58,110 nt of DNA from Bacteroidota bacterium (GTDB lineage: Bacteria; Bacteroidota; Bacteroidia; Chitinophagales; Chitinophagaceae): positions 1-58,110 of the forward strand of contig JAUZOD010000021.1 in assembly GCA_030706635.1 (NCBI GenBank), written 5' to 3'. The position numbers and the translations under genes are program-made. Under the pieces are notes generated by a model, which was not told the DNA's origin, did not search any database, and worked only from the letters and a program-made list of their open reading frames with translations. This document shows positions 1 to 58,110 of the stretch, piece by piece. How positions within the stretch are numbered: position 1 is the stretch's first letter; each line of letters starts with the position of its first letter.

Positions 1-287
1 CGTTTAATGAATCGGTCCATATTTTTGAATTGGCGGGAAGCAGCGTAAAACAGTCAGGCACTGTCAAATTGAGTGATCAGCCCGGTTGGATTACATTCAG
101 CCGCGATGGAAAATATGCGATGCCTTCCACGGGGGATATTATTGATGTAAAGAAAAGAAAGATTGTAGCGACGCTGATTGATGAAACCGGAATGCATGTT
201 CAAAGTGAGAAAATGGTTGAGGTTCAGTTTGAAGGGAAAAAACCGGTAAAAGCCGGAGATCAATTCGGTATTGGAAGAGCCCTTTAA
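1..287 (+). CDS. YncE-like beta-propeller protein, C-terminal part
   Basis: This is the 3' end of a gene that begins before the window. The frame is open from base 3 and stops at 285-287. The visible ~95 residues contain QPGWITFSRDGKYAMPSTG, then VIDxKxxKIVATLxDE-type text, QSEKM and a terminal GDQFGIGR. I recognise this as the last blades of a YncE-like seven-bladed propeller protein common in Bacteroidota and Acidobacteriota, usually secreted and of unknown function. TTG codons inside the frame are not likely starts, because the protein continues upstream in the same frame with matching character. The family call rests on my recall of this C-terminal signature. The missing N-terminus hides any signal peptide. 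Confidence 0.7.
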   Translation, partial: FNESVHIFELAGSSVKQSGTVKLSDQPGWITFSRDGKYAMPSTGDIIDVKKRKIVATLIDETGMHVQSEKMVEVQFEGKKPVKAGDQFGIGRAL

Positions 288-318
288 TATTTCTTTCATT
301 TATGATTCCAGCTTCGGC

Positions 319-1200
319 ATGAAAATCTTTGCATGTATCGCCTTCATGTTCTGTTTATTTGTATTTCCTGTTTGGGCGCAGGAAAACAAACCATTTCAGG
401 CGCTTCATTTTACTTCGTCCCATACTTCCTTTCCGGATACAGGCCGGTCCAGGGATTATTTATACGACAGTGTTCTATATACGAGCTCAGCCCATTATTC
501 CGACAGTTCCGTTCTGCTGATCGTTCCCAAACATTTAAAAGCAGCCAGCCGGGTTGACCTGGTATTCTGGTTCCACGGCTGGCACAATAATATTGATACT
601 GCCGCAGCATTCTACGGGCTGACAAAACAATTCATTGCATCCAAACGAAACGCCATCCTGGTTTTGCCGGAGACTGCCCGGAACGCCCCTGATAGTTACG
701 GAGGCAAACTCGAACAACCGGGCGTGTTTAAAGCATTGGTTAATGACGTAATGAATGAACTGAGGAAAAGCCGTCTTGTTCCGGATCGCGCTGATCCCGG
801 GAATATTGTACTCGCAGGGCATAGTGGTGCATTCAGAGTGATTGCCTATATGCTTCAGAACGGTCAGTTGCCTGTTCAGGAAGTGTTTTTGTTTGACGCA
901 TTGTACGGTCAGGTTGATAAATATTTAACCTGGATATATGATGATCCGAAACGCCATTTTGTTCATTGGTTCACCAACCATGGTGGCGGTACCGATATCG
1001 TGAGCGATACCGTGATGCAACGGCTGACGAATCATCATACGCATTACGCACTTATTGAAGAAGCAGACCTAAAGCCGGATGTCCTGAAGAACAACCGGAT
1101 ACTTTTTGTGCATAGCGCCAGGGAGCACAATGTGATCATAAACAATCCGGATGATTTCCTGGTATTGCTGGAAAGCAGCTTTATACTCAAGCCCTATTAA
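319..1200 (+). CDS. Secreted alpha/beta-hydrolase-like protein
   Basis: A 293-residue protein. The ATG at 319 is chosen because it opens directly into a signal peptide (MKIFACIAFMFCLFVFPVWA, then QENK); a TTG at 271 in the same frame would put 16 polar residues before it. The core reads as an alpha/beta hydrolase: a strand with FWFHGWHNN (oxyanion-hole region), then AGHSGAF with the candidate nucleophile Ser169, a VFLFDALYG stretch with candidate acid Asp193, and a late HSAREH segment that could supply the His. It is therefore probably a periplasmic or secreted esterase or peptidase-like hydrolase. The substrate cannot be read from the sequence. It starts 31 bases after the preceding stop and may share its transcript. 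Confidence 0.7.
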   Translation: MKIFACIAFMFCLFVFPVWAQENKPFQALHFTSSHTSFPDTGRSRDYLYDSVLYTSSAHYSDSSVLLIVPKHLKAASRVDLVFWFHGWHNNIDTAAAFYGLTKQFIASKRNAILVLPETARNAPDSYGGKLEQPGVFKALVNDVMNELRKSRLVPDRADPGNIVLAGHSGAFRVIAYMLQNGQLPVQEVFLFDALYGQVDKYLTWIYDDPKRHFVHWFTNHGGGTDIVSDTVMQRLTNHHTHYALIEEADLKPDVLKNNRILFVHSAREHNVIINNPDDFLVLLESSFILKPY

Positions 1201-1595
1201 ATATTGGTGTACAGTCATCAACGATGCAGACTGCGGAAAGAAATCTTTACTAAGAATTTTTATTAATGCCAATCGATAGGGCGGGTTGATCATTCGGAGT
1301 AACGTATTCCGGTAGACGATCGGAATGCAAATCATTGCTTTGAAATGGCTGGGGCCAAAGACGCGGATTAGGATAAAAGGATACTGACGAATCCCGCGAT
1401 GGATTTGGATTTTTTAATGAAACCCGCTTTTCCTAACTTTAGTGTAAGGCAAAAAGATAGAATAGCCGTATCCCCACGCCGGACCCCAAACCGCAGAAAC
1501 CCTGAAACAATATTGCCGGTCAGCCTGAAAAGAAACGCCGGTTTCGGAAGTTTTTTAAATATCTCTTATTGTTTTCACCATAACCAAAACTGACT
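1201..1595. other. Intergenic region before the first susC
   Basis: These 395 bases hold no credible gene. A small open frame at 1399-1593 has a composition unlike its neighbours and no recognisable motif. A possible -7 element, TAACTTTA, lies at 1434-1441. A short hairpin (GAAAC/GTTTC, 1532-1545) is followed five bases later by six T residues (1551-1556), just before the susC start. It could be a weak attenuator in the susC leader, but the stem is only 5 bp, so I give it little weight. Confidence 0.4.
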
Positions 1596-4500
1596 ATGAA
1601 ACAAAATTTCTGCTCTGAAAAATGTTTCCTTGTTTTCAAGACTGTTTTCCTGAGTGCTTTGATTGTCTTATTCCCAGACGGAATGGCTCTTGCTCAAAAC
1701 CAGCCCGCTGTTCAGATCATTAAGGGCAAAGTAGCAGATGCCCAAACCAATGAAGCGCTCGCCGGTGTTTCCGTAGGCGTGAAAGGAACGACTGTGTTGG
1801 TACAAACAGACAGGAACGGAAACTATTCTATTTCGGCGGGCCCCGGGGCTACGCTCACCTTTTCCTATGTCGGCAGTAAATACGAGGAAATACCCGTCGG
1901 CAATCAAACGGTCATCAATATTAAACTACGTGCATCAACGGATCAGCTGACCGATGTGGTTGTTACCGCATTGGGTATTAAAAGGGAAAAACGTTCCCTG
2001 GGTTATTCGGTAACCACCGTTTCAGGATCTGCGTTTACGGAAGCGCGTGAGACCAATTTTGTAAACGATCTGGAAGGAAAAGTGGCCGGTGTTAACGTAA
2101 GTAATGTGGCTACGGGACCGGGCGGCTCCGCCAACGTGATCATTCGCGGTATTTCCGATATCACCGGATCAAATCAGCCTTTATACGTCATAGACGGCAT
2201 CCCCATGCAAAACAGCACGTACAGGCAAACGGACATTGGCGGCGGTTACGGTGGTGCGGACGGCGGGGATGGAACCATCAACATCAATCCCGATGATATA
2301 GAAACCATTTCCGTTTTAAAAGGCGCTGCCGCATCCGCTTTATACGGTTACCGGGGCAGCAAAGGAGTTATCCTGATCACGACAAAATCGGGTAAGTCTG
2401 CCAAAGGCACCGGGGTGGAGCTCAATTCCAATTATGTTATACAAAATGTAATTGACAATACGGACTGGCAAAAAACCTATGGACAGGGTAATGATGGTCT
2501 TAAACCGGTGGACGGGAGTGACGCTTTTGAAACGGGGCTGTCCAGTTGGGGTGCTAAGCTGGATGGATCATCTGTGTATCAGTTTGACGGCGTTCAAAGA
2601 CCTTATTCCGCTGTTTCGGGCAATATAGGCCGCTTTTATAAAGATGGCGATGCGGCGACAAATACCCTGTCTTTCAGTAAAAGCCTGGGAAGTGATGGAA
2701 GTATCCGGTTTTCGGCAAGTGATCTCGATAATACCAGTCTTATACCCAATGCGGGGTTCCAGCAGCAATCCTTTTCCTTATCGGTGAATTACAAGCTTGA
2801 TAAGCATATGGATCTTCAGTTAAAGGGACAATACATTAATGCATTCACGCACAATCGCCCAAGTGTGTCTGATGCTCCGGGCAGTGTGAATTTTGCTACT
2901 CTATTTCTTCCGCCCAATGTGAACATAAAAGATCTGGCCCCCGGTTACAAAGCAGATGGTTCTGAAAATCAGTTTTTAGATGATGCCTACACCACGAATC
3001 CCTATTTTGCGGCTTACAAGTTTATCAACAATACCCGGCGTAACCGCTTCATCGGTTCAGCTGATCTGAAATATACTTTTGACAATGGCCTGTATCTGCA
3101 GTTCCGTGCGGGCGAAGATTATTTTGCTGACCGGAATACTAATGTAACGCCAAACGGCACTGCTTATCAGTCTGACGGGTTTATGCAGGAAGAAAATATC
3201 AAATCTACCGAACTGAATATAGACGGCATTGTGGGCAAGGAGTTCAGAATAACACCGGATTTTAAACTCTCTGCGCTGGTCGGCGTGAACTCCCGGACAG
3301 CTGTTGTGGACCAGATTGATGCGCAGGGAAATACTTTTCAAACACCTTATCTGTACACCATTGGCAACCTGGCCAGTCCTACAGAATATACCAGTAATCC
3401 GGTCATAGAAAATAAATCCGTCTATGGCACATTTGATTTCTCTTATAAAAACTATTTGTACCTGGCGGCTACCGGCCGGAACGACTGGTATTCCACACTG
3501 GCGCCGGGTAAAACAAATTATTTTTATCCTTCCGTAAGCGCCTCGTTCGTTTTCTCTGAGCTGCTGCATATACCGAAAATGGACATGGGGAAATTGAGAC
3601 TGGGTTATGCAGATGTTGGCGGTGAAGCGGATGCTCCTTACCAGACTCTATTGGGTTATAATAATATTGGCAATTTAAACGGATACCCGATTGGTAACAT
3701 ATCCAATGGCGGAACGGTGCCCAATGCCAATCTGCAACCTTCTTCCGCAAAAGAATTTGAAATCGGCACGGATCTGGAATTTTTTGGCAACAGGCTGCAT
3801 CTGGATGCCGCCTATTACGACAAAAAAGCAAGCCGGGAAGTTATACCTGCCGTTACTTCAGGCTCCTCAGGATACAATGCTGTTTTGCTTAACTCGGGAA
3901 CGATAGAGAATAAGGGTATTGAACTTTTGTTGTCTGGCGTGCTGGTGAAAGCAAAGAATTTCAGCTGGACGGAAACGATTAATCTGACGTATAACGACAA
4001 TAAAGTACTGTCACTTTCAAGCGGCTCAACGAATTACCCGCTCGGATATTCACGGGCAGGGGAAGACGAAGGAATAGGCGTAGCGTACATGTCTCAGGCC
4101 CTGGGCAAATCTGCTTACCAGATATTTGTGGCAGATCCCGAGCGGGACGATAAAGGCAATATTGTCATTGACCCTTTATCCGGCGCTCCGGCTGCCGGCA
4201 CTAACTATGTGGATGTGGGATCGGGCATCGATCCCTGGTCAACAGGCATCACCAGTGAATTCAGATACAAACATTTCAATTTATCTTTCCTGATAGATGG
4301 CAAATTTGGAGGAAAGATATTTTCTGGCACGAACTACTATGCCTACCAGTTCGGCCTTTCCAAGTTAACCCTTCCGGGCAGGGATCAGCGATATGGTACA
4401 AACGAGATTTATCCGCAAGACTATTACAACCTGGTCAGCAATGCCAATCCCGCCATTTTTGTTTATGATGCCAGCTTTATTAAATTCAGACAGATCATAC

Positions 4501-4706
4501 TGGGTTATAACTTCCCGACCAGTATGTTCAGCAACAAAATACAGGGGATAACATTAAGTTTTGTTGCCCGGAACGTGTTCACCATCACAAAGCATACGCC
4601 CGGTATTGATCCCGAGTCGAACTATTCAAACGGCCCACAGGGCATTGAACAGGCGGGAGTGCCTTATACCAGAACATTCGGACTTAATCTGAATGTAAAA
4701 TTCTAA
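1596..4706 (+). CDS. SusC/RagA family TonB-linked outer membrane protein
   Basis: A 1036-residue outer membrane transporter. In order: a long signal peptide (to about residue 33, ending near ALAQ), a carboxypeptidase-D-regulatory-like domain (about 40-112, starting IIKGKVADA), the SusC hallmark LTDVVVTALGIKREKRSLGY (about 117-136), a TonB plug with VIIRGISD and PLYVIDGIPM, ITTKSGK at the plug end, and a beta-barrel ending in NLNVKF. Family knowledge: SusC imports oligosaccharides through the outer membrane with TonB energy, capped by its SusD partner. There is no STN domain, so it is unlikely to signal to an anti-sigma factor, unlike the two other SusC proteins here. The susD partner follows after 34 bases. 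The substrate is unknown. Confidence 0.97.
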   Translation: MKQNFCSEKCFLVFKTVFLSALIVLFPDGMALAQNQPAVQIIKGKVADAQTNEALAGVSVGVKGTTVLVQTDRNGNYSISAGPGATLTFSYVGSKYEEIPVGNQTVINIKLRASTDQLTDVVVTALGIKREKRSLGYSVTTVSGSAFTEARETNFVNDLEGKVAGVNVSNVATGPGGSANVIIRGISDITGSNQPLYVIDGIPMQNSTYRQTDIGGGYGGADGGDGTININPDDIETISVLKGAAASALYGYRGSKGVILITTKSGKSAKGTGVELNSNYVIQNVIDNTDWQKTYGQGNDGLKPVDGSDAFETGLSSWGAKLDGSSVYQFDGVQRPYSAVSGNIGRFYKDGDAATNTLSFSKSLGSDGSIRFSASDLDNTSLIPNAGFQQQSFSLSVNYKLDKHMDLQLKGQYINAFTHNRPSVSDAPGSVNFATLFLPPNVNIKDLAPGYKADGSENQFLDDAYTTNPYFAAYKFINNTRRNRFIGSADLKYTFDNGLYLQFRAGEDYFADRNTNVTPNGTAYQSDGFMQEENIKSTELNIDGIVGKEFRITPDFKLSALVGVNSRTAVVDQIDAQGNTFQTPYLYTIGNLASPTEYTSNPVIENKSVYGTFDFSYKNYLYLAATGRNDWYSTLAPGKTNYFYPSVSASFVFSELLHIPKMDMGKLRLGYADVGGEADAPYQTLLGYNNIGNLNGYPIGNISNGGTVPNANLQPSSAKEFEIGTDLEFFGNRLHLDAAYYDKKASREVIPAVTSGSSGYNAVLLNSGTIENKGIELLLSGVLVKAKNFSWTETINLTYNDNKVLSLSSGSTNYPLGYSRAGEDEGIGVAYMSQALGKSAYQIFVADPERDDKGNIVIDPLSGAPAAGTNYVDVGSGIDPWSTGITSEFRYKHFNLSFLIDGKFGGKIFSGTNYYAYQFGLSKLTLPGRDQRYGTNEIYPQDYYNLVSNANPAIFVYDASFIKFRQIILGYNFPTSMFSNKIQGITLSFVARNVFTITKHTPGIDPESNYSNGPQGIEQAGVPYTRTFGLNLNVKF

Positions 4707-4740
4707 GATGACTATTAAAAGACCATAATAAGTTATTAAT

Positions 4741-6315
4741 ATGAAAATACAATCTCTATACACGCTGGCAACCGCCGTCATACTCATGGCCCTTGCTTCG
4801 TGCAAAAAAGCGGATCTGCTGAAAACAAATACCGATCCCAACTCTGTATCTGTCGACGTATTTGATCCCAATAATATACTAACGGCAACCCAGCTTTACT
4901 ATACGGGCAGTACGGATAATGCGATTGAAGTGGAAGAAACGGAAATACAGGGCGCCGGCTGTTTTATTCAACACTGGGCCTCCACATCCGGTTATTTCTT
5001 TGGAGATAAATATCTGTTTAGCCCCGGTGGCTGGAGTTCGTTTTTTGATCACGCGTACACCTGGGCGGTAAAGAACGCAGTGGATCTTTATACCACTACA
5101 ATGGGTAAACCCCAGTACGCAAACCTGCATCAGATCTCCAGGATAATGAAAGCGCTGGTATTTGAACGCATTACGGATGTATATGGAGATGTGCCTTATT
5201 TCCAGGCCGGGCTGGCTTATCATGGATCTGTTTATTTTCCTCCGTATGACAAACAAAAGGATATTTATGCCGATTTGCTGAAAGAGGTATCCGAAGCGGT
5301 GGACAGTCTTGACGAGAATGCTGATCTGCCGGTAGGGGATATGTTTTATTCCCAGTCCGGCGATCAGATAGGGGAATGGAAAAAATTCGGAAATACGCTG
5401 CTGCTGCGTATGGCCATGCGCCTGACCAAGGTGGACCCTGCAACAGCGCAACAGTATGTAACTAAAGTGCAGGGGCTTACCATGACCAGTAATGATGACA
5501 ATGCCATTGTTCCGCATGGTACCAATGATCCGCTGACCATCAACAGGATATACCGGGGAATTGGTGAAGATGGCGCTATCCAATTATCAGGACAAATCAG
5601 TAAGACGTTTATTGATTTTTTGCAAAGCAATGATGACCCCCGTCTGCCGGTGTTATCATACATTTATCCGCCCGACTTTCAACCGGGAGATGATCCGGGA
5701 GGGGGATCTGCTGATCCGGGAGATCAGGTCGGCCTGCCCAATGGTTATGATGCCGGCAATACGGCTCACGGTATCGTCAACTATCCGGGTTATCTCGGGA
5801 ATACCAATTTGTATTCACGTCCGAGTCCGATCATATTTAATCCTACCGCCCCGACGTTAATATTAACGTATGCTGAATCTGAGCTTTTGCTGGCGGACGC
5901 AGCCAAACGCTGGGGTATCGGTGACGCAGCGACGCATTACAACAATGGGGTAAAAGCTGCCATTACAGAGCTGTCAGCCTATGGCGATGCGGGCGTAATC
6001 AGTGACGACGATGCGCAGGCTTATTTGGATGCCCATCCTTATAGTGATGCCAATGGACTGGAAATGATCAATACACAGTTTTGGGCCGCTACATTTTTTA
6101 ATGAATATGAAGCCTGGAGCAATTATCGCCGCACGGGCTATCCCGATTTAGTGCCCGTGACTTATCCCGGCAGTCAGTCTCCCGGTGCAATACCCAGAAG
6201 GATGGCTTATTCGACAGTCGATAAGCAGGTTAATGCCTCTAATTACAATGCCGCAGTAGCGGGATTATCCGGCGGCGATAAAATAACCAGCCGTGTGTGG
6301 TGGGATGTGCCATAG
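4741..6315 (+). CDS. SusD/RagB-like outer membrane lipoprotein (SusD-like_2 type)
   Basis: A 524-residue lipoprotein with lipobox ALASC (Cys21), directly downstream of its SusC. The opening KTNTDPNSV and the later VFERITDVYGDVPYFQAG and LRMAMRLTKVDP segments are typical of the SusD-like_2 subgroup (TPR-rich, surface-exposed glycan binder). The C-terminal EYEAWSNYRRTGYPDL motif is the usual end of these proteins. It acts as the lid of the SusC transporter. The gap between the two genes contains the palindrome TAATAAGTTATTA (4725-4737). The operon appears to end here, since the next gene is about 300 bases away and begins a different regulatory cassette. The glycan bound cannot be deduced. Confidence 0.95.
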   Translation: MKIQSLYTLATAVILMALASCKKADLLKTNTDPNSVSVDVFDPNNILTATQLYYTGSTDNAIEVEETEIQGAGCFIQHWASTSGYFFGDKYLFSPGGWSSFFDHAYTWAVKNAVDLYTTTMGKPQYANLHQISRIMKALVFERITDVYGDVPYFQAGLAYHGSVYFPPYDKQKDIYADLLKEVSEAVDSLDENADLPVGDMFYSQSGDQIGEWKKFGNTLLLRMAMRLTKVDPATAQQYVTKVQGLTMTSNDDNAIVPHGTNDPLTINRIYRGIGEDGAIQLSGQISKTFIDFLQSNDDPRLPVLSYIYPPDFQPGDDPGGGSADPGDQVGLPNGYDAGNTAHGIVNYPGYLGNTNLYSRPSPIIFNPTAPTLILTYAESELLLADAAKRWGIGDAATHYNNGVKAAITELSAYGDAGVISDDDAQAYLDAHPYSDANGLEMINTQFWAATFFNEYEAWSNYRRTGYPDLVPVTYPGSQSPGAIPRRMAYSTVDKQVNASNYNAAVAGLSGGDKITSRVWWDVP

Positions 6316-6617
6316 GAATCCTTTCATATCCTGACGTGACGAATCTTTCGTCCGAAAAAAAGTCATGGGTGGGGCAGCGATTCTTAATGTCTGAAAATGA
6401 GATTTTTAAAGTGATTTCAGGCAGCCGGTTTCATCAGCATCTTTTCGTTGACGCATCACCGAAAGGAATGTGTGTAATATTTTTCTACCGGAAATAATCG
6501 TTTTTATTTTTTAAAAGACGCAATTTTGGTAGGTTTGGTGGTGGGTGCCCGCGTTTTTTGTGATGAATATTTTTTTGTATCTGAGTTCTATTTTTTAACT
6601 AATATCCCTGTCGGTAC
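6316..6617. other. Intergenic region between the first susD and the ECF sigma gene
   Basis: These 302 bases contain no convincing gene. They carry the candidate promoter of the ECF sigma gene, listed separately at 6505-6537. I found no clear terminator for the upstream susCD pair. Confidence 0.4.
6505..6537 (+). promoter_or_regulatory. Candidate Bacteroidota-type promoter for the ECF sigma gene
   Basis: TAGGTTTG at 6530-6537 is an exact match to the TAnnTTTG -7 element used by the primary sigma factor in Bacteroidota. A T-rich tract about 19-22 bases upstream (around 6505-6512) could serve as the -33 element. It lies about 80 bases before the TTG start of the sigma gene. Sequence match only; no start-site evidence. 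Confidence 0.45.
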
Positions 6618-7232
6618 TTGCCATTACAGATTGCTTATACGGAAAAAGGCCTGTTGTATCAGGTTTCGGAAGGTGATGAAATTGCCTTCCGGGAATTATT
6701 CTGCAAATATAAAAACAGGATCTACAGTATTGCCTTTCGCCTGACCCGTTCTGCCTTCGTTTCAGAGGAAGTTGTGCAGGATATATTTTTACATATCTGG
6801 ATCCGGCGAAGCAAACTTTCCCAGGTGGAGGATTTTGACGCCTATTTATTTGTCACCACCCGCAATGAAGTTTATCGCACACTCAAGCGGATTGCCCGGC
6901 AGCGAAATTCGGGCCGTCCTGCATCCGAAGAAACGGATCAGTTCAGCGCAGATGAGAATTTATTATATAAAGATTTTGTCATGGTCCTGCAAAAGGCAAT
7001 AGAGAGGTTGCCTTACAGGCAGCGTCAGATTTACCGGCTGATCAAGGAAAAGGAACTTAAGAGGGATCAGGTGGCCGCCCGGCTGCACCTGGATCCTGAA
7101 ACCGTAAAATCGCATCTTGCCCAGGCTATGCGGAATATCCGCGCGTATTGCCTGACGCATCTCGACCTTTTCTTGCTTTTCCTGCTTATTTCTTATTTCC
7201 TATTTGTCGTGGCAGGGTTGCCGGGGTGCTAA
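6618..7232 (+). CDS. ECF RNA polymerase sigma factor with hydrophobic tail
   Basis: A 204-residue sigma-70 family ECF factor. TTG at 6618 is the chosen start: the frame is closed by a stop at 6600-6602, there is no ATG before region 2, and MPLQIAYTEKGLLYQVSEGD fits the usual length and shape of these factors. Region 2 covers about residues 24-90 (EEVVQDIFLHIWIRR) and region 4 about 130-175 (LPYRQRQIYRLIKEKEL, then a helix-turn-helix ending LAQAMRNIRAY). After region 4 comes a hydrophobic tail of about 20 residues (LDLFLLFLLISYFLFVVAG). With the FecR gene downstream it should switch on the adjacent susC/susD when the STN-SusC senses its ligand. The tail may hold the factor at the membrane; that is inference. 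Confidence 0.93.
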   Translation: MPLQIAYTEKGLLYQVSEGDEIAFRELFCKYKNRIYSIAFRLTRSAFVSEEVVQDIFLHIWIRRSKLSQVEDFDAYLFVTTRNEVYRTLKRIARQRNSGRPASEETDQFSADENLLYKDFVMVLQKAIERLPYRQRQIYRLIKEKELKRDQVAARLHLDPETVKSHLAQAMRNIRAYCLTHLDLFLLFLLISYFLFVVAGLPGC

Positions 7233-7328
7233 ATTTTTTTTTCACGGCACTCACCCAACCCTGTGTTGAGGCGACTCTTTAGGCAAGGTCATGCCGTGCA
7301 CCTGCATGAGTTGTATAAAATCGCATAT

Positions 7329-8531
7329 ATGGCAATTTCACGTCTGGAATATCTGTTTGGCAGATATGCACAGCGAATCAGTACGGAACAGGAAGAGAAG
7401 GAGCTAATGATGCTCATAGAGAAACCCGCCCACAAGGAAGAGCTGTTGAGATTGATCGCGCAGACAATAGAAACTACTCCCGCAGGCTTGGAAATGCCGG
7501 GGCAGGCGACTTCTTCTGTGCTGGAGGCTATTTTTCAGGCGGAATCTCCAAGGTTGGTCCGGGAGCAGGAGACCGTAAAGTTCAGCCGCCGGATTACCTG
7601 GCGCATTGGTGCAGCCGTCGCGGTTGCGGCCCTCTTATTTGGATGGTATTGGAATGGCAGGACGCAAAAAAACAAAGTGCCGGCGACGGCAAAAACAACA
7701 GGAGATAACAGCCTTCCGCCGGGAGGGAATAAAGCTATATTAACCCTCGGAGACGGAAGTAAAATAGTACTCGACAGTGCGGCCAACGGGCTGATCACCC
7801 ACCAGGGAACAGTGAAAATAATAAAGCGGGCCAATGGGGAACTTTCTTATTCTGATCCCGAAGGGAAGCCCGCGGAAATATTCTATAATATGATGACGAC
7901 GCCGCGCGGTGGAGAGTACGAACTCAGCTTACCAGACGGCAGCCGTGCATGGCTGAATGCAACGTCCTCGATCCGCTATCCGACTTCTTTTGCTGGTGAG
8001 AGAAGAGAGGTGGAAATAAGCGGAGAGGTTTATTTTGAGATAGCCAGGAACAGTGCGATGCCGTTTGTTGTGAAAGTGCATCGGGAGATGGCTGGTAAAA
8101 AGGACATGGAAATAACCGTCCTGGGTACTCATTTTAACGTGATGGCGTATCCTGATGAGCCTGAGATAACCACCACCTTGCTGGAAGGAAAAGTAAGCCT
8201 GACAAATGGTTCGGCTAATATCGTGCTGCGACCCGGACAGCAGGCTAAGCTTGAGAATACGGCAGGTTTTGCAGTGGAAGAAGCTGACGTGGATAAGGCA
8301 GTCGCCTGGACAACCGGGTTTTTTCAATTCGAAAACATGAATATATATTCCATCATGCGGCAACTGTCCAGATGGTATAATGTTGAAGTGAGTTATAGTG
8401 TAAAGGATTACGGAAGGTTGTTTGGAGGACGTATCAACCGAAACCTCAATCTGCCGGAGGTATTGTCAGTGCTGGAAGCCAACAATATTCATTTCAGGAT
8501 TGAAGGAAGGAAAATAACTGTTTTGCCTTAA
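7329..8531 (+). CDS. FecR-family anti-sigma factor
   Basis: A 400-residue inner membrane regulator. The ATG at 7329 (MAISRLEYLFGRY) is preferred to the GTG at 7263, because family members normally open with this helix. In order: cytoplasmic N-terminal sigma-binding helices (1-90), one membrane helix (about 100-120, ITWRIGAAVAVAALLFGWYW), a periplasmic FecR domain (about 195-310, including LPDGSRAWLNATSSIRYP and VLGTHFNVMAY), and a C-terminal DUF4974 domain (about 325-400, FQFENMNIYSIMRQLSRWYN) that resembles STN and receives the signal. It keeps the upstream ECF factor inactive until the downstream STN-SusC (8713) is occupied. The sigma-fecR-susC-susD order is the usual one. Confidence 0.95.
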   Translation: MAISRLEYLFGRYAQRISTEQEEKELMMLIEKPAHKEELLRLIAQTIETTPAGLEMPGQATSSVLEAIFQAESPRLVREQETVKFSRRITWRIGAAVAVAALLFGWYWNGRTQKNKVPATAKTTGDNSLPPGGNKAILTLGDGSKIVLDSAANGLITHQGTVKIIKRANGELSYSDPEGKPAEIFYNMMTTPRGGEYELSLPDGSRAWLNATSSIRYPTSFAGERREVEISGEVYFEIARNSAMPFVVKVHREMAGKKDMEITVLGTHFNVMAYPDEPEITTTLLEGKVSLTNGSANIVLRPGQQAKLENTAGFAVEEADVDKAVAWTTGFFQFENMNIYSIMRQLSRWYNVEVSYSVKDYGRLFGGRINRNLNLPEVLSVLEANNIHFRIEGRKITVLP

Positions 8532-8615
8532 TGAATTTTAACTGCTGCAAAAAAATAATATTTAACCAAAACCTGCATTATGACTATATAATCTTCTCCG
8601 GTAACCATTAAAAAA

Positions 8616-8642
8616 CCGAACCCCGATGGCGTCGGGATCCGG
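8616..8642 (+). other. Hairpin in the leader before the second susC
   Basis: In the 181-base gap between fecR and susC, CCG..CCCGA tggcg TCGGG..CCGG folds into a stem of about 8 bp with a small internal loop. No T-run follows, so it does not look like a simple terminator. It may be a leader structure or an RNA-processing element separating regulator and transporter messages. Function is inferred from position only. Confidence 0.35.
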
Positions 8643-8712
8643 CAAATGTTCAGGTTACCCAAAAATGAATCTGCTAGGACGTATTATCAGTTAACCCAAA
8701 CTTTACAAATGT

Positions 8713-11700
8713 ATGCATTTTAACTTTCGGGGTAAAGTTCTCTGTGGTGGAGAACGTTTACCAAACCAAACGATACTGGCTATGAAGATCACCGCCTTTT
8801 TCCTGCTACTGGGCTGTCTGCAGGTAAGTGCAAATGGCATAGCGCAAGGAATTACGCTTTCTGAAAAGAACACTCCGCTCAAAAAAGTTTTTATTAAGAT
8901 CTCAAAACAAACGGGTGTTTCAATCATGTATGATGAGGCCCTGCTTAAGCAGGCTTCGCCTGTAACCATCGACGTCATCAATGCCAGCATTGACCAGGTA
9001 CTGAATATCTGCCTTAAAAACCAGGCATTCACCTATTCCATCGTTAAGAATACCATCATCATCAGAAAAATAGAGAAGCAGCCTGATTTGGAGCCACCGC
9101 CGCCGGAACCTTTATACAACGAAATAACCGGCGTTGTCAGAGATGAAAACGGACAGCCCTTACAAGCTGTTTCCGTTTCGGTGGAAGGAAGCACCCGCGG
9201 AACAACAACCGACGGACTGGGCGCGTTCAGTCTGAAGGCGCGCAAAGGAGAAACTCTGCAATTCTCTATCATCGGATATGCGAAATTCTCCATAAAACTG
9301 GGAAATGACGATCATCTGATGATCACGTTGAAAAAAGAAATCGCCAACATTGAAGATGTGGTAGTTATCGGTTATGGAACACAGAAAAAGGCAACGCTGA
9401 CAGGATCGGTTTCTTCAATCAGCGCAAAACAGCTGGCAGGAAGGCCGACAACGAAAACAACGGATCTGCTGCAGGGTATTGCACCGGGGGTACAGGTTCA
9501 AAGGTCTAACCAGGGACGTTTAATGGGTACCAACAGCACCATTACCATCCGGGGCGTTACATCGAGAAGTGATCCGGGCGTGCTGGTGGTTATTGATGGA
9601 GTTCCCCAGAGTGATGATGCTTCGTATTCCCTGAACAATATCAATCCGGACGATATCGAAAACATTAGTATTCTCAAAGATGCACAGGCGGCGATCTATG
9701 GTGCGCGCGCAGCAGGCGGTGTTATTCTTATAACTACCAAAAGCGGAAGAACGGAAAAGCCAACGATTAATTATTCAACTACTTACACCCTGCAGAAACC
9801 TTCCCTGGAAAAACAATCCGTGAATGTGCTTCAACTGGTGGAAATGATGAATGAAGCTTACGTGAACGACGAAAAGCTGACAAATGGGTTTACCCATATC
9901 GTTGACTATATTAATCAGAACCATCTGACCATGGATGAAATCAAGAAGAACGACGGAAAGTATGTCGTCCAATGGCCTTTTGACCAGAGTGCAAACTTTG
10001 TCTTCGGCGATTACTACTGGCCCGGGATCATGTATCATACGGCGCCATTACAGATCCATAATATTTCTGTTTCGGGCAAGAGTAAAAGATTTAATTATTT
10101 TAATTCGGTTGGCTACGAGGATCAGAACTCCATGCTGCGGTATGGCTCAAATTACAATAAGCGCTTTTTCGCCAGGCTGAAAAATGACTACGACGTCACG
10201 GATTGGTTAACCATAAAAACCAATATCGGACTGGACAGGCAAAAAGTGGTGGAACCCTATAACTTCGGCTCCATCGAGTTTTGGCAGGGACTGATTTGGC
10301 CTGTGTTCATGCCTTTTACGCCCAAGGGGAATTACTATAATTTTGGTTCCCACCAGAATCCGATTGGATATGCAGAAAAGGGCGGCGATGTAACCGAGAT
10401 CAATTACCGGGTAAAAACACAAATCGGATTTGTGCTGACGCCTTTAAGGAACCTGAGCATCACCGGCGACATGGCGAACAATTACGATCTCCAGGAAGGC
10501 GATTGGGCGTCTCTCGGGTTTGATATGTATAACGAGAATGATGTCTTCTCCTACAATTCCACTAACGACAGAAATAGTGCAGGCGCTTACTATAACCGCA
10601 CCAGGAATTTTGTTGGTAATTTATTCGCCAATTATAAAATTGATTTGCTGAATGCGCATCATTTTGAACTGCTGGCCGGGTATTCGCACGAGGAAGTAGA
10701 CTTCCGGAATTTTGGGGTACAGAGAAACCTGGGTTTGATCAGTGAACAGCTGCCCACATTCGGGCTGGGAAGTTCAACGCAGCAATTTAACAGCGAATCC
10801 AAAACAGACCGGGCGCTGGAGTCCGTTTTCTCCAGGCTGAATTACAACTATAAAGGGAGGTATATCCTGGAAGCCAATTTCCGGTATGACGGTTCTTCCA
10901 GATTTGCACCCGGGCATAAATGGTCTCCTTTTTATGGCGTTTCCGGAGCGTGGACGGTTACCCAGGAAAATTTTATGAAGAGGTACAGGGATATACTCGA
11001 TGTCGTTAAAATCCGGGCATCCTGGGGACAGCTGGGTAATGAAGCCAGCATTGGACTTTACGACTATATACCACAGGTGAATATCGGGGGAAGCTATCCG
11101 TTTGGAAGCTCCGGATCCCCTTTGCTAACGCAGGCTGCAACCCTTGCAGGACTGGGAAGTGATACCCGAACCTGGGAGCGTGTGGATTCAAAGAATATCG
11201 GAGTTGATGTGGGCGTTTTGAAAAGCAGGCTTACAGCATCCTTTGACTATTATATCAAAGACAATGCAAATATGTTCTACAGCAAGGAGTTCCCGCAGGT
11301 GTTGGGCGTCACGGCCCCCAGCATCAACGGAGCCCACGTGAGAACAAAGGGTTGGGAAGTAGCGGTTAACTGGAAGGACAAAATCGGACAGATCAGTTAC
11401 AATGCCGGTTTCAACATCAGCAACAGTACGAATATCGTGATCCAGCTGGCAGACTCAAGAATTCCCTTCATAGGGGAAAATGATTTTGTGGAGGGTTATC
11501 CTGCTTACTCGTATTTTGGGTACCGGTATGATGGATTCATTCAATCGCAGGATGAACTGAATAAATATAACGCCAGCATTACTTCCGGCATTCCTCAGGG
11601 ATTAAAGCAGGGGGACAGCCGCTTCAAGGACTTAAATGGCGACGGAAAATTAACTCCTCAGGTGTACCAACTCGGCAAAGACGGTAGCCCGACATCCACT

Positions 11701-12213
11701 TCAGGAGATATGGCTTATCTGGGGGATGCCGGGCAGCACTATCTTTTTGGATTCAATGCCGGGCTCGAGTATAAGAATTTTTACCTCAATGCATTCTTCC
11801 AGGGAGTTCTGAAATGGATGGTCTACGATGGAAACCGCGCGTTTGAAGCAGACTCCTGGCCTCAGCTTTCCTATTTCTATCACAATACCTGGGAACCCAA
11901 CCATATGGACGCCAGATATCCAAGGCTGAGTACAAGGCCCGATATCAATAACAACAATTATTCAATTTCGGATGCGTCTTACATGCTGTATAATAACAAG
12001 TATATCCGGCTGAAGAATATTCAGGTGGGTTATACCATTCCATCCCGGATAACCACACGATACAAATTGAACGAACTGCGCATTTATTTCAGTGGCACGG
12101 ACGTATTTGAGAAATACAATCTGCCTGGTGTGTTTGATCCCGAAAAACCATTTGCGCATTTTATTACTGCATTCCCGAGGGAATATTCTTTTGGTCTTAA
12201 TCTCACATTCTAA
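8713..12213 (+). CDS. SusC/RagA outer membrane transporter with STN signalling domain
   Basis: A 1166-residue TonB-dependent transporter. The ATG at 8713 gives the long, basic N-terminus common in this group; MKITAFFLLLGCLQVSA (from residue 24) is the hydrophobic part of the signal peptide. An STN domain follows (about 50-118: TLSEKNTPLKKVFIKISKQT to YSIVKNTIIIRK), then a proline-rich hinge (EPPPPEP), a carboxypeptidase-regulatory-like domain (about 135-212), the EDVVVIGYGTQKKATLTGSV plug start, VLVVIDGVPQ and ITTKSGR, and a barrel ending SFGLNLTF. The STN domain is the expected partner of the FecR protein encoded at 7329, so this is both importer and sensor. susD follows after 11 bases. Confidence 0.97.
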   Translation: MHFNFRGKVLCGGERLPNQTILAMKITAFFLLLGCLQVSANGIAQGITLSEKNTPLKKVFIKISKQTGVSIMYDEALLKQASPVTIDVINASIDQVLNICLKNQAFTYSIVKNTIIIRKIEKQPDLEPPPPEPLYNEITGVVRDENGQPLQAVSVSVEGSTRGTTTDGLGAFSLKARKGETLQFSIIGYAKFSIKLGNDDHLMITLKKEIANIEDVVVIGYGTQKKATLTGSVSSISAKQLAGRPTTKTTDLLQGIAPGVQVQRSNQGRLMGTNSTITIRGVTSRSDPGVLVVIDGVPQSDDASYSLNNINPDDIENISILKDAQAAIYGARAAGGVILITTKSGRTEKPTINYSTTYTLQKPSLEKQSVNVLQLVEMMNEAYVNDEKLTNGFTHIVDYINQNHLTMDEIKKNDGKYVVQWPFDQSANFVFGDYYWPGIMYHTAPLQIHNISVSGKSKRFNYFNSVGYEDQNSMLRYGSNYNKRFFARLKNDYDVTDWLTIKTNIGLDRQKVVEPYNFGSIEFWQGLIWPVFMPFTPKGNYYNFGSHQNPIGYAEKGGDVTEINYRVKTQIGFVLTPLRNLSITGDMANNYDLQEGDWASLGFDMYNENDVFSYNSTNDRNSAGAYYNRTRNFVGNLFANYKIDLLNAHHFELLAGYSHEEVDFRNFGVQRNLGLISEQLPTFGLGSSTQQFNSESKTDRALESVFSRLNYNYKGRYILEANFRYDGSSRFAPGHKWSPFYGVSGAWTVTQENFMKRYRDILDVVKIRASWGQLGNEASIGLYDYIPQVNIGGSYPFGSSGSPLLTQAATLAGLGSDTRTWERVDSKNIGVDVGVLKSRLTASFDYYIKDNANMFYSKEFPQVLGVTAPSINGAHVRTKGWEVAVNWKDKIGQISYNAGFNISNSTNIVIQLADSRIPFIGENDFVEGYPAYSYFGYRYDGFIQSQDELNKYNASITSGIPQGLKQGDSRFKDLNGDGKLTPQVYQLGKDGSPTSTSGDMAYLGDAGQHYLFGFNAGLEYKNFYLNAFFQGVLKWMVYDGNRAFEADSWPQLSYFYHNTWEPNHMDARYPRLSTRPDINNNNYSISDASYMLYNNKYIRLKNIQVGYTIPSRITTRYKLNELRIYFSGTDVFEKYNLPGVFDPEKPFAHFITAFPREYSFGLNLTF

Positions 12214-12224
12214 ATCAGATACGT

Positions 12225-13937
12225 ATGAAAAGCATGCTGAACCATATTATTTTTTCAATAATCATCCCGACGCTGTTGCTGACTTCCTGCGAAAAAGGCC
12301 TGGAGCTGGCGCCGGAGGATAAATATTCGGAAGCCACTTTTTTTAAAACGGCGGATCAGTTTAAATTGTTTGCCAATCAGTTCTATAATGGTTTGCCGGA
12401 TTGCAACGCAGCTTATAACCGGGAGCTGTATTCCGACGTTGTAACCAATGTAGGAGCAGCCAATACAGTGAGTAACGGCAGCTATTTTCCAACGCCCACC
12501 AGTAGTTTGTGGGAGAATTCCTATATCACGATCCGGAACACGACCTACCTGATCCAGAAGTCCGCTTCGGCGGATGCGACGCTAAAAGCGCAGATAAGTG
12601 TTTTTGAGGGAGAGGCGAGGTTTTTCAGGGCGATGGCTTATTTTAATCTGCTAAAAGATTTTGGCGGAGTGCCCATTATTGATAAGGTGCTGGATTTAAG
12701 TGATGATAACCTATTGTATGGACCCAGAAATAGCGAAGCGGAGGTATCTGATTATATTATCAAAGACCTGGACGAAGCAATCCTGGAACTACCAACTGAA
12801 AGCAGTATCTCCGGAAGTGATAAGGGCCGCGTAAGCAAAGGCGCAGCCCTGGCACTGGAAGCGAGAGTCGCTTTATTTGAAGGCACCTGGCTTAAGTTCA
12901 ACAATCAGGACGGAAGCGCTTTGCTGGATAAGGCGATTGATGCGTCCAACCAGGTGATCAACAGCGGTGAATACCAGCTATTCGACAGAAGGGATGTGCT
13001 GGGCGATTCCAGTTACCGGTATTTCTTTATTCTGGATAAAGTGCAATCGAATTCGGCCAGCCTGACCAAGGCAGACCAGAAGGAATATATCTTCGTTAAC
13101 CGGTTCGATAATGATATCCGGCCTGCAACCGGGGTGAGCGGAAATTATTTTGTGAGCCCTACCAGAAAATTAGCGGATATGTTCCTTTGTGCAGATGGAC
13201 TGCCCATTGATGTATCGCCTTTGTTCCAGGGTAAACAGACGGTCGGCAGTGAATATCTGAACCGGGATCCCCGAATGACGAACGACCTGGAAGTGCCGTT
13301 CAAGACTTTTTGGGCATTCTATCCTCCCGAATACAACAGGACCTGGACAAATCCGGACGCCGGCGGTGTTGTTTATGATGTTAATTTCGGACGCACGACC
13401 AGCACCGGTTATTATCCGATGAAATTCCAGGCTGAAATTGCAGCTCCTCTTGGAACGGACTACCCGGTGATCCGTTATGCAGAAGTTCTTTTGACGAATG
13501 CGGAAGCTTTGTTTGAAAAAAACGGATCAATCTCTGATGCAGATTTGGATAGAACGATAAATCTGTTGAGGGCAAGGGTCGGGGTGGCCAGTCTGACTAA
13601 TGAACTGGTAACCGCCCATGGACTGGATATGAGGACCGAGATCAGAAGAGAGAGAACGGTGGAACTTTTTTTGGAAGGATTCCGGTTTGATGATCTGAGA
13701 AGATGGCATACTGCTGAAACTGAAATGCCCGAGGCCTTGGAAGGGGTTAAATGGACGGGCACTCAATATGCTACCGATCCCCGCTGGAGTAGTCTTAATT
13801 TCCCTGTGGATCCCGACGGGTATCTGATCGTTGAACCTGCAAGCGACCGGAAGTTTGTGTCGAAACATTATTTATTCCCTTTGCCAACGCGTCAACTGTT
13901 GCTTAATCCTGCCCTGATCCAGAATCCGGGCTGGTAA
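12225..13937 (+). CDS. SusD/RagB outer membrane lipoprotein
   Basis: A 570-residue SusD protein. Lipobox LLTSC places the lipidated Cys at residue 22. The N-terminal half carries the SusD TPR-like region (DQFKLFANQFYNGLPD; EGEARFFRAMAYFNLLKDFG) and the C-terminal half the RagB domain, with DYPVIRYAEVLLTNAEAL, an EIRRERTVELFLEGFRFDDL motif and the closing TRQLLLNPALIQNPGW. It belongs to the classical SusD group, unlike the SusD-like_2 proteins at 4741 and 34695. It caps the SusC at 8713. A GH172 enzyme follows 51 bases later and probably belongs to the same operon, which hints at a furanosidic glycan. Confidence 0.97.
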   Translation: MKSMLNHIIFSIIIPTLLLTSCEKGLELAPEDKYSEATFFKTADQFKLFANQFYNGLPDCNAAYNRELYSDVVTNVGAANTVSNGSYFPTPTSSLWENSYITIRNTTYLIQKSASADATLKAQISVFEGEARFFRAMAYFNLLKDFGGVPIIDKVLDLSDDNLLYGPRNSEAEVSDYIIKDLDEAILELPTESSISGSDKGRVSKGAALALEARVALFEGTWLKFNNQDGSALLDKAIDASNQVINSGEYQLFDRRDVLGDSSYRYFFILDKVQSNSASLTKADQKEYIFVNRFDNDIRPATGVSGNYFVSPTRKLADMFLCADGLPIDVSPLFQGKQTVGSEYLNRDPRMTNDLEVPFKTFWAFYPPEYNRTWTNPDAGGVVYDVNFGRTTSTGYYPMKFQAEIAAPLGTDYPVIRYAEVLLTNAEALFEKNGSISDADLDRTINLLRARVGVASLTNELVTAHGLDMRTEIRRERTVELFLEGFRFDDLRRWHTAETEMPEALEGVKWTGTQYATDPRWSSLNFPVDPDGYLIVEPASDRKFVSKHYLFPLPTRQLLLNPALIQNPGW

Positions 13938-13988
13938 CGGACAAAAATCTGGTTGCCTGTTGCCTGCTAAAAAGAATACAATACAAAG

Positions 13989-15689
13989 ATGAAAATTATT
14001 TTCTCCCTGGGCATCAGCCTTATCATGCTGCAGACCTGTTTTGCACAGCCTGTACATAAGGTCATTACACTGAATTCCCTGCTGGAAGAAATGTCGCTGG
14101 ATGGACAACCGGCCCGATTTCCGGATCCATTCTATACCGCCTTGCAGGCTAGTAGTTACAACCGGGTATCCATGAGCCCTGACACCGAAGACTGGTTTGC
14201 CAACGGCGATGGGCATGGATACATCCGGGAAGAAATGATCAATGGCAAAAAGGTTTATGTGATCATGGAGCAGGAAGGGCCGGGCTGTATCACGCGCATG
14301 TGGACCCCATTTTTTTATCAAAGTCTGGAGAACCATACGGGTCCCTCCATCAGTATTTACATTGATGGAGCAAAAGATCCGGTCCTCTCAGAAAATTTTA
14401 TAGGATTACTCACGGGCCGCTCATTTGTGAAACCACCTTTTGCCGGCGTCACTGCAAGGGCAGGCGCTTTTTACCTGCCCATTCCCTTTGCCAAAAGATG
14501 TAAGATCACGCTTGATCAACCCCCTTTCTATTATTGTGTCAATTACCGTTCTTATCCTTCCGGGACAATCGTGCAGAGCTTTTCCCCTAAAGTGTTTGAG
14601 GCTGCGCAGGTTTCACTCCGCCACGCCGCTGTTTTCCTGACTGATCAAACAGAGGACACGGGTAAACTAATCTCCTATTTCTCAGGTAAAATAAAGGCGG
14701 GTGACAGCGCCGTTTTCACACTGCCTTCGGGCGTCCGGGCCATTGACAGATTACAGTTTCGAATCCAGACTCCGGTAAGCCCGGGGATGTTACGCCATAT
14801 TTTGCTTAAAATAAGTTTCGATGACCAGGAGACGGTGTGGTGCCCGCTGGGGGATTTCTTTTGTTCCGGCGATACACTCAATGATTTCCGGACAAAATAT
14901 TTGAATGTAAACGGCAATATTCTCACTTCCCGATGGGTAATGCCTTACAGGGAAACTGCCAGGATTTCGCTCGTCAATGAGGGCCGTCAGGACCTGGATA
15001 TTGCCAGTGGAGCAGCATTCCGCTCCTGGAATTGGGATGAGCGTTCAATGTACTTTCACGCCGGTTGGTGTGACTACGGATATTTACCGGGCGATAAATT
15101 GCGCGACCTGAATTTTATTCATATAGACGGGAAGGGAATTCTGGCCGGCGACGCACTCATGGTTCTTTCGCCCAGTATTGGCTGGTGGGGAGAAGGGGAT
15201 GAGAAAATTTATATTGATAAAAAGGACATCCGGCGCAGGTTCCCTTCTCATTTTGGAACCGGCACGGAAGACTATTATGGTTGGGCAGGCGGGGAAGTGC
15301 CTACAGGTAAGGATACTTTTTCCATGCCTTTCGGCGCCAATGTGCGGAACGGAAACCCGGTTAACCCACGGGGTTATAATGTTTGCACCCGAAACCGCAT
15401 ATTGGATGTTATTCCGTTTACGGAAACATTGAAATTCGACATGGAAGCCTCGCCTAACTACGGGACGCATCACTATGATCTGCTCACCTACGCCATGACG
15501 ACTTACTGGTATGGCGAGCCCGGGGCCGTGAGTAACCGAAAAGCGGATCTCCGGAATTTAAAGCAAGGTCTTATGTCGCTTCCGCAGATAGATATACTTG
15601 AGCGGGAGATCAAAAAGGGGAATATCATGCTGAATGCTGATCATCTGGACAGCTGCATTCGTGCATTGACTGCGGCTCCGGGGTCATAG
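13989..15689 (+). CDS. Secreted GH172 (DUF2961) family glycoside hydrolase
   Basis: A 566-residue enzyme with a signal peptide (MKIIFSLGISLIMLQTCFA, then QPVH). The body is typical of DUF2961/GH172: DGHGYIREEMINGKKVYVI, MEQEGPGCITRMWTP early, and the hallmark HFGTGTEDYYGWAGGE, in which Glu427 of the GTED motif is one of the conserved acidic residues. Family knowledge: GH172 members act on furanosidic linkages, such as difructose dianhydride/alpha-fructofuranoside and D-arabinan, with a jelly-roll fold forming oligomers. Its position right after susC/susD (51-base gap) makes it the main enzyme of this small locus. Whether the substrate is arabinan-like or fructan-like is open. Its end is only 9 bases from the end of the converging oxidoreductase gene. 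Confidence 0.88.
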   Translation: MKIIFSLGISLIMLQTCFAQPVHKVITLNSLLEEMSLDGQPARFPDPFYTALQASSYNRVSMSPDTEDWFANGDGHGYIREEMINGKKVYVIMEQEGPGCITRMWTPFFYQSLENHTGPSISIYIDGAKDPVLSENFIGLLTGRSFVKPPFAGVTARAGAFYLPIPFAKRCKITLDQPPFYYCVNYRSYPSGTIVQSFSPKVFEAAQVSLRHAAVFLTDQTEDTGKLISYFSGKIKAGDSAVFTLPSGVRAIDRLQFRIQTPVSPGMLRHILLKISFDDQETVWCPLGDFFCSGDTLNDFRTKYLNVNGNILTSRWVMPYRETARISLVNEGRQDLDIASGAAFRSWNWDERSMYFHAGWCDYGYLPGDKLRDLNFIHIDGKGILAGDALMVLSPSIGWWGEGDEKIYIDKKDIRRRFPSHFGTGTEDYYGWAGGEVPTGKDTFSMPFGANVRNGNPVNPRGYNVCTRNRILDVIPFTETLKFDMEASPNYGTHHYDLLTYAMTTYWYGEPGAVSNRKADLRNLKQGLMSLPQIDILEREIKKGNIMLNADHLDSCIRALTAAPGS

Positions 15690-15698
15690 CCGGGAGCG

Positions 15699-17210
15699 TC
15701 ACAGTTTAAGCTCTCCCCATCCCTTCCTGTATTCCCGCTTGATGAACTGATTGGCGGGTTCATAATTGGTGACTTTCATGTTCTCCCCGTCCCATTTGAG
15801 GGCTATGTATCGTCCGCTGAACTTATAGCCTTCCATATTGCCGTACACCGGATCGTTTTTCTTTATCTTTTCACGGAAATTGAAACTGCGCAGCAGGAGG
15901 TTGCCGAGCAATACGGTTTCTGTAAGTGGTCCTGCATATCCGATAAAGGGAGAGTCCACTTCCAGTTTTCCATACCCGGCGATGCTGGCGTCAATCCATT
16001 GCCACCAATGGCCGTCCATCCCGCCGTAGATGCGCGGATATTTTTGCGGAACATTCAGGTCCTTATTTAATGATTGCGGGAATAGCCGTGGATTATTACC
16101 GCCCCAGCCGCAGGAAATTCTTCCCCTGGTGCCAATAAACATGGTGGCTCCTTCAAAGTCATCCTCGTTGGGCCAGTCGCCAAGCACGGTATTGAAATTT
16201 GCGTCAGGATCCAGGTCATCAAAGCGTTCGGGGGTTATGCCTCCGTCCATCCAGTACAGATCCAGGTCCTTGCCATTTTTTTGGATGAACTTGAATTTCA
16301 ATGAACTGGAAACAGGGCCACTGTCGGGGTATATACCCTGTTCAAAAATTCCGCTGTAAACCGTGCTGGCACTCCCGGAAATTTCTGTCGGATATCCCAG
16401 GCCGAGTAATTTAAATGCCGGCCCGATGATATGACATCCCATATCGCCCAGTGCACCGGTGCCAAACTGCCACCAGCCTCTCCAGTTAAAAGGTGTGAGG
16501 TTTTCAATATAATTGGTTTCGGGTGCTGTGCCCAGAAAGAGATCCCAATGCAATCCCCTGGGAACGGGTGGTTTTTCCTTGGGCCAGGGTATGCCCTGGG
16601 GCCAGACTGGTCTGTCCGTCCAGCAATATACTTTTTGGATATCGCCAATCACGCCTGCCTCAAACCATTCCCGCATGGTCCGTATGCCATCACTGGAGGC
16701 GCCCTGGTCTCCCATCTGGGTAACCACCTTGTATTTTTTTGCAGCCTCCGTTAAGATGCGCGCTTCGTAAATATCATGGGTCAATGGTTTTTGAAGGTAC
16801 AGATGCTTGTTCAGCTGCATGGCGCCAAAACCAACAACGGCGTGATTATGATCCGGTATCGCCACCGTGACGGCATCAAAATGTTTATTCTCTTTATCAA
16901 ACATTTCGCGCCAGTCGTTATAATATTTTGCTTTTGGAAATTCTTTGCGGCGGTCCGCGGCTTCGCGGTCATCCACGTCGCACAGGAAGGCGATCTCGGC
17001 ATTTTTTCTCGGTGTCGTCGCAAAATGCCGGATATCGTTTACGCCCTCTCCGCCACAGCCTACGGCAGCAATGTATAATTTGTCACTGGGCGCCACAAAT
17101 CCTTTGCCACCCAAAACCCATCTGGGCAGAATGGAAATTCCGGATGCTACCAGGGCCGTTTTCTTTATAAAATCCGCACGGCTGATACTGCTCTGTTTGT
17201 TTTTTTTCAT
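15699..17210 (-). CDS. Gfo/Idh/MocA family oxidoreductase, probably exported
   Basis: A 503-residue protein on the minus strand. The N-terminus ISRADFIKKTALVASGISI resembles a Tat signal but has only one arginine where most relatives have two (SRRxFLKK), so Tat export is likely but not certain. The NAD(P)-binding fold follows (IAAVGCGGEGVNDIRHF), then VTVAIPDHNHAVVGFGA and the family motif LQKPLTHDIYEARI, which takes the place of EKP. The C-terminal half contains GALGDMGCHIIGPAFKLLGL. Such Bacteroidota proteins oxidise or reduce sugars or sugar alcohols; some relatives act on glycosides (GH109-like or 3-keto-forming). A DUF1080 gene lies nearby (18333), consistent with a keto-sugar role. The substrate is unproven. 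Confidence 0.88.
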   Translation of the reverse strand: MKKNKQSSISRADFIKKTALVASGISILPRWVLGGKGFVAPSDKLYIAAVGCGGEGVNDIRHFATTPRKNAEIAFLCDVDDREAADRRKEFPKAKYYNDWREMFDKENKHFDAVTVAIPDHNHAVVGFGAMQLNKHLYLQKPLTHDIYEARILTEAAKKYKVVTQMGDQGASSDGIRTMREWFEAGVIGDIQKVYCWTDRPVWPQGIPWPKEKPPVPRGLHWDLFLGTAPETNYIENLTPFNWRGWWQFGTGALGDMGCHIIGPAFKLLGLGYPTEISGSASTVYSGIFEQGIYPDSGPVSSSLKFKFIQKNGKDLDLYWMDGGITPERFDDLDPDANFNTVLGDWPNEDDFEGATMFIGTRGRISCGWGGNNPRLFPQSLNKDLNVPQKYPRIYGGMDGHWWQWIDASIAGYGKLEVDSPFIGYAGPLTETVLLGNLLLRSFNFREKIKKNDPVYGNMEGYKFSGRYIALKWDGENMKVTNYEPANQFIKREYRKGWGELKL

Positions 17211-17576
17211 AAAAATCAGATGTATTTTTTCTTATGGCAGTAATGAATACGTTTAATTTTTTAATGTGGTATATGCATGCACATTCCTTATAAAAATAGA
17301 GTAATCGACTGAGAGTTTATCCATTGCGCGGTCTAATATTTTAGATGTGCGGGATTTTTTATAACGCAATGCTTTGCGCGGACGGTTCCGGACATTCAAG
17401 CGGCGGCAAAAGAGGTGGTTCGTAAAAAACCGGATGGAATAACCATTCATGCAGGAATTCTCCGAATCATTGTAGTTGTAACAACGACAGATATTGAAAT
17501 ATTCAAATCCGGAAATAATAAGTTTGATGTGCGGGCCGTTTCTCAAATGCCGATCTTAATCCAAAAGACCCTGAAA
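17211..17576. other. Intergenic region between the minus-strand oxidoreductase and the J-domain-like gene
   Basis: 366 bases, AT-rich near the oxidoreductase start. I see no convincing gene: open frames on either strand here lack motifs and have untypical composition. It contains one copy of the 17-bp repeat (17363-17379). It should hold the promoters of the two diverging genes, but no clear -7 element stands out. Confidence 0.35.
17363..17379 (+). repeat. 17-bp dispersed repeat, copy 1
   Basis: AACGCAATGCTTTGCGC occurs identically here and at 21441-21457, both times in non-coding sequence. It contains a small inverted repeat (CGCAA tgct TTGCG). By a rough estimate an exact 17-base match in a window this size is unlikely by chance, so it may be a short REP-like element. 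With only two copies seen, this is tentative. Confidence 0.45.
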
Positions 17577-17762
17577 ATGTCATTATCCCGTTATTTGCAG
17601 TTCCTCGGAATCCCTTTCAATGCCAGCCCACAGGAAATAAAGAGAGCGTATGCAAAGCTTTCCAATAAGTTCCGTTCCGGAAGGAATGGAACTGAATACT
17701 CGGCCGGCAGTTTTGACAGATACCGGAAGTTTAAAAGATATCTTCTGGTCCGGCGGGATTAA
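17577..17762 (+). CDS. Tiny J-domain-like protein lacking HPD
   Basis: A 61-residue protein starting at ATG 17577 (MSLSRYLQFLG). The frame is open upstream to 17415, but the extra 54 residues look like non-coding sequence. It resembles a minimal DnaJ J-domain: helix I (YLQFLGIPFNAS), helix II (SPQEIKRAYAKLSNKF) and a helix III-like segment (SFDRYRKFKRYLL). At the loop where canonical J-domains have His-Pro-Asp the sequence reads RSGRN, so it should not stimulate Hsp70 in the usual way. Nothing else is fused to it. A small membrane protein gene follows 77 bases later. The resemblance is by eye and moderate; it could also be a degenerate fragment. Confidence 0.5.
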   Translation: MSLSRYLQFLGIPFNASPQEIKRAYAKLSNKFRSGRNGTEYSAGSFDRYRKFKRYLLVRRD

Positions 17763-17839
17763 AATAAACATTTCCCGGGTTACATTTCTCCTTTCCGCGG
17801 TTACCAAGAGCAGGCTCATTCTCCAAATAAATCCTCCGT

Positions 17840-18187
17840 ATGAAAATGACACTCATCCTGTTCAATATCGCATTTCTGCTGCTGCTGACAGCCGCCCCTG
17901 CCTTAAAAAGGATTAACCGCACCCGGCTTTTTACGATGATCATGCTGCTGATGTACAGTGCCGGAATTATAAAACTGGTCCTCCTGTATCCAGTGCCTTG
18001 CTTGTCCTCACTGGGTCTTGGCGTGCTGATCGTTCTGTCCATCGCTTTCCTGTTCAGACAGAAACCGGCCCGTCCGGAGAGAAAGGATATTGATCACAGA
18101 ATTCGAATGCTGAATTGGAAGCAGCATGATATCGCGGTAAAAAGCGGGTGCCTGAGCGCCCTTATCATTTCGTTACTGCCAATATAA
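17840..18187 (+). CDS. Small hydrophobic membrane protein, function unknown
   Basis: A 115-residue protein with three or four predicted membrane segments: about residues 4-21 (LILFNIAFLLLLTAAPAL), 31-52 (FTMIMLLMYSAGIIKLVLLY), 56-74 (LSSLGLGVLIVLSIAFLF), and a short hydrophobic C-terminus (LSALIISLLPI). A basic loop (RQKPARPERKDIDHRIR) separates the third and last segments. An in-frame ATG two codons later is an alternative start. I recognise no family. It follows the J-domain-like gene on the same strand and the two may be co-transcribed. The clean alternation of hydrophobic and charged stretches argues for a real gene. Confidence 0.55.
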   Translation: MKMTLILFNIAFLLLLTAAPALKRINRTRLFTMIMLLMYSAGIIKLVLLYPVPCLSSLGLGVLIVLSIAFLFRQKPARPERKDIDHRIRMLNWKQHDIAVKSGCLSALIISLLPI

Positions 18188-18273
18188 AAAGTTTTCTCAC
18201 TCCCGGTCTTTTCAATACCTTAAATCTATGAATCCGGTATGTCTTTCAGGATTGGCCTGGGAAAGGCCGGCGG

Positions 18274-18298
18274 TCGCTTGTTTCCAAAAAGCAAGCGA
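18274..18298 (+). other. Hairpin downstream of the small membrane protein gene
   Basis: TCGCTTG and CAAGCGA form a perfect 7-bp stem around an 11-base loop, 86 bases after the stop codon and 34 bases before the DUF1080 gene. No T-run follows on the plus strand. It may weakly end the upstream message or sit in the leader of the next gene. Confidence 0.35.
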
Positions 18299-18332
18299 TG
18301 AATCCTTTAATCAAATTTCAAAATGAACACAG

Positions 18333-19106
18333 ATGAAACCTGATAAAATGATTAAGGTTCGGAATGGCCTGGCGTTATTATTTGCCTGTATGCTCTGCGG
18401 CTTTCAGGCCCCGGATACACTCATTACAGGCTCCGCAGGTGTTGCAGCGAACCCGTGCCCTGTGCAGGTCCACAGGCATGCACCGGGAGGCTGGGAGATT
18501 CTATTCGATGGGACAAATACAGATAAATGGCGTGGGAAGAACAGTGACCACTTCCCGGCGGAGGGCTGGGTGGTCAGGGATCGTGTCTTGTTTTTAGCAA
18601 AGAAAGGAGCTGGGGATATCATTACGCGGGAGGTCTATGGAAATTTTGAACTCGTACTGGATTTTAACCTCACTGTCAATGCCAACAGCGGCGTAAAATA
18701 TTTTGTCGGCGAAATCAAGAATGGGAAGACCGGTGAGGTAGTCATAAACGGGCCTGAATACCAGATTATTGATGACTATAACTATCCTGAGGTTAAGGAT
18801 CATCGCCATGAAGTGGCTGCTACAGCGGCCTGCTATTTATTATATCCTCCTGAAAATAAGACCTTGTATCCTGCCGGCAAGTGGAATCATGTAAAGATCA
18901 TTGCCAGGGGCAAACACGTGGAGCATTGGTTAAACGGGGTCAAAGTACTGAGCTATGAAAGGGGAAGCGCGGACTACCTGAAAAGAAAGGCCGCAACGAA
19001 ATTTGCCGGTTTCGTCAACTATGGCGAGTTACCTGAAGGGCATATTTTACTGACCGACCATGAGGATACCGTTTATTTCAAAAATATCAGGATCCGCCGG
19101 TTGTGA
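18333..19106 (+). CDS. Secreted DUF1080 (3-keto-disaccharide hydrolase family) protein
   Basis: A 257-residue exported protein with a hydrophobic signal (residues 11-25, NGLALLFACMLCGFQ). The mature part is a single DUF1080 concanavalin-like beta-sandwich: GWEILFDGTNTDKWRGK, EGWVVRDRVL, NFELVLDFNLTVNANSGVKY, GPEYQIIDDYNYPEVKDHRH, then PAGKWNHVKIIARGKHVEHW and the terminal YFKNIRIRRL. Family knowledge: DUF1080 proteins act on 3-keto-glycosides, cleaving or hydrating oxidised sugars, often next to Gfo/Idh/MocA oxidoreductases. Here the minus-strand oxidoreductase (15699) is the nearest candidate partner. It is a different protein from the DUF1080 lipoprotein at 57569. The exact reaction is inferred. 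Confidence 0.88.
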   Translation: MKPDKMIKVRNGLALLFACMLCGFQAPDTLITGSAGVAANPCPVQVHRHAPGGWEILFDGTNTDKWRGKNSDHFPAEGWVVRDRVLFLAKKGAGDIITREVYGNFELVLDFNLTVNANSGVKYFVGEIKNGKTGEVVINGPEYQIIDDYNYPEVKDHRHEVAATAACYLLYPPENKTLYPAGKWNHVKIIARGKHVEHWLNGVKVLSYERGSADYLKRKAATKFAGFVNYGELPEGHILLTDHEDTVYFKNIRIRRL

Positions 19107-19577
19107 ATCATTTTATGGATCAAAATAACCATTATCGAATTATTCGAAATTTGGAATCCCTCCGGGAATATAAAAAAAGCCATGGTGTCGAAAATCACAA
19201 ATGTCGCCACCGATTCGCCGGGAACAGTGATTCGTTAAGCATAGATACAGCTTGATGATTGTCAATTATACTTCTTACTGGCTCCAACTCTCCTGTTCAT
19301 AATAAGGACCGGTACCCAATATTAGAATTAATATATTTTTCCCGACGCAACGCGTATGGAAAAGGACCCGTTCTCAATGTAGGGAGGCCCTGTCTTTAAC
19401 TCTTTCGCGGCATTCATTTTTTATCCTTACCCTTTTTACCCCCAAACCGGATACCTGTTCCTGTATTCCGTTCCCTCTATTTTGCCAGGAGGAAAACCTG
19501 CGGTTTGTCTCTACTCTTTTGACGATGATCAGTGAATCCGATGATCCTTATTCAATCATTATTTTAAATCAAACAAA
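19107..19577. other. Intergenic region before the TIGR03118 gene
   Basis: 471 bases with no credible gene. An AT-rich patch with an imperfect inverted repeat (around 19318-19337) and a TATATTTTT sequence could hold a promoter. Nothing else is clear. Confidence 0.35.
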
Positions 19578-20663
19578 ATGGCAACTTCATTACAAAAAAA
19601 ACAACCGGTTGTAAAATCTTTTTACCTGCTGCTGCTTTTTTTTATGCTGGCGGCAGCCTGCCGGAAGAACGAAATCCCTGCTTTATTAAATGGTTACAAA
19701 CAAACCAATCTCGTTGCGGATAAGGATGGTTTCCATGCGGCGATGATCGATCCTGGCCTGGTTAACGCCTGGGGTTTGGCCTTTGCACCTTCCGGGCCAA
19801 TCTGGATTTCAGATAATGGTTCCGGCCTGAGTACGATATACGATAGAAACGGCGTCACCTTAAGGCCACCGGTAACCATTCCCCAACCCGGCGGGGGCGG
19901 TGGCGGAACGCCGACTGGCGTCCTGTTTAACAATACGCCGGATTTTCCGGTTTGGACCGGCAAACAAAGTCAACCGGCTAAATTTATTTTTGCTACCGAA
20001 GATGGGACGATTGTGGCCTGGGCTTCCGGAAATTCCGCCAGTATCGTAGCGGACCAGTCTGGTTTTAACGCGGTTTACAAAGGGATCGCCCTGGCACAGG
20101 ATGGCGGGGAGAATTTTCTGTATGTAACCAATTTCCATGAAGCCAGGATTGACGTGTTTGATAAGGACTTTAACCTGGTGTCCGGCAGATCGTTTCATGA
20201 TCAGGGGATCCCGGAAGGATTTGCTCCCTTCAATATTCGAAATATCGGCGGCTGGCTGTATGTTACTTATGCCAGACAGAAACCTGATCATCACGACGAT
20301 CAGGCTGGTCCTGGTAATGGATATATAACCATCTTTAAGCCGGCTGGATCCATGGTAAAACGGTTTGCTTCCAGGGGTGCATTGAATTCTCCCTGGGGGA
20401 TCGTTCAGGCCAAGGCGGAATTTTCGACGGAATCCGAAAACGCCATCCTGATCGGGAATTTCGGAGACGGCAGGATTAACTTATATGATAGGGACGGAAG
20501 ATTTTTGGGGCCGTTGAAAGATGATGGGCGACCCATTCAGATTGAAGGACTATGGTCGCTTGAAAATGAAGTTCCGACAGCCGATCCGGATCAGTTATTT
20601 TTTACAGCAGGTCCGGTCATGGAATCACACGGAATCTTTGGGTATTTAAAAAAACGACATTAA
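19578..20663 (+). CDS. TIGR03118-family propeller lipoprotein
   Basis: A 361-residue protein. The N-terminus MATSLQKKQPVVKSF is followed by a hydrophobic stretch ending LAAACRKN, a lipobox-like site, so it is probably a lipoprotein. The mature sequence carries TIGR03118 features: DPGLVNAWGLAFAPSGPIWI, SDNGSGLSTIYD, a glycine-rich turn, PTGVLFNNTPDF, FIFATEDGTIVAWASG and ALNSPWGIVQA. Six or so repeats of about 45 residues suggest a beta-propeller. The function of the family is not known to me. It appears to be a single-gene unit: a long gap lies upstream, and a strong hairpin (20711-20732) separates it from the converging small gene. Confidence 0.85.
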   Translation: MATSLQKKQPVVKSFYLLLLFFMLAAACRKNEIPALLNGYKQTNLVADKDGFHAAMIDPGLVNAWGLAFAPSGPIWISDNGSGLSTIYDRNGVTLRPPVTIPQPGGGGGGTPTGVLFNNTPDFPVWTGKQSQPAKFIFATEDGTIVAWASGNSASIVADQSGFNAVYKGIALAQDGGENFLYVTNFHEARIDVFDKDFNLVSGRSFHDQGIPEGFAPFNIRNIGGWLYVTYARQKPDHHDDQAGPGNGYITIFKPAGSMVKRFASRGALNSPWGIVQAKAEFSTESENAILIGNFGDGRINLYDRDGRFLGPLKDDGRPIQIEGLWSLENEVPTADPDQLFFTAGPVMESHGIFGYLKKRH

Positions 20664-20710
20664 ACGAATCTGCGAAAATCAGAAGGCTTTGAATACTGGT
20701 TTTGGTTACG

Positions 20711-20732
20711 ACCCCCTGTTTTCACGGGGGGT
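20711..20732. terminator. Hairpin terminator between converging genes
   Basis: ACCCCCTGT and ACGGGGGGT form a 9-bp stem (one T-G wobble) around a TTTC loop, then GTTTAG follows on the plus strand. It sits in the 69-base gap between the ends of the TIGR03118 gene (plus) and the small conserved gene (minus), so it probably ends one or both transcripts. Confidence 0.6.
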
Positions 20733-21032
20733 TTAGATCCTTTCATGTTCACGGCGCCCGGATAACATAAAAAGTTCCTCGGTAATGATCTTACAGTTTT
20801 CTGCGAGTTGATCGGAGGTGCAGCTGATCATCTTGAGGTTTACCGGCAAGCCGTCTCTCATCTCCATAAAGTCCAGACAAAGCGTATCCGTTTCGCCGAC
20901 GTGATCATCTCCCTTCAGCTGATAAAATATCTGGCTGGCCTGCTGCTGGTTATTGCCAATACGAAACCTGGCAATGGTTTCCGGACCATTGGCTGTATTG
21001 ATCTGAACTGCGATAAAAAATTGTGTCCTCAT
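20733..21032 (-). CDS. Small conserved cytoplasmic protein, function unknown
   Basis: A 99-residue protein on the minus strand with no signal peptide or membrane segment. The text TQFFIAVQINTANGPETIAR, MEMRDGLPVNLKMISCT and QLAENCKIITEELF reads as a compact alpha/beta domain, and I recall similar short proteins in other Bacteroidota, with no known role. The leader is unusual: a -7-like TACTTTTG about 150 bases upstream (21185-21192), then an intrinsic-terminator hairpin (21071-21100) ending 38 bases before the start codon. That suggests regulation by premature termination. What signal is sensed is unknown. Confidence 0.65.
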   Translation of the reverse strand: MRTQFFIAVQINTANGPETIARFRIGNNQQQASQIFYQLKGDDHVGETDTLCLDFMEMRDGLPVNLKMISCTSDQLAENCKIITEELFMLSGRREHERI

Positions 21033-21070
21033 TACGTTCGTTTAGAAAACAGGATAGCCTGGACAGAAGC

Positions 21071-21100
21071 AAAAAACCCCCGGATGAGCCGGCGGTTTTT
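21071..21100 (-). terminator. Terminator/attenuator hairpin in the leader of the small conserved gene
   Basis: Read on the minus strand: AAAAACC, one mismatch, CCGG, loop CTCAT, CCGG, mismatch, GGTTTTTT. This is an 11-bp stem flanked by A and T tracts, typical of an intrinsic terminator working in either direction. On the minus strand it lies between the candidate promoter (21185-21192) and the start codon (21032), which fits an attenuator or the end of a short leader RNA of about 100 nt. No gene on the plus strand ends nearby. Confidence 0.65.
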
Positions 21101-21184
21101 CAAAGAATGAATTTTTGTCTTTACAGCAGGATTTGGATCGGTTGGTTTTTCTTAGGTCTGGTTTTTCTTTCGGATTGGATATAA

Positions 21185-21192
21185 CAAAAGTA
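21185..21192 (-). promoter_or_regulatory. Candidate -7 element for the leader RNA and small conserved gene
   Basis: The minus strand reads TACTTTTG, an exact match to TAnnTTTG. A TTG-containing -33 element at the ideal distance is not obvious: a TTG lies 12 bases upstream rather than about 19. If used, transcription would begin near 21178 and run into the hairpin at 21100-21071. Confidence 0.4.
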
Positions 21193-21553
21193 TGCAGCGG
21201 CTGGCAATCTGACCAGCGCGGGAACACTCGATTTTATCGTAACTCTACGATCGTAATTCCTCGAAAAAGAATTGCAAATCAATAACTAATAAATATTGCC
21301 CGGGTGCTAAAAGCTTTAGCTGTTCTCACACATCTCAAAAGACCGTAGAGGGTGCATAAGATTTCCTTCCGGAAGAAGGAAGATATCAGGGAATAATTTT
21401 GTGAATAAGATCCTGCTATGGTTATCCTCAAAATCTTTTCAACGCAATGCTTTGCGCCGGCGCAGATCCTGGCCGGTGTCTGTTTTTTTCTCTTAACAAG
21501 CACTATATTTAGCTGGTCAACAAATCGCTATGTTCATTTTCAATTTCAGTCAG
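21193..21553. other. Intergenic region before the DUF1566-like gene
   Basis: No credible gene. It contains two small hairpins, GCTAAA agc TTTAGC (21306-21320) and TTCCTTC cggaa GAAGGAA (21363-21381), the second copy of the 17-bp repeat (21441-21457), and a promoter-like TATATTTA at 21504-21511 with a T-tract about 19 bases upstream (21482-21489). The last could drive the gene at 21554. Confidence 0.4.
21441..21457 (+). repeat. 17-bp dispersed repeat, copy 2
   Basis: Identical to 17363-17379 (AACGCAATGCTTTGCGC), same strand, again non-coding. It lies about 100 bases before the start of the DUF1566-like gene. Confidence 0.45.
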
Positions 21554-22111
21554 ATGAAATCAACAAAACTGATCCTGTCCGGATTTCTAATGCTTATTTC
21601 TGCTCAGCTGTCTGCACGTAATCAGCCGGCGCATCATATCGGCGAAAAGTATGGCGGCGGAATTGTGTTTTATGTATATGATAATGGAGCGCATGGACTG
21701 ATTGCTGCTACTTCAGATCAGAATATGGGTATCCCCTGGTACAATGGTTTGACCCGGTATGCAGGAACGGAAACAGATGGACTGGGAGCCGGTGCAAAGA
21801 ATACGGAAATCATTGTGGCTAAGCTCCTGCCTGACGATGAAAAAGGAAATTTTGCGGCAAAGGTCTGCGCTGATTATTCTGTTAAAGTAGATGGCACTAC
21901 CTATAAGGGATGGTATCTACCTTCAAAATTTGAATTGAACTTACTCTTCGGGCAAAGAAAGCTGGTGGGCGGTTTTGCCAATACCAATTATTGGAGCTCC
22001 ACAGAATATAAAACGAACAGTGTATGGATCCAGTACTTCGGTACCGGTCACCAGCACATCAGTAATTCGGAAGCCTATGCCAATGCAGTGCGACCCATCC
22101 GCGCCTTTTGA
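21554..22111 (+). CDS. Secreted DUF1566 / Lcl-C-terminal-domain-like protein
   Basis: A 185-residue protein from ATG 21554. An ATG eight codons upstream is possible, but MKSTKLILSGFLMLISAQLSA is a clean signal peptide from the later start. The mature protein opens HHIGEKYGGGIVFYVYDNG, followed by GLIAATSDQ, then KGWYLPSKFELNLLF, TNYWSSTEY and the terminal VRPIRAF. These are the marks of the DUF1566 (Lcl C-terminal) fold, a small secreted domain related to C-type-lectin-like folds in Bacteroidota. Its role is unknown; binding of surface or matrix ligands is a guess. It seems to be transcribed alone. Confidence 0.8.
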   Translation: MKSTKLILSGFLMLISAQLSARNQPAHHIGEKYGGGIVFYVYDNGAHGLIAATSDQNMGIPWYNGLTRYAGTETDGLGAGAKNTEIIVAKLLPDDEKGNFAAKVCADYSVKVDGTTYKGWYLPSKFELNLLFGQRKLVGGFANTNYWSSTEYKTNSVWIQYFGTGHQHISNSEAYANAVRPIRAF

Positions 22112-22195
22112 CCAGACAGTTCGATCCGTTTAATCCGTGTTATATTTTATCTTAGGCGCCCGGATGAAGATTTCATAAACCCGTTCCGGATGCTT

Positions 22196-24982
22196 ATGCG
22201 AAAATATATCCTGTTCCTGGCAGCCGGTTTTGGAATACTTGCGCCCGTACTGCTAACGAATATTTGTTTTGGGCAGAAATCCCCGCCGCTACGACTGGTG
22301 CAGCTTACCTGCGAAAGCATCGTTTCCCCGCAATCTGTTGATTTGCCCAGTCCCCGCATGAGCTGGCAATTGTTGTCGCCGCTCCGGAATGTTGAACAGT
22401 CCGCGTATCGCATCCTGGTATCTTCTTCACCTGAAAAGGCAGCCGGGAACATCGGTGATCTGTGGGACAGCGGCAAACAACTTTCTTCCCGTTCAATTTT
22501 AATCCCTTACGCCGGAAGCGTGCTCGGCAGCAGACAGCGCTGTTACTGGAAAGTGAAGGTGTGGACAGTCGACGGGAATGTTTCTGAATGGAGCCCGGTA
22601 ACACAATGGGGTATGGGGCTTTTAAATCCAAAAGACTGGAAGGCATCGTGGATCGGATATGATGGTGTTTTCTCTTCTGCCGAAAAACCCGATGACCATT
22701 TTACCCGTTTGGCCGCCCGCTATCTGCGGAAGGAATTTGTAGCAAAAAAAGCGATAAAAAAAGCCGTGGCCTATATCTCCGGGGTTGGTTTGTATGAACT
22801 ATATCTGAATGGAAATAAGACGGGCAACGAGGTATTGGCGCCCGGCCCCACGGATTATGCAAAAAGGGTTTTTTACAACCGCTTCGATGTGACCGCCCAA
22901 TTGCAGCGCGGCGGAAATGCCATTGGCGTTATCCTGGGCAATGGAAGATTCGTTCCGCTGCGTCAACACCTGGAAGACACCACCAACAACTGCGTAAACT
23001 ATGGTTTCCCGAAGCTGTTGCTCCAGCTGGAAATTGAATATACTGATGGAGAAAGGGAACAGGTTTGCAGTGATGCAAGCTGGATGATCAGCGGGGACGG
23101 CCCCATCACTGCCAATAACGAATACGATGGAGAGGAATACGATGCCACCAAAGAATTTAAGGGCTGGACGCGGAATGGTTTCGTCGCGGACAGCCGCTGG
23201 AGAAAAGTTCAACTCGTGAGTCCCGCCGCGCCGGTGGTTCAGGCGCAATTGAATCCTCCGATTAAAATAATGCAAACTATGAAAGCCGGTCCGCGCACCA
23301 TGCCCAAAGCCGGAGTATATGTTTTTGATATGAAACAAAATATGGTGGGCTGGGTGCAGCTGAAAGTAAAAGGCGCACGGGGCACCGTGGTGCAATTGCG
23401 TTTTGCCGAACGGCTGAAACCCGATGGCATGATCTACACTGACAATCTGGGTGATGCGCGTGTTACGGATTCCTATACCCTGCGGGGCAATGGAACGGAA
23501 ACCTGGGAACCGCGGTTTACTTATCATGGCTTCCGTTATGTGGAGATTACGGGGCTGCCCTACGCGCCGGCATCGGAGGACGTACTCGGGAAAGTAGTGC
23601 ATGATGATCTGAAACTGATCGGACAGATCAGCACCTCCAACGAAGTGCTGAATAAAATCTATCACAATATGTATTGGGGCATCCGGGGCAATTACCGCGG
23701 TATTCCCACCGATTGCCCGCAACGGGATGAACGCATGGGCTGGTTGGGCGACCGGGCCGCCGTTGGCACCGGGGAGAGTTTTATGTTCAACACCCATTTG
23801 CTCTACGCGAAATGGATGCAGGATATTGAAGATGCACAGAATGATGCCGGCAGTATACCGGATGTAGCGCCCGCCTACTGGAGAATGTACACTGATAATA
23901 CCACCTGGCCATCGGCTTATGTTTACAATATCCGGATGCTCTACCAGCAATTCGGAGACGATGCCCCGATCCGTAAACATTATGCGTCTATTAAAAAATG
24001 GCTTGCTTATCTGAAAGACCGGTTTATGAAAGACGGCATCATTACCGAAAACACGTATGGGGATTGGTGCGTGCCGCCGGAAACACTTACGCTTATCTTT
24101 TCCCAGGATCCTGCAAGAAAAACGCCAGGCGATTATCTGAGTACCGCGTTTTATTATGATATGGTCAATATCATGGCGGGATTTGCCGGGGTTGTCGGCA
24201 ACGTGGAAGATTCCGTTTATTTTAATGCGGAAGCAAAAGAGCTAAAGCAAAAATTCAATAAAAAATTCTTCAACTCTTCGCAGAATTATTACGCGAACAA
24301 TACCACCACGGCCAATGTGCTCGCACTTGCTTTCAACCTCGTGCCGGAAGATTTGAGAACCGCCGTATTTGCCCATGTGGTGGATAATACGATGAATAAG
24401 GCTCACGGGCACATCAGCACCGGGCTGGTCGGCATTCAGCAACTAATGCGAACGCTCACCGCAAATGGCCGGCCCGATATTGCTTACCTGCTGGCTACCA
24501 CCACCAGTTATCCCGGATGGGGATATATGCTCACGCAGGGCGCTACGACCATTTGGGAATTGTGGAATGGCAATACGGCCGACCCTGCCATGAATTCGGC
24601 CAACCATGTGATGATGATCGGTGATCTGCTTACCTGGTATTATGAAAACCTGGCGGGAATAAAGGCGGCTGCGCCCGCGTTCTCCAGGATCACCATGCGG
24701 CCGCTCATGGCCGATGGATTGAAATTTGTAAAGGCATCTTATGATTCGCCCTATGGTCCGATCGTAAGTGACTGGAAAAAAGATGAACAGGGTTTTGGCT
24801 GGAAGATCGAGATTCCGGCGAACACAAAGGCTTCTGTTTATGTCCCTGTCAAAGCCGGCCAGATCGTAAAAGAAAGGGGCAGGACCCTGGGCGGGGTGAA
24901 AGCAGTTACGGTTGCAGGCAGGGATGCCGGCTATCTGATCATCGCTCTGGGCTCAGGAAAATATCATTTCCGGACCCGATAG
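22196..24982 (+). CDS. GH78 family alpha-L-rhamnosidase, secreted
   Basis: A 928-residue enzyme from ATG 22196 (another ATG is two codons upstream). A signal peptide (RKYILFLAAGFGILAPVLL) leads into an N-terminal fibronectin-type domain (CESIVSPQSVDLPSPRMSWQ), two beta-sandwich domains, and a catalytic (alpha/alpha)6 barrel from about residue 460. The signature GIPTDCPQRDERMGWLGD (about residue 500) carries the conserved acidic residues, and GDWCVPPETLTL and ATTIWELWNG are also typical. It removes terminal alpha-L-rhamnose from glycans or glycosides in the periplasm or at the surface. There is no susC/susD directly attached. Its end is 13 bases from the end of the converging minus-strand operon. 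Confidence 0.95.
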   Translation: MRKYILFLAAGFGILAPVLLTNICFGQKSPPLRLVQLTCESIVSPQSVDLPSPRMSWQLLSPLRNVEQSAYRILVSSSPEKAAGNIGDLWDSGKQLSSRSILIPYAGSVLGSRQRCYWKVKVWTVDGNVSEWSPVTQWGMGLLNPKDWKASWIGYDGVFSSAEKPDDHFTRLAARYLRKEFVAKKAIKKAVAYISGVGLYELYLNGNKTGNEVLAPGPTDYAKRVFYNRFDVTAQLQRGGNAIGVILGNGRFVPLRQHLEDTTNNCVNYGFPKLLLQLEIEYTDGEREQVCSDASWMISGDGPITANNEYDGEEYDATKEFKGWTRNGFVADSRWRKVQLVSPAAPVVQAQLNPPIKIMQTMKAGPRTMPKAGVYVFDMKQNMVGWVQLKVKGARGTVVQLRFAERLKPDGMIYTDNLGDARVTDSYTLRGNGTETWEPRFTYHGFRYVEITGLPYAPASEDVLGKVVHDDLKLIGQISTSNEVLNKIYHNMYWGIRGNYRGIPTDCPQRDERMGWLGDRAAVGTGESFMFNTHLLYAKWMQDIEDAQNDAGSIPDVAPAYWRMYTDNTTWPSAYVYNIRMLYQQFGDDAPIRKHYASIKKWLAYLKDRFMKDGIITENTYGDWCVPPETLTLIFSQDPARKTPGDYLSTAFYYDMVNIMAGFAGVVGNVEDSVYFNAEAKELKQKFNKKFFNSSQNYYANNTTTANVLALAFNLVPEDLRTAVFAHVVDNTMNKAHGHISTGLVGIQQLMRTLTANGRPDIAYLLATTTSYPGWGYMLTQGATTIWELWNGNTADPAMNSANHVMMIGDLLTWYYENLAGIKAAAPAFSRITMRPLMADGLKFVKASYDSPYGPIVSDWKKDEQGFGWKIEIPANTKASVYVPVKAGQIVKERGRTLGGVKAVTVAGRDAGYLIIALGSGKYHFRTR

Positions 24983-24995
24983 AAGAGAATCCATC

Positions 24996-26093
24996 TTATA
25001 ATTTGATAAAGATTTTTTTCCGGTATAGGATTAGAGCCGGAATAAAGTTGATACACACAAAGAATAAGGCATACAGCAGGCTGGCCAGCCTGGGATCAAA
25101 TCCGATATGACTCATGCCCTGTACCGCGCGGTCGTTGAGTGAGATGCCGTTGAATTTGGCTTCATAAAAAAGCAGGGCCCATACATCCGCGAGAAAATAA
25201 ATGCTGATGGCATTGGATCCGAAGATGATCCCCGGAAGTGTACCCCGGGTATGTCCCTTGATGTCGACCAGGAAATAAAAAGCGCCGAAAAGCAATGCCG
25301 CGAATCCGGAGGTCACCAGAACAAAGGAACTGGTCCATAAATTTTCGTTTACGGGAAAAGCAAGTCCCCAGAGATAACCGGCAAAGGCTGAGATGACACC
25401 GGCGGTCATCAGGTAGTTTACTTTTTCATTGGGACTATAGGCGCTCCGCATGAGCCGGCCGGCCAGCATGCCTGTGATGCCCGACACAATGGACGTGATC
25501 GTAGTGAGAATGCTCTCGGGGTCCCAGGTTCCGCGCCACATGCGGCCAGGCAGGAACTGGTTGTCCACCCAGGCTACGATATTCATCCCCGGTTCCAGCA
25601 TTACTTTGCCAAAACCTGGGGTAGGGATGCAGGTGAGCGCCAGCCAATATGCGATCAGGAGAACTGCAGCTATCCATGCCTGTTGTTTCCAGCTGAAATT
25701 CAGAAAGAGGATGGAGCAGGCCAGGTAAACCAGCGCGATCCGTTGCAGGGTGCCCGTCCAGCGGATGGTATGGAAATCGAATGCTGGCATAAGATTCAGG
25801 AACATGCCCACGGCATAGATCTTCAGCGAGCGGAAGATGATCTTCCGGTACAGGTTTCCTTTGGGAGATCCCTCATCCAGTCTTTTGGAAAAAGCAAAAA
25901 CAATAGATACGCCAACAATAAAAAGGAAAAACGGCGCCACCTGATCCGTCAGCGACAGACCATTCCAGATCGTATGCCTTAAGGTAAAAAAAACGGAATC
26001 CTCACTGCCGGGATAATTGACCACGATCATGAGTGCGATGGTAAAACCCCGGAGAGCATCCAGGGAGATCAGTCTGGGATGTTGGCTATTCAT
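24996..26093 (-). CDS. NagX/HGSNAT-like membrane acyltransferase (DUF5009 type)
   Basis: A 365-residue membrane protein with about ten membrane helices. SLDALRGFTIALMIVVNYPG and LRHTIWNGLSLTDQVAPFFL are the hallmark first segments of the heparan-alpha-glucosaminide N-acetyltransferase family (HGSNAT; bacterial NagX), with the conserved His in the H-x-x-W-N-G motif; WRGTWDPESILTTITS and FGSNAISIYFLADVWAL follow later. The family moves acetyl groups across the membrane onto amino sugars, and NagX is found in N-acetylglucosamine loci. It is the last gene of the murQ operon and overlaps the transporter gene by four bases (26090-26093). A paralogue lies at 41099. Substrate specificity is inferred. 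Confidence 0.88.
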   Translation of the reverse strand: MNSQHPRLISLDALRGFTIALMIVVNYPGSEDSVFFTLRHTIWNGLSLTDQVAPFFLFIVGVSIVFAFSKRLDEGSPKGNLYRKIIFRSLKIYAVGMFLNLMPAFDFHTIRWTGTLQRIALVYLACSILFLNFSWKQQAWIAAVLLIAYWLALTCIPTPGFGKVMLEPGMNIVAWVDNQFLPGRMWRGTWDPESILTTITSIVSGITGMLAGRLMRSAYSPNEKVNYLMTAGVISAFAGYLWGLAFPVNENLWTSSFVLVTSGFAALLFGAFYFLVDIKGHTRGTLPGIIFGSNAISIYFLADVWALLFYEAKFNGISLNDRAVQGMSHIGFDPRLASLLYALFFVCINFIPALILYRKKIFIKL

Positions 26094-27370
26094 AAATTAT
26101 TCAGAGTTAACAAATCAGGACTTACCGCGCGGCCGGCCTTGTGGCCTGCCTTGGCATAATACCATATACACAGATAACAGGGAACAACAATCCAGTAAGC
26201 ATGCTGTGAGGAAAATTTGTCTGCGAGCCAGCCATACAGCAGGGGAATCAATGCGCCGCCGCTCACCGCCATGATCAGCAGGGAAGATCCGGTTTTGGTA
26301 AACCGCCCCAGGCTGTCTATGGCCAGCGGCCATATGGAGGGCCACATCAGTGAATTAGCCAGGCCCAGCAGCGCAACAAAGGCAACGGATGAAATGCCAT
26401 GCGTGGCGAGTGACAGCAAAACAAACAGCAGACCGGTAACAGAAGACAATTTCAATACACTAACCTGCGAAATATATCTGGGAATGCAGATAATGCCGAT
26501 CACATAACCCACCAGCATGCAGGTTTGCGTGCAGCTGGTAAAAAATTTAGCGGTTGACAAAGGAATGCCCTGGGATACGCCATAACTGATGATGGTGTCT
26601 GAGGCGATCACTTCCACCCCTACATAAAGAAAGAGGGTCAGTACCCCAAGCAACAGATGAGGAAACTGCAGAATGCTGGTCTTGCCGGTATTTGCCGACG
26701 CAACGGTTTCATCCTCTGCATCTGCGTCCAGCTCGGGAAGTCCGGAAAAAAATATCAGGATGGCTAAGCCAGCCAGTATGAAAGCCATCAGGCCATACGG
26801 GATGATCACTCTGTGCGCCAGTTGATCCAGCACTTTTGCTTTTTCAATGGCAGGCATGGAAATAATGCTGGCTTTAATAGCATCCGCATTGCGTAAAGTA
26901 ATCGCTCCTAAAATCAGGGGAGCAGTTATGCCGGCAATGCCATTGCAAATGCCCATGATGCTGATGCGCCTGGCTGCGCTTTCTATGGGACCCAATATGG
27001 TGATATAGGGATTGGACGCCGTTTGAAGAATGGCCAGCCCGGTTCCCTGTACAAAAAGTCCGGCCAGGAACAACTGGTACGACCGCTGATAAGCGGCCGG
27101 AATGAACAATAGGGCTCCGAGAGACATGATCAGTAATCCGAGGGACATGCCTTTTTTATAACCGGTAATCCTTAACACCCTGGAAGAAGGAATGGCCATG
27201 ACCAGGTAAGAAATATAAAAGGAAAAAGCAACCAGGTAAGATTCGAGGTTATTCAGCTGACAAGCGATCTTGAAATAAGGAATCAGCACCGAACCCAGCC
27301 AGGTTATAAAACCAAAAACAAAAAACAAAATGCCGATGATGACGATGGCCTTGGTATTAGATCGCTTCAT
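26090..27370 (-). CDS. MFS sugar transporter, FucP/GluP type
   Basis: A 426-residue inner membrane protein with about 12 helices. FFVFGFITWLGSVLIPYF at the start and GTGLAILQTASNPYITILG in helices 4-5 identify the FucP/GluP/NagP proton-coupled sugar symporters. It lies two bases after murQ and overlaps the NagX-like gene, so all three are translationally linked. With MurQ as neighbour the cargo may be N-acetylmuramic acid or another HexNAc derivative, as proposed for murTKQ-type clusters in Tannerella. No kinase gene for MurNAc is present in the window, so the imported sugar would need phosphorylation by an enzyme encoded elsewhere. Confidence 0.9.
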   Translation of the reverse strand: MKRSNTKAIVIIGILFFVFGFITWLGSVLIPYFKIACQLNNLESYLVAFSFYISYLVMAIPSSRVLRITGYKKGMSLGLLIMSLGALLFIPAAYQRSYQLFLAGLFVQGTGLAILQTASNPYITILGPIESAARRISIMGICNGIAGITAPLILGAITLRNADAIKASIISMPAIEKAKVLDQLAHRVIIPYGLMAFILAGLAILIFFSGLPELDADAEDETVASANTGKTSILQFPHLLLGVLTLFLYVGVEVIASDTIISYGVSQGIPLSTAKFFTSCTQTCMLVGYVIGIICIPRYISQVSVLKLSSVTGLLFVLLSLATHGISSVAFVALLGLANSLMWPSIWPLAIDSLGRFTKTGSSLLIMAVSGGALIPLLYGWLADKFSSQHAYWIVVPCYLCIWYYAKAGHKAGRAVSPDLLTLNNL

Positions 27371-27372
27371 GA

Positions 27373-28179
27373 TTATTTCAGTTGATCCATCGCTTTTTTG
27401 ACGCTGCCATATTGGAGTAAAATGCTTTTTGCATTCTCGTATTGACTGATTCCTGATTTCTCCATCAGCATTTTTACAGCACGGTCGGTTATTTTATCAT
27501 TGATCAGCAATACATTCACCATCTGGTTGTCTTCTACCCGCTGCAATTGTATCATCACCGTGGTGCTGATCATGTCAAAGATCATTTTCTGCGCCGACCC
27601 GCATTTCATCCGCGTACTGCCGGTTAAAAATTCCGGCCCGGTAATCACTTCAACCGGGAAATCCGCGTACATGGCTATGGGAGATCCGGGGTTGCTCACG
27701 ATGCAGCCGGTGCTGATGCCGGACTGTTTGCACTTTTTTAAAGCGCCCAGCACAAAGGGGGTGGTTCCGCTGGCAGATATGCCGATGACAATATCTGACG
27801 CGGAAATATTTTCATTTTGTAGCCGCTCCCAGCCCTCCATCACATGGTCTTCCATTTCCTCCCTCGCTTCTATCAGGTGATCTGCGCCCCCAGCCAGAAT
27901 CGAATTCACCAGGCCCTTCTCCACGCCAAACGTAGTAGGCAATTCAATGACGTCCAGTACAGACAATCTCCCGCCACTGCCTGCTCCGAGATAGAACATC
28001 CGTCCGCCGTTTTTTAGTTTCTCCACGATGGCGCGAATAAGTTTATTAAGCTGTGGCAAAGCTTTAGCAATCGCAGGGACCACCTTGGCATCCTCCTTAT
28101 TGATGGAAGCGGTAATTTCTTCTATCGTCCTGGTTTCCAAGTGTCTATAGGAGGAAGGTTGTTCGGTTATTTTGAGCAT
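27373..28179 (-). CDS. murQ: N-acetylmuramic acid 6-phosphate etherase
   Basis: A 268-residue SIS-domain enzyme. ATG 28179 (MLKITEQPSSYRHLE) is chosen, since this is the usual MurQ start; a possible ATG 57 bases upstream would add a basic extension. It cleaves the lactyl ether of MurNAc-6-phosphate to give GlcNAc-6-phosphate and D-lactate in peptidoglycan recycling. Visible motifs are GAGSGGRLSVLDVIELPTTF, which corresponds to the GAGTSGRL...SECPPTFG block of the family with the catalytic Glu kept, AREEMEDH with the second acidic site, IGISASGTTPFV (SIS motif) and TGSTRMKCGSAQK. The substitutions S-C to I-L around the Glu set it apart from enterobacterial MurQ. It is the first gene of the operon. 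Confidence 0.93.
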   Translation of the reverse strand: MLKITEQPSSYRHLETRTIEEITASINKEDAKVVPAIAKALPQLNKLIRAIVEKLKNGGRMFYLGAGSGGRLSVLDVIELPTTFGVEKGLVNSILAGGADHLIEAREEMEDHVMEGWERLQNENISASDIVIGISASGTTPFVLGALKKCKQSGISTGCIVSNPGSPIAMYADFPVEVITGPEFLTGSTRMKCGSAQKMIFDMISTTVMIQLQRVEDNQMVNVLLINDKITDRAVKMLMEKSGISQYENAKSILLQYGSVKKAMDQLK

Positions 28180-28265
28180 AGGTTTAAAAAATTGCAGGTT
28201 TCTTCGTTTTTTAGACACTAAAATAGGTAGTTTCATGCAAAAAAAACACTAATTTCATTTTGTGT
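28180..28265. promoter_or_regulatory. Divergent promoter/operator region between murQ and the DeoR-type regulator
   Basis: An 86-base AT-rich gap between two divergent starts. ACACTAA occurs twice in direct orientation (28215-28221 and 28246-28252), 31 bases apart, about three helical turns, and could be the regulator's operator. For the regulator gene, a T-tract (28206-28212) and TAGTTTCA (28228-28235) are spaced like -33/-7 elements. For murQ, TATTTTAG with an upstream T-tract on the minus strand is a candidate. All of this is pattern-based. Confidence 0.4.
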
Positions 28266-29012
28266 ATGCTAAGAAGAGAACGTCTGAAAATGATTTTGAG
28301 AGAGATAAACCTTCATAACAAGGTCATCTCCGCTGATTTAAGTGAAAAGCTGTCCATTTCGGAAGACAGCATCCGGAGAGACCTGAAAGAACTGGCAGAA
28401 GAAGGTGTGATTTTGAAAGTGCACGGAGGCGCCATGAGTAAAACATTTTATTACCCGTTCGACGGAAATAATAAAGTGTATGCCCTGGCGGCCAAGCAGC
28501 AGATCGCTGAAAAAACGATTGGCCTGTTTAAGAAAAATATGCTGCTGATGGTGGAGGGAGGAACTACGATTATGGAGATCGCGAAAAAAATCCCGGAAAA
28601 CCTTCAGGCAACATTTTTCACGCTGAGTCCTCAAGTGGCAATCACCCTGGCGGAGCATGAGCAGCTGAGTGTAATAAGTATTGGCGGTCATCTTGGCAAG
28701 AATGCCAACTTACACACAGGAGCCGGCGTAATTAATGAACTGGCCAATATTAAAGTGGATCTGTGCGTGATCGGCGCCAACGGGCTTTCCGCAAAGGAAG
28801 GGCTAACGGACTCAGACTGGGAAGTGGTGCAGGTGATAAAAGCCATGATGCGTTCTGCAAAGAAAACAGCCGTAGTGTGTATTGCAGAAAAATTGAACAG
28901 TGTGCAGCGGATGAAAGTATGCGACATCAGTGACATTGATTATCTGATAACGGAACTGCCACCGGAAAGTCCTTTGCTATCCGCATATAGCGGCAAGCTG
29001 AAAAAAATATAA
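28266..29012 (+). CDS. DeoR/GlpR-family transcriptional regulator
   Basis: A 248-residue regulator starting at ATG 28266 (MLRRERLKMILREI). The N-terminal helix-turn-helix (about 5-58) contains SEDSIRRDLKELAEEG and ILKVHGGAM, the DeoR signature. The C-terminal DeoR sensor domain follows (about 75-235: MVEGGTTIMEIAKKI, TLSPQVAITLAEHE, SIGGHLGKNANLHTG, IGANGLSAKEGLTDSD), which binds a sugar phosphate. It diverges from murQ with 86 bases between and most likely controls that operon; the inducer could be MurNAc-6-P or GlcNAc-6-P (inference). In enterobacteria murQ is controlled by an RpiR-type regulator (MurR), so a DeoR-type partner is a different solution. Confidence 0.92.
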   Translation: MLRRERLKMILREINLHNKVISADLSEKLSISEDSIRRDLKELAEEGVILKVHGGAMSKTFYYPFDGNNKVYALAAKQQIAEKTIGLFKKNMLLMVEGGTTIMEIAKKIPENLQATFFTLSPQVAITLAEHEQLSVISIGGHLGKNANLHTGAGVINELANIKVDLCVIGANGLSAKEGLTDSDWEVVQVIKAMMRSAKKTAVVCIAEKLNSVQRMKVCDISDIDYLITELPPESPLLSAYSGKLKKI

Positions 29013-29106
29013 CAGAGAAATCAAAAAGGAATTGGAGGTTTTAGGAAATAGATAGATATTTTGCGCTGGTTAGCGTTTGTTAGTGAACAAATAATTTCAT
29101 TGTGTG

Positions 29107-29697
29107 ATGCCCGAAATACGGAATATTGATCAAGTTTATTGGGCTCGTTTAAAAAGCGGGGATTCTGAAGCATTGGGTTATCTGTATGAGACCCATGTTG
29201 ACAAGTTATTCCAGGCCGCCATGAGGTTAACTGACAACCGGGAGCTGGCGAAAGATGCCCTGCAGGAAGTATTTATTCAGCTCTGGAATTACCGGAAGAA
29301 CCTGGCGGTGGTCAATCATTCGCAGGGCTACCTCCTGAAAGTGCTGCGAAATACGCTGGTAAAAAAAATAAAAACGGAAAAGCCTACGGCCCGATTGATT
29401 TTTGCCGAATCCGTGGTTTGTCCGGAAAACAACAAAGAAGACATACTTGTCCGCATGGATAATGACGAGGAGAACCGCAGGCGGCTAACCGATGCCATGT
29501 CCTGCCTCAGCAGCCGGCAGGTACTGATCCTGAAACTGCATTTTTATGAAGGACTCAGCTATGAACAAATTGCGGAAAGGTTAAGTATGAACTATCAGTC
29601 GGTTAATAACCTCGCGTTCAGGACCATTATGCGCCTTCGCAACCACATTTGCGCGATGCTGCTGATTGCCTGCACACTCGGTTTTCTGGTCCTTTGA
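29107..29697 (+). CDS. ECF RNA polymerase sigma factor with hydrophobic tail
   Basis: A 196-residue ECF sigma factor; ATG 29107 is preferred to the GTG immediately before it. Region 2 spans about 20-90 (ELAKDALQEVFIQLWNYR), and region 4 about 125-180 (SCLSSRQVLILKLHFYEGLS, YEQIAERLSMNYQSVNNLAF). After region 4 the protein ends in a hydrophobic stretch (CAMLLIACTLGFLVL), echoing the longer tail of the sigma factor at 6618. It heads the large locus with fecR (29756), susC (30836) and susD (34695) and should activate it when SusC senses the glycan. It starts about 95 bases after the DeoR-type regulator, but is probably a separate unit. Confidence 0.93.
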   Translation: MPEIRNIDQVYWARLKSGDSEALGYLYETHVDKLFQAAMRLTDNRELAKDALQEVFIQLWNYRKNLAVVNHSQGYLLKVLRNTLVKKIKTEKPTARLIFAESVVCPENNKEDILVRMDNDEENRRRLTDAMSCLSSRQVLILKLHFYEGLSYEQIAERLSMNYQSVNNLAFRTIMRLRNHICAMLLIACTLGFLVL

Positions 29698-29755
29698 AAA
29701 AAAAGTTTCTGCATTTTGAGTATCAAATTCATTTTCCATTCTCTTGGTATATCAG

Positions 29756-30817
29756 ATGACTCGAAACCAAAACGATTATGCTGGCTTTGCTGAAGGGCAA
29801 TTTGCTGCTGATGAATACTTTCAGCAGTGGGTGCTGGAAGCCGACAGCGACAACAGTCAGTTTTGGGAATCCTACCTTTTATTGAATCCTGCTCAAAAAG
29901 AAACCATTAAGAAAGCACGGCTGCTGGTGAAGGAATTAGCTTCCGGCGACTACAATGTGCTGCCCCTTTCTTTGGAAGAAAAAATTGCGTTAAAAGAAAA
30001 TATTTACCAAACCCTGAATCTTTCGTCTGCAGCGGGGTCCCATTCTTTGTTTTCCGGTTGGAAAAAAAACTGGAAGGGATGGACCGCCGTTGCAGCATTG
30101 GCTATTCTCGCCTTTCCCGTATATTTTTTAATCAGCTCCGATATAAGGTCCGCCGGGGTAGAAAAAAATAATGACAGCAATCTGACGGTGAAAACGGGCG
30201 CCGGAGAAATCAAAAGAATTGTTCTGGAAGATAGCACCGTCGTCGTGCTGAATGCCAACTCCTCGCTGCGCTGCAGCAATCATTTTCAGACCGGGCCGGG
30301 CCGGGATGTATTTTTAGAAGGAAATGCTTTTTTCAGCGTTAAAAAAGACAGCCGGCATACTCCTTTCGTGGTGCATGCCCGTTCCCTGGTCATTACTGTG
30401 CTGGGCACGGAACTGAATGTGAATGCCCGTTCTGCGGAGGCCGAAGTAGAACTGACCCGGGGCAAAGTGAAAGTGGAGCAGGCATCAGATCAGTCAACGA
30501 GCGCCTATCTGGAACCTGGCGAAAAAATAAAACTGGATCCCGCTGCAAAGACGCTCATCAAAACGAAAATGAACGCTGGCCTCTATTCCGCCTGGACACA
30601 GGGCGAATGGAATTTCCATCAGACCAGCCTGGAAGACATCACATCGCTGCTGAATGAATATTACGGGGTGGAGACTGTTTTTAATAATGAAAAAAGCAGG
30701 CATCTGCGCATCAATGCCGTGATGGCCGTGACCAACCTGCGCAAACTGATTCCGGTAATCGAGCAGACTTTACAGATAAAGATTGACTTTGTAAACAATA
30801 GACTGATAGTGCAATAA
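29756..30817 (+). CDS. FecR-family anti-sigma factor
   Basis: A 353-residue regulator from ATG 29756 (MTRNQNDYAGFAEGQF); a TTG four codons upstream is less likely. The cytoplasmic N-terminal part (1-100) has the helical W/F-rich motif typical of the group (YFQQWVLEADSDNSQFWESY). One membrane helix lies near 110-130 (GWTAVAALAILAFPVYFLI). The periplasmic FecR domain (about 150-255) has RIVLEDSTVVVLNANSSLR and VLGTELNVNARS, and the C-terminal DUF4974-like domain starts at TQGEWNFHQTSLEDITSLLN. It should hold the sigma factor encoded just upstream and respond to the STN domain of the SusC that starts 18 bases downstream. Confidence 0.95.
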   Translation: MTRNQNDYAGFAEGQFAADEYFQQWVLEADSDNSQFWESYLLLNPAQKETIKKARLLVKELASGDYNVLPLSLEEKIALKENIYQTLNLSSAAGSHSLFSGWKKNWKGWTAVAALAILAFPVYFLISSDIRSAGVEKNNDSNLTVKTGAGEIKRIVLEDSTVVVLNANSSLRCSNHFQTGPGRDVFLEGNAFFSVKKDSRHTPFVVHARSLVITVLGTELNVNARSAEAEVELTRGKVKVEQASDQSTSAYLEPGEKIKLDPAAKTLIKTKMNAGLYSAWTQGEWNFHQTSLEDITSLLNEYYGVETVFNNEKSRHLRINAVMAVTNLRKLIPVIEQTLQIKIDFVNNRLIVQ

Positions 30818-30835
30818 TTCCAAAACAAAACTGCC

Positions 30836-33800
30836 ATGAACAAAAGAGTTATTTCCCCGCGATGGTTTATCCAATCGCTGACATTATGCCTGGCAATCTG
30901 CGTTTCCTCTACGTTAACGGCGCAGGATGTGGCTTCCCTCACCTCGAGGAGCAGCAGGATTTCCGGAATCAGTACCGGAGATCAGGCCGGTTCCATGACG
31001 CTGGAGAAATTTATGGAGAAATTCCAGCACCTGTACAGTGTTTATTTCAGCTATGAAACGGATGCCCTGAAACAGGTGATGGTCGCGTACCCACAATCCG
31101 AAGAAAAGCCAAGGGGTGAGCCCAGCCTGTTGCTGAAAAAAGTGCTGGCGCCCGCCGGCCTCACGTTTACGGTAGTGAACAACGTGTACGTCATCAAACG
31201 GTCGCATGAAAAAAAAATGCTATCAGAAAATCAGGTGCAGGTCCCGTTCTCGTTTATTGTGAAGGGAAAAGTTACTGATGCCGGCAACGCGGCGGTGTCG
31301 GGCGTTACGGTTACCGAAAAGGGTACTGGCAATGCCACCACTACGGACGTCAACGGAAATTTTGAACTATCGGTGGCCGACGGTGAGGCCGTACTCGTAT
31401 TCAGTAATGTAGGTTATGGTACGCAGGAAGTGGCTATTCACCGGCGTCACGATATGCTTGTTGCCCTGCAGGGCGGCAAAGCAGAGGAACTGTCAGGCGT
31501 AGTGGTAACGGCCCTGGGCATAACCCGCGCAAAAAAATCGCTGGGCTATTCCATTGGTGAAATAAAAGGCGATGATCTGAACAAAGTGACTCAGAACAAT
31601 GTGCTGAATGGTATGGCCGGTAAAGTTTCCGGCGTTGTCATCAGTGCAACGAGCAGCGCACCCACTGGTTCCGTCAGCATGGTGATCCGGGGTATGCGCT
31701 CCCTGAACAACGATAACCAGCCATTATTTGTTATTGACGGGGTGCCGGTGAAAAACTCTCTCAGTAATATTGCTACCAATATGGGATCGGATAATGACGT
31801 GGATTATGGAAACGCCATTTCTGATCTGAATCCCAACGATGTAGAAAGTGTAACCATCCTGAAGGGACCGAGCGCTGCGGCGCTGTATGGTTCCCGGGCG
31901 GGTAACGGTGTGGTGATCATTACTACCAAAACCGGAAAGAAATCAAAGGGTCTGGGCATCACATTCACTACGAGTGATGAATTTGACAAACCTTATAAAT
32001 ATGTGCCCCTCAACATGGACTATACCGTGGGGACAGATCCTTATACGACGCCAAACGAATTCAACAGCTGGAACGGACAGATCGTAGATCTGGGCGGAAC
32101 AAATACCTATCGCTTCGGTACACCGCTGAACCAGGGCATCAAGGCCATTCAGTGGAACAGCACCCAGAATGCCGACGGAAGCTGGACGGAAAACGAACTC
32201 GTCAGCCACAACAACCTGAAAAATTTCATGCAGACGGGCGTCAACTCCGTCAACAGCATCTCCGTGGAAAATGCCACCGATAAAGACAACTACCGGTTGT
32301 CATATACCAATACGGTTAACCGGGGCATCATTCCGACAGAGGGCCTTAACCGCCACAACCTCTCTCTGAACATAGAGCACAAGATCAACCAGGCCTTACG
32401 GGTGAGCACTTCACTGAACTACACCCGGTCCAGCGCCCCCAATGTGATTGCCGGAAACAACGGCGGCGTGTTGCAGAATGTCGCTTATCTGTCGCCCAGT
32501 ATTGATATCCGTCAGGAAAAGAATTACTGGCTGACGCCCGGTATCCAGCAGCGGAAGGCAATCCCACCGGTTGGTGTGGATGCTGACCCGACCATTCCGG
32601 ATCCTTCCGGAGATGACTTCGATAACAACCCCTGGTTTACCGTCAATCAGGTAAAGAATACTTTTCTCCGCAACCGGCTTTTTGGAAATGTGAAACTGGA
32701 CTATCAGTTTAATCCGCATTTCAGCGCCTTCCTGCGTTATTCACAGGATCTGCTGAATGAAGACCGGGAGACCAAAATTTCCAAAAGCTATACCAGCGAA
32801 CTGAACGGATATTATGGTATTTCGAAGATCTATAATACGGAAAGCAATACCGACTTCCTGGCGACCTATACCAATGCCTTTAAGGATTTTTCGCTATCAG
32901 CTTCTGTCGGTGGCAATATCCAGTATTCCTATAGCTCTGTGGATCAGACTTTTTCCCAGTCAAAGGCAGGCATCATTGCTCCCGAGTTCTTCAGCCTGTC
33001 GAACATCGCTCCGGCTAACCTGCGTACGAATGGCGCCCCCCACTACGAAAAAGCGATTTACAGTTTATATGGAACCGCTTCGCTTGGCTATAAAAACTGG
33101 GCTTACCTGGATCTGACCGGAAGAAATGACTGGTCGAGCACATTGCCGACGGATAATTTTTCCTATTTCTACCCGTCCGCTTCGTTAAGCCTGCTGCTGA
33201 ACAATATCTTTCACATGAACGAGAACATCAGCCTGCTGAAATTGCGTGGCGGCTGGGCCAGTGTGGGCAAGGATACGGATCCCTACAACCTGTTCGGCAC
33301 CGTGGGTATCGGCAGCTATGGCGGTATTATTACAGAGGCTACTTCCTCTGTTCAGAAGAATGCGGAACTCAAACCGGAGCAAGCCATTTCAACGGAATTA
33401 GGTATAGACCTGAACCTGTTCAGGAACCGTCTGCGTTTTGAAGGAACCGTGTATCAATCAGATAACAGAAACCAGATCCTGGGGATCAGCACACCGCCTT
33501 CTTCGGGATCTACGTCGCGCCAGATCAACGCCGGTCTCGTTCGCAGCCAGGGCATTGAACTGCAACTCGGCGGTACCATCATTTCCAATCGCGACTGGAC
33601 CTGGAACCTGAGCGTCAACTACACGAAGAACAATTCTTACATTATATCTCTCGCCAACGGAGTGCCTTATTTCTCTTTCTGGCAGGATGGCAACAGCGGA
33701 TCATGGACCTATGCCAAGGGGCAGGTGATACCCGGCAATTTCCACGCCGACGGTTCTCCTGTGATCAGCGATGGAAAACTCGGCCAGTTATGGGATAATG

Positions 33801-34660
33801 TCATCGCCACGGTGACCGACAAAAGCTCGCCTTACTATGGTTATCCTCTGCTGGATAACGACGGACAATATCAGAAAGCGGGTGGTGGCGATTTCCAGCA
33901 CAAAGAAGCGGTGGGCAATTACAATCCGAAACTGCTGATGGGTATGCAGACGTCTATTTCTTATAAGGCGTTGACCCTGTCTATGAGTTTTGACATGCGC
34001 CTTGGCGGTACCTTCTTCTCTCAGACCTTCCGGTATATGCAGTCTGATGCGGCCATGGAACGCCAGACCAACATGGGTATCCCGATTCCGGCTGCCAACA
34101 AAGCCGATATCCCGGCTTTCCTGAAATCAAATCCCGATAAGTATATCAAATTTTCAGGTCTGCAGCAATTCCGCCTGGTCGGAGGTCCTACAACGGCAAC
34201 GGGTGGATTTCCTTATACCAGCAACGGTAATATCACCATCAACGATGGTGCATTTTTTCCCGGTGTTTACGACGATGGCAACGGAGGTTATGTCGAAAAT
34301 CTCGGCGACCTGAGCGTGACCAAACTCGACAGTTATGAAGATGCTGCCACCGCAGGCTGGAACTTCGCCCGCATGAGCATGTTTGATGCGTCTTACATCA
34401 AACTCAGAGAGCTTACTCTTAGTGCAGAACTTCCCAAAAGACTGGCCACTTCGTTAAAAGTACAGGGCATTTCCTTCGGCGTATATACCCGGAATATCGT
34501 GATCTGGACAAAAGCGAAAGTGGGTATTGATCCCGAAGCGGCCTTCCAGTTCCAGACCGGTGCGCAGGGAAATGGTTCCCAGTTTAGACAAGGGATCGAA
34601 CGGTATAACATCAGACCCTGGAGCTTTCCGATGGGTGTAAAACTGAGTGTTCGGTTCTAA
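30836..34660 (+). CDS. SusC/RagA outer membrane transporter with STN signalling domain
   Basis: A 1274-residue transporter, the longest protein in the window. Signal peptide to about residue 30 (SSTLTAQDV), an STN domain (about 55-125, with MTLEKFMEKFQHLYSVYFSY and FTVVNNVYVIKRS), a carboxypeptidase-regulatory-like domain (about 140-215, FIVKGKVTDAGNAAVSGVTV), then LSGVVVTALGITRAKKSLGY, VIRGMRSL, FVIDGVPVKN, YGSRAGNGVVIITTKTGK, and a barrel ending VKLSVRF. It imports the target glycan and signals to FecR (29756) through the STN domain. The TALGI-type hallmark groups it with the SusC at 1596, whereas the one at 8713 has GYGTQKK; both TALGI-type proteins also pair with SusD-like_2 lipoproteins. 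Confidence 0.97.
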   Translation: MNKRVISPRWFIQSLTLCLAICVSSTLTAQDVASLTSRSSRISGISTGDQAGSMTLEKFMEKFQHLYSVYFSYETDALKQVMVAYPQSEEKPRGEPSLLLKKVLAPAGLTFTVVNNVYVIKRSHEKKMLSENQVQVPFSFIVKGKVTDAGNAAVSGVTVTEKGTGNATTTDVNGNFELSVADGEAVLVFSNVGYGTQEVAIHRRHDMLVALQGGKAEELSGVVVTALGITRAKKSLGYSIGEIKGDDLNKVTQNNVLNGMAGKVSGVVISATSSAPTGSVSMVIRGMRSLNNDNQPLFVIDGVPVKNSLSNIATNMGSDNDVDYGNAISDLNPNDVESVTILKGPSAAALYGSRAGNGVVIITTKTGKKSKGLGITFTTSDEFDKPYKYVPLNMDYTVGTDPYTTPNEFNSWNGQIVDLGGTNTYRFGTPLNQGIKAIQWNSTQNADGSWTENELVSHNNLKNFMQTGVNSVNSISVENATDKDNYRLSYTNTVNRGIIPTEGLNRHNLSLNIEHKINQALRVSTSLNYTRSSAPNVIAGNNGGVLQNVAYLSPSIDIRQEKNYWLTPGIQQRKAIPPVGVDADPTIPDPSGDDFDNNPWFTVNQVKNTFLRNRLFGNVKLDYQFNPHFSAFLRYSQDLLNEDRETKISKSYTSELNGYYGISKIYNTESNTDFLATYTNAFKDFSLSASVGGNIQYSYSSVDQTFSQSKAGIIAPEFFSLSNIAPANLRTNGAPHYEKAIYSLYGTASLGYKNWAYLDLTGRNDWSSTLPTDNFSYFYPSASLSLLLNNIFHMNENISLLKLRGGWASVGKDTDPYNLFGTVGIGSYGGIITEATSSVQKNAELKPEQAISTELGIDLNLFRNRLRFEGTVYQSDNRNQILGISTPPSSGSTSRQINAGLVRSQGIELQLGGTIISNRDWTWNLSVNYTKNNSYIISLANGVPYFSFWQDGNSGSWTYAKGQVIPGNFHADGSPVISDGKLGQLWDNVIATVTDKSSPYYGYPLLDNDGQYQKAGGGDFQHKEAVGNYNPKLLMGMQTSISYKALTLSMSFDMRLGGTFFSQTFRYMQSDAAMERQTNMGIPIPAANKADIPAFLKSNPDKYIKFSGLQQFRLVGGPTTATGGFPYTSNGNITINDGAFFPGVYDDGNGGYVENLGDLSVTKLDSYEDAATAGWNFARMSMFDASYIKLRELTLSAELPKRLATSLKVQGISFGVYTRNIVIWTKAKVGIDPEAAFQFQTGAQGNGSQFRQGIERYNIRPWSFPMGVKLSVRF

Positions 34661-34694
34661 GTTTAAATAATCGAAAATAAAAAAATCAAAGAAG

Positions 34695-36464
34695 ATGAAA
34701 AGAATCTTAAAAATATCGGTCGGTCTCCTTGCAGCAACCCTGCTGATGTTTTCCTGTAAGAAGTTTTCCGTACTGAATACCGATCCCAACAACATTACCC
34801 CGGCCAATGCGGCCCCGGATTATCTGATGACCCAGGTGCTGACTTCCTCGGCTACCTTCTATGGAAACCTCGGTTCCGGAAATATGTCAGGCGCCATGCA
34901 GCAAACCTACCAGGATGCCTTTGGTAACTCATACAGTTTCTACAACTGGGACCCATCGGACTGGACAGGCAACTACAACACCTTGCGCGACAACAAGCTC
35001 ATGCTGGAAAAAGCACAGGAATTCGGCTGGAATTTCCATCAGGGTGTGGGACTGATCATGCGCGCCTTCCAATTTGGGACGATTGCTGATTTATGGGGCG
35101 ATGCTCCGGACTCCATGGCCCTTAAGGGTACTTTGGGCGGAGACGCAAATCAATACCCGGTGTTCGATGATCAGCAGACAATTTATGCAGGTGTTATTGC
35201 CGACCTGAAGGCCGCGATTCCTTTTTTAACCGGATCTATGACAGATCATCCGGAAATCACCGGCGTCACGCAGAGTGCGGACGTTTTTTACGGTGGCGAT
35301 CCTGAAAAATGGACCAAACTGGCCAACAGCCTGCTGTTGAGATATTATATGCGCCTCTCTGCCAAGCAAAACGTTCAGGCAGACGTGGAAGCCGTGGCGG
35401 CAAACGTTTTCCAGAGCAATGATGACGACTGGGCCATGCCGTTTCCCGGCATTGATCAGAATTCTTCCTATCAGAAATGTTCTGTATTCGGCGGCAATTC
35501 CAATTTTAACCGGAATAAAATGTGCGCCACCCTGGTCAAAAAAATGGACGCTCTGAAAGATCCGCGCATCGTGATCATGGCGGAACCGATCGTAACGCCG
35601 TCCGTACTGGATCAGAGCAAATTTGCGCCGGGGGATAATACAACCCTAACCTCCCTGGTGGGCAATGTTCGTTATATCAACCCTGCAGCTGCAGCCGCTT
35701 CCAGTCCGGTTTATAAAGAATTTGATATCAATACTTATGCTACCGACCGGCCCTATGGCGCTCCGATCGGAAACGTTAAAAGCTTTTTTGATACGTCGCC
35801 CAGATATGTTGGTATTCCCATCAGTTATTCACCCAATGATTTTTCGTACAACCTCAATGGAACGGGTACGCAGTCTACTTCCCTGAATAATTATGTTTCC
35901 TATATGCGCAGGGATATCTATGACAATCCCAGCGGAGACTTATTGAAACAGCGGATGGCTTCTTACAGCGAAATTTGTTTTGACCTGGCCGAAGCGGCGT
36001 TGAATGGCTGGAATGTGGGAGGATCTGCCGAAGATTGGTATAACAAGGGCATTCAGGCTTCTTTCGATCTCTGGCAGGTGTTCTCCACCTATCAGGGTGA
36101 TGTGAACGGTTACGCCGGTTGCGTGAAAGATTACAATACCTATATCGCCCAGCCCCTGGTTGCCTTTGACGGAACACTGGCCAGGATCATGGAACAGAAA
36201 TGGATCGCTTCCTGGCAGGCTTCCGTAGAATCATATATGGACTGGAGAAGAACCGGATTACCTGCATTAAGTATCGGGTACCTCTCCTGGCGCCAACAGA
36301 TCCCTGTGCGGTTTGCTTACTATAACACAGAACTCCAGAATAATCCGGCGAATTCTGCCGCAGCCATTGCTAAACTGGCGCCTACGGCCTACAATGGTCC
36401 CGACGGAAACAACAGTTCCTGGTCTAAATTCTGGTTATTGCAGGGTACCAACCTGCCCTGGTAG
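34695..36464 (+). CDS. SusD/RagB-like outer membrane lipoprotein (SusD-like_2 type)
   Basis: A 589-residue lipoprotein (lipobox LMFSC, Cys21) starting 34 bases after its SusC. It opens VLNTDPNNITPANAAPDYLM and has RAFQFGTIADLWGDAPDSMA, LANSLLLRYYMRLS and the closing YMDWRRTGLPALSIGY, as in the SusD-like_2 subgroup also seen at 4741. It binds the glycan on the cell surface and closes the SusC pore. A perfect 14-bp hairpin (36493-36527) stands between this gene and the enzyme genes that follow, which may let susCD and enzyme messages be kept at different levels. Confidence 0.95.
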   Translation: MKRILKISVGLLAATLLMFSCKKFSVLNTDPNNITPANAAPDYLMTQVLTSSATFYGNLGSGNMSGAMQQTYQDAFGNSYSFYNWDPSDWTGNYNTLRDNKLMLEKAQEFGWNFHQGVGLIMRAFQFGTIADLWGDAPDSMALKGTLGGDANQYPVFDDQQTIYAGVIADLKAAIPFLTGSMTDHPEITGVTQSADVFYGGDPEKWTKLANSLLLRYYMRLSAKQNVQADVEAVAANVFQSNDDDWAMPFPGIDQNSSYQKCSVFGGNSNFNRNKMCATLVKKMDALKDPRIVIMAEPIVTPSVLDQSKFAPGDNTTLTSLVGNVRYINPAAAAASSPVYKEFDINTYATDRPYGAPIGNVKSFFDTSPRYVGIPISYSPNDFSYNLNGTGTQSTSLNNYVSYMRRDIYDNPSGDLLKQRMASYSEICFDLAEAALNGWNVGGSAEDWYNKGIQASFDLWQVFSTYQGDVNGYAGCVKDYNTYIAQPLVAFDGTLARIMEQKWIASWQASVESYMDWRRTGLPALSIGYLSWRQQIPVRFAYYNTELQNNPANSAAAIAKLAPTAYNGPDGNNSSWSKFWLLQGTNLPW

Positions 36465-36492
36465 GAAATTTATTGGTTAGAAGCTATAATTA

Positions 36493-36527
36493 ATTTCAGA
36501 AGCTGCTTTTTGGGCAGCTTCTGAAAT
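36493..36527 (+). other. Perfect 14-bp hairpin between susD and the enzyme genes
   Basis: ATTTCAGAAGCTGC (36493-36506) and GCAGCTTCTGAAAT (36514-36527) pair without a mismatch around a 7-base loop. The downstream sequence (TCTACACCCC) has no T-run, so it is not a standard terminator. It lies 28 bases after the susD stop and 18 before the next ATG. The most likely role is 3'-end protection of the susCD message or a processing/partial-termination site. Confidence 0.65.
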
Positions 36528-36545
36528 TCTACACCCCTGTCATCC

Positions 36546-39002
36546 ATGAGATCCAAACTTATTCTTTGCACGGCTATTCTTCTCTCTTGTTTCGCGGCAT
36601 GGATCCCTTCGTTCTCTTTTGCGCAGAACAGCCTTTCAAAACAAACAACCATCGTCACCGACGCCGGCAATTTGTCCAACGGAGAAAAAGCGGCAGCACG
36701 GATCTTAACGGAAGAGGTTGAAAAAAGAACGGATTTTAAATGGATGCTGGAGCGTCGCATTCCGGAAAGCGGTGACGTGATTGTACTGCGGAATGCCGCT
36801 GCTTCATTGCCTGCTCCTGAAAATAAAAAAACTTCGCGCCGGAAGGGTATTTCAAATACCCTTAGCAAAGACGGGGACCTGCAATTCCCGGGGCTACCCC
36901 CGCTCTCTGCAAAACCGGAATCGTTCCGCATTGGCATCACCCAACAGCAGGGCAGGACCGTCATCCTCATCGAAGGATCTGATGGCAGGGGCGTGCTGTA
37001 CGGTGCAGGCAAATTATTGCGCATGATGCGGTTTGGCAGAACCGGCGGTTCTGCAGCGGAAAGTATTTCTCTGCTCGCCGGTCTTCCTCTGGCGGAAAGC
37101 CCGGATAAGCCCATTCGCGGCCATCAGCTGGGTTATCGCAACACGGCTAACTCTTACGACGGGTGGACGGTGGCGCAATTCGAGCAATATATCAGGGACC
37201 TCGTGGTATTCGGCACCAACAGCATTGAGTCCATCCCGATCTTCGACGAAAAGCCCAGCCCGCATTTTAAGATCCCTGCCGCCGACATGAACCGGCATAT
37301 CAGCGAAATCTGCCAGCAGTATGATATTGATTACTGGATGTGGGTGCCGGCGCAATTCGATCTGAAAGATGCCGTAAAACGGAAAAGATATTTAGATACG
37401 ATGGAAGATATCTGTAAATATTCTCCCCGTATCAACGGCGTTTTTTTCCCGGGTGGTGATCCGGGCGATAATCCGCCGGAACTGGTCTGGCCCCTTTTAA
37501 AAGATATCGCCGCAGTCCTGAAAAAATATCATCCGCAGGCCCGCACCTGGCTTTCCCTGCAGGGGTTTACCCATGCGCAGTCGCTGACGGTATATGACTA
37601 TATTCAAAAAGAGAAACCCGATTGGCTGGGTGGCCTGGTAACCGGGCCAAGCAGTCCTCCGGTGCAGGAAACACGGTCGGCGCTGCCTGCCAATTATCCA
37701 ATAAGATACTATCCCGATCTGACTCATAACGTGCGTTGTGATTTTCCGATATGGTGGTGGGACCCCGCGTTCAATCTTACCCTCGGCCGGGAAGCCAGTA
37801 ATCCCCAGCCTTATTATTATGCCACACTCTATCGTGCGCTGCAACAGTATATTGACGGCTTTATTTCTTATTCCGATGGCGCACACGACGATGTTAACAA
37901 GATCATTTGGACCCGCATGGCGTGGGATCCCAAATCCGATGAAAGAGAGATCATGAAAGAATATGCGGGTTATTTTTTCGGTGATTCGCTTGCGGAGCGG
38001 GGAGCAGATGGAATTCTTTCACTCGAAAAAAACTGGGAAGGACCCATCGTCGCCAACGGATCCATTGCTTCTACCTGCGCATCCTGGAATGAGATGGAAA
38101 ATAATCACCCGGAACTTTCCGGCAACTGGCGCTGGCAACTTTGCCTGCTCAGGGCTTATTATGATGCCTACACGCGCAGTCGTTTCATTTACGAAAGTCA
38201 GCTGGAGGCCGAGGCCAACAAAGTGTTGTTGCGTGCACCGGTAATGGGCGCAGACAAGGCCATCGTTGCGGCCGATAGTATTTTACTCCTGGCGGAAACG
38301 GCGCCTGTTCATCCGGAATGGCATCAGAAAATTATCCGCTTATGCGATGAGCTGTATCAATCCATCAGTCTGCAGACCAGCGTAAAAAAATATGGCGCTT
38401 CGGGTGAAGAGCGGGGCGCGATCCTGGATTTCCTGGACCTGCCGCTGAACAACCGCTGGTGGATTGAAGATGAATGCAAAAAAACGACAGTCCTTTCGGA
38501 ATCAGAGAAAATAAAAGCCTTACAACGCATCGCCAACTGGGAAGATCCGGGGCCCGGAGGCTTCTACGATGATGTGGGTAATGTTTCCAGATCACCCCAT
38601 GTATGGCGGGGAGAAGGATGGATCACGGATCCCCTCATGTTGCATGGCGATGATACGCCGGGCTACAACTGGTGGGATCAGGGATTCAGCCGGAAAAGAT
38701 TATCCTGGCTCACGGACATGCGATGGCCGCTGGCTATGGAATACAACGGACTCGATTCAACCGGTAAATATCACTACACGGTAAGGATCACGGGCAAAGG
38801 GGAATCTCATGTAAAGGCCAATGGTCAAAGACTTGTTCCCACACTATACGGAAAAGAAATCGGGGACATTAAGGAGTTCCCGGTACCGGCTGACCTCATA
38901 TCCCATGGAAAACTGGTCCTGACCTGGGACGACATTAACGAAGACAACCTGAACTGGAGACAACAGTCACGGGTAGCCGAAGTCTGGCTGATCCGGCAAT
39001 AA
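36546..39002 (+). CDS. Secreted glycosidase-like protein of unassigned family
   Basis: An 818-residue exported protein (signal peptide to about 26, PSFSFAQ). Residues about 30-165 resemble the N-terminal alpha/beta domain that precedes the barrel in GH20/GH67/GH84-type enzymes (ILTEEVEKRTDFKW; GRGVLYGAGKLLRMM). A TIM-barrel-like region follows (about 190-500), with RGHQLGYRNTANSYDGW, GVFFPGGDPGDNPPELVW, TWLSLQGFTHAQ and RCDFPIWWWDPAFN, rich in Asp, Glu and Trp as in active sites. A helical segment and a beta-rich C-terminal domain (about 680-818, ending QQSRVAEVWLIRQ) complete it. I cannot name the CAZy family. Given the adjacent GH20 gene, an exo-acting hexosaminidase or uronidase-like enzyme is plausible. 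The next gene starts 6 bases later. Confidence 0.65.
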   Translation: MRSKLILCTAILLSCFAAWIPSFSFAQNSLSKQTTIVTDAGNLSNGEKAAARILTEEVEKRTDFKWMLERRIPESGDVIVLRNAAASLPAPENKKTSRRKGISNTLSKDGDLQFPGLPPLSAKPESFRIGITQQQGRTVILIEGSDGRGVLYGAGKLLRMMRFGRTGGSAAESISLLAGLPLAESPDKPIRGHQLGYRNTANSYDGWTVAQFEQYIRDLVVFGTNSIESIPIFDEKPSPHFKIPAADMNRHISEICQQYDIDYWMWVPAQFDLKDAVKRKRYLDTMEDICKYSPRINGVFFPGGDPGDNPPELVWPLLKDIAAVLKKYHPQARTWLSLQGFTHAQSLTVYDYIQKEKPDWLGGLVTGPSSPPVQETRSALPANYPIRYYPDLTHNVRCDFPIWWWDPAFNLTLGREASNPQPYYYATLYRALQQYIDGFISYSDGAHDDVNKIIWTRMAWDPKSDEREIMKEYAGYFFGDSLAERGADGILSLEKNWEGPIVANGSIASTCASWNEMENNHPELSGNWRWQLCLLRAYYDAYTRSRFIYESQLEAEANKVLLRAPVMGADKAIVAADSILLLAETAPVHPEWHQKIIRLCDELYQSISLQTSVKKYGASGEERGAILDFLDLPLNNRWWIEDECKKTTVLSESEKIKALQRIANWEDPGPGGFYDDVGNVSRSPHVWRGEGWITDPLMLHGDDTPGYNWWDQGFSRKRLSWLTDMRWPLAMEYNGLDSTGKYHYTVRITGKGESHVKANGQRLVPTLYGKEIGDIKEFPVPADLISHGKLVLTWDDINEDNLNWRQQSRVAEVWLIRQ

Positions 39003-39008
39003 AGGGGC

Positions 39009-41072
39009 ATGAAAAGAAATGCATTCATAATACGGAATATATTGGTACTGCTCCTGTTGACAGGCTGGCAGTTCGCCAGAGCACAGATCAACAACACCTA
39101 TAACCTGATGCCCGTTCCGCGGGAATTAAAAACAAACGGGGAAAGGCTGGACATCACGCAAAATTTCAGGGTCTCCGTTACCGGTCATCCCGATCCGAGG
39201 ATATATGCGGAAGCGAGCCGGTTTATCCGCCGGCTTGGCGAAAAGACGGGACTCTTTCTCGACAAACAGGGTTATGTCGGGCAGCAGGACAACAATCCCT
39301 CAGCCCCGCTCCTGATCCGGGTTCAGCGTCCCGGAAAACTGGATTTGAACGAGGATGAAACTTATTCGCTGGACGTTCATGATCAGCAGGTGATTATTGA
39401 TGCGCGCACCGACCTGGGCGCTATTCACGGGCTGGAGACTCTGTTGCAGCTCATAAGCACAGATGAACAGGGATATTATTTTCCGGGCGTTTCCATAAAG
39501 GATCAGCCGCGGTTTGCCTGGCGGGGGCTATTGCTCGACGTGGTGCTGCATTTCATGCCGATGGACGTGATCAAGCGGACACTCGATGGAATGGCCGCTG
39601 TAAAACTAAATGTACTCCATCTTCATTTGTCCAACGATCAGGGTTTTCGTGTTGAATCCAAAGTTTTCCCCCAGCTTCAGCGCAAGGCCTCTGACGGTTT
39701 ATATTATTCGCAGGAAGAGATCAGGGAAATTATCCGGTACGCCGGGCAGCGGGGTATAAGGATAGTTCCTGAATTTGTGGTTCCCGCACACACTACGGCT
39801 ATCTTAACGGCCTTCCCGGAACTCGCCAGCGTAAAACGAAAATACAGCCTGCAGCGCTATTTCGGCGTGTTTGATCCCGTGCTTGATCCGACCAATGAAA
39901 AAGTATATGTATTCCTGGATAAATTGTTTACGGAAATGGCACACCTGTTTCCGGACGCTTATTTCCATATTGGCGGCGATGAGAATACCGGGAAAGATTG
40001 GGAGAACAACCCGCACATCAGAGCGTATATGAAGGCTCATGGAATGAAGAACTACATGGATCTTCAAACCGCATTCAACAAACGCATCCTGCCGATACTT
40101 GAGAAAAACGGAAAAACGATGATGGGCTGGGATGAAATCCTGCAGCCGGGTGTGCCCAAAAATATTGTGATCCAGTCCTGGCGTGGAAATGAAGCTTATT
40201 ATACTTCCATTAAAAGGGGATACAAGGCCATTCTTTCCTATGGGTATTATATTGACCTGATTCAGCCTGCTTCCTACCATTACCTCAACGATCCGGCTCC
40301 AGACAGCGTGAACTTCACCGCAGCGGAAATCAAAAATATCCTCGGGGGTGAAGCCACCATGTGGAGTGAACTGGTGACGCCGGAAACAGTGGATTCCCGG
40401 ATATGGCCGCGGTCGGCTGCCATAGCAGAAAGACTATGGTCATCACGGGAAATAAAAGATGTCGACGATATGTACCGGAGGCTGGACAGGGTCAGCCTGA
40501 ATCTCGAAGCCCTGGGTCTCCGGCACGAGGCCTATAAACAGCCCATGCTGCGGAGGCTGGCGAATGGTTATGATACCCGCGCTCTGGAAGTTTTGGTGAA
40601 CGTGATTGAGCCACTGAAGATCTACGAGCGGAATCAGGGGGACACAATGTATTCCGCATTCTCTCCCTATACCAAAATAGCAGATGTGGCGACACCGGAT
40701 CAGGCATTGCCCAGGATATTCAGCCGGGAAACCGATTTGTTTTTAAAAAACCACGAGCCCGCGCTGGAGAAAAAGATTACGGATCAATTGCTGATCTGGA
40801 AAGAGAATCATCAGCATTTTCTGGAAACTCTGCGATCTTCCCCCGAATTAGGGGAGGCTGTTTCATTATCCGAAAACCTTTCACGGCTGGCGGCGGCCGG
40901 GTTGTCTGCTATGACCTTTATTCATGCGGGCCAGCAGCCGGATGCGGACTGGCTCGAAGGACAATTAAAGATCACAGAGAAGGCCAGAGAACAGGGGGGG
41001 CGCTGTGAACTGCAGGTGGTGACTCCGGTTGAGCAACTGATAAAAGCCGCTGCCGGCAGGGATTGGCATTAA
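39009..41072 (+). CDS. GH20 family beta-N-acetylhexosaminidase
   Basis: A 687-residue secreted enzyme (signal peptide ending near QFARAQ). An N-terminal GH20b domain (about 35-155) precedes the GH20 barrel (about 165-500). Visible active-site text: WRGLLLDVVLHFMP, LHLSNDQGFRVESK, VPEFVVPAHTTAI, and the catalytic HIGGDEN in which Asp324-Glu325 form the substrate-assisted catalytic pair; MGWDEIL and VIQSWRGNEA line the pocket. It releases terminal beta-linked GlcNAc or GalNAc. A C-terminal helical extension (about 510-687) is longer than in many relatives. It follows the unassigned enzyme by 6 bases, so the two probably act in sequence on the imported glycan. Confidence 0.95.
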   Translation: MKRNAFIIRNILVLLLLTGWQFARAQINNTYNLMPVPRELKTNGERLDITQNFRVSVTGHPDPRIYAEASRFIRRLGEKTGLFLDKQGYVGQQDNNPSAPLLIRVQRPGKLDLNEDETYSLDVHDQQVIIDARTDLGAIHGLETLLQLISTDEQGYYFPGVSIKDQPRFAWRGLLLDVVLHFMPMDVIKRTLDGMAAVKLNVLHLHLSNDQGFRVESKVFPQLQRKASDGLYYSQEEIREIIRYAGQRGIRIVPEFVVPAHTTAILTAFPELASVKRKYSLQRYFGVFDPVLDPTNEKVYVFLDKLFTEMAHLFPDAYFHIGGDENTGKDWENNPHIRAYMKAHGMKNYMDLQTAFNKRILPILEKNGKTMMGWDEILQPGVPKNIVIQSWRGNEAYYTSIKRGYKAILSYGYYIDLIQPASYHYLNDPAPDSVNFTAAEIKNILGGEATMWSELVTPETVDSRIWPRSAAIAERLWSSREIKDVDDMYRRLDRVSLNLEALGLRHEAYKQPMLRRLANGYDTRALEVLVNVIEPLKIYERNQGDTMYSAFSPYTKIADVATPDQALPRIFSRETDLFLKNHEPALEKKITDQLLIWKENHQHFLETLRSSPELGEAVSLSENLSRLAAAGLSAMTFIHAGQQPDADWLEGQLKITEKAREQGGRCELQVVTPVEQLIKAAAGRDWH

Positions 41073-41098
41073 AATATTAATCATCAAAATTATTTTTC

Positions 41099-42229
41099 AT
41101 GCCGGAGACAATGGAGGGAGTAGCCAAAAGCAAAAGCGCCAGACTGATGGCCCTGGATATTTTCAGGGGGCTCACCATAACCACCATGATTATCGTGAAT
41201 GATCCGGGCCTGGAAGAACATACGTATGCGCCGCTGCAGCATGCCCGCTGGAACGGAATCACGCCAACCGATTATGTATTTCCTTCTTTCATTTTCATGG
41301 TGGGGATATCCGTCGCCTTATCTTATTCAAAACAACTGGCAAAAGGATTGCCGCGCAGGGATATGTTACGGAAAATATTCCGCCGGGCGATCATCCTTTT
41401 TGTGCTCGGTGTATTCTTAAGCACCCTTCCTTATTTTGATTTTGCAAACTACCGGATCCCCGGCGTATTGCAACGCATATCCCTGGTCTACGTGGCCTGC
41501 GCTCTGCTGTTCCTTTACACAGGATGGAAATTCCAGGCGAGGCTCTCTGCGTTCATTTTGCTGGCCTACTGCCTGGTGATGACCTTAGTACCGGTGCCCG
41601 GATACGGTTATGCCATTCTGGAGCCCGGAAAAAACCTGGCCGCCTGGCTGGACGCCATCGTGATTCCCGGCAGGATGTGGCAGGGTACATGGGATCCCGA
41701 AGGCATACTCAGCAGTTTTCCCGCGGTGGTTAGTGGTATTCTGGGAATGCTCACAGGACAATTAGTCCTGGGTAAACAAACCACGGAACGAAAAATCATC
41801 TGGCTGTTTTTCGGAGGCTTTATTTCTTTCGCAGTCGCCAATATGTGGAACTGGTGGTTTCCCATTAATAAAAATCTCTGGACCAGTTCATTTGTGCTTT
41901 ATACAGCAGGATTAGATGCCATGATCCTGGCGTCATTGTATTACCTGGTAGATGTGCTCGGCTATCAGCGGGGATGGAAATTCGCCATGATCTATGGTTC
42001 CAATGCCATCGCGGCATACCTCGTTGCAGAAGTGGTTGACGATCTGCTGGTGCTGAGATGGAGCGGACGGGAACATGGGAAAAGCATGCAGGAATGGGCA
42101 ATCGAAAGGTTGCTTACGACCGGGATATCACCGGAGCTGCTGTCCTTTCTCTGGGCTCTCGCTTTTTGCGCGCTTTGTTTTATTCCCATTTATTTTCTTT
42201 ACCGGAAAAAGATTTTCTTAAAGATTTAA
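41099..42229 (+). CDS. NagX/HGSNAT-like membrane acyltransferase (DUF5009 type)
   Basis: A 376-residue membrane protein with about ten helices, paralogous to the protein at 24996-26093. It shares ALDIFRGLTITTMIIVNDPG, LQHARWNGITPTDYVFPSFI (with the conserved His of the active site), WQGTWDPEGILSS and the C-terminal FIPIYFLYRKKIFLKI. HGSNAT family members acetylate the amino group of glucosamine-type sugars using acetyl-CoA from the other side of the membrane. In this locus it stands after a GH20 enzyme (26-base gap), so it may acetylate a released amino sugar before transport or breakdown. That role is inferred. It is the only integral inner membrane protein among the enzymes of this locus. 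Confidence 0.88.
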   Translation: MPETMEGVAKSKSARLMALDIFRGLTITTMIIVNDPGLEEHTYAPLQHARWNGITPTDYVFPSFIFMVGISVALSYSKQLAKGLPRRDMLRKIFRRAIILFVLGVFLSTLPYFDFANYRIPGVLQRISLVYVACALLFLYTGWKFQARLSAFILLAYCLVMTLVPVPGYGYAILEPGKNLAAWLDAIVIPGRMWQGTWDPEGILSSFPAVVSGILGMLTGQLVLGKQTTERKIIWLFFGGFISFAVANMWNWWFPINKNLWTSSFVLYTAGLDAMILASLYYLVDVLGYQRGWKFAMIYGSNAIAAYLVAEVVDDLLVLRWSGREHGKSMQEWAIERLLTTGISPELLSFLWALAFCALCFIPIYFLYRKKIFLKI

Positions 42230-42286
42230 AGGGGCCCGTTCCGGGAATCAGCCATCGTATTTATTCAAACGGAGATAAATTATTCC

Positions 42287-44524
42287 ATGAGATATACATT
42301 TGCCTTATTATTTTCTCTGTTGCTGCTGCGGCCAGTTTACAGCCAGGTGCAGGTAAAAAATGAAACGACCGTCAGCGATAAAGATTTCATGCAGGAGTAT
42401 GATGAAAGTTATCCCGTTGGGAAAACGCCTGAGGAAAACAATGTCCGCAAAATTGCAGTTGATCAGAATTCAACAATATGGATTGCCACAGCCCGGGGTG
42501 TGCTGATGAAAAAAGACGGTGAGACCACATGGACTCCGGTTTCTTTTTCTGATGAAGATAAAGGTCCCGCTTATGCCGTTGCCGTAGATGATCAATCCGC
42601 TGTTTGGATGGGCACCTGGAATGCCGTTTTTTCCTATCAGCAGGGCGCTTTGAAAAAAGTTCCCGGCACATCGGGGCCCATCTCCCTGATCTGTCCTTCC
42701 CGTGAAGGCATTTATGCGATCGGCCCGGATGGCGTCTGGCTGCTGAGCGGAGGCCGGTTCGTAAAAAAGAATTATTCCATCGCGAGATCCGTGCGCAGTG
42801 CGGTATCTGATGGTGAGCAGGGCATCTGGGTAGCCAGTGATGTGGGACTCTATCATTGCAATGCAAAGGGCACTCGCTATTTTCAAAAAACCGACGTGCT
42901 GTTAAGCGCTTATCTCAAAGGTTTATCTTTTGATTCCCAGGGTCGTCTCTGGGTAGCCGGCCTCGGAGGTGTAACGATATTAAAGGATGGAAAAAAACAA
43001 AAGCTGATCCGGCCGCAGGAAGGATGCCCTTCCATCTATACCTATTGCGTCCGGCGTTCACCCGGGGGCGTTATGTGGGTCGGAACCCAGGTGGGTGTGG
43101 TGCGTTTTTCACCTGACGGAGCGCATTCCCTGCGTTTCAGCCGGCGCTGGCTGCTGGATGATCAGGTGAATGATATCGCTTTTGACCGGGAGGGTAATGC
43201 CTGGATCGCAACGGCCGGAGGAGTCAGCGCCATTAAAAAAAGAAAAATGAACCTGCTTTCCAAACAGGATTATTTCTATGATGTCCTGATGAGAAGACAT
43301 ATCCGGAAACCCTGGATAGCGGGACAATGTCATTTGGAGATTCCCGGAGACACCAGTTCCTGGCGCCCGGAAGATGATGATAACGATGGGGAATATGGCG
43401 GCAACTACCTCGCCATGGAATGTTTTCGTTATGCGGTGACCAAAAGCGAAGATGCGCGGCAGAAAGCGGGAAAGGCATTTGCTTTTTTAAAACAGCTCCG
43501 CGAAGTAACCGGGGGCGATGGTTATTTTGCCCGGACCATTGTTCCTGCAGATTGGAAATATCCTGTTCATGATGATAACAAACATTACAGCGACAGGGAA
43601 AAAGCAGAAGAGCTGGTAAAAGAACCCCGCAACAAACCGGTGGAGACGCGCTGGAGAAAATCAGCCGACGGGCAATGGCTCTGGAAGGGCGATGCGAGCA
43701 GTGATGAATGGTGCGGGCACATGATGGGCTATTATTTTTATTATGAACTCGTAGCCGATGAAGCAGAGAAAATTGTGGTTCGCAAACACGTGGCTACCCT
43801 GGTGGATCACCTCATGGCTCATGATTTCAATATGATGGATGTGGACGGTACCCATACGCGCTGGTCAGTATGGTCGCCCGCCTCCCTGAACCACGATCCG
43901 GAATGGGAGCCTGACCGGAGCGAGAACTCCATGGAGTTGCTCGCCTTTCTGAAACTGGCTTATTATATGACGGGCGATGAAAAATATCAGGAGCAATACC
44001 TGCGGTTCATTAAAAAAGAACATTACCTGGACAATATGGCGAAGCTCACGCAACAAAACCCCGCCTGGTTTATTTACTATGATGTGATGATGCAATCCTA
44101 TCTCTATCCCATACTCATCAAATGCGAAAAAGATCCCGTGCTGAAAGCCTGGTATGAACAACATATGGACAACTGGATGAAGCTGCGAAGGAATGACCGG
44201 AATCCCCAGATCAATTTCTTTTATTGTTATTCGCGGAATAAAAAACAGGAGCTAAATGCTTCTGTGGATTTTCTCCGGGATACACCGCTCGACCTGATAA
44301 ACTGGAATATCGATCACACGAAAAGGGAAGATGTGCGGATGGTGCATGTGCCCGTTTTGGATGATCTCCAGGTGAATGAACTTCCGCCGGCCAGTATCCG
44401 CACCACGGTGCGCTGGGATAAAAACCCCTGGGCGGCTGTTAATGGTGTTCCCGATATTGAACGGGAACCGGTATTCTGGCTTCTTCCTTACTGGATGGGC
44501 CGTTACTTAAAGATGATTCAATAA
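42287..44524 (+). CDS. Secreted two-domain protein: Reg_prop-like propeller plus helical domain (paralogue 1)
   Basis: A 745-residue exported protein (signal to about 19, VYSQ). Residues about 45-320 hold at least six repeats of the two-component-regulator propeller type (TIWIATARGV, AVWMGTWNAV, GIWVASDVGL, RLWVAGLGGV, VMWVGTQVGV, NAWIATAGGV). The C-terminal part (about 335-745) is all-helical in appearance and has RRHIRKPWIAG, DDDNDGEYGGNYLAMECFRY, GDASSDEWCGHMMGYYFYYE, HTRWSVWSP, PLDLINWNIDHTKR and the closing LLPYWMGRYL, reminiscent of (alpha/alpha)6-barrel enzymes. There is no kinase or DNA-binding domain, so it is not a hybrid two-component sensor. Function is unknown; a carbohydrate-active enzyme is my best guess. 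Two paralogues follow in tandem. Confidence 0.7.
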   Translation: MRYTFALLFSLLLLRPVYSQVQVKNETTVSDKDFMQEYDESYPVGKTPEENNVRKIAVDQNSTIWIATARGVLMKKDGETTWTPVSFSDEDKGPAYAVAVDDQSAVWMGTWNAVFSYQQGALKKVPGTSGPISLICPSREGIYAIGPDGVWLLSGGRFVKKNYSIARSVRSAVSDGEQGIWVASDVGLYHCNAKGTRYFQKTDVLLSAYLKGLSFDSQGRLWVAGLGGVTILKDGKKQKLIRPQEGCPSIYTYCVRRSPGGVMWVGTQVGVVRFSPDGAHSLRFSRRWLLDDQVNDIAFDREGNAWIATAGGVSAIKKRKMNLLSKQDYFYDVLMRRHIRKPWIAGQCHLEIPGDTSSWRPEDDDNDGEYGGNYLAMECFRYAVTKSEDARQKAGKAFAFLKQLREVTGGDGYFARTIVPADWKYPVHDDNKHYSDREKAEELVKEPRNKPVETRWRKSADGQWLWKGDASSDEWCGHMMGYYFYYELVADEAEKIVVRKHVATLVDHLMAHDFNMMDVDGTHTRWSVWSPASLNHDPEWEPDRSENSMELLAFLKLAYYMTGDEKYQEQYLRFIKKEHYLDNMAKLTQQNPAWFIYYDVMMQSYLYPILIKCEKDPVLKAWYEQHMDNWMKLRRNDRNPQINFFYCYSRNKKQELNASVDFLRDTPLDLINWNIDHTKREDVRMVHVPVLDDLQVNELPPASIRTTVRWDKNPWAAVNGVPDIEREPVFWLLPYWMGRYLKMIQ

Positions 44525-44548
44525 TCACGATATTTTAAGCCACTTAAT

Positions 44549-46807
44549 ATGAGATCATTCCTTCCCCTTGCATTGTTTTTCTTTTTATGCTGCTCCGTAA
44601 ACGGACAACATCCTGCTCCGGGTCAGCCCGTACATAAAGACCTGCCCTACCAGCAGAAATTCAGTATTAAATATGTATTGAATTACGGAGCTTCACCGGG
44701 TTCAGATAAAGGGGATAGTGTCCGGCTTCAAAAAGTTTATTGCGACCGGAACGGCGCAGTGCAGGTCTGTTCTTCTGCCGGACTTTTGAAACCTTCAGAC
44801 GGTGCATTGCTATACCCGGGCGAGCTGGTGCCCGACCTGCTCTACAGGCCCATGCGGAACATGAAGATAAAGGACATGATCCTGTATAACGATCAGTTTG
44901 TGTATGCCGATGAAAAGGCTGTGCTGAGTAATGCCTGGGCAGGAAAACTGTATGCGAAACATCGTATGCCTGCAGTGCAGTCATTTTGCGGAGGGCCTGA
45001 TTTTTCTTTCCTGCTCTCTGACGGCAACAACCTGCAGTACCTGAAAGATTCCAACGTTGTTTGGGAGGCGCATTCCGACGACCGGGTTATCGATATACTT
45101 TACGATAGAGCAGGAAATTCGTTTTGGATCCTCGGCGGGCATTCCATTTCCAATTTATCATTGAAAGATATGAAGCTGAGTGTCAAATATAAAGGAGACG
45201 GGTTAACCTGCTTCGCGCTCTCAGACAATCAAAAGGAAATCATAACGGGCACGCACAATGGTTATTTTAATATCCGTGCGGATGATGGCGTGATGACAGG
45301 GGAAATTCAAACAAAGCTTCCCTGTAATGATCTCAGCGTCATACGGGTCATCGATGGAAAAACCTGGTTTGGTTCTGAGCAGGGCGCTTTTATGTTGCGC
45401 GCAGACGGCAAGTTCGATTATTATGCGTCTGCCCGCTGGATCCCATCCGACAGGATCGTGGATATCGCCAAGGGCGGAAAGGATATGGTCCTGCTGCTTA
45501 CGGATAAAGGATTGGGAGAGATTCATTTTCAATCCATGACCTTGTATGATAAAGCGGTATTTTTTGAAAAGCAGGTGCGTACAAGGCATATCCGCAATGG
45601 ATTTAATGCCACGATCTCCGGCATGAAAGGCGGTAATCCCGATACGGGCGTGCTGGAGGACTCTGATAACGACGGGCTTTGGACAGCCATGTATCTGGGT
45701 GGCGAAGTATTCCGTTATGCGGTTACGCATTCCCCGGATGCCCTGCAGAACTGCCGCGAGTCGCTGGATGCGATGGAGCGTATGTACACGATGACGCACA
45801 TCAAGGGATTTCCGGCAAGATCATTTGAAAGAAGAGGATATGAATCATCTGACCGGGAAGTATGGAGACCGGCTGCAGATTCCGGATGGGATTGGAAATC
45901 AACCACCAGCAGTGACGAAGCCATCGGGCACATGTTTGTATTTGGCGCCATTGCAGAACTTGTTGACGATCCCGGAGTAAAGAACAAAGCCATCCGCCTG
46001 ATGGATGCGCTGATGCAGCATATTGTGGATCACCAGATGTATATGGTGGACTGGGATGGCAAACCCACGAAATGGGGAAGATGGAATCCGGAATACGTGA
46101 ATGCCCGTCCCCTGATGGTGGGTGACCGGAAAATCACTTCTTCAAATATTGTGTCCATGTTGCAGACAGCCTGGCATTTCACGCATAAAGAAATCTATAA
46201 AGACAAAGCGTTCGAACTGATGCAGAAATACGGATATCTGAAAAACCTGATGCGCCCCATGAAAGACATTGGCAGGGCGCCTGAGGATGCTGACGAACTA
46301 AGCAGGGATTTATCTGATGGATGGAACCACTCCGATGATGAAATGTATTTCCTGGGTTACTGGGGACTTTACCGTTATGCATTCAATGATACGCTGAAAG
46401 CAAAATTCAAAGAGGCGATCCTTGATCACTGGCAGGCCGAAAGACCGGAAAAAGAAGCCGCCTGGGATTTATTTACGGCGATAACCGGTGTGCAATCTTT
46501 TGACCTGCAAAATGCGGTGGACTATCTGCAGCGTTATCCGCTTGATCTGGTCAACTGGCGCATAAAAAACAGCCAGCGGAAAGACCTCGATTTTATTGCT
46601 CCTAATTTCCGGAGACAGACCATTACGGAAGTATTGCCACCGGATGAACTGCCCATTGAAAGGCATAATGCAAACCTTTTCGGTCTGGATGGAGGAAATA
46701 ACGGCAGGTCTGAAAACAGTGCGGGGGATATCTGGCTATTGCCCTATTGGCTGGGAAGATATTTAGGCGTGATCAGCGCTCCCGCGGAACACAAGATATC
46801 GAAATGA
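44549..46807 (+). CDS. Secreted two-domain propeller/helical protein (paralogue 2)
   Basis: A 752-residue exported protein (signal LPLALFFFLCCSVNG). The N-terminal half (about 35-335) aligns by eye with paralogue 3: DRNGAVQVCSSAGLLKPSDG, LLYPGELVPDLLYRPM, VLSNAWAGKLY, GTHNGYFNI, TWFGSEQGAFMLRADGKFDY, LLLTDKGLGEIHF; it is probably a propeller with less regular repeats than paralogue 1. The helical C-terminal half (about 345-752) has RHIRNGFNATISG, DNDGLWTAMYLGGEVFRYAV, TTSSDEAIGHMFVFG, TKWGRWNPEYVN, NHSDDEMYFLGYWGLYRYA, PLDLVNWRIKNSQRKDL and LLPYWLGRYLGVISAP. It starts 24 bases after paralogue 1 and its stop overlaps the start of paralogue 3 (ATGA). Confidence 0.7.
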   Translation: MRSFLPLALFFFLCCSVNGQHPAPGQPVHKDLPYQQKFSIKYVLNYGASPGSDKGDSVRLQKVYCDRNGAVQVCSSAGLLKPSDGALLYPGELVPDLLYRPMRNMKIKDMILYNDQFVYADEKAVLSNAWAGKLYAKHRMPAVQSFCGGPDFSFLLSDGNNLQYLKDSNVVWEAHSDDRVIDILYDRAGNSFWILGGHSISNLSLKDMKLSVKYKGDGLTCFALSDNQKEIITGTHNGYFNIRADDGVMTGEIQTKLPCNDLSVIRVIDGKTWFGSEQGAFMLRADGKFDYYASARWIPSDRIVDIAKGGKDMVLLLTDKGLGEIHFQSMTLYDKAVFFEKQVRTRHIRNGFNATISGMKGGNPDTGVLEDSDNDGLWTAMYLGGEVFRYAVTHSPDALQNCRESLDAMERMYTMTHIKGFPARSFERRGYESSDREVWRPAADSGWDWKSTTSSDEAIGHMFVFGAIAELVDDPGVKNKAIRLMDALMQHIVDHQMYMVDWDGKPTKWGRWNPEYVNARPLMVGDRKITSSNIVSMLQTAWHFTHKEIYKDKAFELMQKYGYLKNLMRPMKDIGRAPEDADELSRDLSDGWNHSDDEMYFLGYWGLYRYAFNDTLKAKFKEAILDHWQAERPEKEAAWDLFTAITGVQSFDLQNAVDYLQRYPLDLVNWRIKNSQRKDLDFIAPNFRRQTITEVLPPDELPIERHNANLFGLDGGNNGRSENSAGDIWLLPYWLGRYLGVISAPAEHKISK

Positions 46808-49140
46808 GGAAAGCCATTCTGTCCATATTTATCTTTAGCATAGTTTTCCCGGGGACAATGAAGATTGCCGTCGCCGGTGCTTACTCAACTCCCGCACGGG
46901 GAATAGATACGGTGTACCATGACAGGCCCTACGAGCAGGATTACAGCATCCGCTATTACCCTGAAGACAAAACCGCCCTGCTGCGCAGGATCGTTTCCGA
47001 TCGCAATGGAAATATCTGCGTGTTGTCTGATAGAGGGCTGCTGAAACCGCATGCCGGAAAATTATTATATCCCGGGGAGCTGGTCCGCGACCTGAGTTAT
47101 CGCCCACTAACGGACAGGAAAATATCCGGCCTCGCTCTGTATGAGGATCAATTCGTATATCTCGACAACAAGGCCGTGTTCAGCAATGCCTGGGCAGGAG
47201 CATGTTATTCCGCGCATGACTTACCGGGGGCCGTGCTGCTGGCAGCAGGCAAAGATTTCAACTTTCTGGTTTCCGACGGACAGCAGCTCGAGCTCATTCA
47301 CGACGGGCAAAATCTTTGGACCGGCAGGTCCTCCGCTGCCATACTCAGCATTCAATACGCGCCGGATACCGGTCTCTTCTGGTGGATCACCACGCATGCG
47401 CTGGGTTATTTTTCTCCGCAAAAAAAAGCCATGGTCACCGTATTCAGCGGAGATGACTTCACCTGCTTCAAAATACTGGATAATACCGCATGGATAGGCA
47501 CCCATAACGGATACCTTGAACTGGATCTCGCCACGCATAAACAAAGAGGCCAATATCACCGGCATCTTCCGGCGACAGATCTCACGGTGATCGAACAGAT
47601 CAATAACAGGCTTTGGTTTGGTTCCGTAAAGGGGGCTTTCATGCTAAGGGCCGACGGAAAATTCAATTACTATGCATCGCAGCGATGGCTGCCCGGTGAT
47701 CGCGTCACCGATATCGCAAAAGGCGAAGATGGCGCGGTGCTCGTGCTTACCGATAAGGGCCTGGGGAAAATATGCTTTGAAAAATTCAGCCTGGAGCAGA
47801 AAGCAGCCTACTATGAAGAACAGGTGAGGCAAAGGCATATCCGCTACGGATTCTATTCCGACTACTCCAATATCAGGAACGGCGATATTTCAACGGCCGA
47901 AACGGGGCCGCATGATAGTGATAACCTGTGGACCTCCATGTACCTGGCCGGCGAACTTTTCCGCTGGCTGGTGACCCACGATGAATCCGCAAAGCAGAAT
48001 TGTCTCGAATCCCTTGACGCCATGGAGCGGCTCACGACGCTGAGCGGGATTCCGGGACTGTTTGGCCGCTGCGTCGAAAGGCACGGGATCGTCGAATTTA
48101 AAAATGAATACAGAAAAAATATCGAGGACTACTGGTATCCCGGTTACGCCAATACGCCGAGCAGCTGGCGGCAGTCGCCCGACAAGGAATGGGACTGGAG
48201 AGGTTCCGCCAGCAGCGACCAGGCGGTGGGTCAATACTTCGCCCTGACCCTGATCGCACAATACATGGACGATAAGGAAGTGAAAGAAAGAGCCATCCGG
48301 CTGATCGACGGGCTCACCGGTTATATCCTGGACAACGGCCTGAAACTGATAGACTATAACGGGAGGCCAACATTATGGGGTATCTGGGCTCCGGAATATG
48401 TAAATCGTTTCCCGGACATGGTCGGGGACAAGAAATTATATTCTTCCAATATCATCAGCTTTCTTCAGACCGCCTGGCATTTTACCGGCAAGGAGAAATA
48501 CAAAGACAAAGCGCTGGAGCTACTATATAAAGATCATTACCTACAGAATCTTACCCGCCCTGTCAGCCAGATAGGGCCCGCGCCGGAAAGCGCGGATAAA
48601 TGGAGTAAAATGCTCTCGGGCAACTGGAACAACTCCGATGATGAAATGTATTTCCTTGCCTATTGGGGCCTGTATCCCTACGCCCTGAACGATACGCTGA
48701 GAGCGGCATACGGTGAAGCCATCCGCGACCACTGGAATATAAAAAGACCGGCAAAGGACGCACTATGGAATCTCTGTTATGCGATGACGGGCGCCCGGGA
48801 TTTCGATCTGGATGAAACAATCTGGGAACTAAAGGAAATGCCGCTGGATCTGATCAACTGGCCCCTGCACAACAGCGACAGAAAAGATCTGCAGTTTCCG
48901 AAGAAGATCGTCCGGCAACAATTCGTCACGGAAGTGCTGCCTCCCGATGAGCGACCCGAAAACAAACATAACCGGAATCTCTTTACCTTAAACAGCAGCT
49001 CGAATGCGTCCGCAGAGCTGGGCGGCGGTGATGTTTATTTACTGCCCTATTGGATGGGCAGGTATTTTGGGGTGATCAGTGCTCCCGAAGAGAGTGATCA
49101 GGGCCTTAGCGAAAAGCAATTGACAAAGAAAGCTTGGTGA
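46804..49140 (+). CDS. Secreted two-domain propeller/helical protein (paralogue 3)
   Basis: A 778-residue exported protein. ATG 46804 (MRKAILSIFIFSIVFPG) gives a signal peptide and an ATGA overlap with the stop of paralogue 2, so I prefer it to an upstream in-frame codon at 46747 that lies inside paralogue 2. It matches paralogue 2 along its length: SDRNGNICVLSDRGLLKPHA, LLYPGELVRDLSYRPL, GTHNGYLEL, RLWFGSVKGAFMLRADGKFN, RHIRYGFYSDYSN, DSDNLWTSMYLAGELFRW, SASSDQAVGQYFALT, TLWGIWAPEYVN, NNSDDEMYFLAYWGLYPYAL, PLDLINWPLHNSDRKDL and LLPYWMGRYFGVISAPEE. In the SSDE motif the Glu is a Gln here. The function is unknown. The overlap suggests the two are made in balanced amounts. Confidence 0.7.
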   Translation: MRKAILSIFIFSIVFPGTMKIAVAGAYSTPARGIDTVYHDRPYEQDYSIRYYPEDKTALLRRIVSDRNGNICVLSDRGLLKPHAGKLLYPGELVRDLSYRPLTDRKISGLALYEDQFVYLDNKAVFSNAWAGACYSAHDLPGAVLLAAGKDFNFLVSDGQQLELIHDGQNLWTGRSSAAILSIQYAPDTGLFWWITTHALGYFSPQKKAMVTVFSGDDFTCFKILDNTAWIGTHNGYLELDLATHKQRGQYHRHLPATDLTVIEQINNRLWFGSVKGAFMLRADGKFNYYASQRWLPGDRVTDIAKGEDGAVLVLTDKGLGKICFEKFSLEQKAAYYEEQVRQRHIRYGFYSDYSNIRNGDISTAETGPHDSDNLWTSMYLAGELFRWLVTHDESAKQNCLESLDAMERLTTLSGIPGLFGRCVERHGIVEFKNEYRKNIEDYWYPGYANTPSSWRQSPDKEWDWRGSASSDQAVGQYFALTLIAQYMDDKEVKERAIRLIDGLTGYILDNGLKLIDYNGRPTLWGIWAPEYVNRFPDMVGDKKLYSSNIISFLQTAWHFTGKEKYKDKALELLYKDHYLQNLTRPVSQIGPAPESADKWSKMLSGNWNNSDDEMYFLAYWGLYPYALNDTLRAAYGEAIRDHWNIKRPAKDALWNLCYAMTGARDFDLDETIWELKEMPLDLINWPLHNSDRKDLQFPKKIVRQQFVTEVLPPDERPENKHNRNLFTLNSSSNASAELGGGDVYLLPYWMGRYFGVISAPEESDQGLSEKQLTKKAW

Positions 49141-49168
49141 ATAGCCGATAAAAAACAAAATATCAATT

Positions 49169-50152
49169 ATGCTGGATCAGGTAAACTGGGGAATGATCGG
49201 ATGCGGAAGCGTCACTGAAAAAAAAAGCGGTCCCGCCTTTAATAAGGTCGCCCATTCCCGGTTGGTGGCGGTTATGGGAAGGAATGCTGCCAGGGCCGCC
49301 GACTATGCAGCCCGGCATGGGGTGCCGGTGTGGTACGACAACGTGGATGACCTGATCAATGATCCCAATGTAAACGCCGTATACATCGCCACGCCTCCGG
49401 ATGTTCACCTGGAATATGCGCGGAAAGTGATGCAGGCCGGTAAGCCGGTTTATGTGGAAAAACCCATGGCGCGAAATGCGGCGGAATGCGAGGAGATGAA
49501 CCGGATCAGCCGGGAAACGGGTTCGCCGCTTTTCGTGGCTTACTACCGGCGTGCGCTTCCTTATTTTCTGAAACTCAAAGAACTGATTGACCAGGCGGCG
49601 ATCGGAGAGATCCGCTGCATCAATATCCGCCTGCATAACCCGCCTTATGATGAAGAAGTGGGAGAAAATGCCAAACCCCGCTGGCGTGTTTTTCCTGAAA
49701 TTTCCGGAGGTGGTCATTTCCACGACCTGGCTTCACACCAGTTTGATTTTCTCGAATTCGCTTTTGGTCCGATAAAACTTGCTGAGGGAATATCCAGGAA
49801 CCAGGCCGGCTTATATCCGGCAGACGACTGCGTTATGGCGAATTTTGAATTTGAATCCGGTGTGATGGGAAATGGAAGCTGGTGTTTTACCGTGAATAAG
49901 GAACAGAAGATCGATGAGACGCAGATCTTCGGTTCCGGGGGACGCATCATCTTTTCGTTTTTTGACAGCTACAGGATCACGGTGGAAAAAGGGGCTGATC
50001 AGCAGGTTTTCGAACTGCCCTATCCCCAAAACGTTCAGCAGCCATTCATCGAATTAATGGTAAAGGAGCTGATGGGAACGGGTAAGGCCCCCTCCACGGG
50101 AATTTCCGGAGGAAGGACCAGTCTGATCCTGGATATGATAACCCGCCGGTAG
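49169..50152 (+). CDS. Gfo/Idh/MocA family oxidoreductase (cytoplasmic)
   Basis: A 327-residue NAD(P)-dependent oxidoreductase without signal peptide. The Rossmann start is VNWGMIGCGSVTEKKSGPA, followed by VNAVYIATPPDVHLEYARKV and the EKP motif in GKPVYVEKPMARNAAECEEM, whose Lys is the usual catalytic residue. The C-terminal substrate domain includes FPEISGGGHFHDLASHQFDF with the conserved His (HQFDFL). It likely oxidises a sugar ring hydroxyl or reduces a keto sugar. It begins 28 bases after the propeller/helical triad and probably links the glycan locus to the keto-sugar block downstream. It differs in sequence from the family members at 15699 and 56372. The substrate is not known. Confidence 0.93.
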   Translation: MLDQVNWGMIGCGSVTEKKSGPAFNKVAHSRLVAVMGRNAARAADYAARHGVPVWYDNVDDLINDPNVNAVYIATPPDVHLEYARKVMQAGKPVYVEKPMARNAAECEEMNRISRETGSPLFVAYYRRALPYFLKLKELIDQAAIGEIRCINIRLHNPPYDEEVGENAKPRWRVFPEISGGGHFHDLASHQFDFLEFAFGPIKLAEGISRNQAGLYPADDCVMANFEFESGVMGNGSWCFTVNKEQKIDETQIFGSGGRIIFSFFDSYRITVEKGADQQVFELPYPQNVQQPFIELMVKELMGTGKAPSTGISGGRTSLILDMITRR

Positions 50153-50204
50153 TGCCGGCGGCGCGAACCTCATTGTACAGGATAGTTAATTTACCTGATA
50201 CAGC

Positions 50205-50212
50205 TATATTTC
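50205..50212 (+). promoter_or_regulatory. Candidate -7 element before the heme c lipoprotein gene
   Basis: TATATTTC resembles TAnnTTTG with a changed last base, lies 27 bases before the ATG at 50239, and has an AT-rich stretch (GTTAATTT, around 50184-50191) about 20 bases upstream. It sits in an 86-base gap, the longest inside this block, so an internal promoter is possible. Confidence 0.3.
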
Positions 50213-50238
50213 CGATCTTTTAATAATAATCTCTTGCC

Positions 50239-52932
50239 ATGAACCGAAATTTGTGCAACGTAAAGTTATTCTGTGCCCTCAGCGTTTTTGTGCTGCTTAT
50301 GTGCTCCTGCAACAACGGCAAAGAAAAGGACGCCGCGGGTGCTGTGTCCTCAGACCCTAAAATTGCTGCGCTTAAATTACCCGCGGGTTTTCACGCCGAC
50401 CACCTGTACAGCCCCGGAATCCACGACCAGGGTTCCTGGGTAGCCATGACTTTTGATGACGAAGGAAGGATGATTACCTCCGATCAGTACGGAAATCTGT
50501 ACCGTCTCAGTATTCCGCCCATCGGTTCGGACACGAGCCAGTCAAAAATAAAAATAGACAGCATAGTACTGAATATCCCCGGGGATACTTCCAAAGCGGG
50601 CCGGAGAATCGGGTACGCGCATGGTATATTGTATGCGTTTCACAGTCTGTATGTTGTGGTGAATGATGAAGGTGACGACGCCAGTCCAAGACCCAGCGGA
50701 CTTTACCGCCTGCAGGACACCGACAACGATGGCCAGTTTGATAAGATTACCATGCTGAAAAGGCTTGAAGGAGGCGGAGAGCATGGGCCGCACAGTATTA
50801 TCATGGGGCCCGATGGGAAGTCACTATATCTTATTGCCGGGAATTTTACGCATATCCCGAAAATGGATAGCTATACCAACGCCTCAAGCTGGCAGCTCGA
50901 CAATCTCCTGCCATTGATCAGGGACCCCAACGGACATGATAACGGAGTTGAAACCCATGGCGGATGGATTGCCCGTCTGGATTCAGCCGGAAATAATTTT
51001 ACATTAATCAGTAACGGTTTCCGTAATCCGTTTGACCTGGCTTTTAACGACCAGGGAGATATGTTTACTTTTGACTCTGACATGGAATGGGATTTCGGAC
51101 TTCCCTGGTATCGCCCCATCCGCATCTGTTTTGTTCCCCATGGCGGAGAATTTGGCTGGCGCGCGGGCACCGACAAATGGTCACCCAACTACCCCGATAA
51201 TTTACCTCCGCTGATCAATATAGGACAGGGTTCGCCAACTGCGGTGTTTACCGGACAGCATGCCCGGTTCCCGGAAAATTACCGCAGGTCGCTTTTTGCA
51301 TTCGACTGGAGTTTTGGCATCATTTATTCCTTCCGGCCGGAACCGGACGGAGCCGCCTACAAAGCCAAAGCGGAAGAATTTATATCCGGCTCTCCATTGC
51401 CTTTAACCGATGGAATGATCGGCCCCGATGGCGCCATGTATTTTCTCACCGGTGGCCGCAGGCTGGAATCTGATCTTTACCGTGTTTATTATGGCGATAA
51501 TACACAGAATACGGAAGTTCTGCCTGTAGCTGAACTCAGCGAGGCCCAGAAGCTCCGCCGTAAACTGGAAACTTATCAGGGCGCGCCGAAAGCAGATGCC
51601 ATTGATTTTGCCTGGCCTTATCTGAAAAATGAAGACAGGTTTATCCGTTACGCAGCAAGGGTGGTCATCGAACACCAGCCTTTAGCTGCTTGGCAGGAAA
51701 AAGCGCTGAATGAAAAAGATCCGGTGACGCTTATCCAGGCGGGTATTGCCATGGCGCGGCAGGGTAGTCCTGCTCTGAGAGATAAATTGCTTACGGCGCT
51801 TACAGGAATTAATTATACACAACTATCCGAATCCCAGCAGGTGGACCTTTTGCGTGCATTCGAACTGACCCTGTTCAGGATGGGATTGCCTTCTGCAGGA
51901 GTTAAGTCGCATGTAATCGCTTATCTCGACCAGCAATATCCGGCAAAAACCAATGAATTAAACAGGTCCCTGAGCAAGGTGCTTGTTTATCTTGATGCCC
52001 CGGATGCCGTCGGAAAAACCGTAGCCCTGCTGGCTACGGCAAAAGACGATACCTCATATCAGAAAACATTCACCCGGTCTTCCGATCTCATCTTCCGGAA
52101 TCCTCAATATGGTTTGGACATCGCCGGTACGCTGGCCGATGCGCCTCCTGCGCAACAAACCTACTATGCCACTGTGCTGAGCGAGGCCAAAACAGGCTGG
52201 ACGCCGGAATTACAGGATGCTTATTTTCGCTGGTTTTACAAAGCCTTTGGATACAGGGGAGGGCATAGCTTTATCGGATTTATTGATTTGGCGCGAAAGA
52301 ACGCTTTGAAACACGTTCCTAAAAATCGCGTGGACTATTTTAATACTATCTCAGGGGACTCTTTGGTTGCCCAGGCGTTGGAGGGTCAGGATGTAAAAGT
52401 TCAGCAGCCTAAAGGACCCGGAAAGGATTGGCAGGTGGATACCGCCCTGGTTGCCCTGAAGGACGGACTAAGCAACCGCGATTTTGCCGATGGAAAAGCC
52501 ATGTTTACAGCTTCCATGTGCAGCAGATGCCATCAGATGCGTGGCGAAGGCGGCGTGGTTGGTCCGGACCTGACCCAGTTGGGAAGCCGGTTCTCTTACA
52601 AGGACATGCTGCAATCTATCATTGACCCCAGCAAAACCATTTCGGATCAATATGCTGCCACCGTATTCTACCTGAAAGACGGCACCTCGGTAGTGGGCAG
52701 GGTGATGGATCAGGGTGCGGATAAATATTCCGTCGCCATGAATCCGTTTGCATTGCAAACCCTCCGCGAGATTCCTAAAAAAGATGTGATCAGAACCAGG
52801 CTTTCTGAGATATCCGTCATGCCCCCGGGCCTGATCAACCGGCTGAATCCTGAAGAGCTGAAAGATTTGCTGGCTTATTTAAAATCCGGAGGCAATCCAA
52901 AGGACACGATTTTTGTATCTAAAAAGCCATAG
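50239..52932 (+). CDS. PVC-type heme c-binding lipoprotein (propeller, helical repeats, CxxCH)
   Basis: An 897-residue exported protein; the hydrophobic start ends LLMCSCNNG, a lipobox-like site. The N-terminal half (about 45-420) is a PQQ/soluble-dehydrogenase-like propeller (GPHSIIMGPDGKSLYLIAG; SNGFRNPFDLAFNDQGDMFT; DSDMEWDFGLPWYRP). The middle is helical-repeat-like (about 430-720). The C-terminus is a cytochrome c domain with CSRCH (Cys761, Cys764, His765) followed by GEGGVVGPDLTQLGSRFSYK, LQSIIDPSKTISDQYAATVF and a VMPPG segment that may give the distal Met. This matches the Pirellula/Verrucomicrobium-type heme-binding proteins (TIGR02604/TIGR02603). It may oxidise a sugar or accept its electrons in the periplasm. 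DUF4432 follows after 5 bases. Confidence 0.88.
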   Translation: MNRNLCNVKLFCALSVFVLLMCSCNNGKEKDAAGAVSSDPKIAALKLPAGFHADHLYSPGIHDQGSWVAMTFDDEGRMITSDQYGNLYRLSIPPIGSDTSQSKIKIDSIVLNIPGDTSKAGRRIGYAHGILYAFHSLYVVVNDEGDDASPRPSGLYRLQDTDNDGQFDKITMLKRLEGGGEHGPHSIIMGPDGKSLYLIAGNFTHIPKMDSYTNASSWQLDNLLPLIRDPNGHDNGVETHGGWIARLDSAGNNFTLISNGFRNPFDLAFNDQGDMFTFDSDMEWDFGLPWYRPIRICFVPHGGEFGWRAGTDKWSPNYPDNLPPLINIGQGSPTAVFTGQHARFPENYRRSLFAFDWSFGIIYSFRPEPDGAAYKAKAEEFISGSPLPLTDGMIGPDGAMYFLTGGRRLESDLYRVYYGDNTQNTEVLPVAELSEAQKLRRKLETYQGAPKADAIDFAWPYLKNEDRFIRYAARVVIEHQPLAAWQEKALNEKDPVTLIQAGIAMARQGSPALRDKLLTALTGINYTQLSESQQVDLLRAFELTLFRMGLPSAGVKSHVIAYLDQQYPAKTNELNRSLSKVLVYLDAPDAVGKTVALLATAKDDTSYQKTFTRSSDLIFRNPQYGLDIAGTLADAPPAQQTYYATVLSEAKTGWTPELQDAYFRWFYKAFGYRGGHSFIGFIDLARKNALKHVPKNRVDYFNTISGDSLVAQALEGQDVKVQQPKGPGKDWQVDTALVALKDGLSNRDFADGKAMFTASMCSRCHQMRGEGGVVGPDLTQLGSRFSYKDMLQSIIDPSKTISDQYAATVFYLKDGTSVVGRVMDQGADKYSVAMNPFALQTLREIPKKDVIRTRLSEISVMPPGLINRLNPEELKDLLAYLKSGGNPKDTIFVSKKP

Positions 52933-52937
52933 AGGAA

Positions 52938-54014
52938 ATGCCTTTGAATGAACTTCCGTCCTGGTCCGGCAAATTATCCAACCCCGCGCAGCTGGGGGGT
53001 ATTGAAACTTCCGTACTGGATAATGGATTGGGGCGTGGAACAAGGATCGCATGGATAAATACGGGAACGGGTCTTCGCTATAAAGTAGTGATAGACCGCG
53101 CGATGGACATTGCCGATGCATTTTACAACCAGTACAGTCTTACCTGGCTGAATCATTCCGGCATAACATTTCCGCAGCCATTTTCGGGCAAAGGAATTGA
53201 CTGGCTGAGAACCTTTGGTGGCGGATTACTCACTACCTGTGGTCTTACCCATACGGGCGGTCCGGAGAAAGATGAATATGGTGAGCGTGGCCTTCATGGG
53301 GAAGTAAGTAATATACCCGCCGAAATAGAATCGGTGGTTCAGCCTGACCCGGCAACGGGGAAATTAGACATGAGCATCACCGGTATCGTTAAACAAACAC
53401 CCCTATTTGGTCCGAGCCTGGAACTCAGAAGAACGATTTCCGGGAAGATCGGGCAGGCATCTGTTTTTATTCATGATGAAGTGATCAACCGCGGTAACAG
53501 ACCCGCACCGCACATGATACTTTATCATTGTAATTTTGGCTGGCCCCTGGCAGATGAGGGCGCGGACATTCTCTGGCAGGGGAAGTGGAAGCCGCGTTTT
53601 GAAAACAGCAAATACGAGATCTTCCGGGATGGAAATAATTTCAAAAAATGTCCGGCTCCTATGGAGACGCATTCGGGAACGGGAGAAGAAGTAGCTATTA
53701 TAGACAGTACCCCGGATGCAGAGGGAAAATGCGTTTGCGGATTGTATAATGAACGGATCGGCATAGCGGTAGCGCTGAAATTCCGGAAAGAACAATTGCC
53801 CTGGCTCAGCAACTGGCAGCATTGGGGGAAAGGGGAATATGTTACCGGTCTGGAGCCCGGAACAAATCCTCCGATCGGCCAGGCAAAAGCCCGGGAGGAA
53901 AAAACGCTCCTGCATATTGCGCCGGGAGGGAAAAGAAGCTACGACCTGGAAATTGAACTGTTGTATAAAGAAGAACGTATTCGTGAATTTTTAAACAAAC
54001 TTTCCGATCGGTAA
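52938..54014 (+). CDS. DUF4432 aldose-1-epimerase-like protein
   Basis: A 358-residue protein without signal peptide, starting 5 bases after the cytochrome gene. SNPAQLGGIETSVLDNGLGR at the start, VVIDRAMDIADAFYNQYSLT, WLNHSGITFPQPFSG, GGGLLTTCGLTHTGGPEKDE and GLHGEVSNIPAE mark the DUF4432 family, which has the galactose-mutarotase-like beta-sandwich. MILYHCNFGWPLADEGADIL and GLEPGTNPPIGQAKAR are conserved later segments. Such proteins are thought to bind or epimerise sugars, including oxidised ones, in catabolic clusters; the true reaction of most is unproven. In this block it could convert anomers of a keto sugar between oxidoreductase steps. Confidence 0.9.
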   Translation: MPLNELPSWSGKLSNPAQLGGIETSVLDNGLGRGTRIAWINTGTGLRYKVVIDRAMDIADAFYNQYSLTWLNHSGITFPQPFSGKGIDWLRTFGGGLLTTCGLTHTGGPEKDEYGERGLHGEVSNIPAEIESVVQPDPATGKLDMSITGIVKQTPLFGPSLELRRTISGKIGQASVFIHDEVINRGNRPAPHMILYHCNFGWPLADEGADILWQGKWKPRFENSKYEIFRDGNNFKKCPAPMETHSGTGEEVAIIDSTPDAEGKCVCGLYNERIGIAVALKFRKEQLPWLSNWQHWGKGEYVTGLEPGTNPPIGQAKAREEKTLLHIAPGGKRSYDLEIELLYKEERIREFLNKLSDR

Positions 54015-54060
54015 AGACTTCGGCGATTGCATATTAAAAATCAATTTTTAATCAGAACCA

Positions 54061-55278
54061 ATGGAAAAACTGAATTTGGCAGAACAGGCCATTGAACAGG
54101 GAAAAGGAATTTTACGACTGGCGCCGAACTGGGTGCCGAGATCTTTTTGCGTGCCCGGGCGAAGGATCAAACTTCATCCGGATGATTATTATGTATTGGG
54201 CGGACAGCGTGGCGGCATTGATGAACGCTGGTTCTCGTCCACCACAGATGCGAAGAATGGCCCCCTTACCGGGAAAAATGAAGGCTTAAGCGCTGTGGTA
54301 TTTAAAGAAGGTTCAACAGAGAAACAAATCCTGCTCAGGGATGCAGTCAGTCAGCTGAAAGGGGAACTCATCGGAGACCGGTTATGGAAGCAATATGGAG
54401 CCTGGCCGATGTATTCCAAATTCTTCGATAATATGGGACCGCTGCCGCATCATATTCATCACAATGACGAGAAGGCGGCTTTAATCGGTCAGGCCGGTAA
54501 ACCCGAAGCTTATTATTTTCCTCCCCAGGTCAACAATCACGGAGGGGATTTCCCTTATACGTTCATGGGAATCTCACCGGGAACAACCCGTGCCGAAATA
54601 AGAGAATGTCTGCAGAATTTCACCAAAGGCGATAACAAGATCACCAATTATTCCCAGGCATTCCGGCTGGAACCCGGTACCGGTTGGGATGTGCCGCCCG
54701 GCCTGCTGCATGCTCCGGGCAGTCTCTGCACTTATGAACCGCAAAAAGCATCGGATGTTTTCGCCATGTATCAATCGCTGGTCAACGAAGCCATCATCCC
54801 GGAAGAATTATTATGGAATGGCACGCCAAAAGAAAGTATCGGTGATTTTGAGCAACTGCTGGATGTGATTGACTGGGAACTCAACCTGGATACCCATTTG
54901 CATCAAAATCGTTTCATGCGTCCCAAACCCGTAAGTCCTGTAGCGGAAATGAAGGCAGCGGGATACAGTGAAAACTGGATCTGCTACAAATCGGCTGCAT
55001 TCAGCGCAAAGGAACTGACTGTTTTCCCGGGCGCCACGGTGACCATACGGGATGGCGGCGCTTACGGCATGATCCTGATGCAGGGACATGGCAGGATGGG
55101 TGTTTGGGAAATAGACACACCGGCCCTGATCCGTTACGGGCAAACGACCTGTGATGAATTCTTCGTCAGCGAAAAAGCAGCGCTGGAGGGCGTCCGGATC
55201 ACGAACGCCTCCGCCACTGATCCGCTGGTGATGCTCAAACATTTTGGTCCGGAAAATCCGGATTTGGTATTATCTTAA
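54061..55278 (+). CDS. Bicupin, class I mannose-6-phosphate-isomerase-like protein
   Basis: A 405-residue cytoplasmic protein. The first cupin carries [10 protein letters not shown] (about residues 140-149), giving His and Glu metal ligands, then [20 protein letters not shown]; a later [20 protein letters not shown] adds the terminal His of the type I phosphomannose isomerase site. A second cupin-like segment (about 310-400, [32 protein letters not shown]) lacks obvious metal ligands. It resembles sugar isomerases but has an unusually long N-terminal part ([20 protein letters not shown]). I infer isomerisation of a free or oxidised hexose. The next gene begins 22 bases after its stop, with no room for a separate promoter. 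Confidence 0.75.
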
Positions 55279-55300
55279 TCCACACTATAATCTACGCGAT

Positions 55301-56347
55301 ATGCAAGTAAATAATTATCCCAGGCTGCACAATGCCACCTGGCCCGGCGTTGTTGGAAAAGGACCCGGCTCAGAACCCTGCATTTCCCTTGACACCCTGC
55401 TGACCCTCACCGCTGCCGCCGAGGTGGACGGAATCAAATTTGACGGCATTGACATCGGTCTATTCGAGCCGCATTTTGACATTGACAGCACGGATGACGG
55501 CATTAAAAAACTGGCTGACAGAGTATCGGCCCTTCATCTGAATATCGGCAGCATTGTGGCGCCGATCTGGCCGCCAGCCGGTGGATCCGCCATGGGTTCA
55601 AAAGAAGCGCGCGCCCAATTCGTAAGCCAGGTTAAAAAAAGTTGCCGGTTTGCGCTGAAGCTTCGTGAACTGGGCGTTCGTCCGGATGGCGTCGTGCGTA
55701 TTGATTCAGCAACTGATCCGGCAACCTGGGCTGCTGATCAGGCAAATAACACAAAACTGATCGCTTCCACTTTTCGCGAAGCCTGTGATGTGGCTGCAGA
55801 CTACGGCGAGAAGCTGGCGGCGGAAGGCGAGATCTGCTGGGGCGGAATGCACAGCTGGAAAACCATGATCGATACGCTGGAAGCAGTCGATCGGAAAAAC
55901 ATCGGCTTTCAGGCAGACATGGCCCATACCCTACTATACCTGCTCGGTTATAACCGTCCGGAAGACCGGATTCTCCCTTTGGATTTCGACTGGAGCGACA
56001 GCAAAGCTTTATCCGAAGGACTGAAGTTCCTGACGGCTGCCCTCAGGCCCTGGACGATTGATTTCCATGTGGCGCAGAATGATGGCACCGTTCACGGAAC
56101 CGGATCGCACGACAAAACCGGCCGTCATTGCCTGGCCACCGATCCGAAGGGTAAACTCGATATCGCCCGCGATGCCGGCTACTGGCTGCGGGATGAGGAT
56201 GGAAAACTCACCAAAGCGTTCAGGCATATCTGTTGGGACGGGTGCATGTTCCCGAATGAAGTGATGGAGAAACAAAAAACATGGAATGATATATTGTCGG
56301 CTATGATCAAGGTCCGGAACTTACACGGATGGTATGAAGCGGAATGA
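55301..56347 (+). CDS. TIM-barrel sugar isomerase/epimerase (AP endonuclease 2-like)
   Basis: A 348-residue protein from ATG 55301 ([20 protein letters not shown]); upstream in-frame TTG overlaps the previous gene and is unlikely. The xylose-isomerase-like barrel shows [43 protein letters not shown] with a metal-binding Glu, [20 protein letters not shown] with Asp and His, [20 protein letters not shown] with further His ligands, and [15 protein letters not shown] near the end. These ligand positions match the AP_endonuc_2 sugar epimerase/dehydratase group. In the 3-keto-glycoside route reported from Bacteroides such enzymes have been placed at elimination or hydration steps (from memory). It lies between the bicupin gene and an oxidoreductase, in one run. 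Confidence 0.88.
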
Positions 56348-56371
56348 ATCAAATAGTTAAACAATCAGAAA

Positions 56372-57526
56372 ATGAAAAACAGGAAAGAACTCAGGATAGG
56401 GCTGGTCGGGTGTGGTTTTATGGGCAGAACGCATACCAACGGGTATAAGCGCGTGAGCGATTTTTTCCCGGCATTAACCCATACACCCGTATTAAAAGCA
56501 GTTTGCGCCCGCAACGCGGAGAAAGTAAAAGCCTTTGCAGATCAATGGGGTTATGAATCCACAGAAACGGATTGGAAGCACTTGGTAGCCCGTAAAGATA
56601 TTGATGCGATAGATATCTGCACGCCGAATGATTTTCATGCTGAAATTGCCATTGCCGCCGCTGCCGCGGGTAAAATGATCCTGTGTGAAAAACCGCTTGC
56701 CCGCGACCTGGCCGAATCTCAGCGCATGGTGGATGCCATTGAAAAAGCAGGCGTTAAAAATACCGTATGGTATAACTATCGCCGCTTGCCGGCGGTCACC
56801 CTGGCCAAACAGATCGTGGATTCCGGAAAACTGGGGAGGATATTTCATTACCGGGCTAATTTTTTACAGGACTGGACCATCAATGCCAACCTTCCGCAGG
56901 GTGGCGAAGGACTGTGGCGCATGGATGCAGCGGTAGCTGGATCGGGTGTGCTCGGCGACCTGCTTTCGCATTGCATTGACACGGCCATGTGGATGAATGG
57001 AGGTATAAAAGACGTGACGGCCATGACGGAGACTTTTGTTAAAGAACGTATGCACCAGCTTACGGGCAAAGTGGAGAAAGTGAGCATTGATGATGCGTGC
57101 GCCATTCTTTGTCATTTTAATAACGGCTCACTGGGTGTTTTTGAATCTACGCGGTATGCGCGTGGACATAAAGCATTGTACACATTTGAAATCAACGGCG
57201 CGAATGCGTCCATTCGCTGGGACCTGCATGACCTGAACCGGCTGGAGTATTTCGACAATGCGGATGAATCAAAGGTCAAGGGCTGGCGTTCTATCCATGT
57301 TACGGACGGAGATCATCCTTACATGGATAAATGGTGGGTGCCCGGGCTGGGCATTGGTTACGAACATTCTTTCGTTCACCAGGTGGCTGATTTTCTGAAA
57401 AGTCTTGAAACCGGAGAACCCTGTTCACCCACGTTCACAGAAGCGCATGAAACGCAGAAGGTCTGTCAGGCCGTACTGGACTCGGCAGTTTCGGGAACCT
57501 GGAAAAATACGGGCATTAAAAATTAA
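56372..57526 (+). CDS. Gfo/Idh/MocA family oxidoreductase (cytoplasmic)
   Basis: A 384-residue NAD(P)-dependent enzyme without signal peptide. It begins [20 protein letters not shown] (Rossmann), then [20 protein letters not shown] and the EKP motif in [20 protein letters not shown]. The second domain has [20 protein letters not shown] with the following IDTAMWMNG, and [18 protein letters not shown]. The L-G-D-L-x-x-H-x-x-D motif supplies the usual catalytic His and Asp. It starts 24 bases after the TIM-barrel gene and is followed 42 bases later by a DUF1080 lipoprotein gene, an arrangement seen in Bacteroidota clusters for 3-keto-glycoside metabolism. It would form or reduce the 3-keto group; the direction cannot be told from sequence. 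Confidence 0.95.
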
Positions 57527-57568
57527 AACAAGCAATCGCGCCCGTTCATAAATCATAAATAAATAAAA

Positions 57569-58110
57569 ATGACAAATAAAAACAACCTTAAAAGCTTTCC
57601 GCAGGTGCTTATACTCGTGGCCTCCATATTCCTGGTGACCAGCTGCAACAATTCCACCAGCGATCATCCCGCCGCAGGCAGCGACAGTACGGCCACAGGC
57701 AATGATGGCTTTAAACAAATATTTGACGGTAAAACATTTTCCGGCTGGGCCGGGGATACCAGTGTCTGGAAAATTGACAGCGGCAGTTTTATCGGAGAGA
57801 TTACTGACGCCAATCGCCCGAAGGCAAATACTTTCCTGATATGGCGGGGAGAAAAACCGGCAGATTTTGAATTCAAAGCCGAGTACCGGATCAGTCCCGA
57901 TGGCAACAGTGGAATAAATTACCGCAGTGAGGAATTAAAAGATATTCCGTATGCATTAAAAGGCTATCAGCTGGATATTGACGGAGCCAATCAATACACC
58001 GGTCAGAATTATGAAGAACGCGGACGCGGATTTCTTGCGTATCGCGGGCAGAAGGTGACGCTGGAACCCAATTCAAAACCCATCATCACCGACTCGGTCG
58101 GAAATATAGA
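57569..58110 (+). CDS. DUF1080 lipoprotein, cut by the window end
   Basis: The first 180 residues or so of a gene that runs off the window. ATG 57569 opens into a lipoprotein signal ending LVTSC (Cys26), followed by a Ser/Thr-rich linker. The DUF1080 domain begins at FKQIFDGKTFSGWAGDTSVW, then KIDSGSFIGEI, FEFKAEYRISPDGNSGINYR and GYQLDIDGANQYTGQNYEER. This is the family named 3-keto-disaccharide hydrolase. A lipid anchor would place it in the periplasm or on the outer membrane. It is closer to the standard DUF1080 pattern than the protein at 18333. The oxidoreductase just upstream is the natural partner. The C-terminal third is not visible. Confidence 0.88.
   Translation, partial: MTNKNNLKSFPQVLILVASIFLVTSCNNSTSDHPAAGSDSTATGNDGFKQIFDGKTFSGWAGDTSVWKIDSGSFIGEITDANRPKANTFLIWRGEKPADFEFKAEYRISPDGNSGINYRSEELKDIPYALKGYQLDIDGANQYTGQNYEERGRGFLAYRGQKVTLEPNSKPIITDSVGNI

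Follow-up and report, generated by a model that had tools for sequence, protein, structure and literature searches.

Three adjacent genes of a Bacteroidota bacterium encode apparently exported proteins, designated A, B and C below, in which an N-terminal propeller is joined to a C-terminal helical toroid. By its models, the toroid is an (α/α)6 barrel of the six-hairpin superfamily, and it is read as a separate, unnamed family of that superfamily in Bacteroidota when judged against Pfam, NCBIfam and the PDB. A, B and C are likely to be enzymes, and the explanation that we favour, with moderate confidence, is that they are exported glycan-hydrolysing enzymes of this unnamed family. The genes lie in a stretch of 58,110 nucleotides, which was analysed as a whole and is referred to as the window.

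Gene A (42287..44524, + strand) encodes 745 amino acids, with a Reg_prop propeller followed by the toroid (43259..44521, +), which was modelled alone. Gene B (44549..46807, +) encodes 752 amino acids, with a propeller and then a toroid (45548..46804, +) in the structure model of the whole protein. Gene C (46804..49140, +), encoding 778 amino acids or, from an alternative longer TTG start in the ORF listing, 797, has the same layout by homology to B; its toroid half was placed at 47797..49137 (+) by alignment. The three open reading frames follow each other on the + strand with a gap of 24 bases and then an overlap of 4 bases, as described in a sequence-only reading of this DNA. In BLASTP, B and C are 48% identical across their whole length (E 0.0), and A is 25% identical to both C (E 9e-57) and B (E 3e-52). 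At these E values, chance is excluded as an explanation of their end-to-end homology. The motifs RHIR, SSD[EQ], W-x-P, PLDL[IV]NW and LLPYW[ML]GRY, earlier listed as common to the three proteins, are indeed found in all of them, but the D-N-D/L-W motif from the same list is only partly common, as A has DDDNDGEY at this position, without LW. The proteins are apparently exported, since their N-termini resemble signal peptides by eye. When B was searched against its own genome, only A, B and C matched.

An AlphaFold2 model of full-length B, built with 64 sequences, has a pLDDT of 92.4 and a pTM of 0.90 and shows, after the propeller, 15 helical elements, which can be grouped as 12 main helices. 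Since propellers, those of BT4663 and BT4673 included, filled the Foldseek matches of full-length B, the C-terminal half of A was folded by itself (82 sequences; pLDDT 91.0, pTM 0.93), and this model has the same number of helical elements (15) as that of B. When compared with the PDB in Foldseek, the A toroid gave nine matches with an E value of 0.001 or below, all of them epimerase, isomerase or GH9 entries. The best 50 matches comprise epimerases, an isomerase, GH9, GH76, GH146, GH88, GH125 and other sugar enzymes of the (α/α)6 fold. All these likenesses are distant (8-15% identity, TM 0.3-0.5, rmsd 8-14 Å), and no family is ahead of the others. Together, the confident models of A and B and the matches to carbohydrate enzymes bear out the (α/α)-barrel that had been proposed from the sequence, and the barrel of the six-hairpin ((α/α)6 toroid) superfamily is recognised in them at TM values of only 0.3-0.5.

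The earlier reading knew of no named family for the C-terminal domain, and the libraries name none either. No Pfam family claims the toroids of A, B and C or those in sets of 23 and 82 toroid domains, the toroid is unclaimed in NCBIfam for A, B, C and 64 full-length members, and sequence searches of the PDB named no family. No paper on the propeller-toroid family was recognised among the freely available papers searched. In hhalign profile comparisons, for which the reference sets were small (13, 11 and 10 sequences), the toroid matched GH127 at 85.7%, AGE at 19.5% and GH88 at 0.1%, where the yardsticks from the same sets are 85.7% for GH127-AGE, 55.3% for GH127-GH88 and 38.0% for GH88-AGE. 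The match to GH127 is local, covering 151 columns and placing SSDExxGH over the start of a GH127 helix, and it amounts to only 18.7% under forced global alignment. As GH127 is as near to the toroid as it is to AGE, the toroid is read as a member of the superfamily that constitutes a family of its own.

Membership of one of the three compared families was considered and rejected in each case. GH127 is noted for a catalytic Cys/zinc site. Among A, B, C and the sets of 23 and 82 domains, no member passes the GH127 model PF07944, and the conserved cysteines are missing: the only column with more than 30% Cys is 402 (97 of 167 domains). PF07944 matched none of the three proteins at E 0.1, and weak matches were found for 4 of 23 toroid domains (best E 0.0086) and, at E up to 1, for 7 of 82 (best 0.001); SidE_mART, an unrelated family, gave an equal number of weak matches (7 of 82, best 0.017). 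For AGE and GH88, PF07221 and PF07470 are absent from the Pfam matches, and the hhalign values given above complete the rejection.

Conservation was analysed over 167 distinct toroid domains, with residues numbered as in B. D375, D456, D596, D666, D679, R424, R677, W439, W509, W512 and Y733 are invariant in all 167, and D501 is kept in 166. The only histidines above 85% conservation are H347 (163/167) and H461 (143/167). When 64 members were compared for the concentration of invariant polar and aromatic residues, 62 positions conserved at 95% or more were located in the toroid and 14 in the propeller. A barrel with a pocket lined by the conserved acids had been named beforehand as the support to look for, and the most conserved acids share one predicted face. 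In the predicted secondary structure, the loops leading from odd- to even-numbered helices are the long ones. On the face of these loops, which was defined after the conservation pattern had been seen, all 9 acids with a conservation of at least 95% are found, as compared with 33 of the 56 other acid positions (p 0.014); the corresponding counts are 8 of 8 at 97% (p 0.023) and 6 of 6 at 99% (p 0.064). The same test over all residues was not significant (p 0.38, 0.25 and 0.05 at 95, 97 and 99%), nor was the face test with narrower windows (p 0.47 and 0.53). In the proposed mechanism, the toroid would cleave a glycosidic bond in a central pocket by acid/base catalysis, with D375, D456, D501, D596, D666 and D679 as the candidates among which the catalytic aspartates may be found, and with E457/H461 as a putative variable pair.

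This pair belongs to the SSDE...H motif, which is located at 43697..43720 (+; residues 471-478) in A and at 45908..45931 (+; residues 454-461) in B, and which has the form SSDQ...Q at 48211..48234 (+; residues 470-477) in C. Among the 167 domains, the residues at 457 and 461 are EH in 143, QQ in 21 and EY in three, and neither EQ nor QH occurs. The QQ domains, i.e., 18 of the C type and three others, form a single branch with a support of 95 in a quick tree of 92 rows. Because they are on one branch, the QQ form probably goes back to a single old double change rather than to repeated covariation. C might be a changed form that pairs with B.

The same fold could serve another chemistry, in which case the toroid would be a polysaccharide lyase or a sugar epimerase or isomerase. 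We consider this unlikely. Cellobiose 2-epimerases and a mannose isomerase head the Foldseek list, but fold rank among matches with a TM of 0.3-0.5 says little about chemistry, and the profile match to AGE is low. Moreover, epimerases of the (α/α)6 fold use several histidines, whereas H347 and H461 are the only well-conserved ones here. A lyase would fit with a weak Alginate_lyase match in 2 of 82 domains (best E 0.034) and with the genes for UxuA and an SDR enzyme, suggestive of a uronate route, that accompany the family in several loci of Dyadobacter.

A, B and C lie in a polysaccharide utilisation locus, adjoined by SusC/SusD, GH20, sigma factor and FecR genes. On the + strand, genes for a sigma factor and a FecR regulator (29104..30817; Pfam) are followed by SusC-like and SusD-like genes (30836..36464; SusC recognised by homology clusters, SusD by Pfam), a gene for an 818-amino-acid protein (36546..39002), a GH20 hexosaminidase-type gene (39009..41072; PF00728, E 1.2e-91) and an HGSNAT/NagX-like membrane gene (41099..42229; PF07786, E 3.7e-11). 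Of the two genes that the first description had placed before A, the GH20 gene stands; the other, said to be glycosidase-like, is the 818-amino-acid gene, with only a weak match to the GH20 N-terminal domain (GH20b, E 1.2e-4; 23.2 bits, below the cut-off of 26.1). The HGSNAT/NagX-like gene between GH20 and A was missing from that description. Genomes of the same genus repeatedly carry the SusC/SusD pair together with GH20, A and B. Divergently oriented genes (24996..28236, -) encode an HGSNAT-like protein, assigned by its similarity to that of 41099-42229, a NagP/GluP-like transporter (371 bits with the NagP model, below the cut-off of 625) and a MurQ-like etherase (PRK05441, 306 bits, cut-off 168). 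The latter is the second copy in the genome, the two scoring 255.8 (window copy) and 287.5 bits, both below the TIGR00274 cut-off of 302.

Several other genes of the window and their kin were recorded. The 818-amino-acid protein belongs to an unnamed family with 11 members in the clustered loci, and its gene adjoins B-like genes in L030, L032, L043, L114 and L122. Directly after C, at 49169-57526 (+), genes are found for a GFO/IDH/MocA oxidoreductase, a CxxCH haem-binding protein, a DUF4432 protein, a xylose-isomerase-like barrel and a levoglucosan-dehydrogenase-like protein (371-type model match below cut-off), a set that perhaps represents a 3-keto-sugar route. A DUF2961 protein (E 8.4e-52) is encoded at 13989-15689 (+), immediately after another SusC/SusD pair, and a protein with a 3-keto-disaccharide hydrolase domain (PF06439, E 2.7e-44) at 18333-19106 (+).

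The HGSNAT/NagX-like, NagP/GluP-like and MurQ-like genes near A-C make amino sugars likely, and the three proteins may act beside GH20 on an amino-sugar-containing glycan. Such a substrate is only a lead, and a cell-wall sugar is possible. Passages of one paper propose that NagX-type proteins acetylate glucosamine and describe them as distant kin of the MurNAc transporter TfMurT (PMC9007349), and passages of another place murT, murK and murQ of T. forsythia within one operon (PMC5790795). Both fit the proposal that the cassette acts on peptidoglycan or its fragments and supplies MurNAc and GlcNAc to the products of the HGSNAT-, NagP- and MurQ-like genes adjoining the locus, the MurQ-like gene of the window being an extra copy beside a higher-scoring one outside the window. 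We judge this proposal to be quite unlikely. A MurQ-like paralogue is present in 5 of the best 80 loci, in two of them operon-like, but the remaining 75 lack one in the stretch examined, and no known peptidoglycan amidase or peptidase was found among the Pfam-scanned neighbours. Genome-level co-occurrence with MurQ was discarded as evidence, since MurQ-type matches over the cut-off are near universal (212 of 298 genomes of the order) and their presence says little. A broader idea, that a new carbohydrate-active family with a propeller-toroid unit forms a three-paralogue machine on amino-sugar glycans such as those of the cell wall, in which C is altered or non-catalytic through its E-to-Q and H-to-Q changes, also seems doubtful to us.

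The neighbours vary much between lineages. Operon-like neighbours in the best 80 loci are most often BNR_2 (27), DUF3748 (17) and PfkB-HAD (10), followed by SusC (9), SusD (9), metallophosphatase (9), HGSNAT (7) and GDPD (6), and GH20 was unmatched in most of these loci. Thus, one common substrate is uncertain. Uronate-type genes replace the amino-sugar-type genes in other lineages. In Dyadobacter, the family is accompanied by PfkB-HAD, DUF3748, UxuA and SDR genes (L069, L077, L082, L093, L102, L103, L104, L107, L116 and L119), in most of these loci also by BNR_2 genes, a catabolic setting unlike that of the window.

A scan of a genome collection confirmed at least 566 stretches encoding the family from at least 588 pattern matches. 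The loci named here are the best 80 of these, ranked by likeness to B, and by their titles all are Bacteroidota records except for one Thalassobius bin (L108), which may be mis-binned. Relatives occur in several Bacteroidota families. In whole-genome searches, own genome included, the family was found in 14 of 58 relatives, all of the window's genus, in 15 of 298 genomes of the order and 9 of 395 of the class, one being a weak fragment in either case, and in 7 of 395 genomes of the phylum. No relative was matched among plasmid records, and none of 30 pattern matches in viral contigs was a relative. The propeller-toroid layout is nearly always kept: of 171 domains with the frame uncut upstream, a count that includes near-duplicate loci, 166 have an open frame of 290 residues or more ahead of them. 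B occurs alone in 43 of the best 80 loci, and the other cassettes are AB (20), BC (7), ABC (4), BB (4), ABBC (1) and BBx (1), counts that are biased by this ranking towards B. At L092:10303-11422, a further B-type copy is spread over two frames, with 174 and 206 domain residues. A 439-amino-acid protein at L150:6898-8217 (+), too short for a propeller, matches the toroid profile weakly over part of the domain (E 8e-7), has no Pfam match, and is perhaps a propeller-less cousin. Fusions also occur. B and C form a single open frame of 1,493-1,536 codons in 7 of the 14 family-bearing genomes of the genus (G007, G011, G013, G020, G026, G030 and G032), and in two of them, G007 and G013, GH20 is likewise continuous with A, in a frame of 1,408-1,409 codons.

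The propeller claimed earlier for all three proteins is supported in A by Pfam and in B by the model. Reg_prop (PF07494) is above its cut-off in gene A only (E 1.8e-14; 52.4 vs 20.4 bits), and no propeller match above the Pfam cut-off was obtained for B or C. Up to residue 330, the AlphaFold2 model of B has 29 strands of at least three residues, which fits seven blades. The propeller is a β-propeller of a type found in glycan sensors and may hold the glycan or a partner. It is improbable that the whole protein is non-catalytic, serving in the periplasm or outer membrane as a scaffold or glycan binder, or else as a partner to GH20: propellers are often binding modules and that of A is nearest to the sensor BT4663, the QQ clade is without the conserved Glu-His pair, and GH20 can be fused to A, but the conserved positions concentrate in the toroid rather than in the propeller, and so many kept acids are rare in binding proteins.

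Relatives are encoded in many stretches, yet the toroid is nameless in the libraries searched. A fold, candidate residues and gene fusions narrow down which substrates and mutants are worth testing for these unnamed proteins. A propeller type known from glycan-sensing kinases is here joined to an apparent enzyme.

Among known systems, the β-L-arabinofuranosidases of GH127 (PF07944) and GH146 have the (α/α)6 toroid in common with A-C. GH127 is the best of the three profiles tried, and GH146 entries are among the Foldseek matches of the A toroid; in contrast to GH127, the A-C family carries an added propeller. The AGE or cellobiose 2-epimerase family (PF07221) leads the Foldseek list (E 4e-4 to 1e-3), but differs by its low profile match and by the few conserved histidines in the toroid described here. 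On the propeller side, the hybrid two-component sensor BT4663, with its periplasmic Reg_prop propeller, matches the A propeller in sequence (E 9.9e-19), and the propellers of BT4663 and BT4673 are similar in fold to that of B. Whereas these are sensors, A-C have one propeller of ~300 residues joined to a toroid, and no kinase family was matched in A, B or C in Pfam and NCBIfam when a histidine kinase domain was looked for. The PorZ model NF052228 also detects a propeller likeness, with 39.7 bits for gene A, far below its cut-off of 260, no match for B or C, and matches at E 0.01 or better for 14 of 64 full-length members; the sole other NCBIfam match is F510_1955 (7 of 64). In contrast to PorZ, the remainder of the protein in A-C is a toroid.
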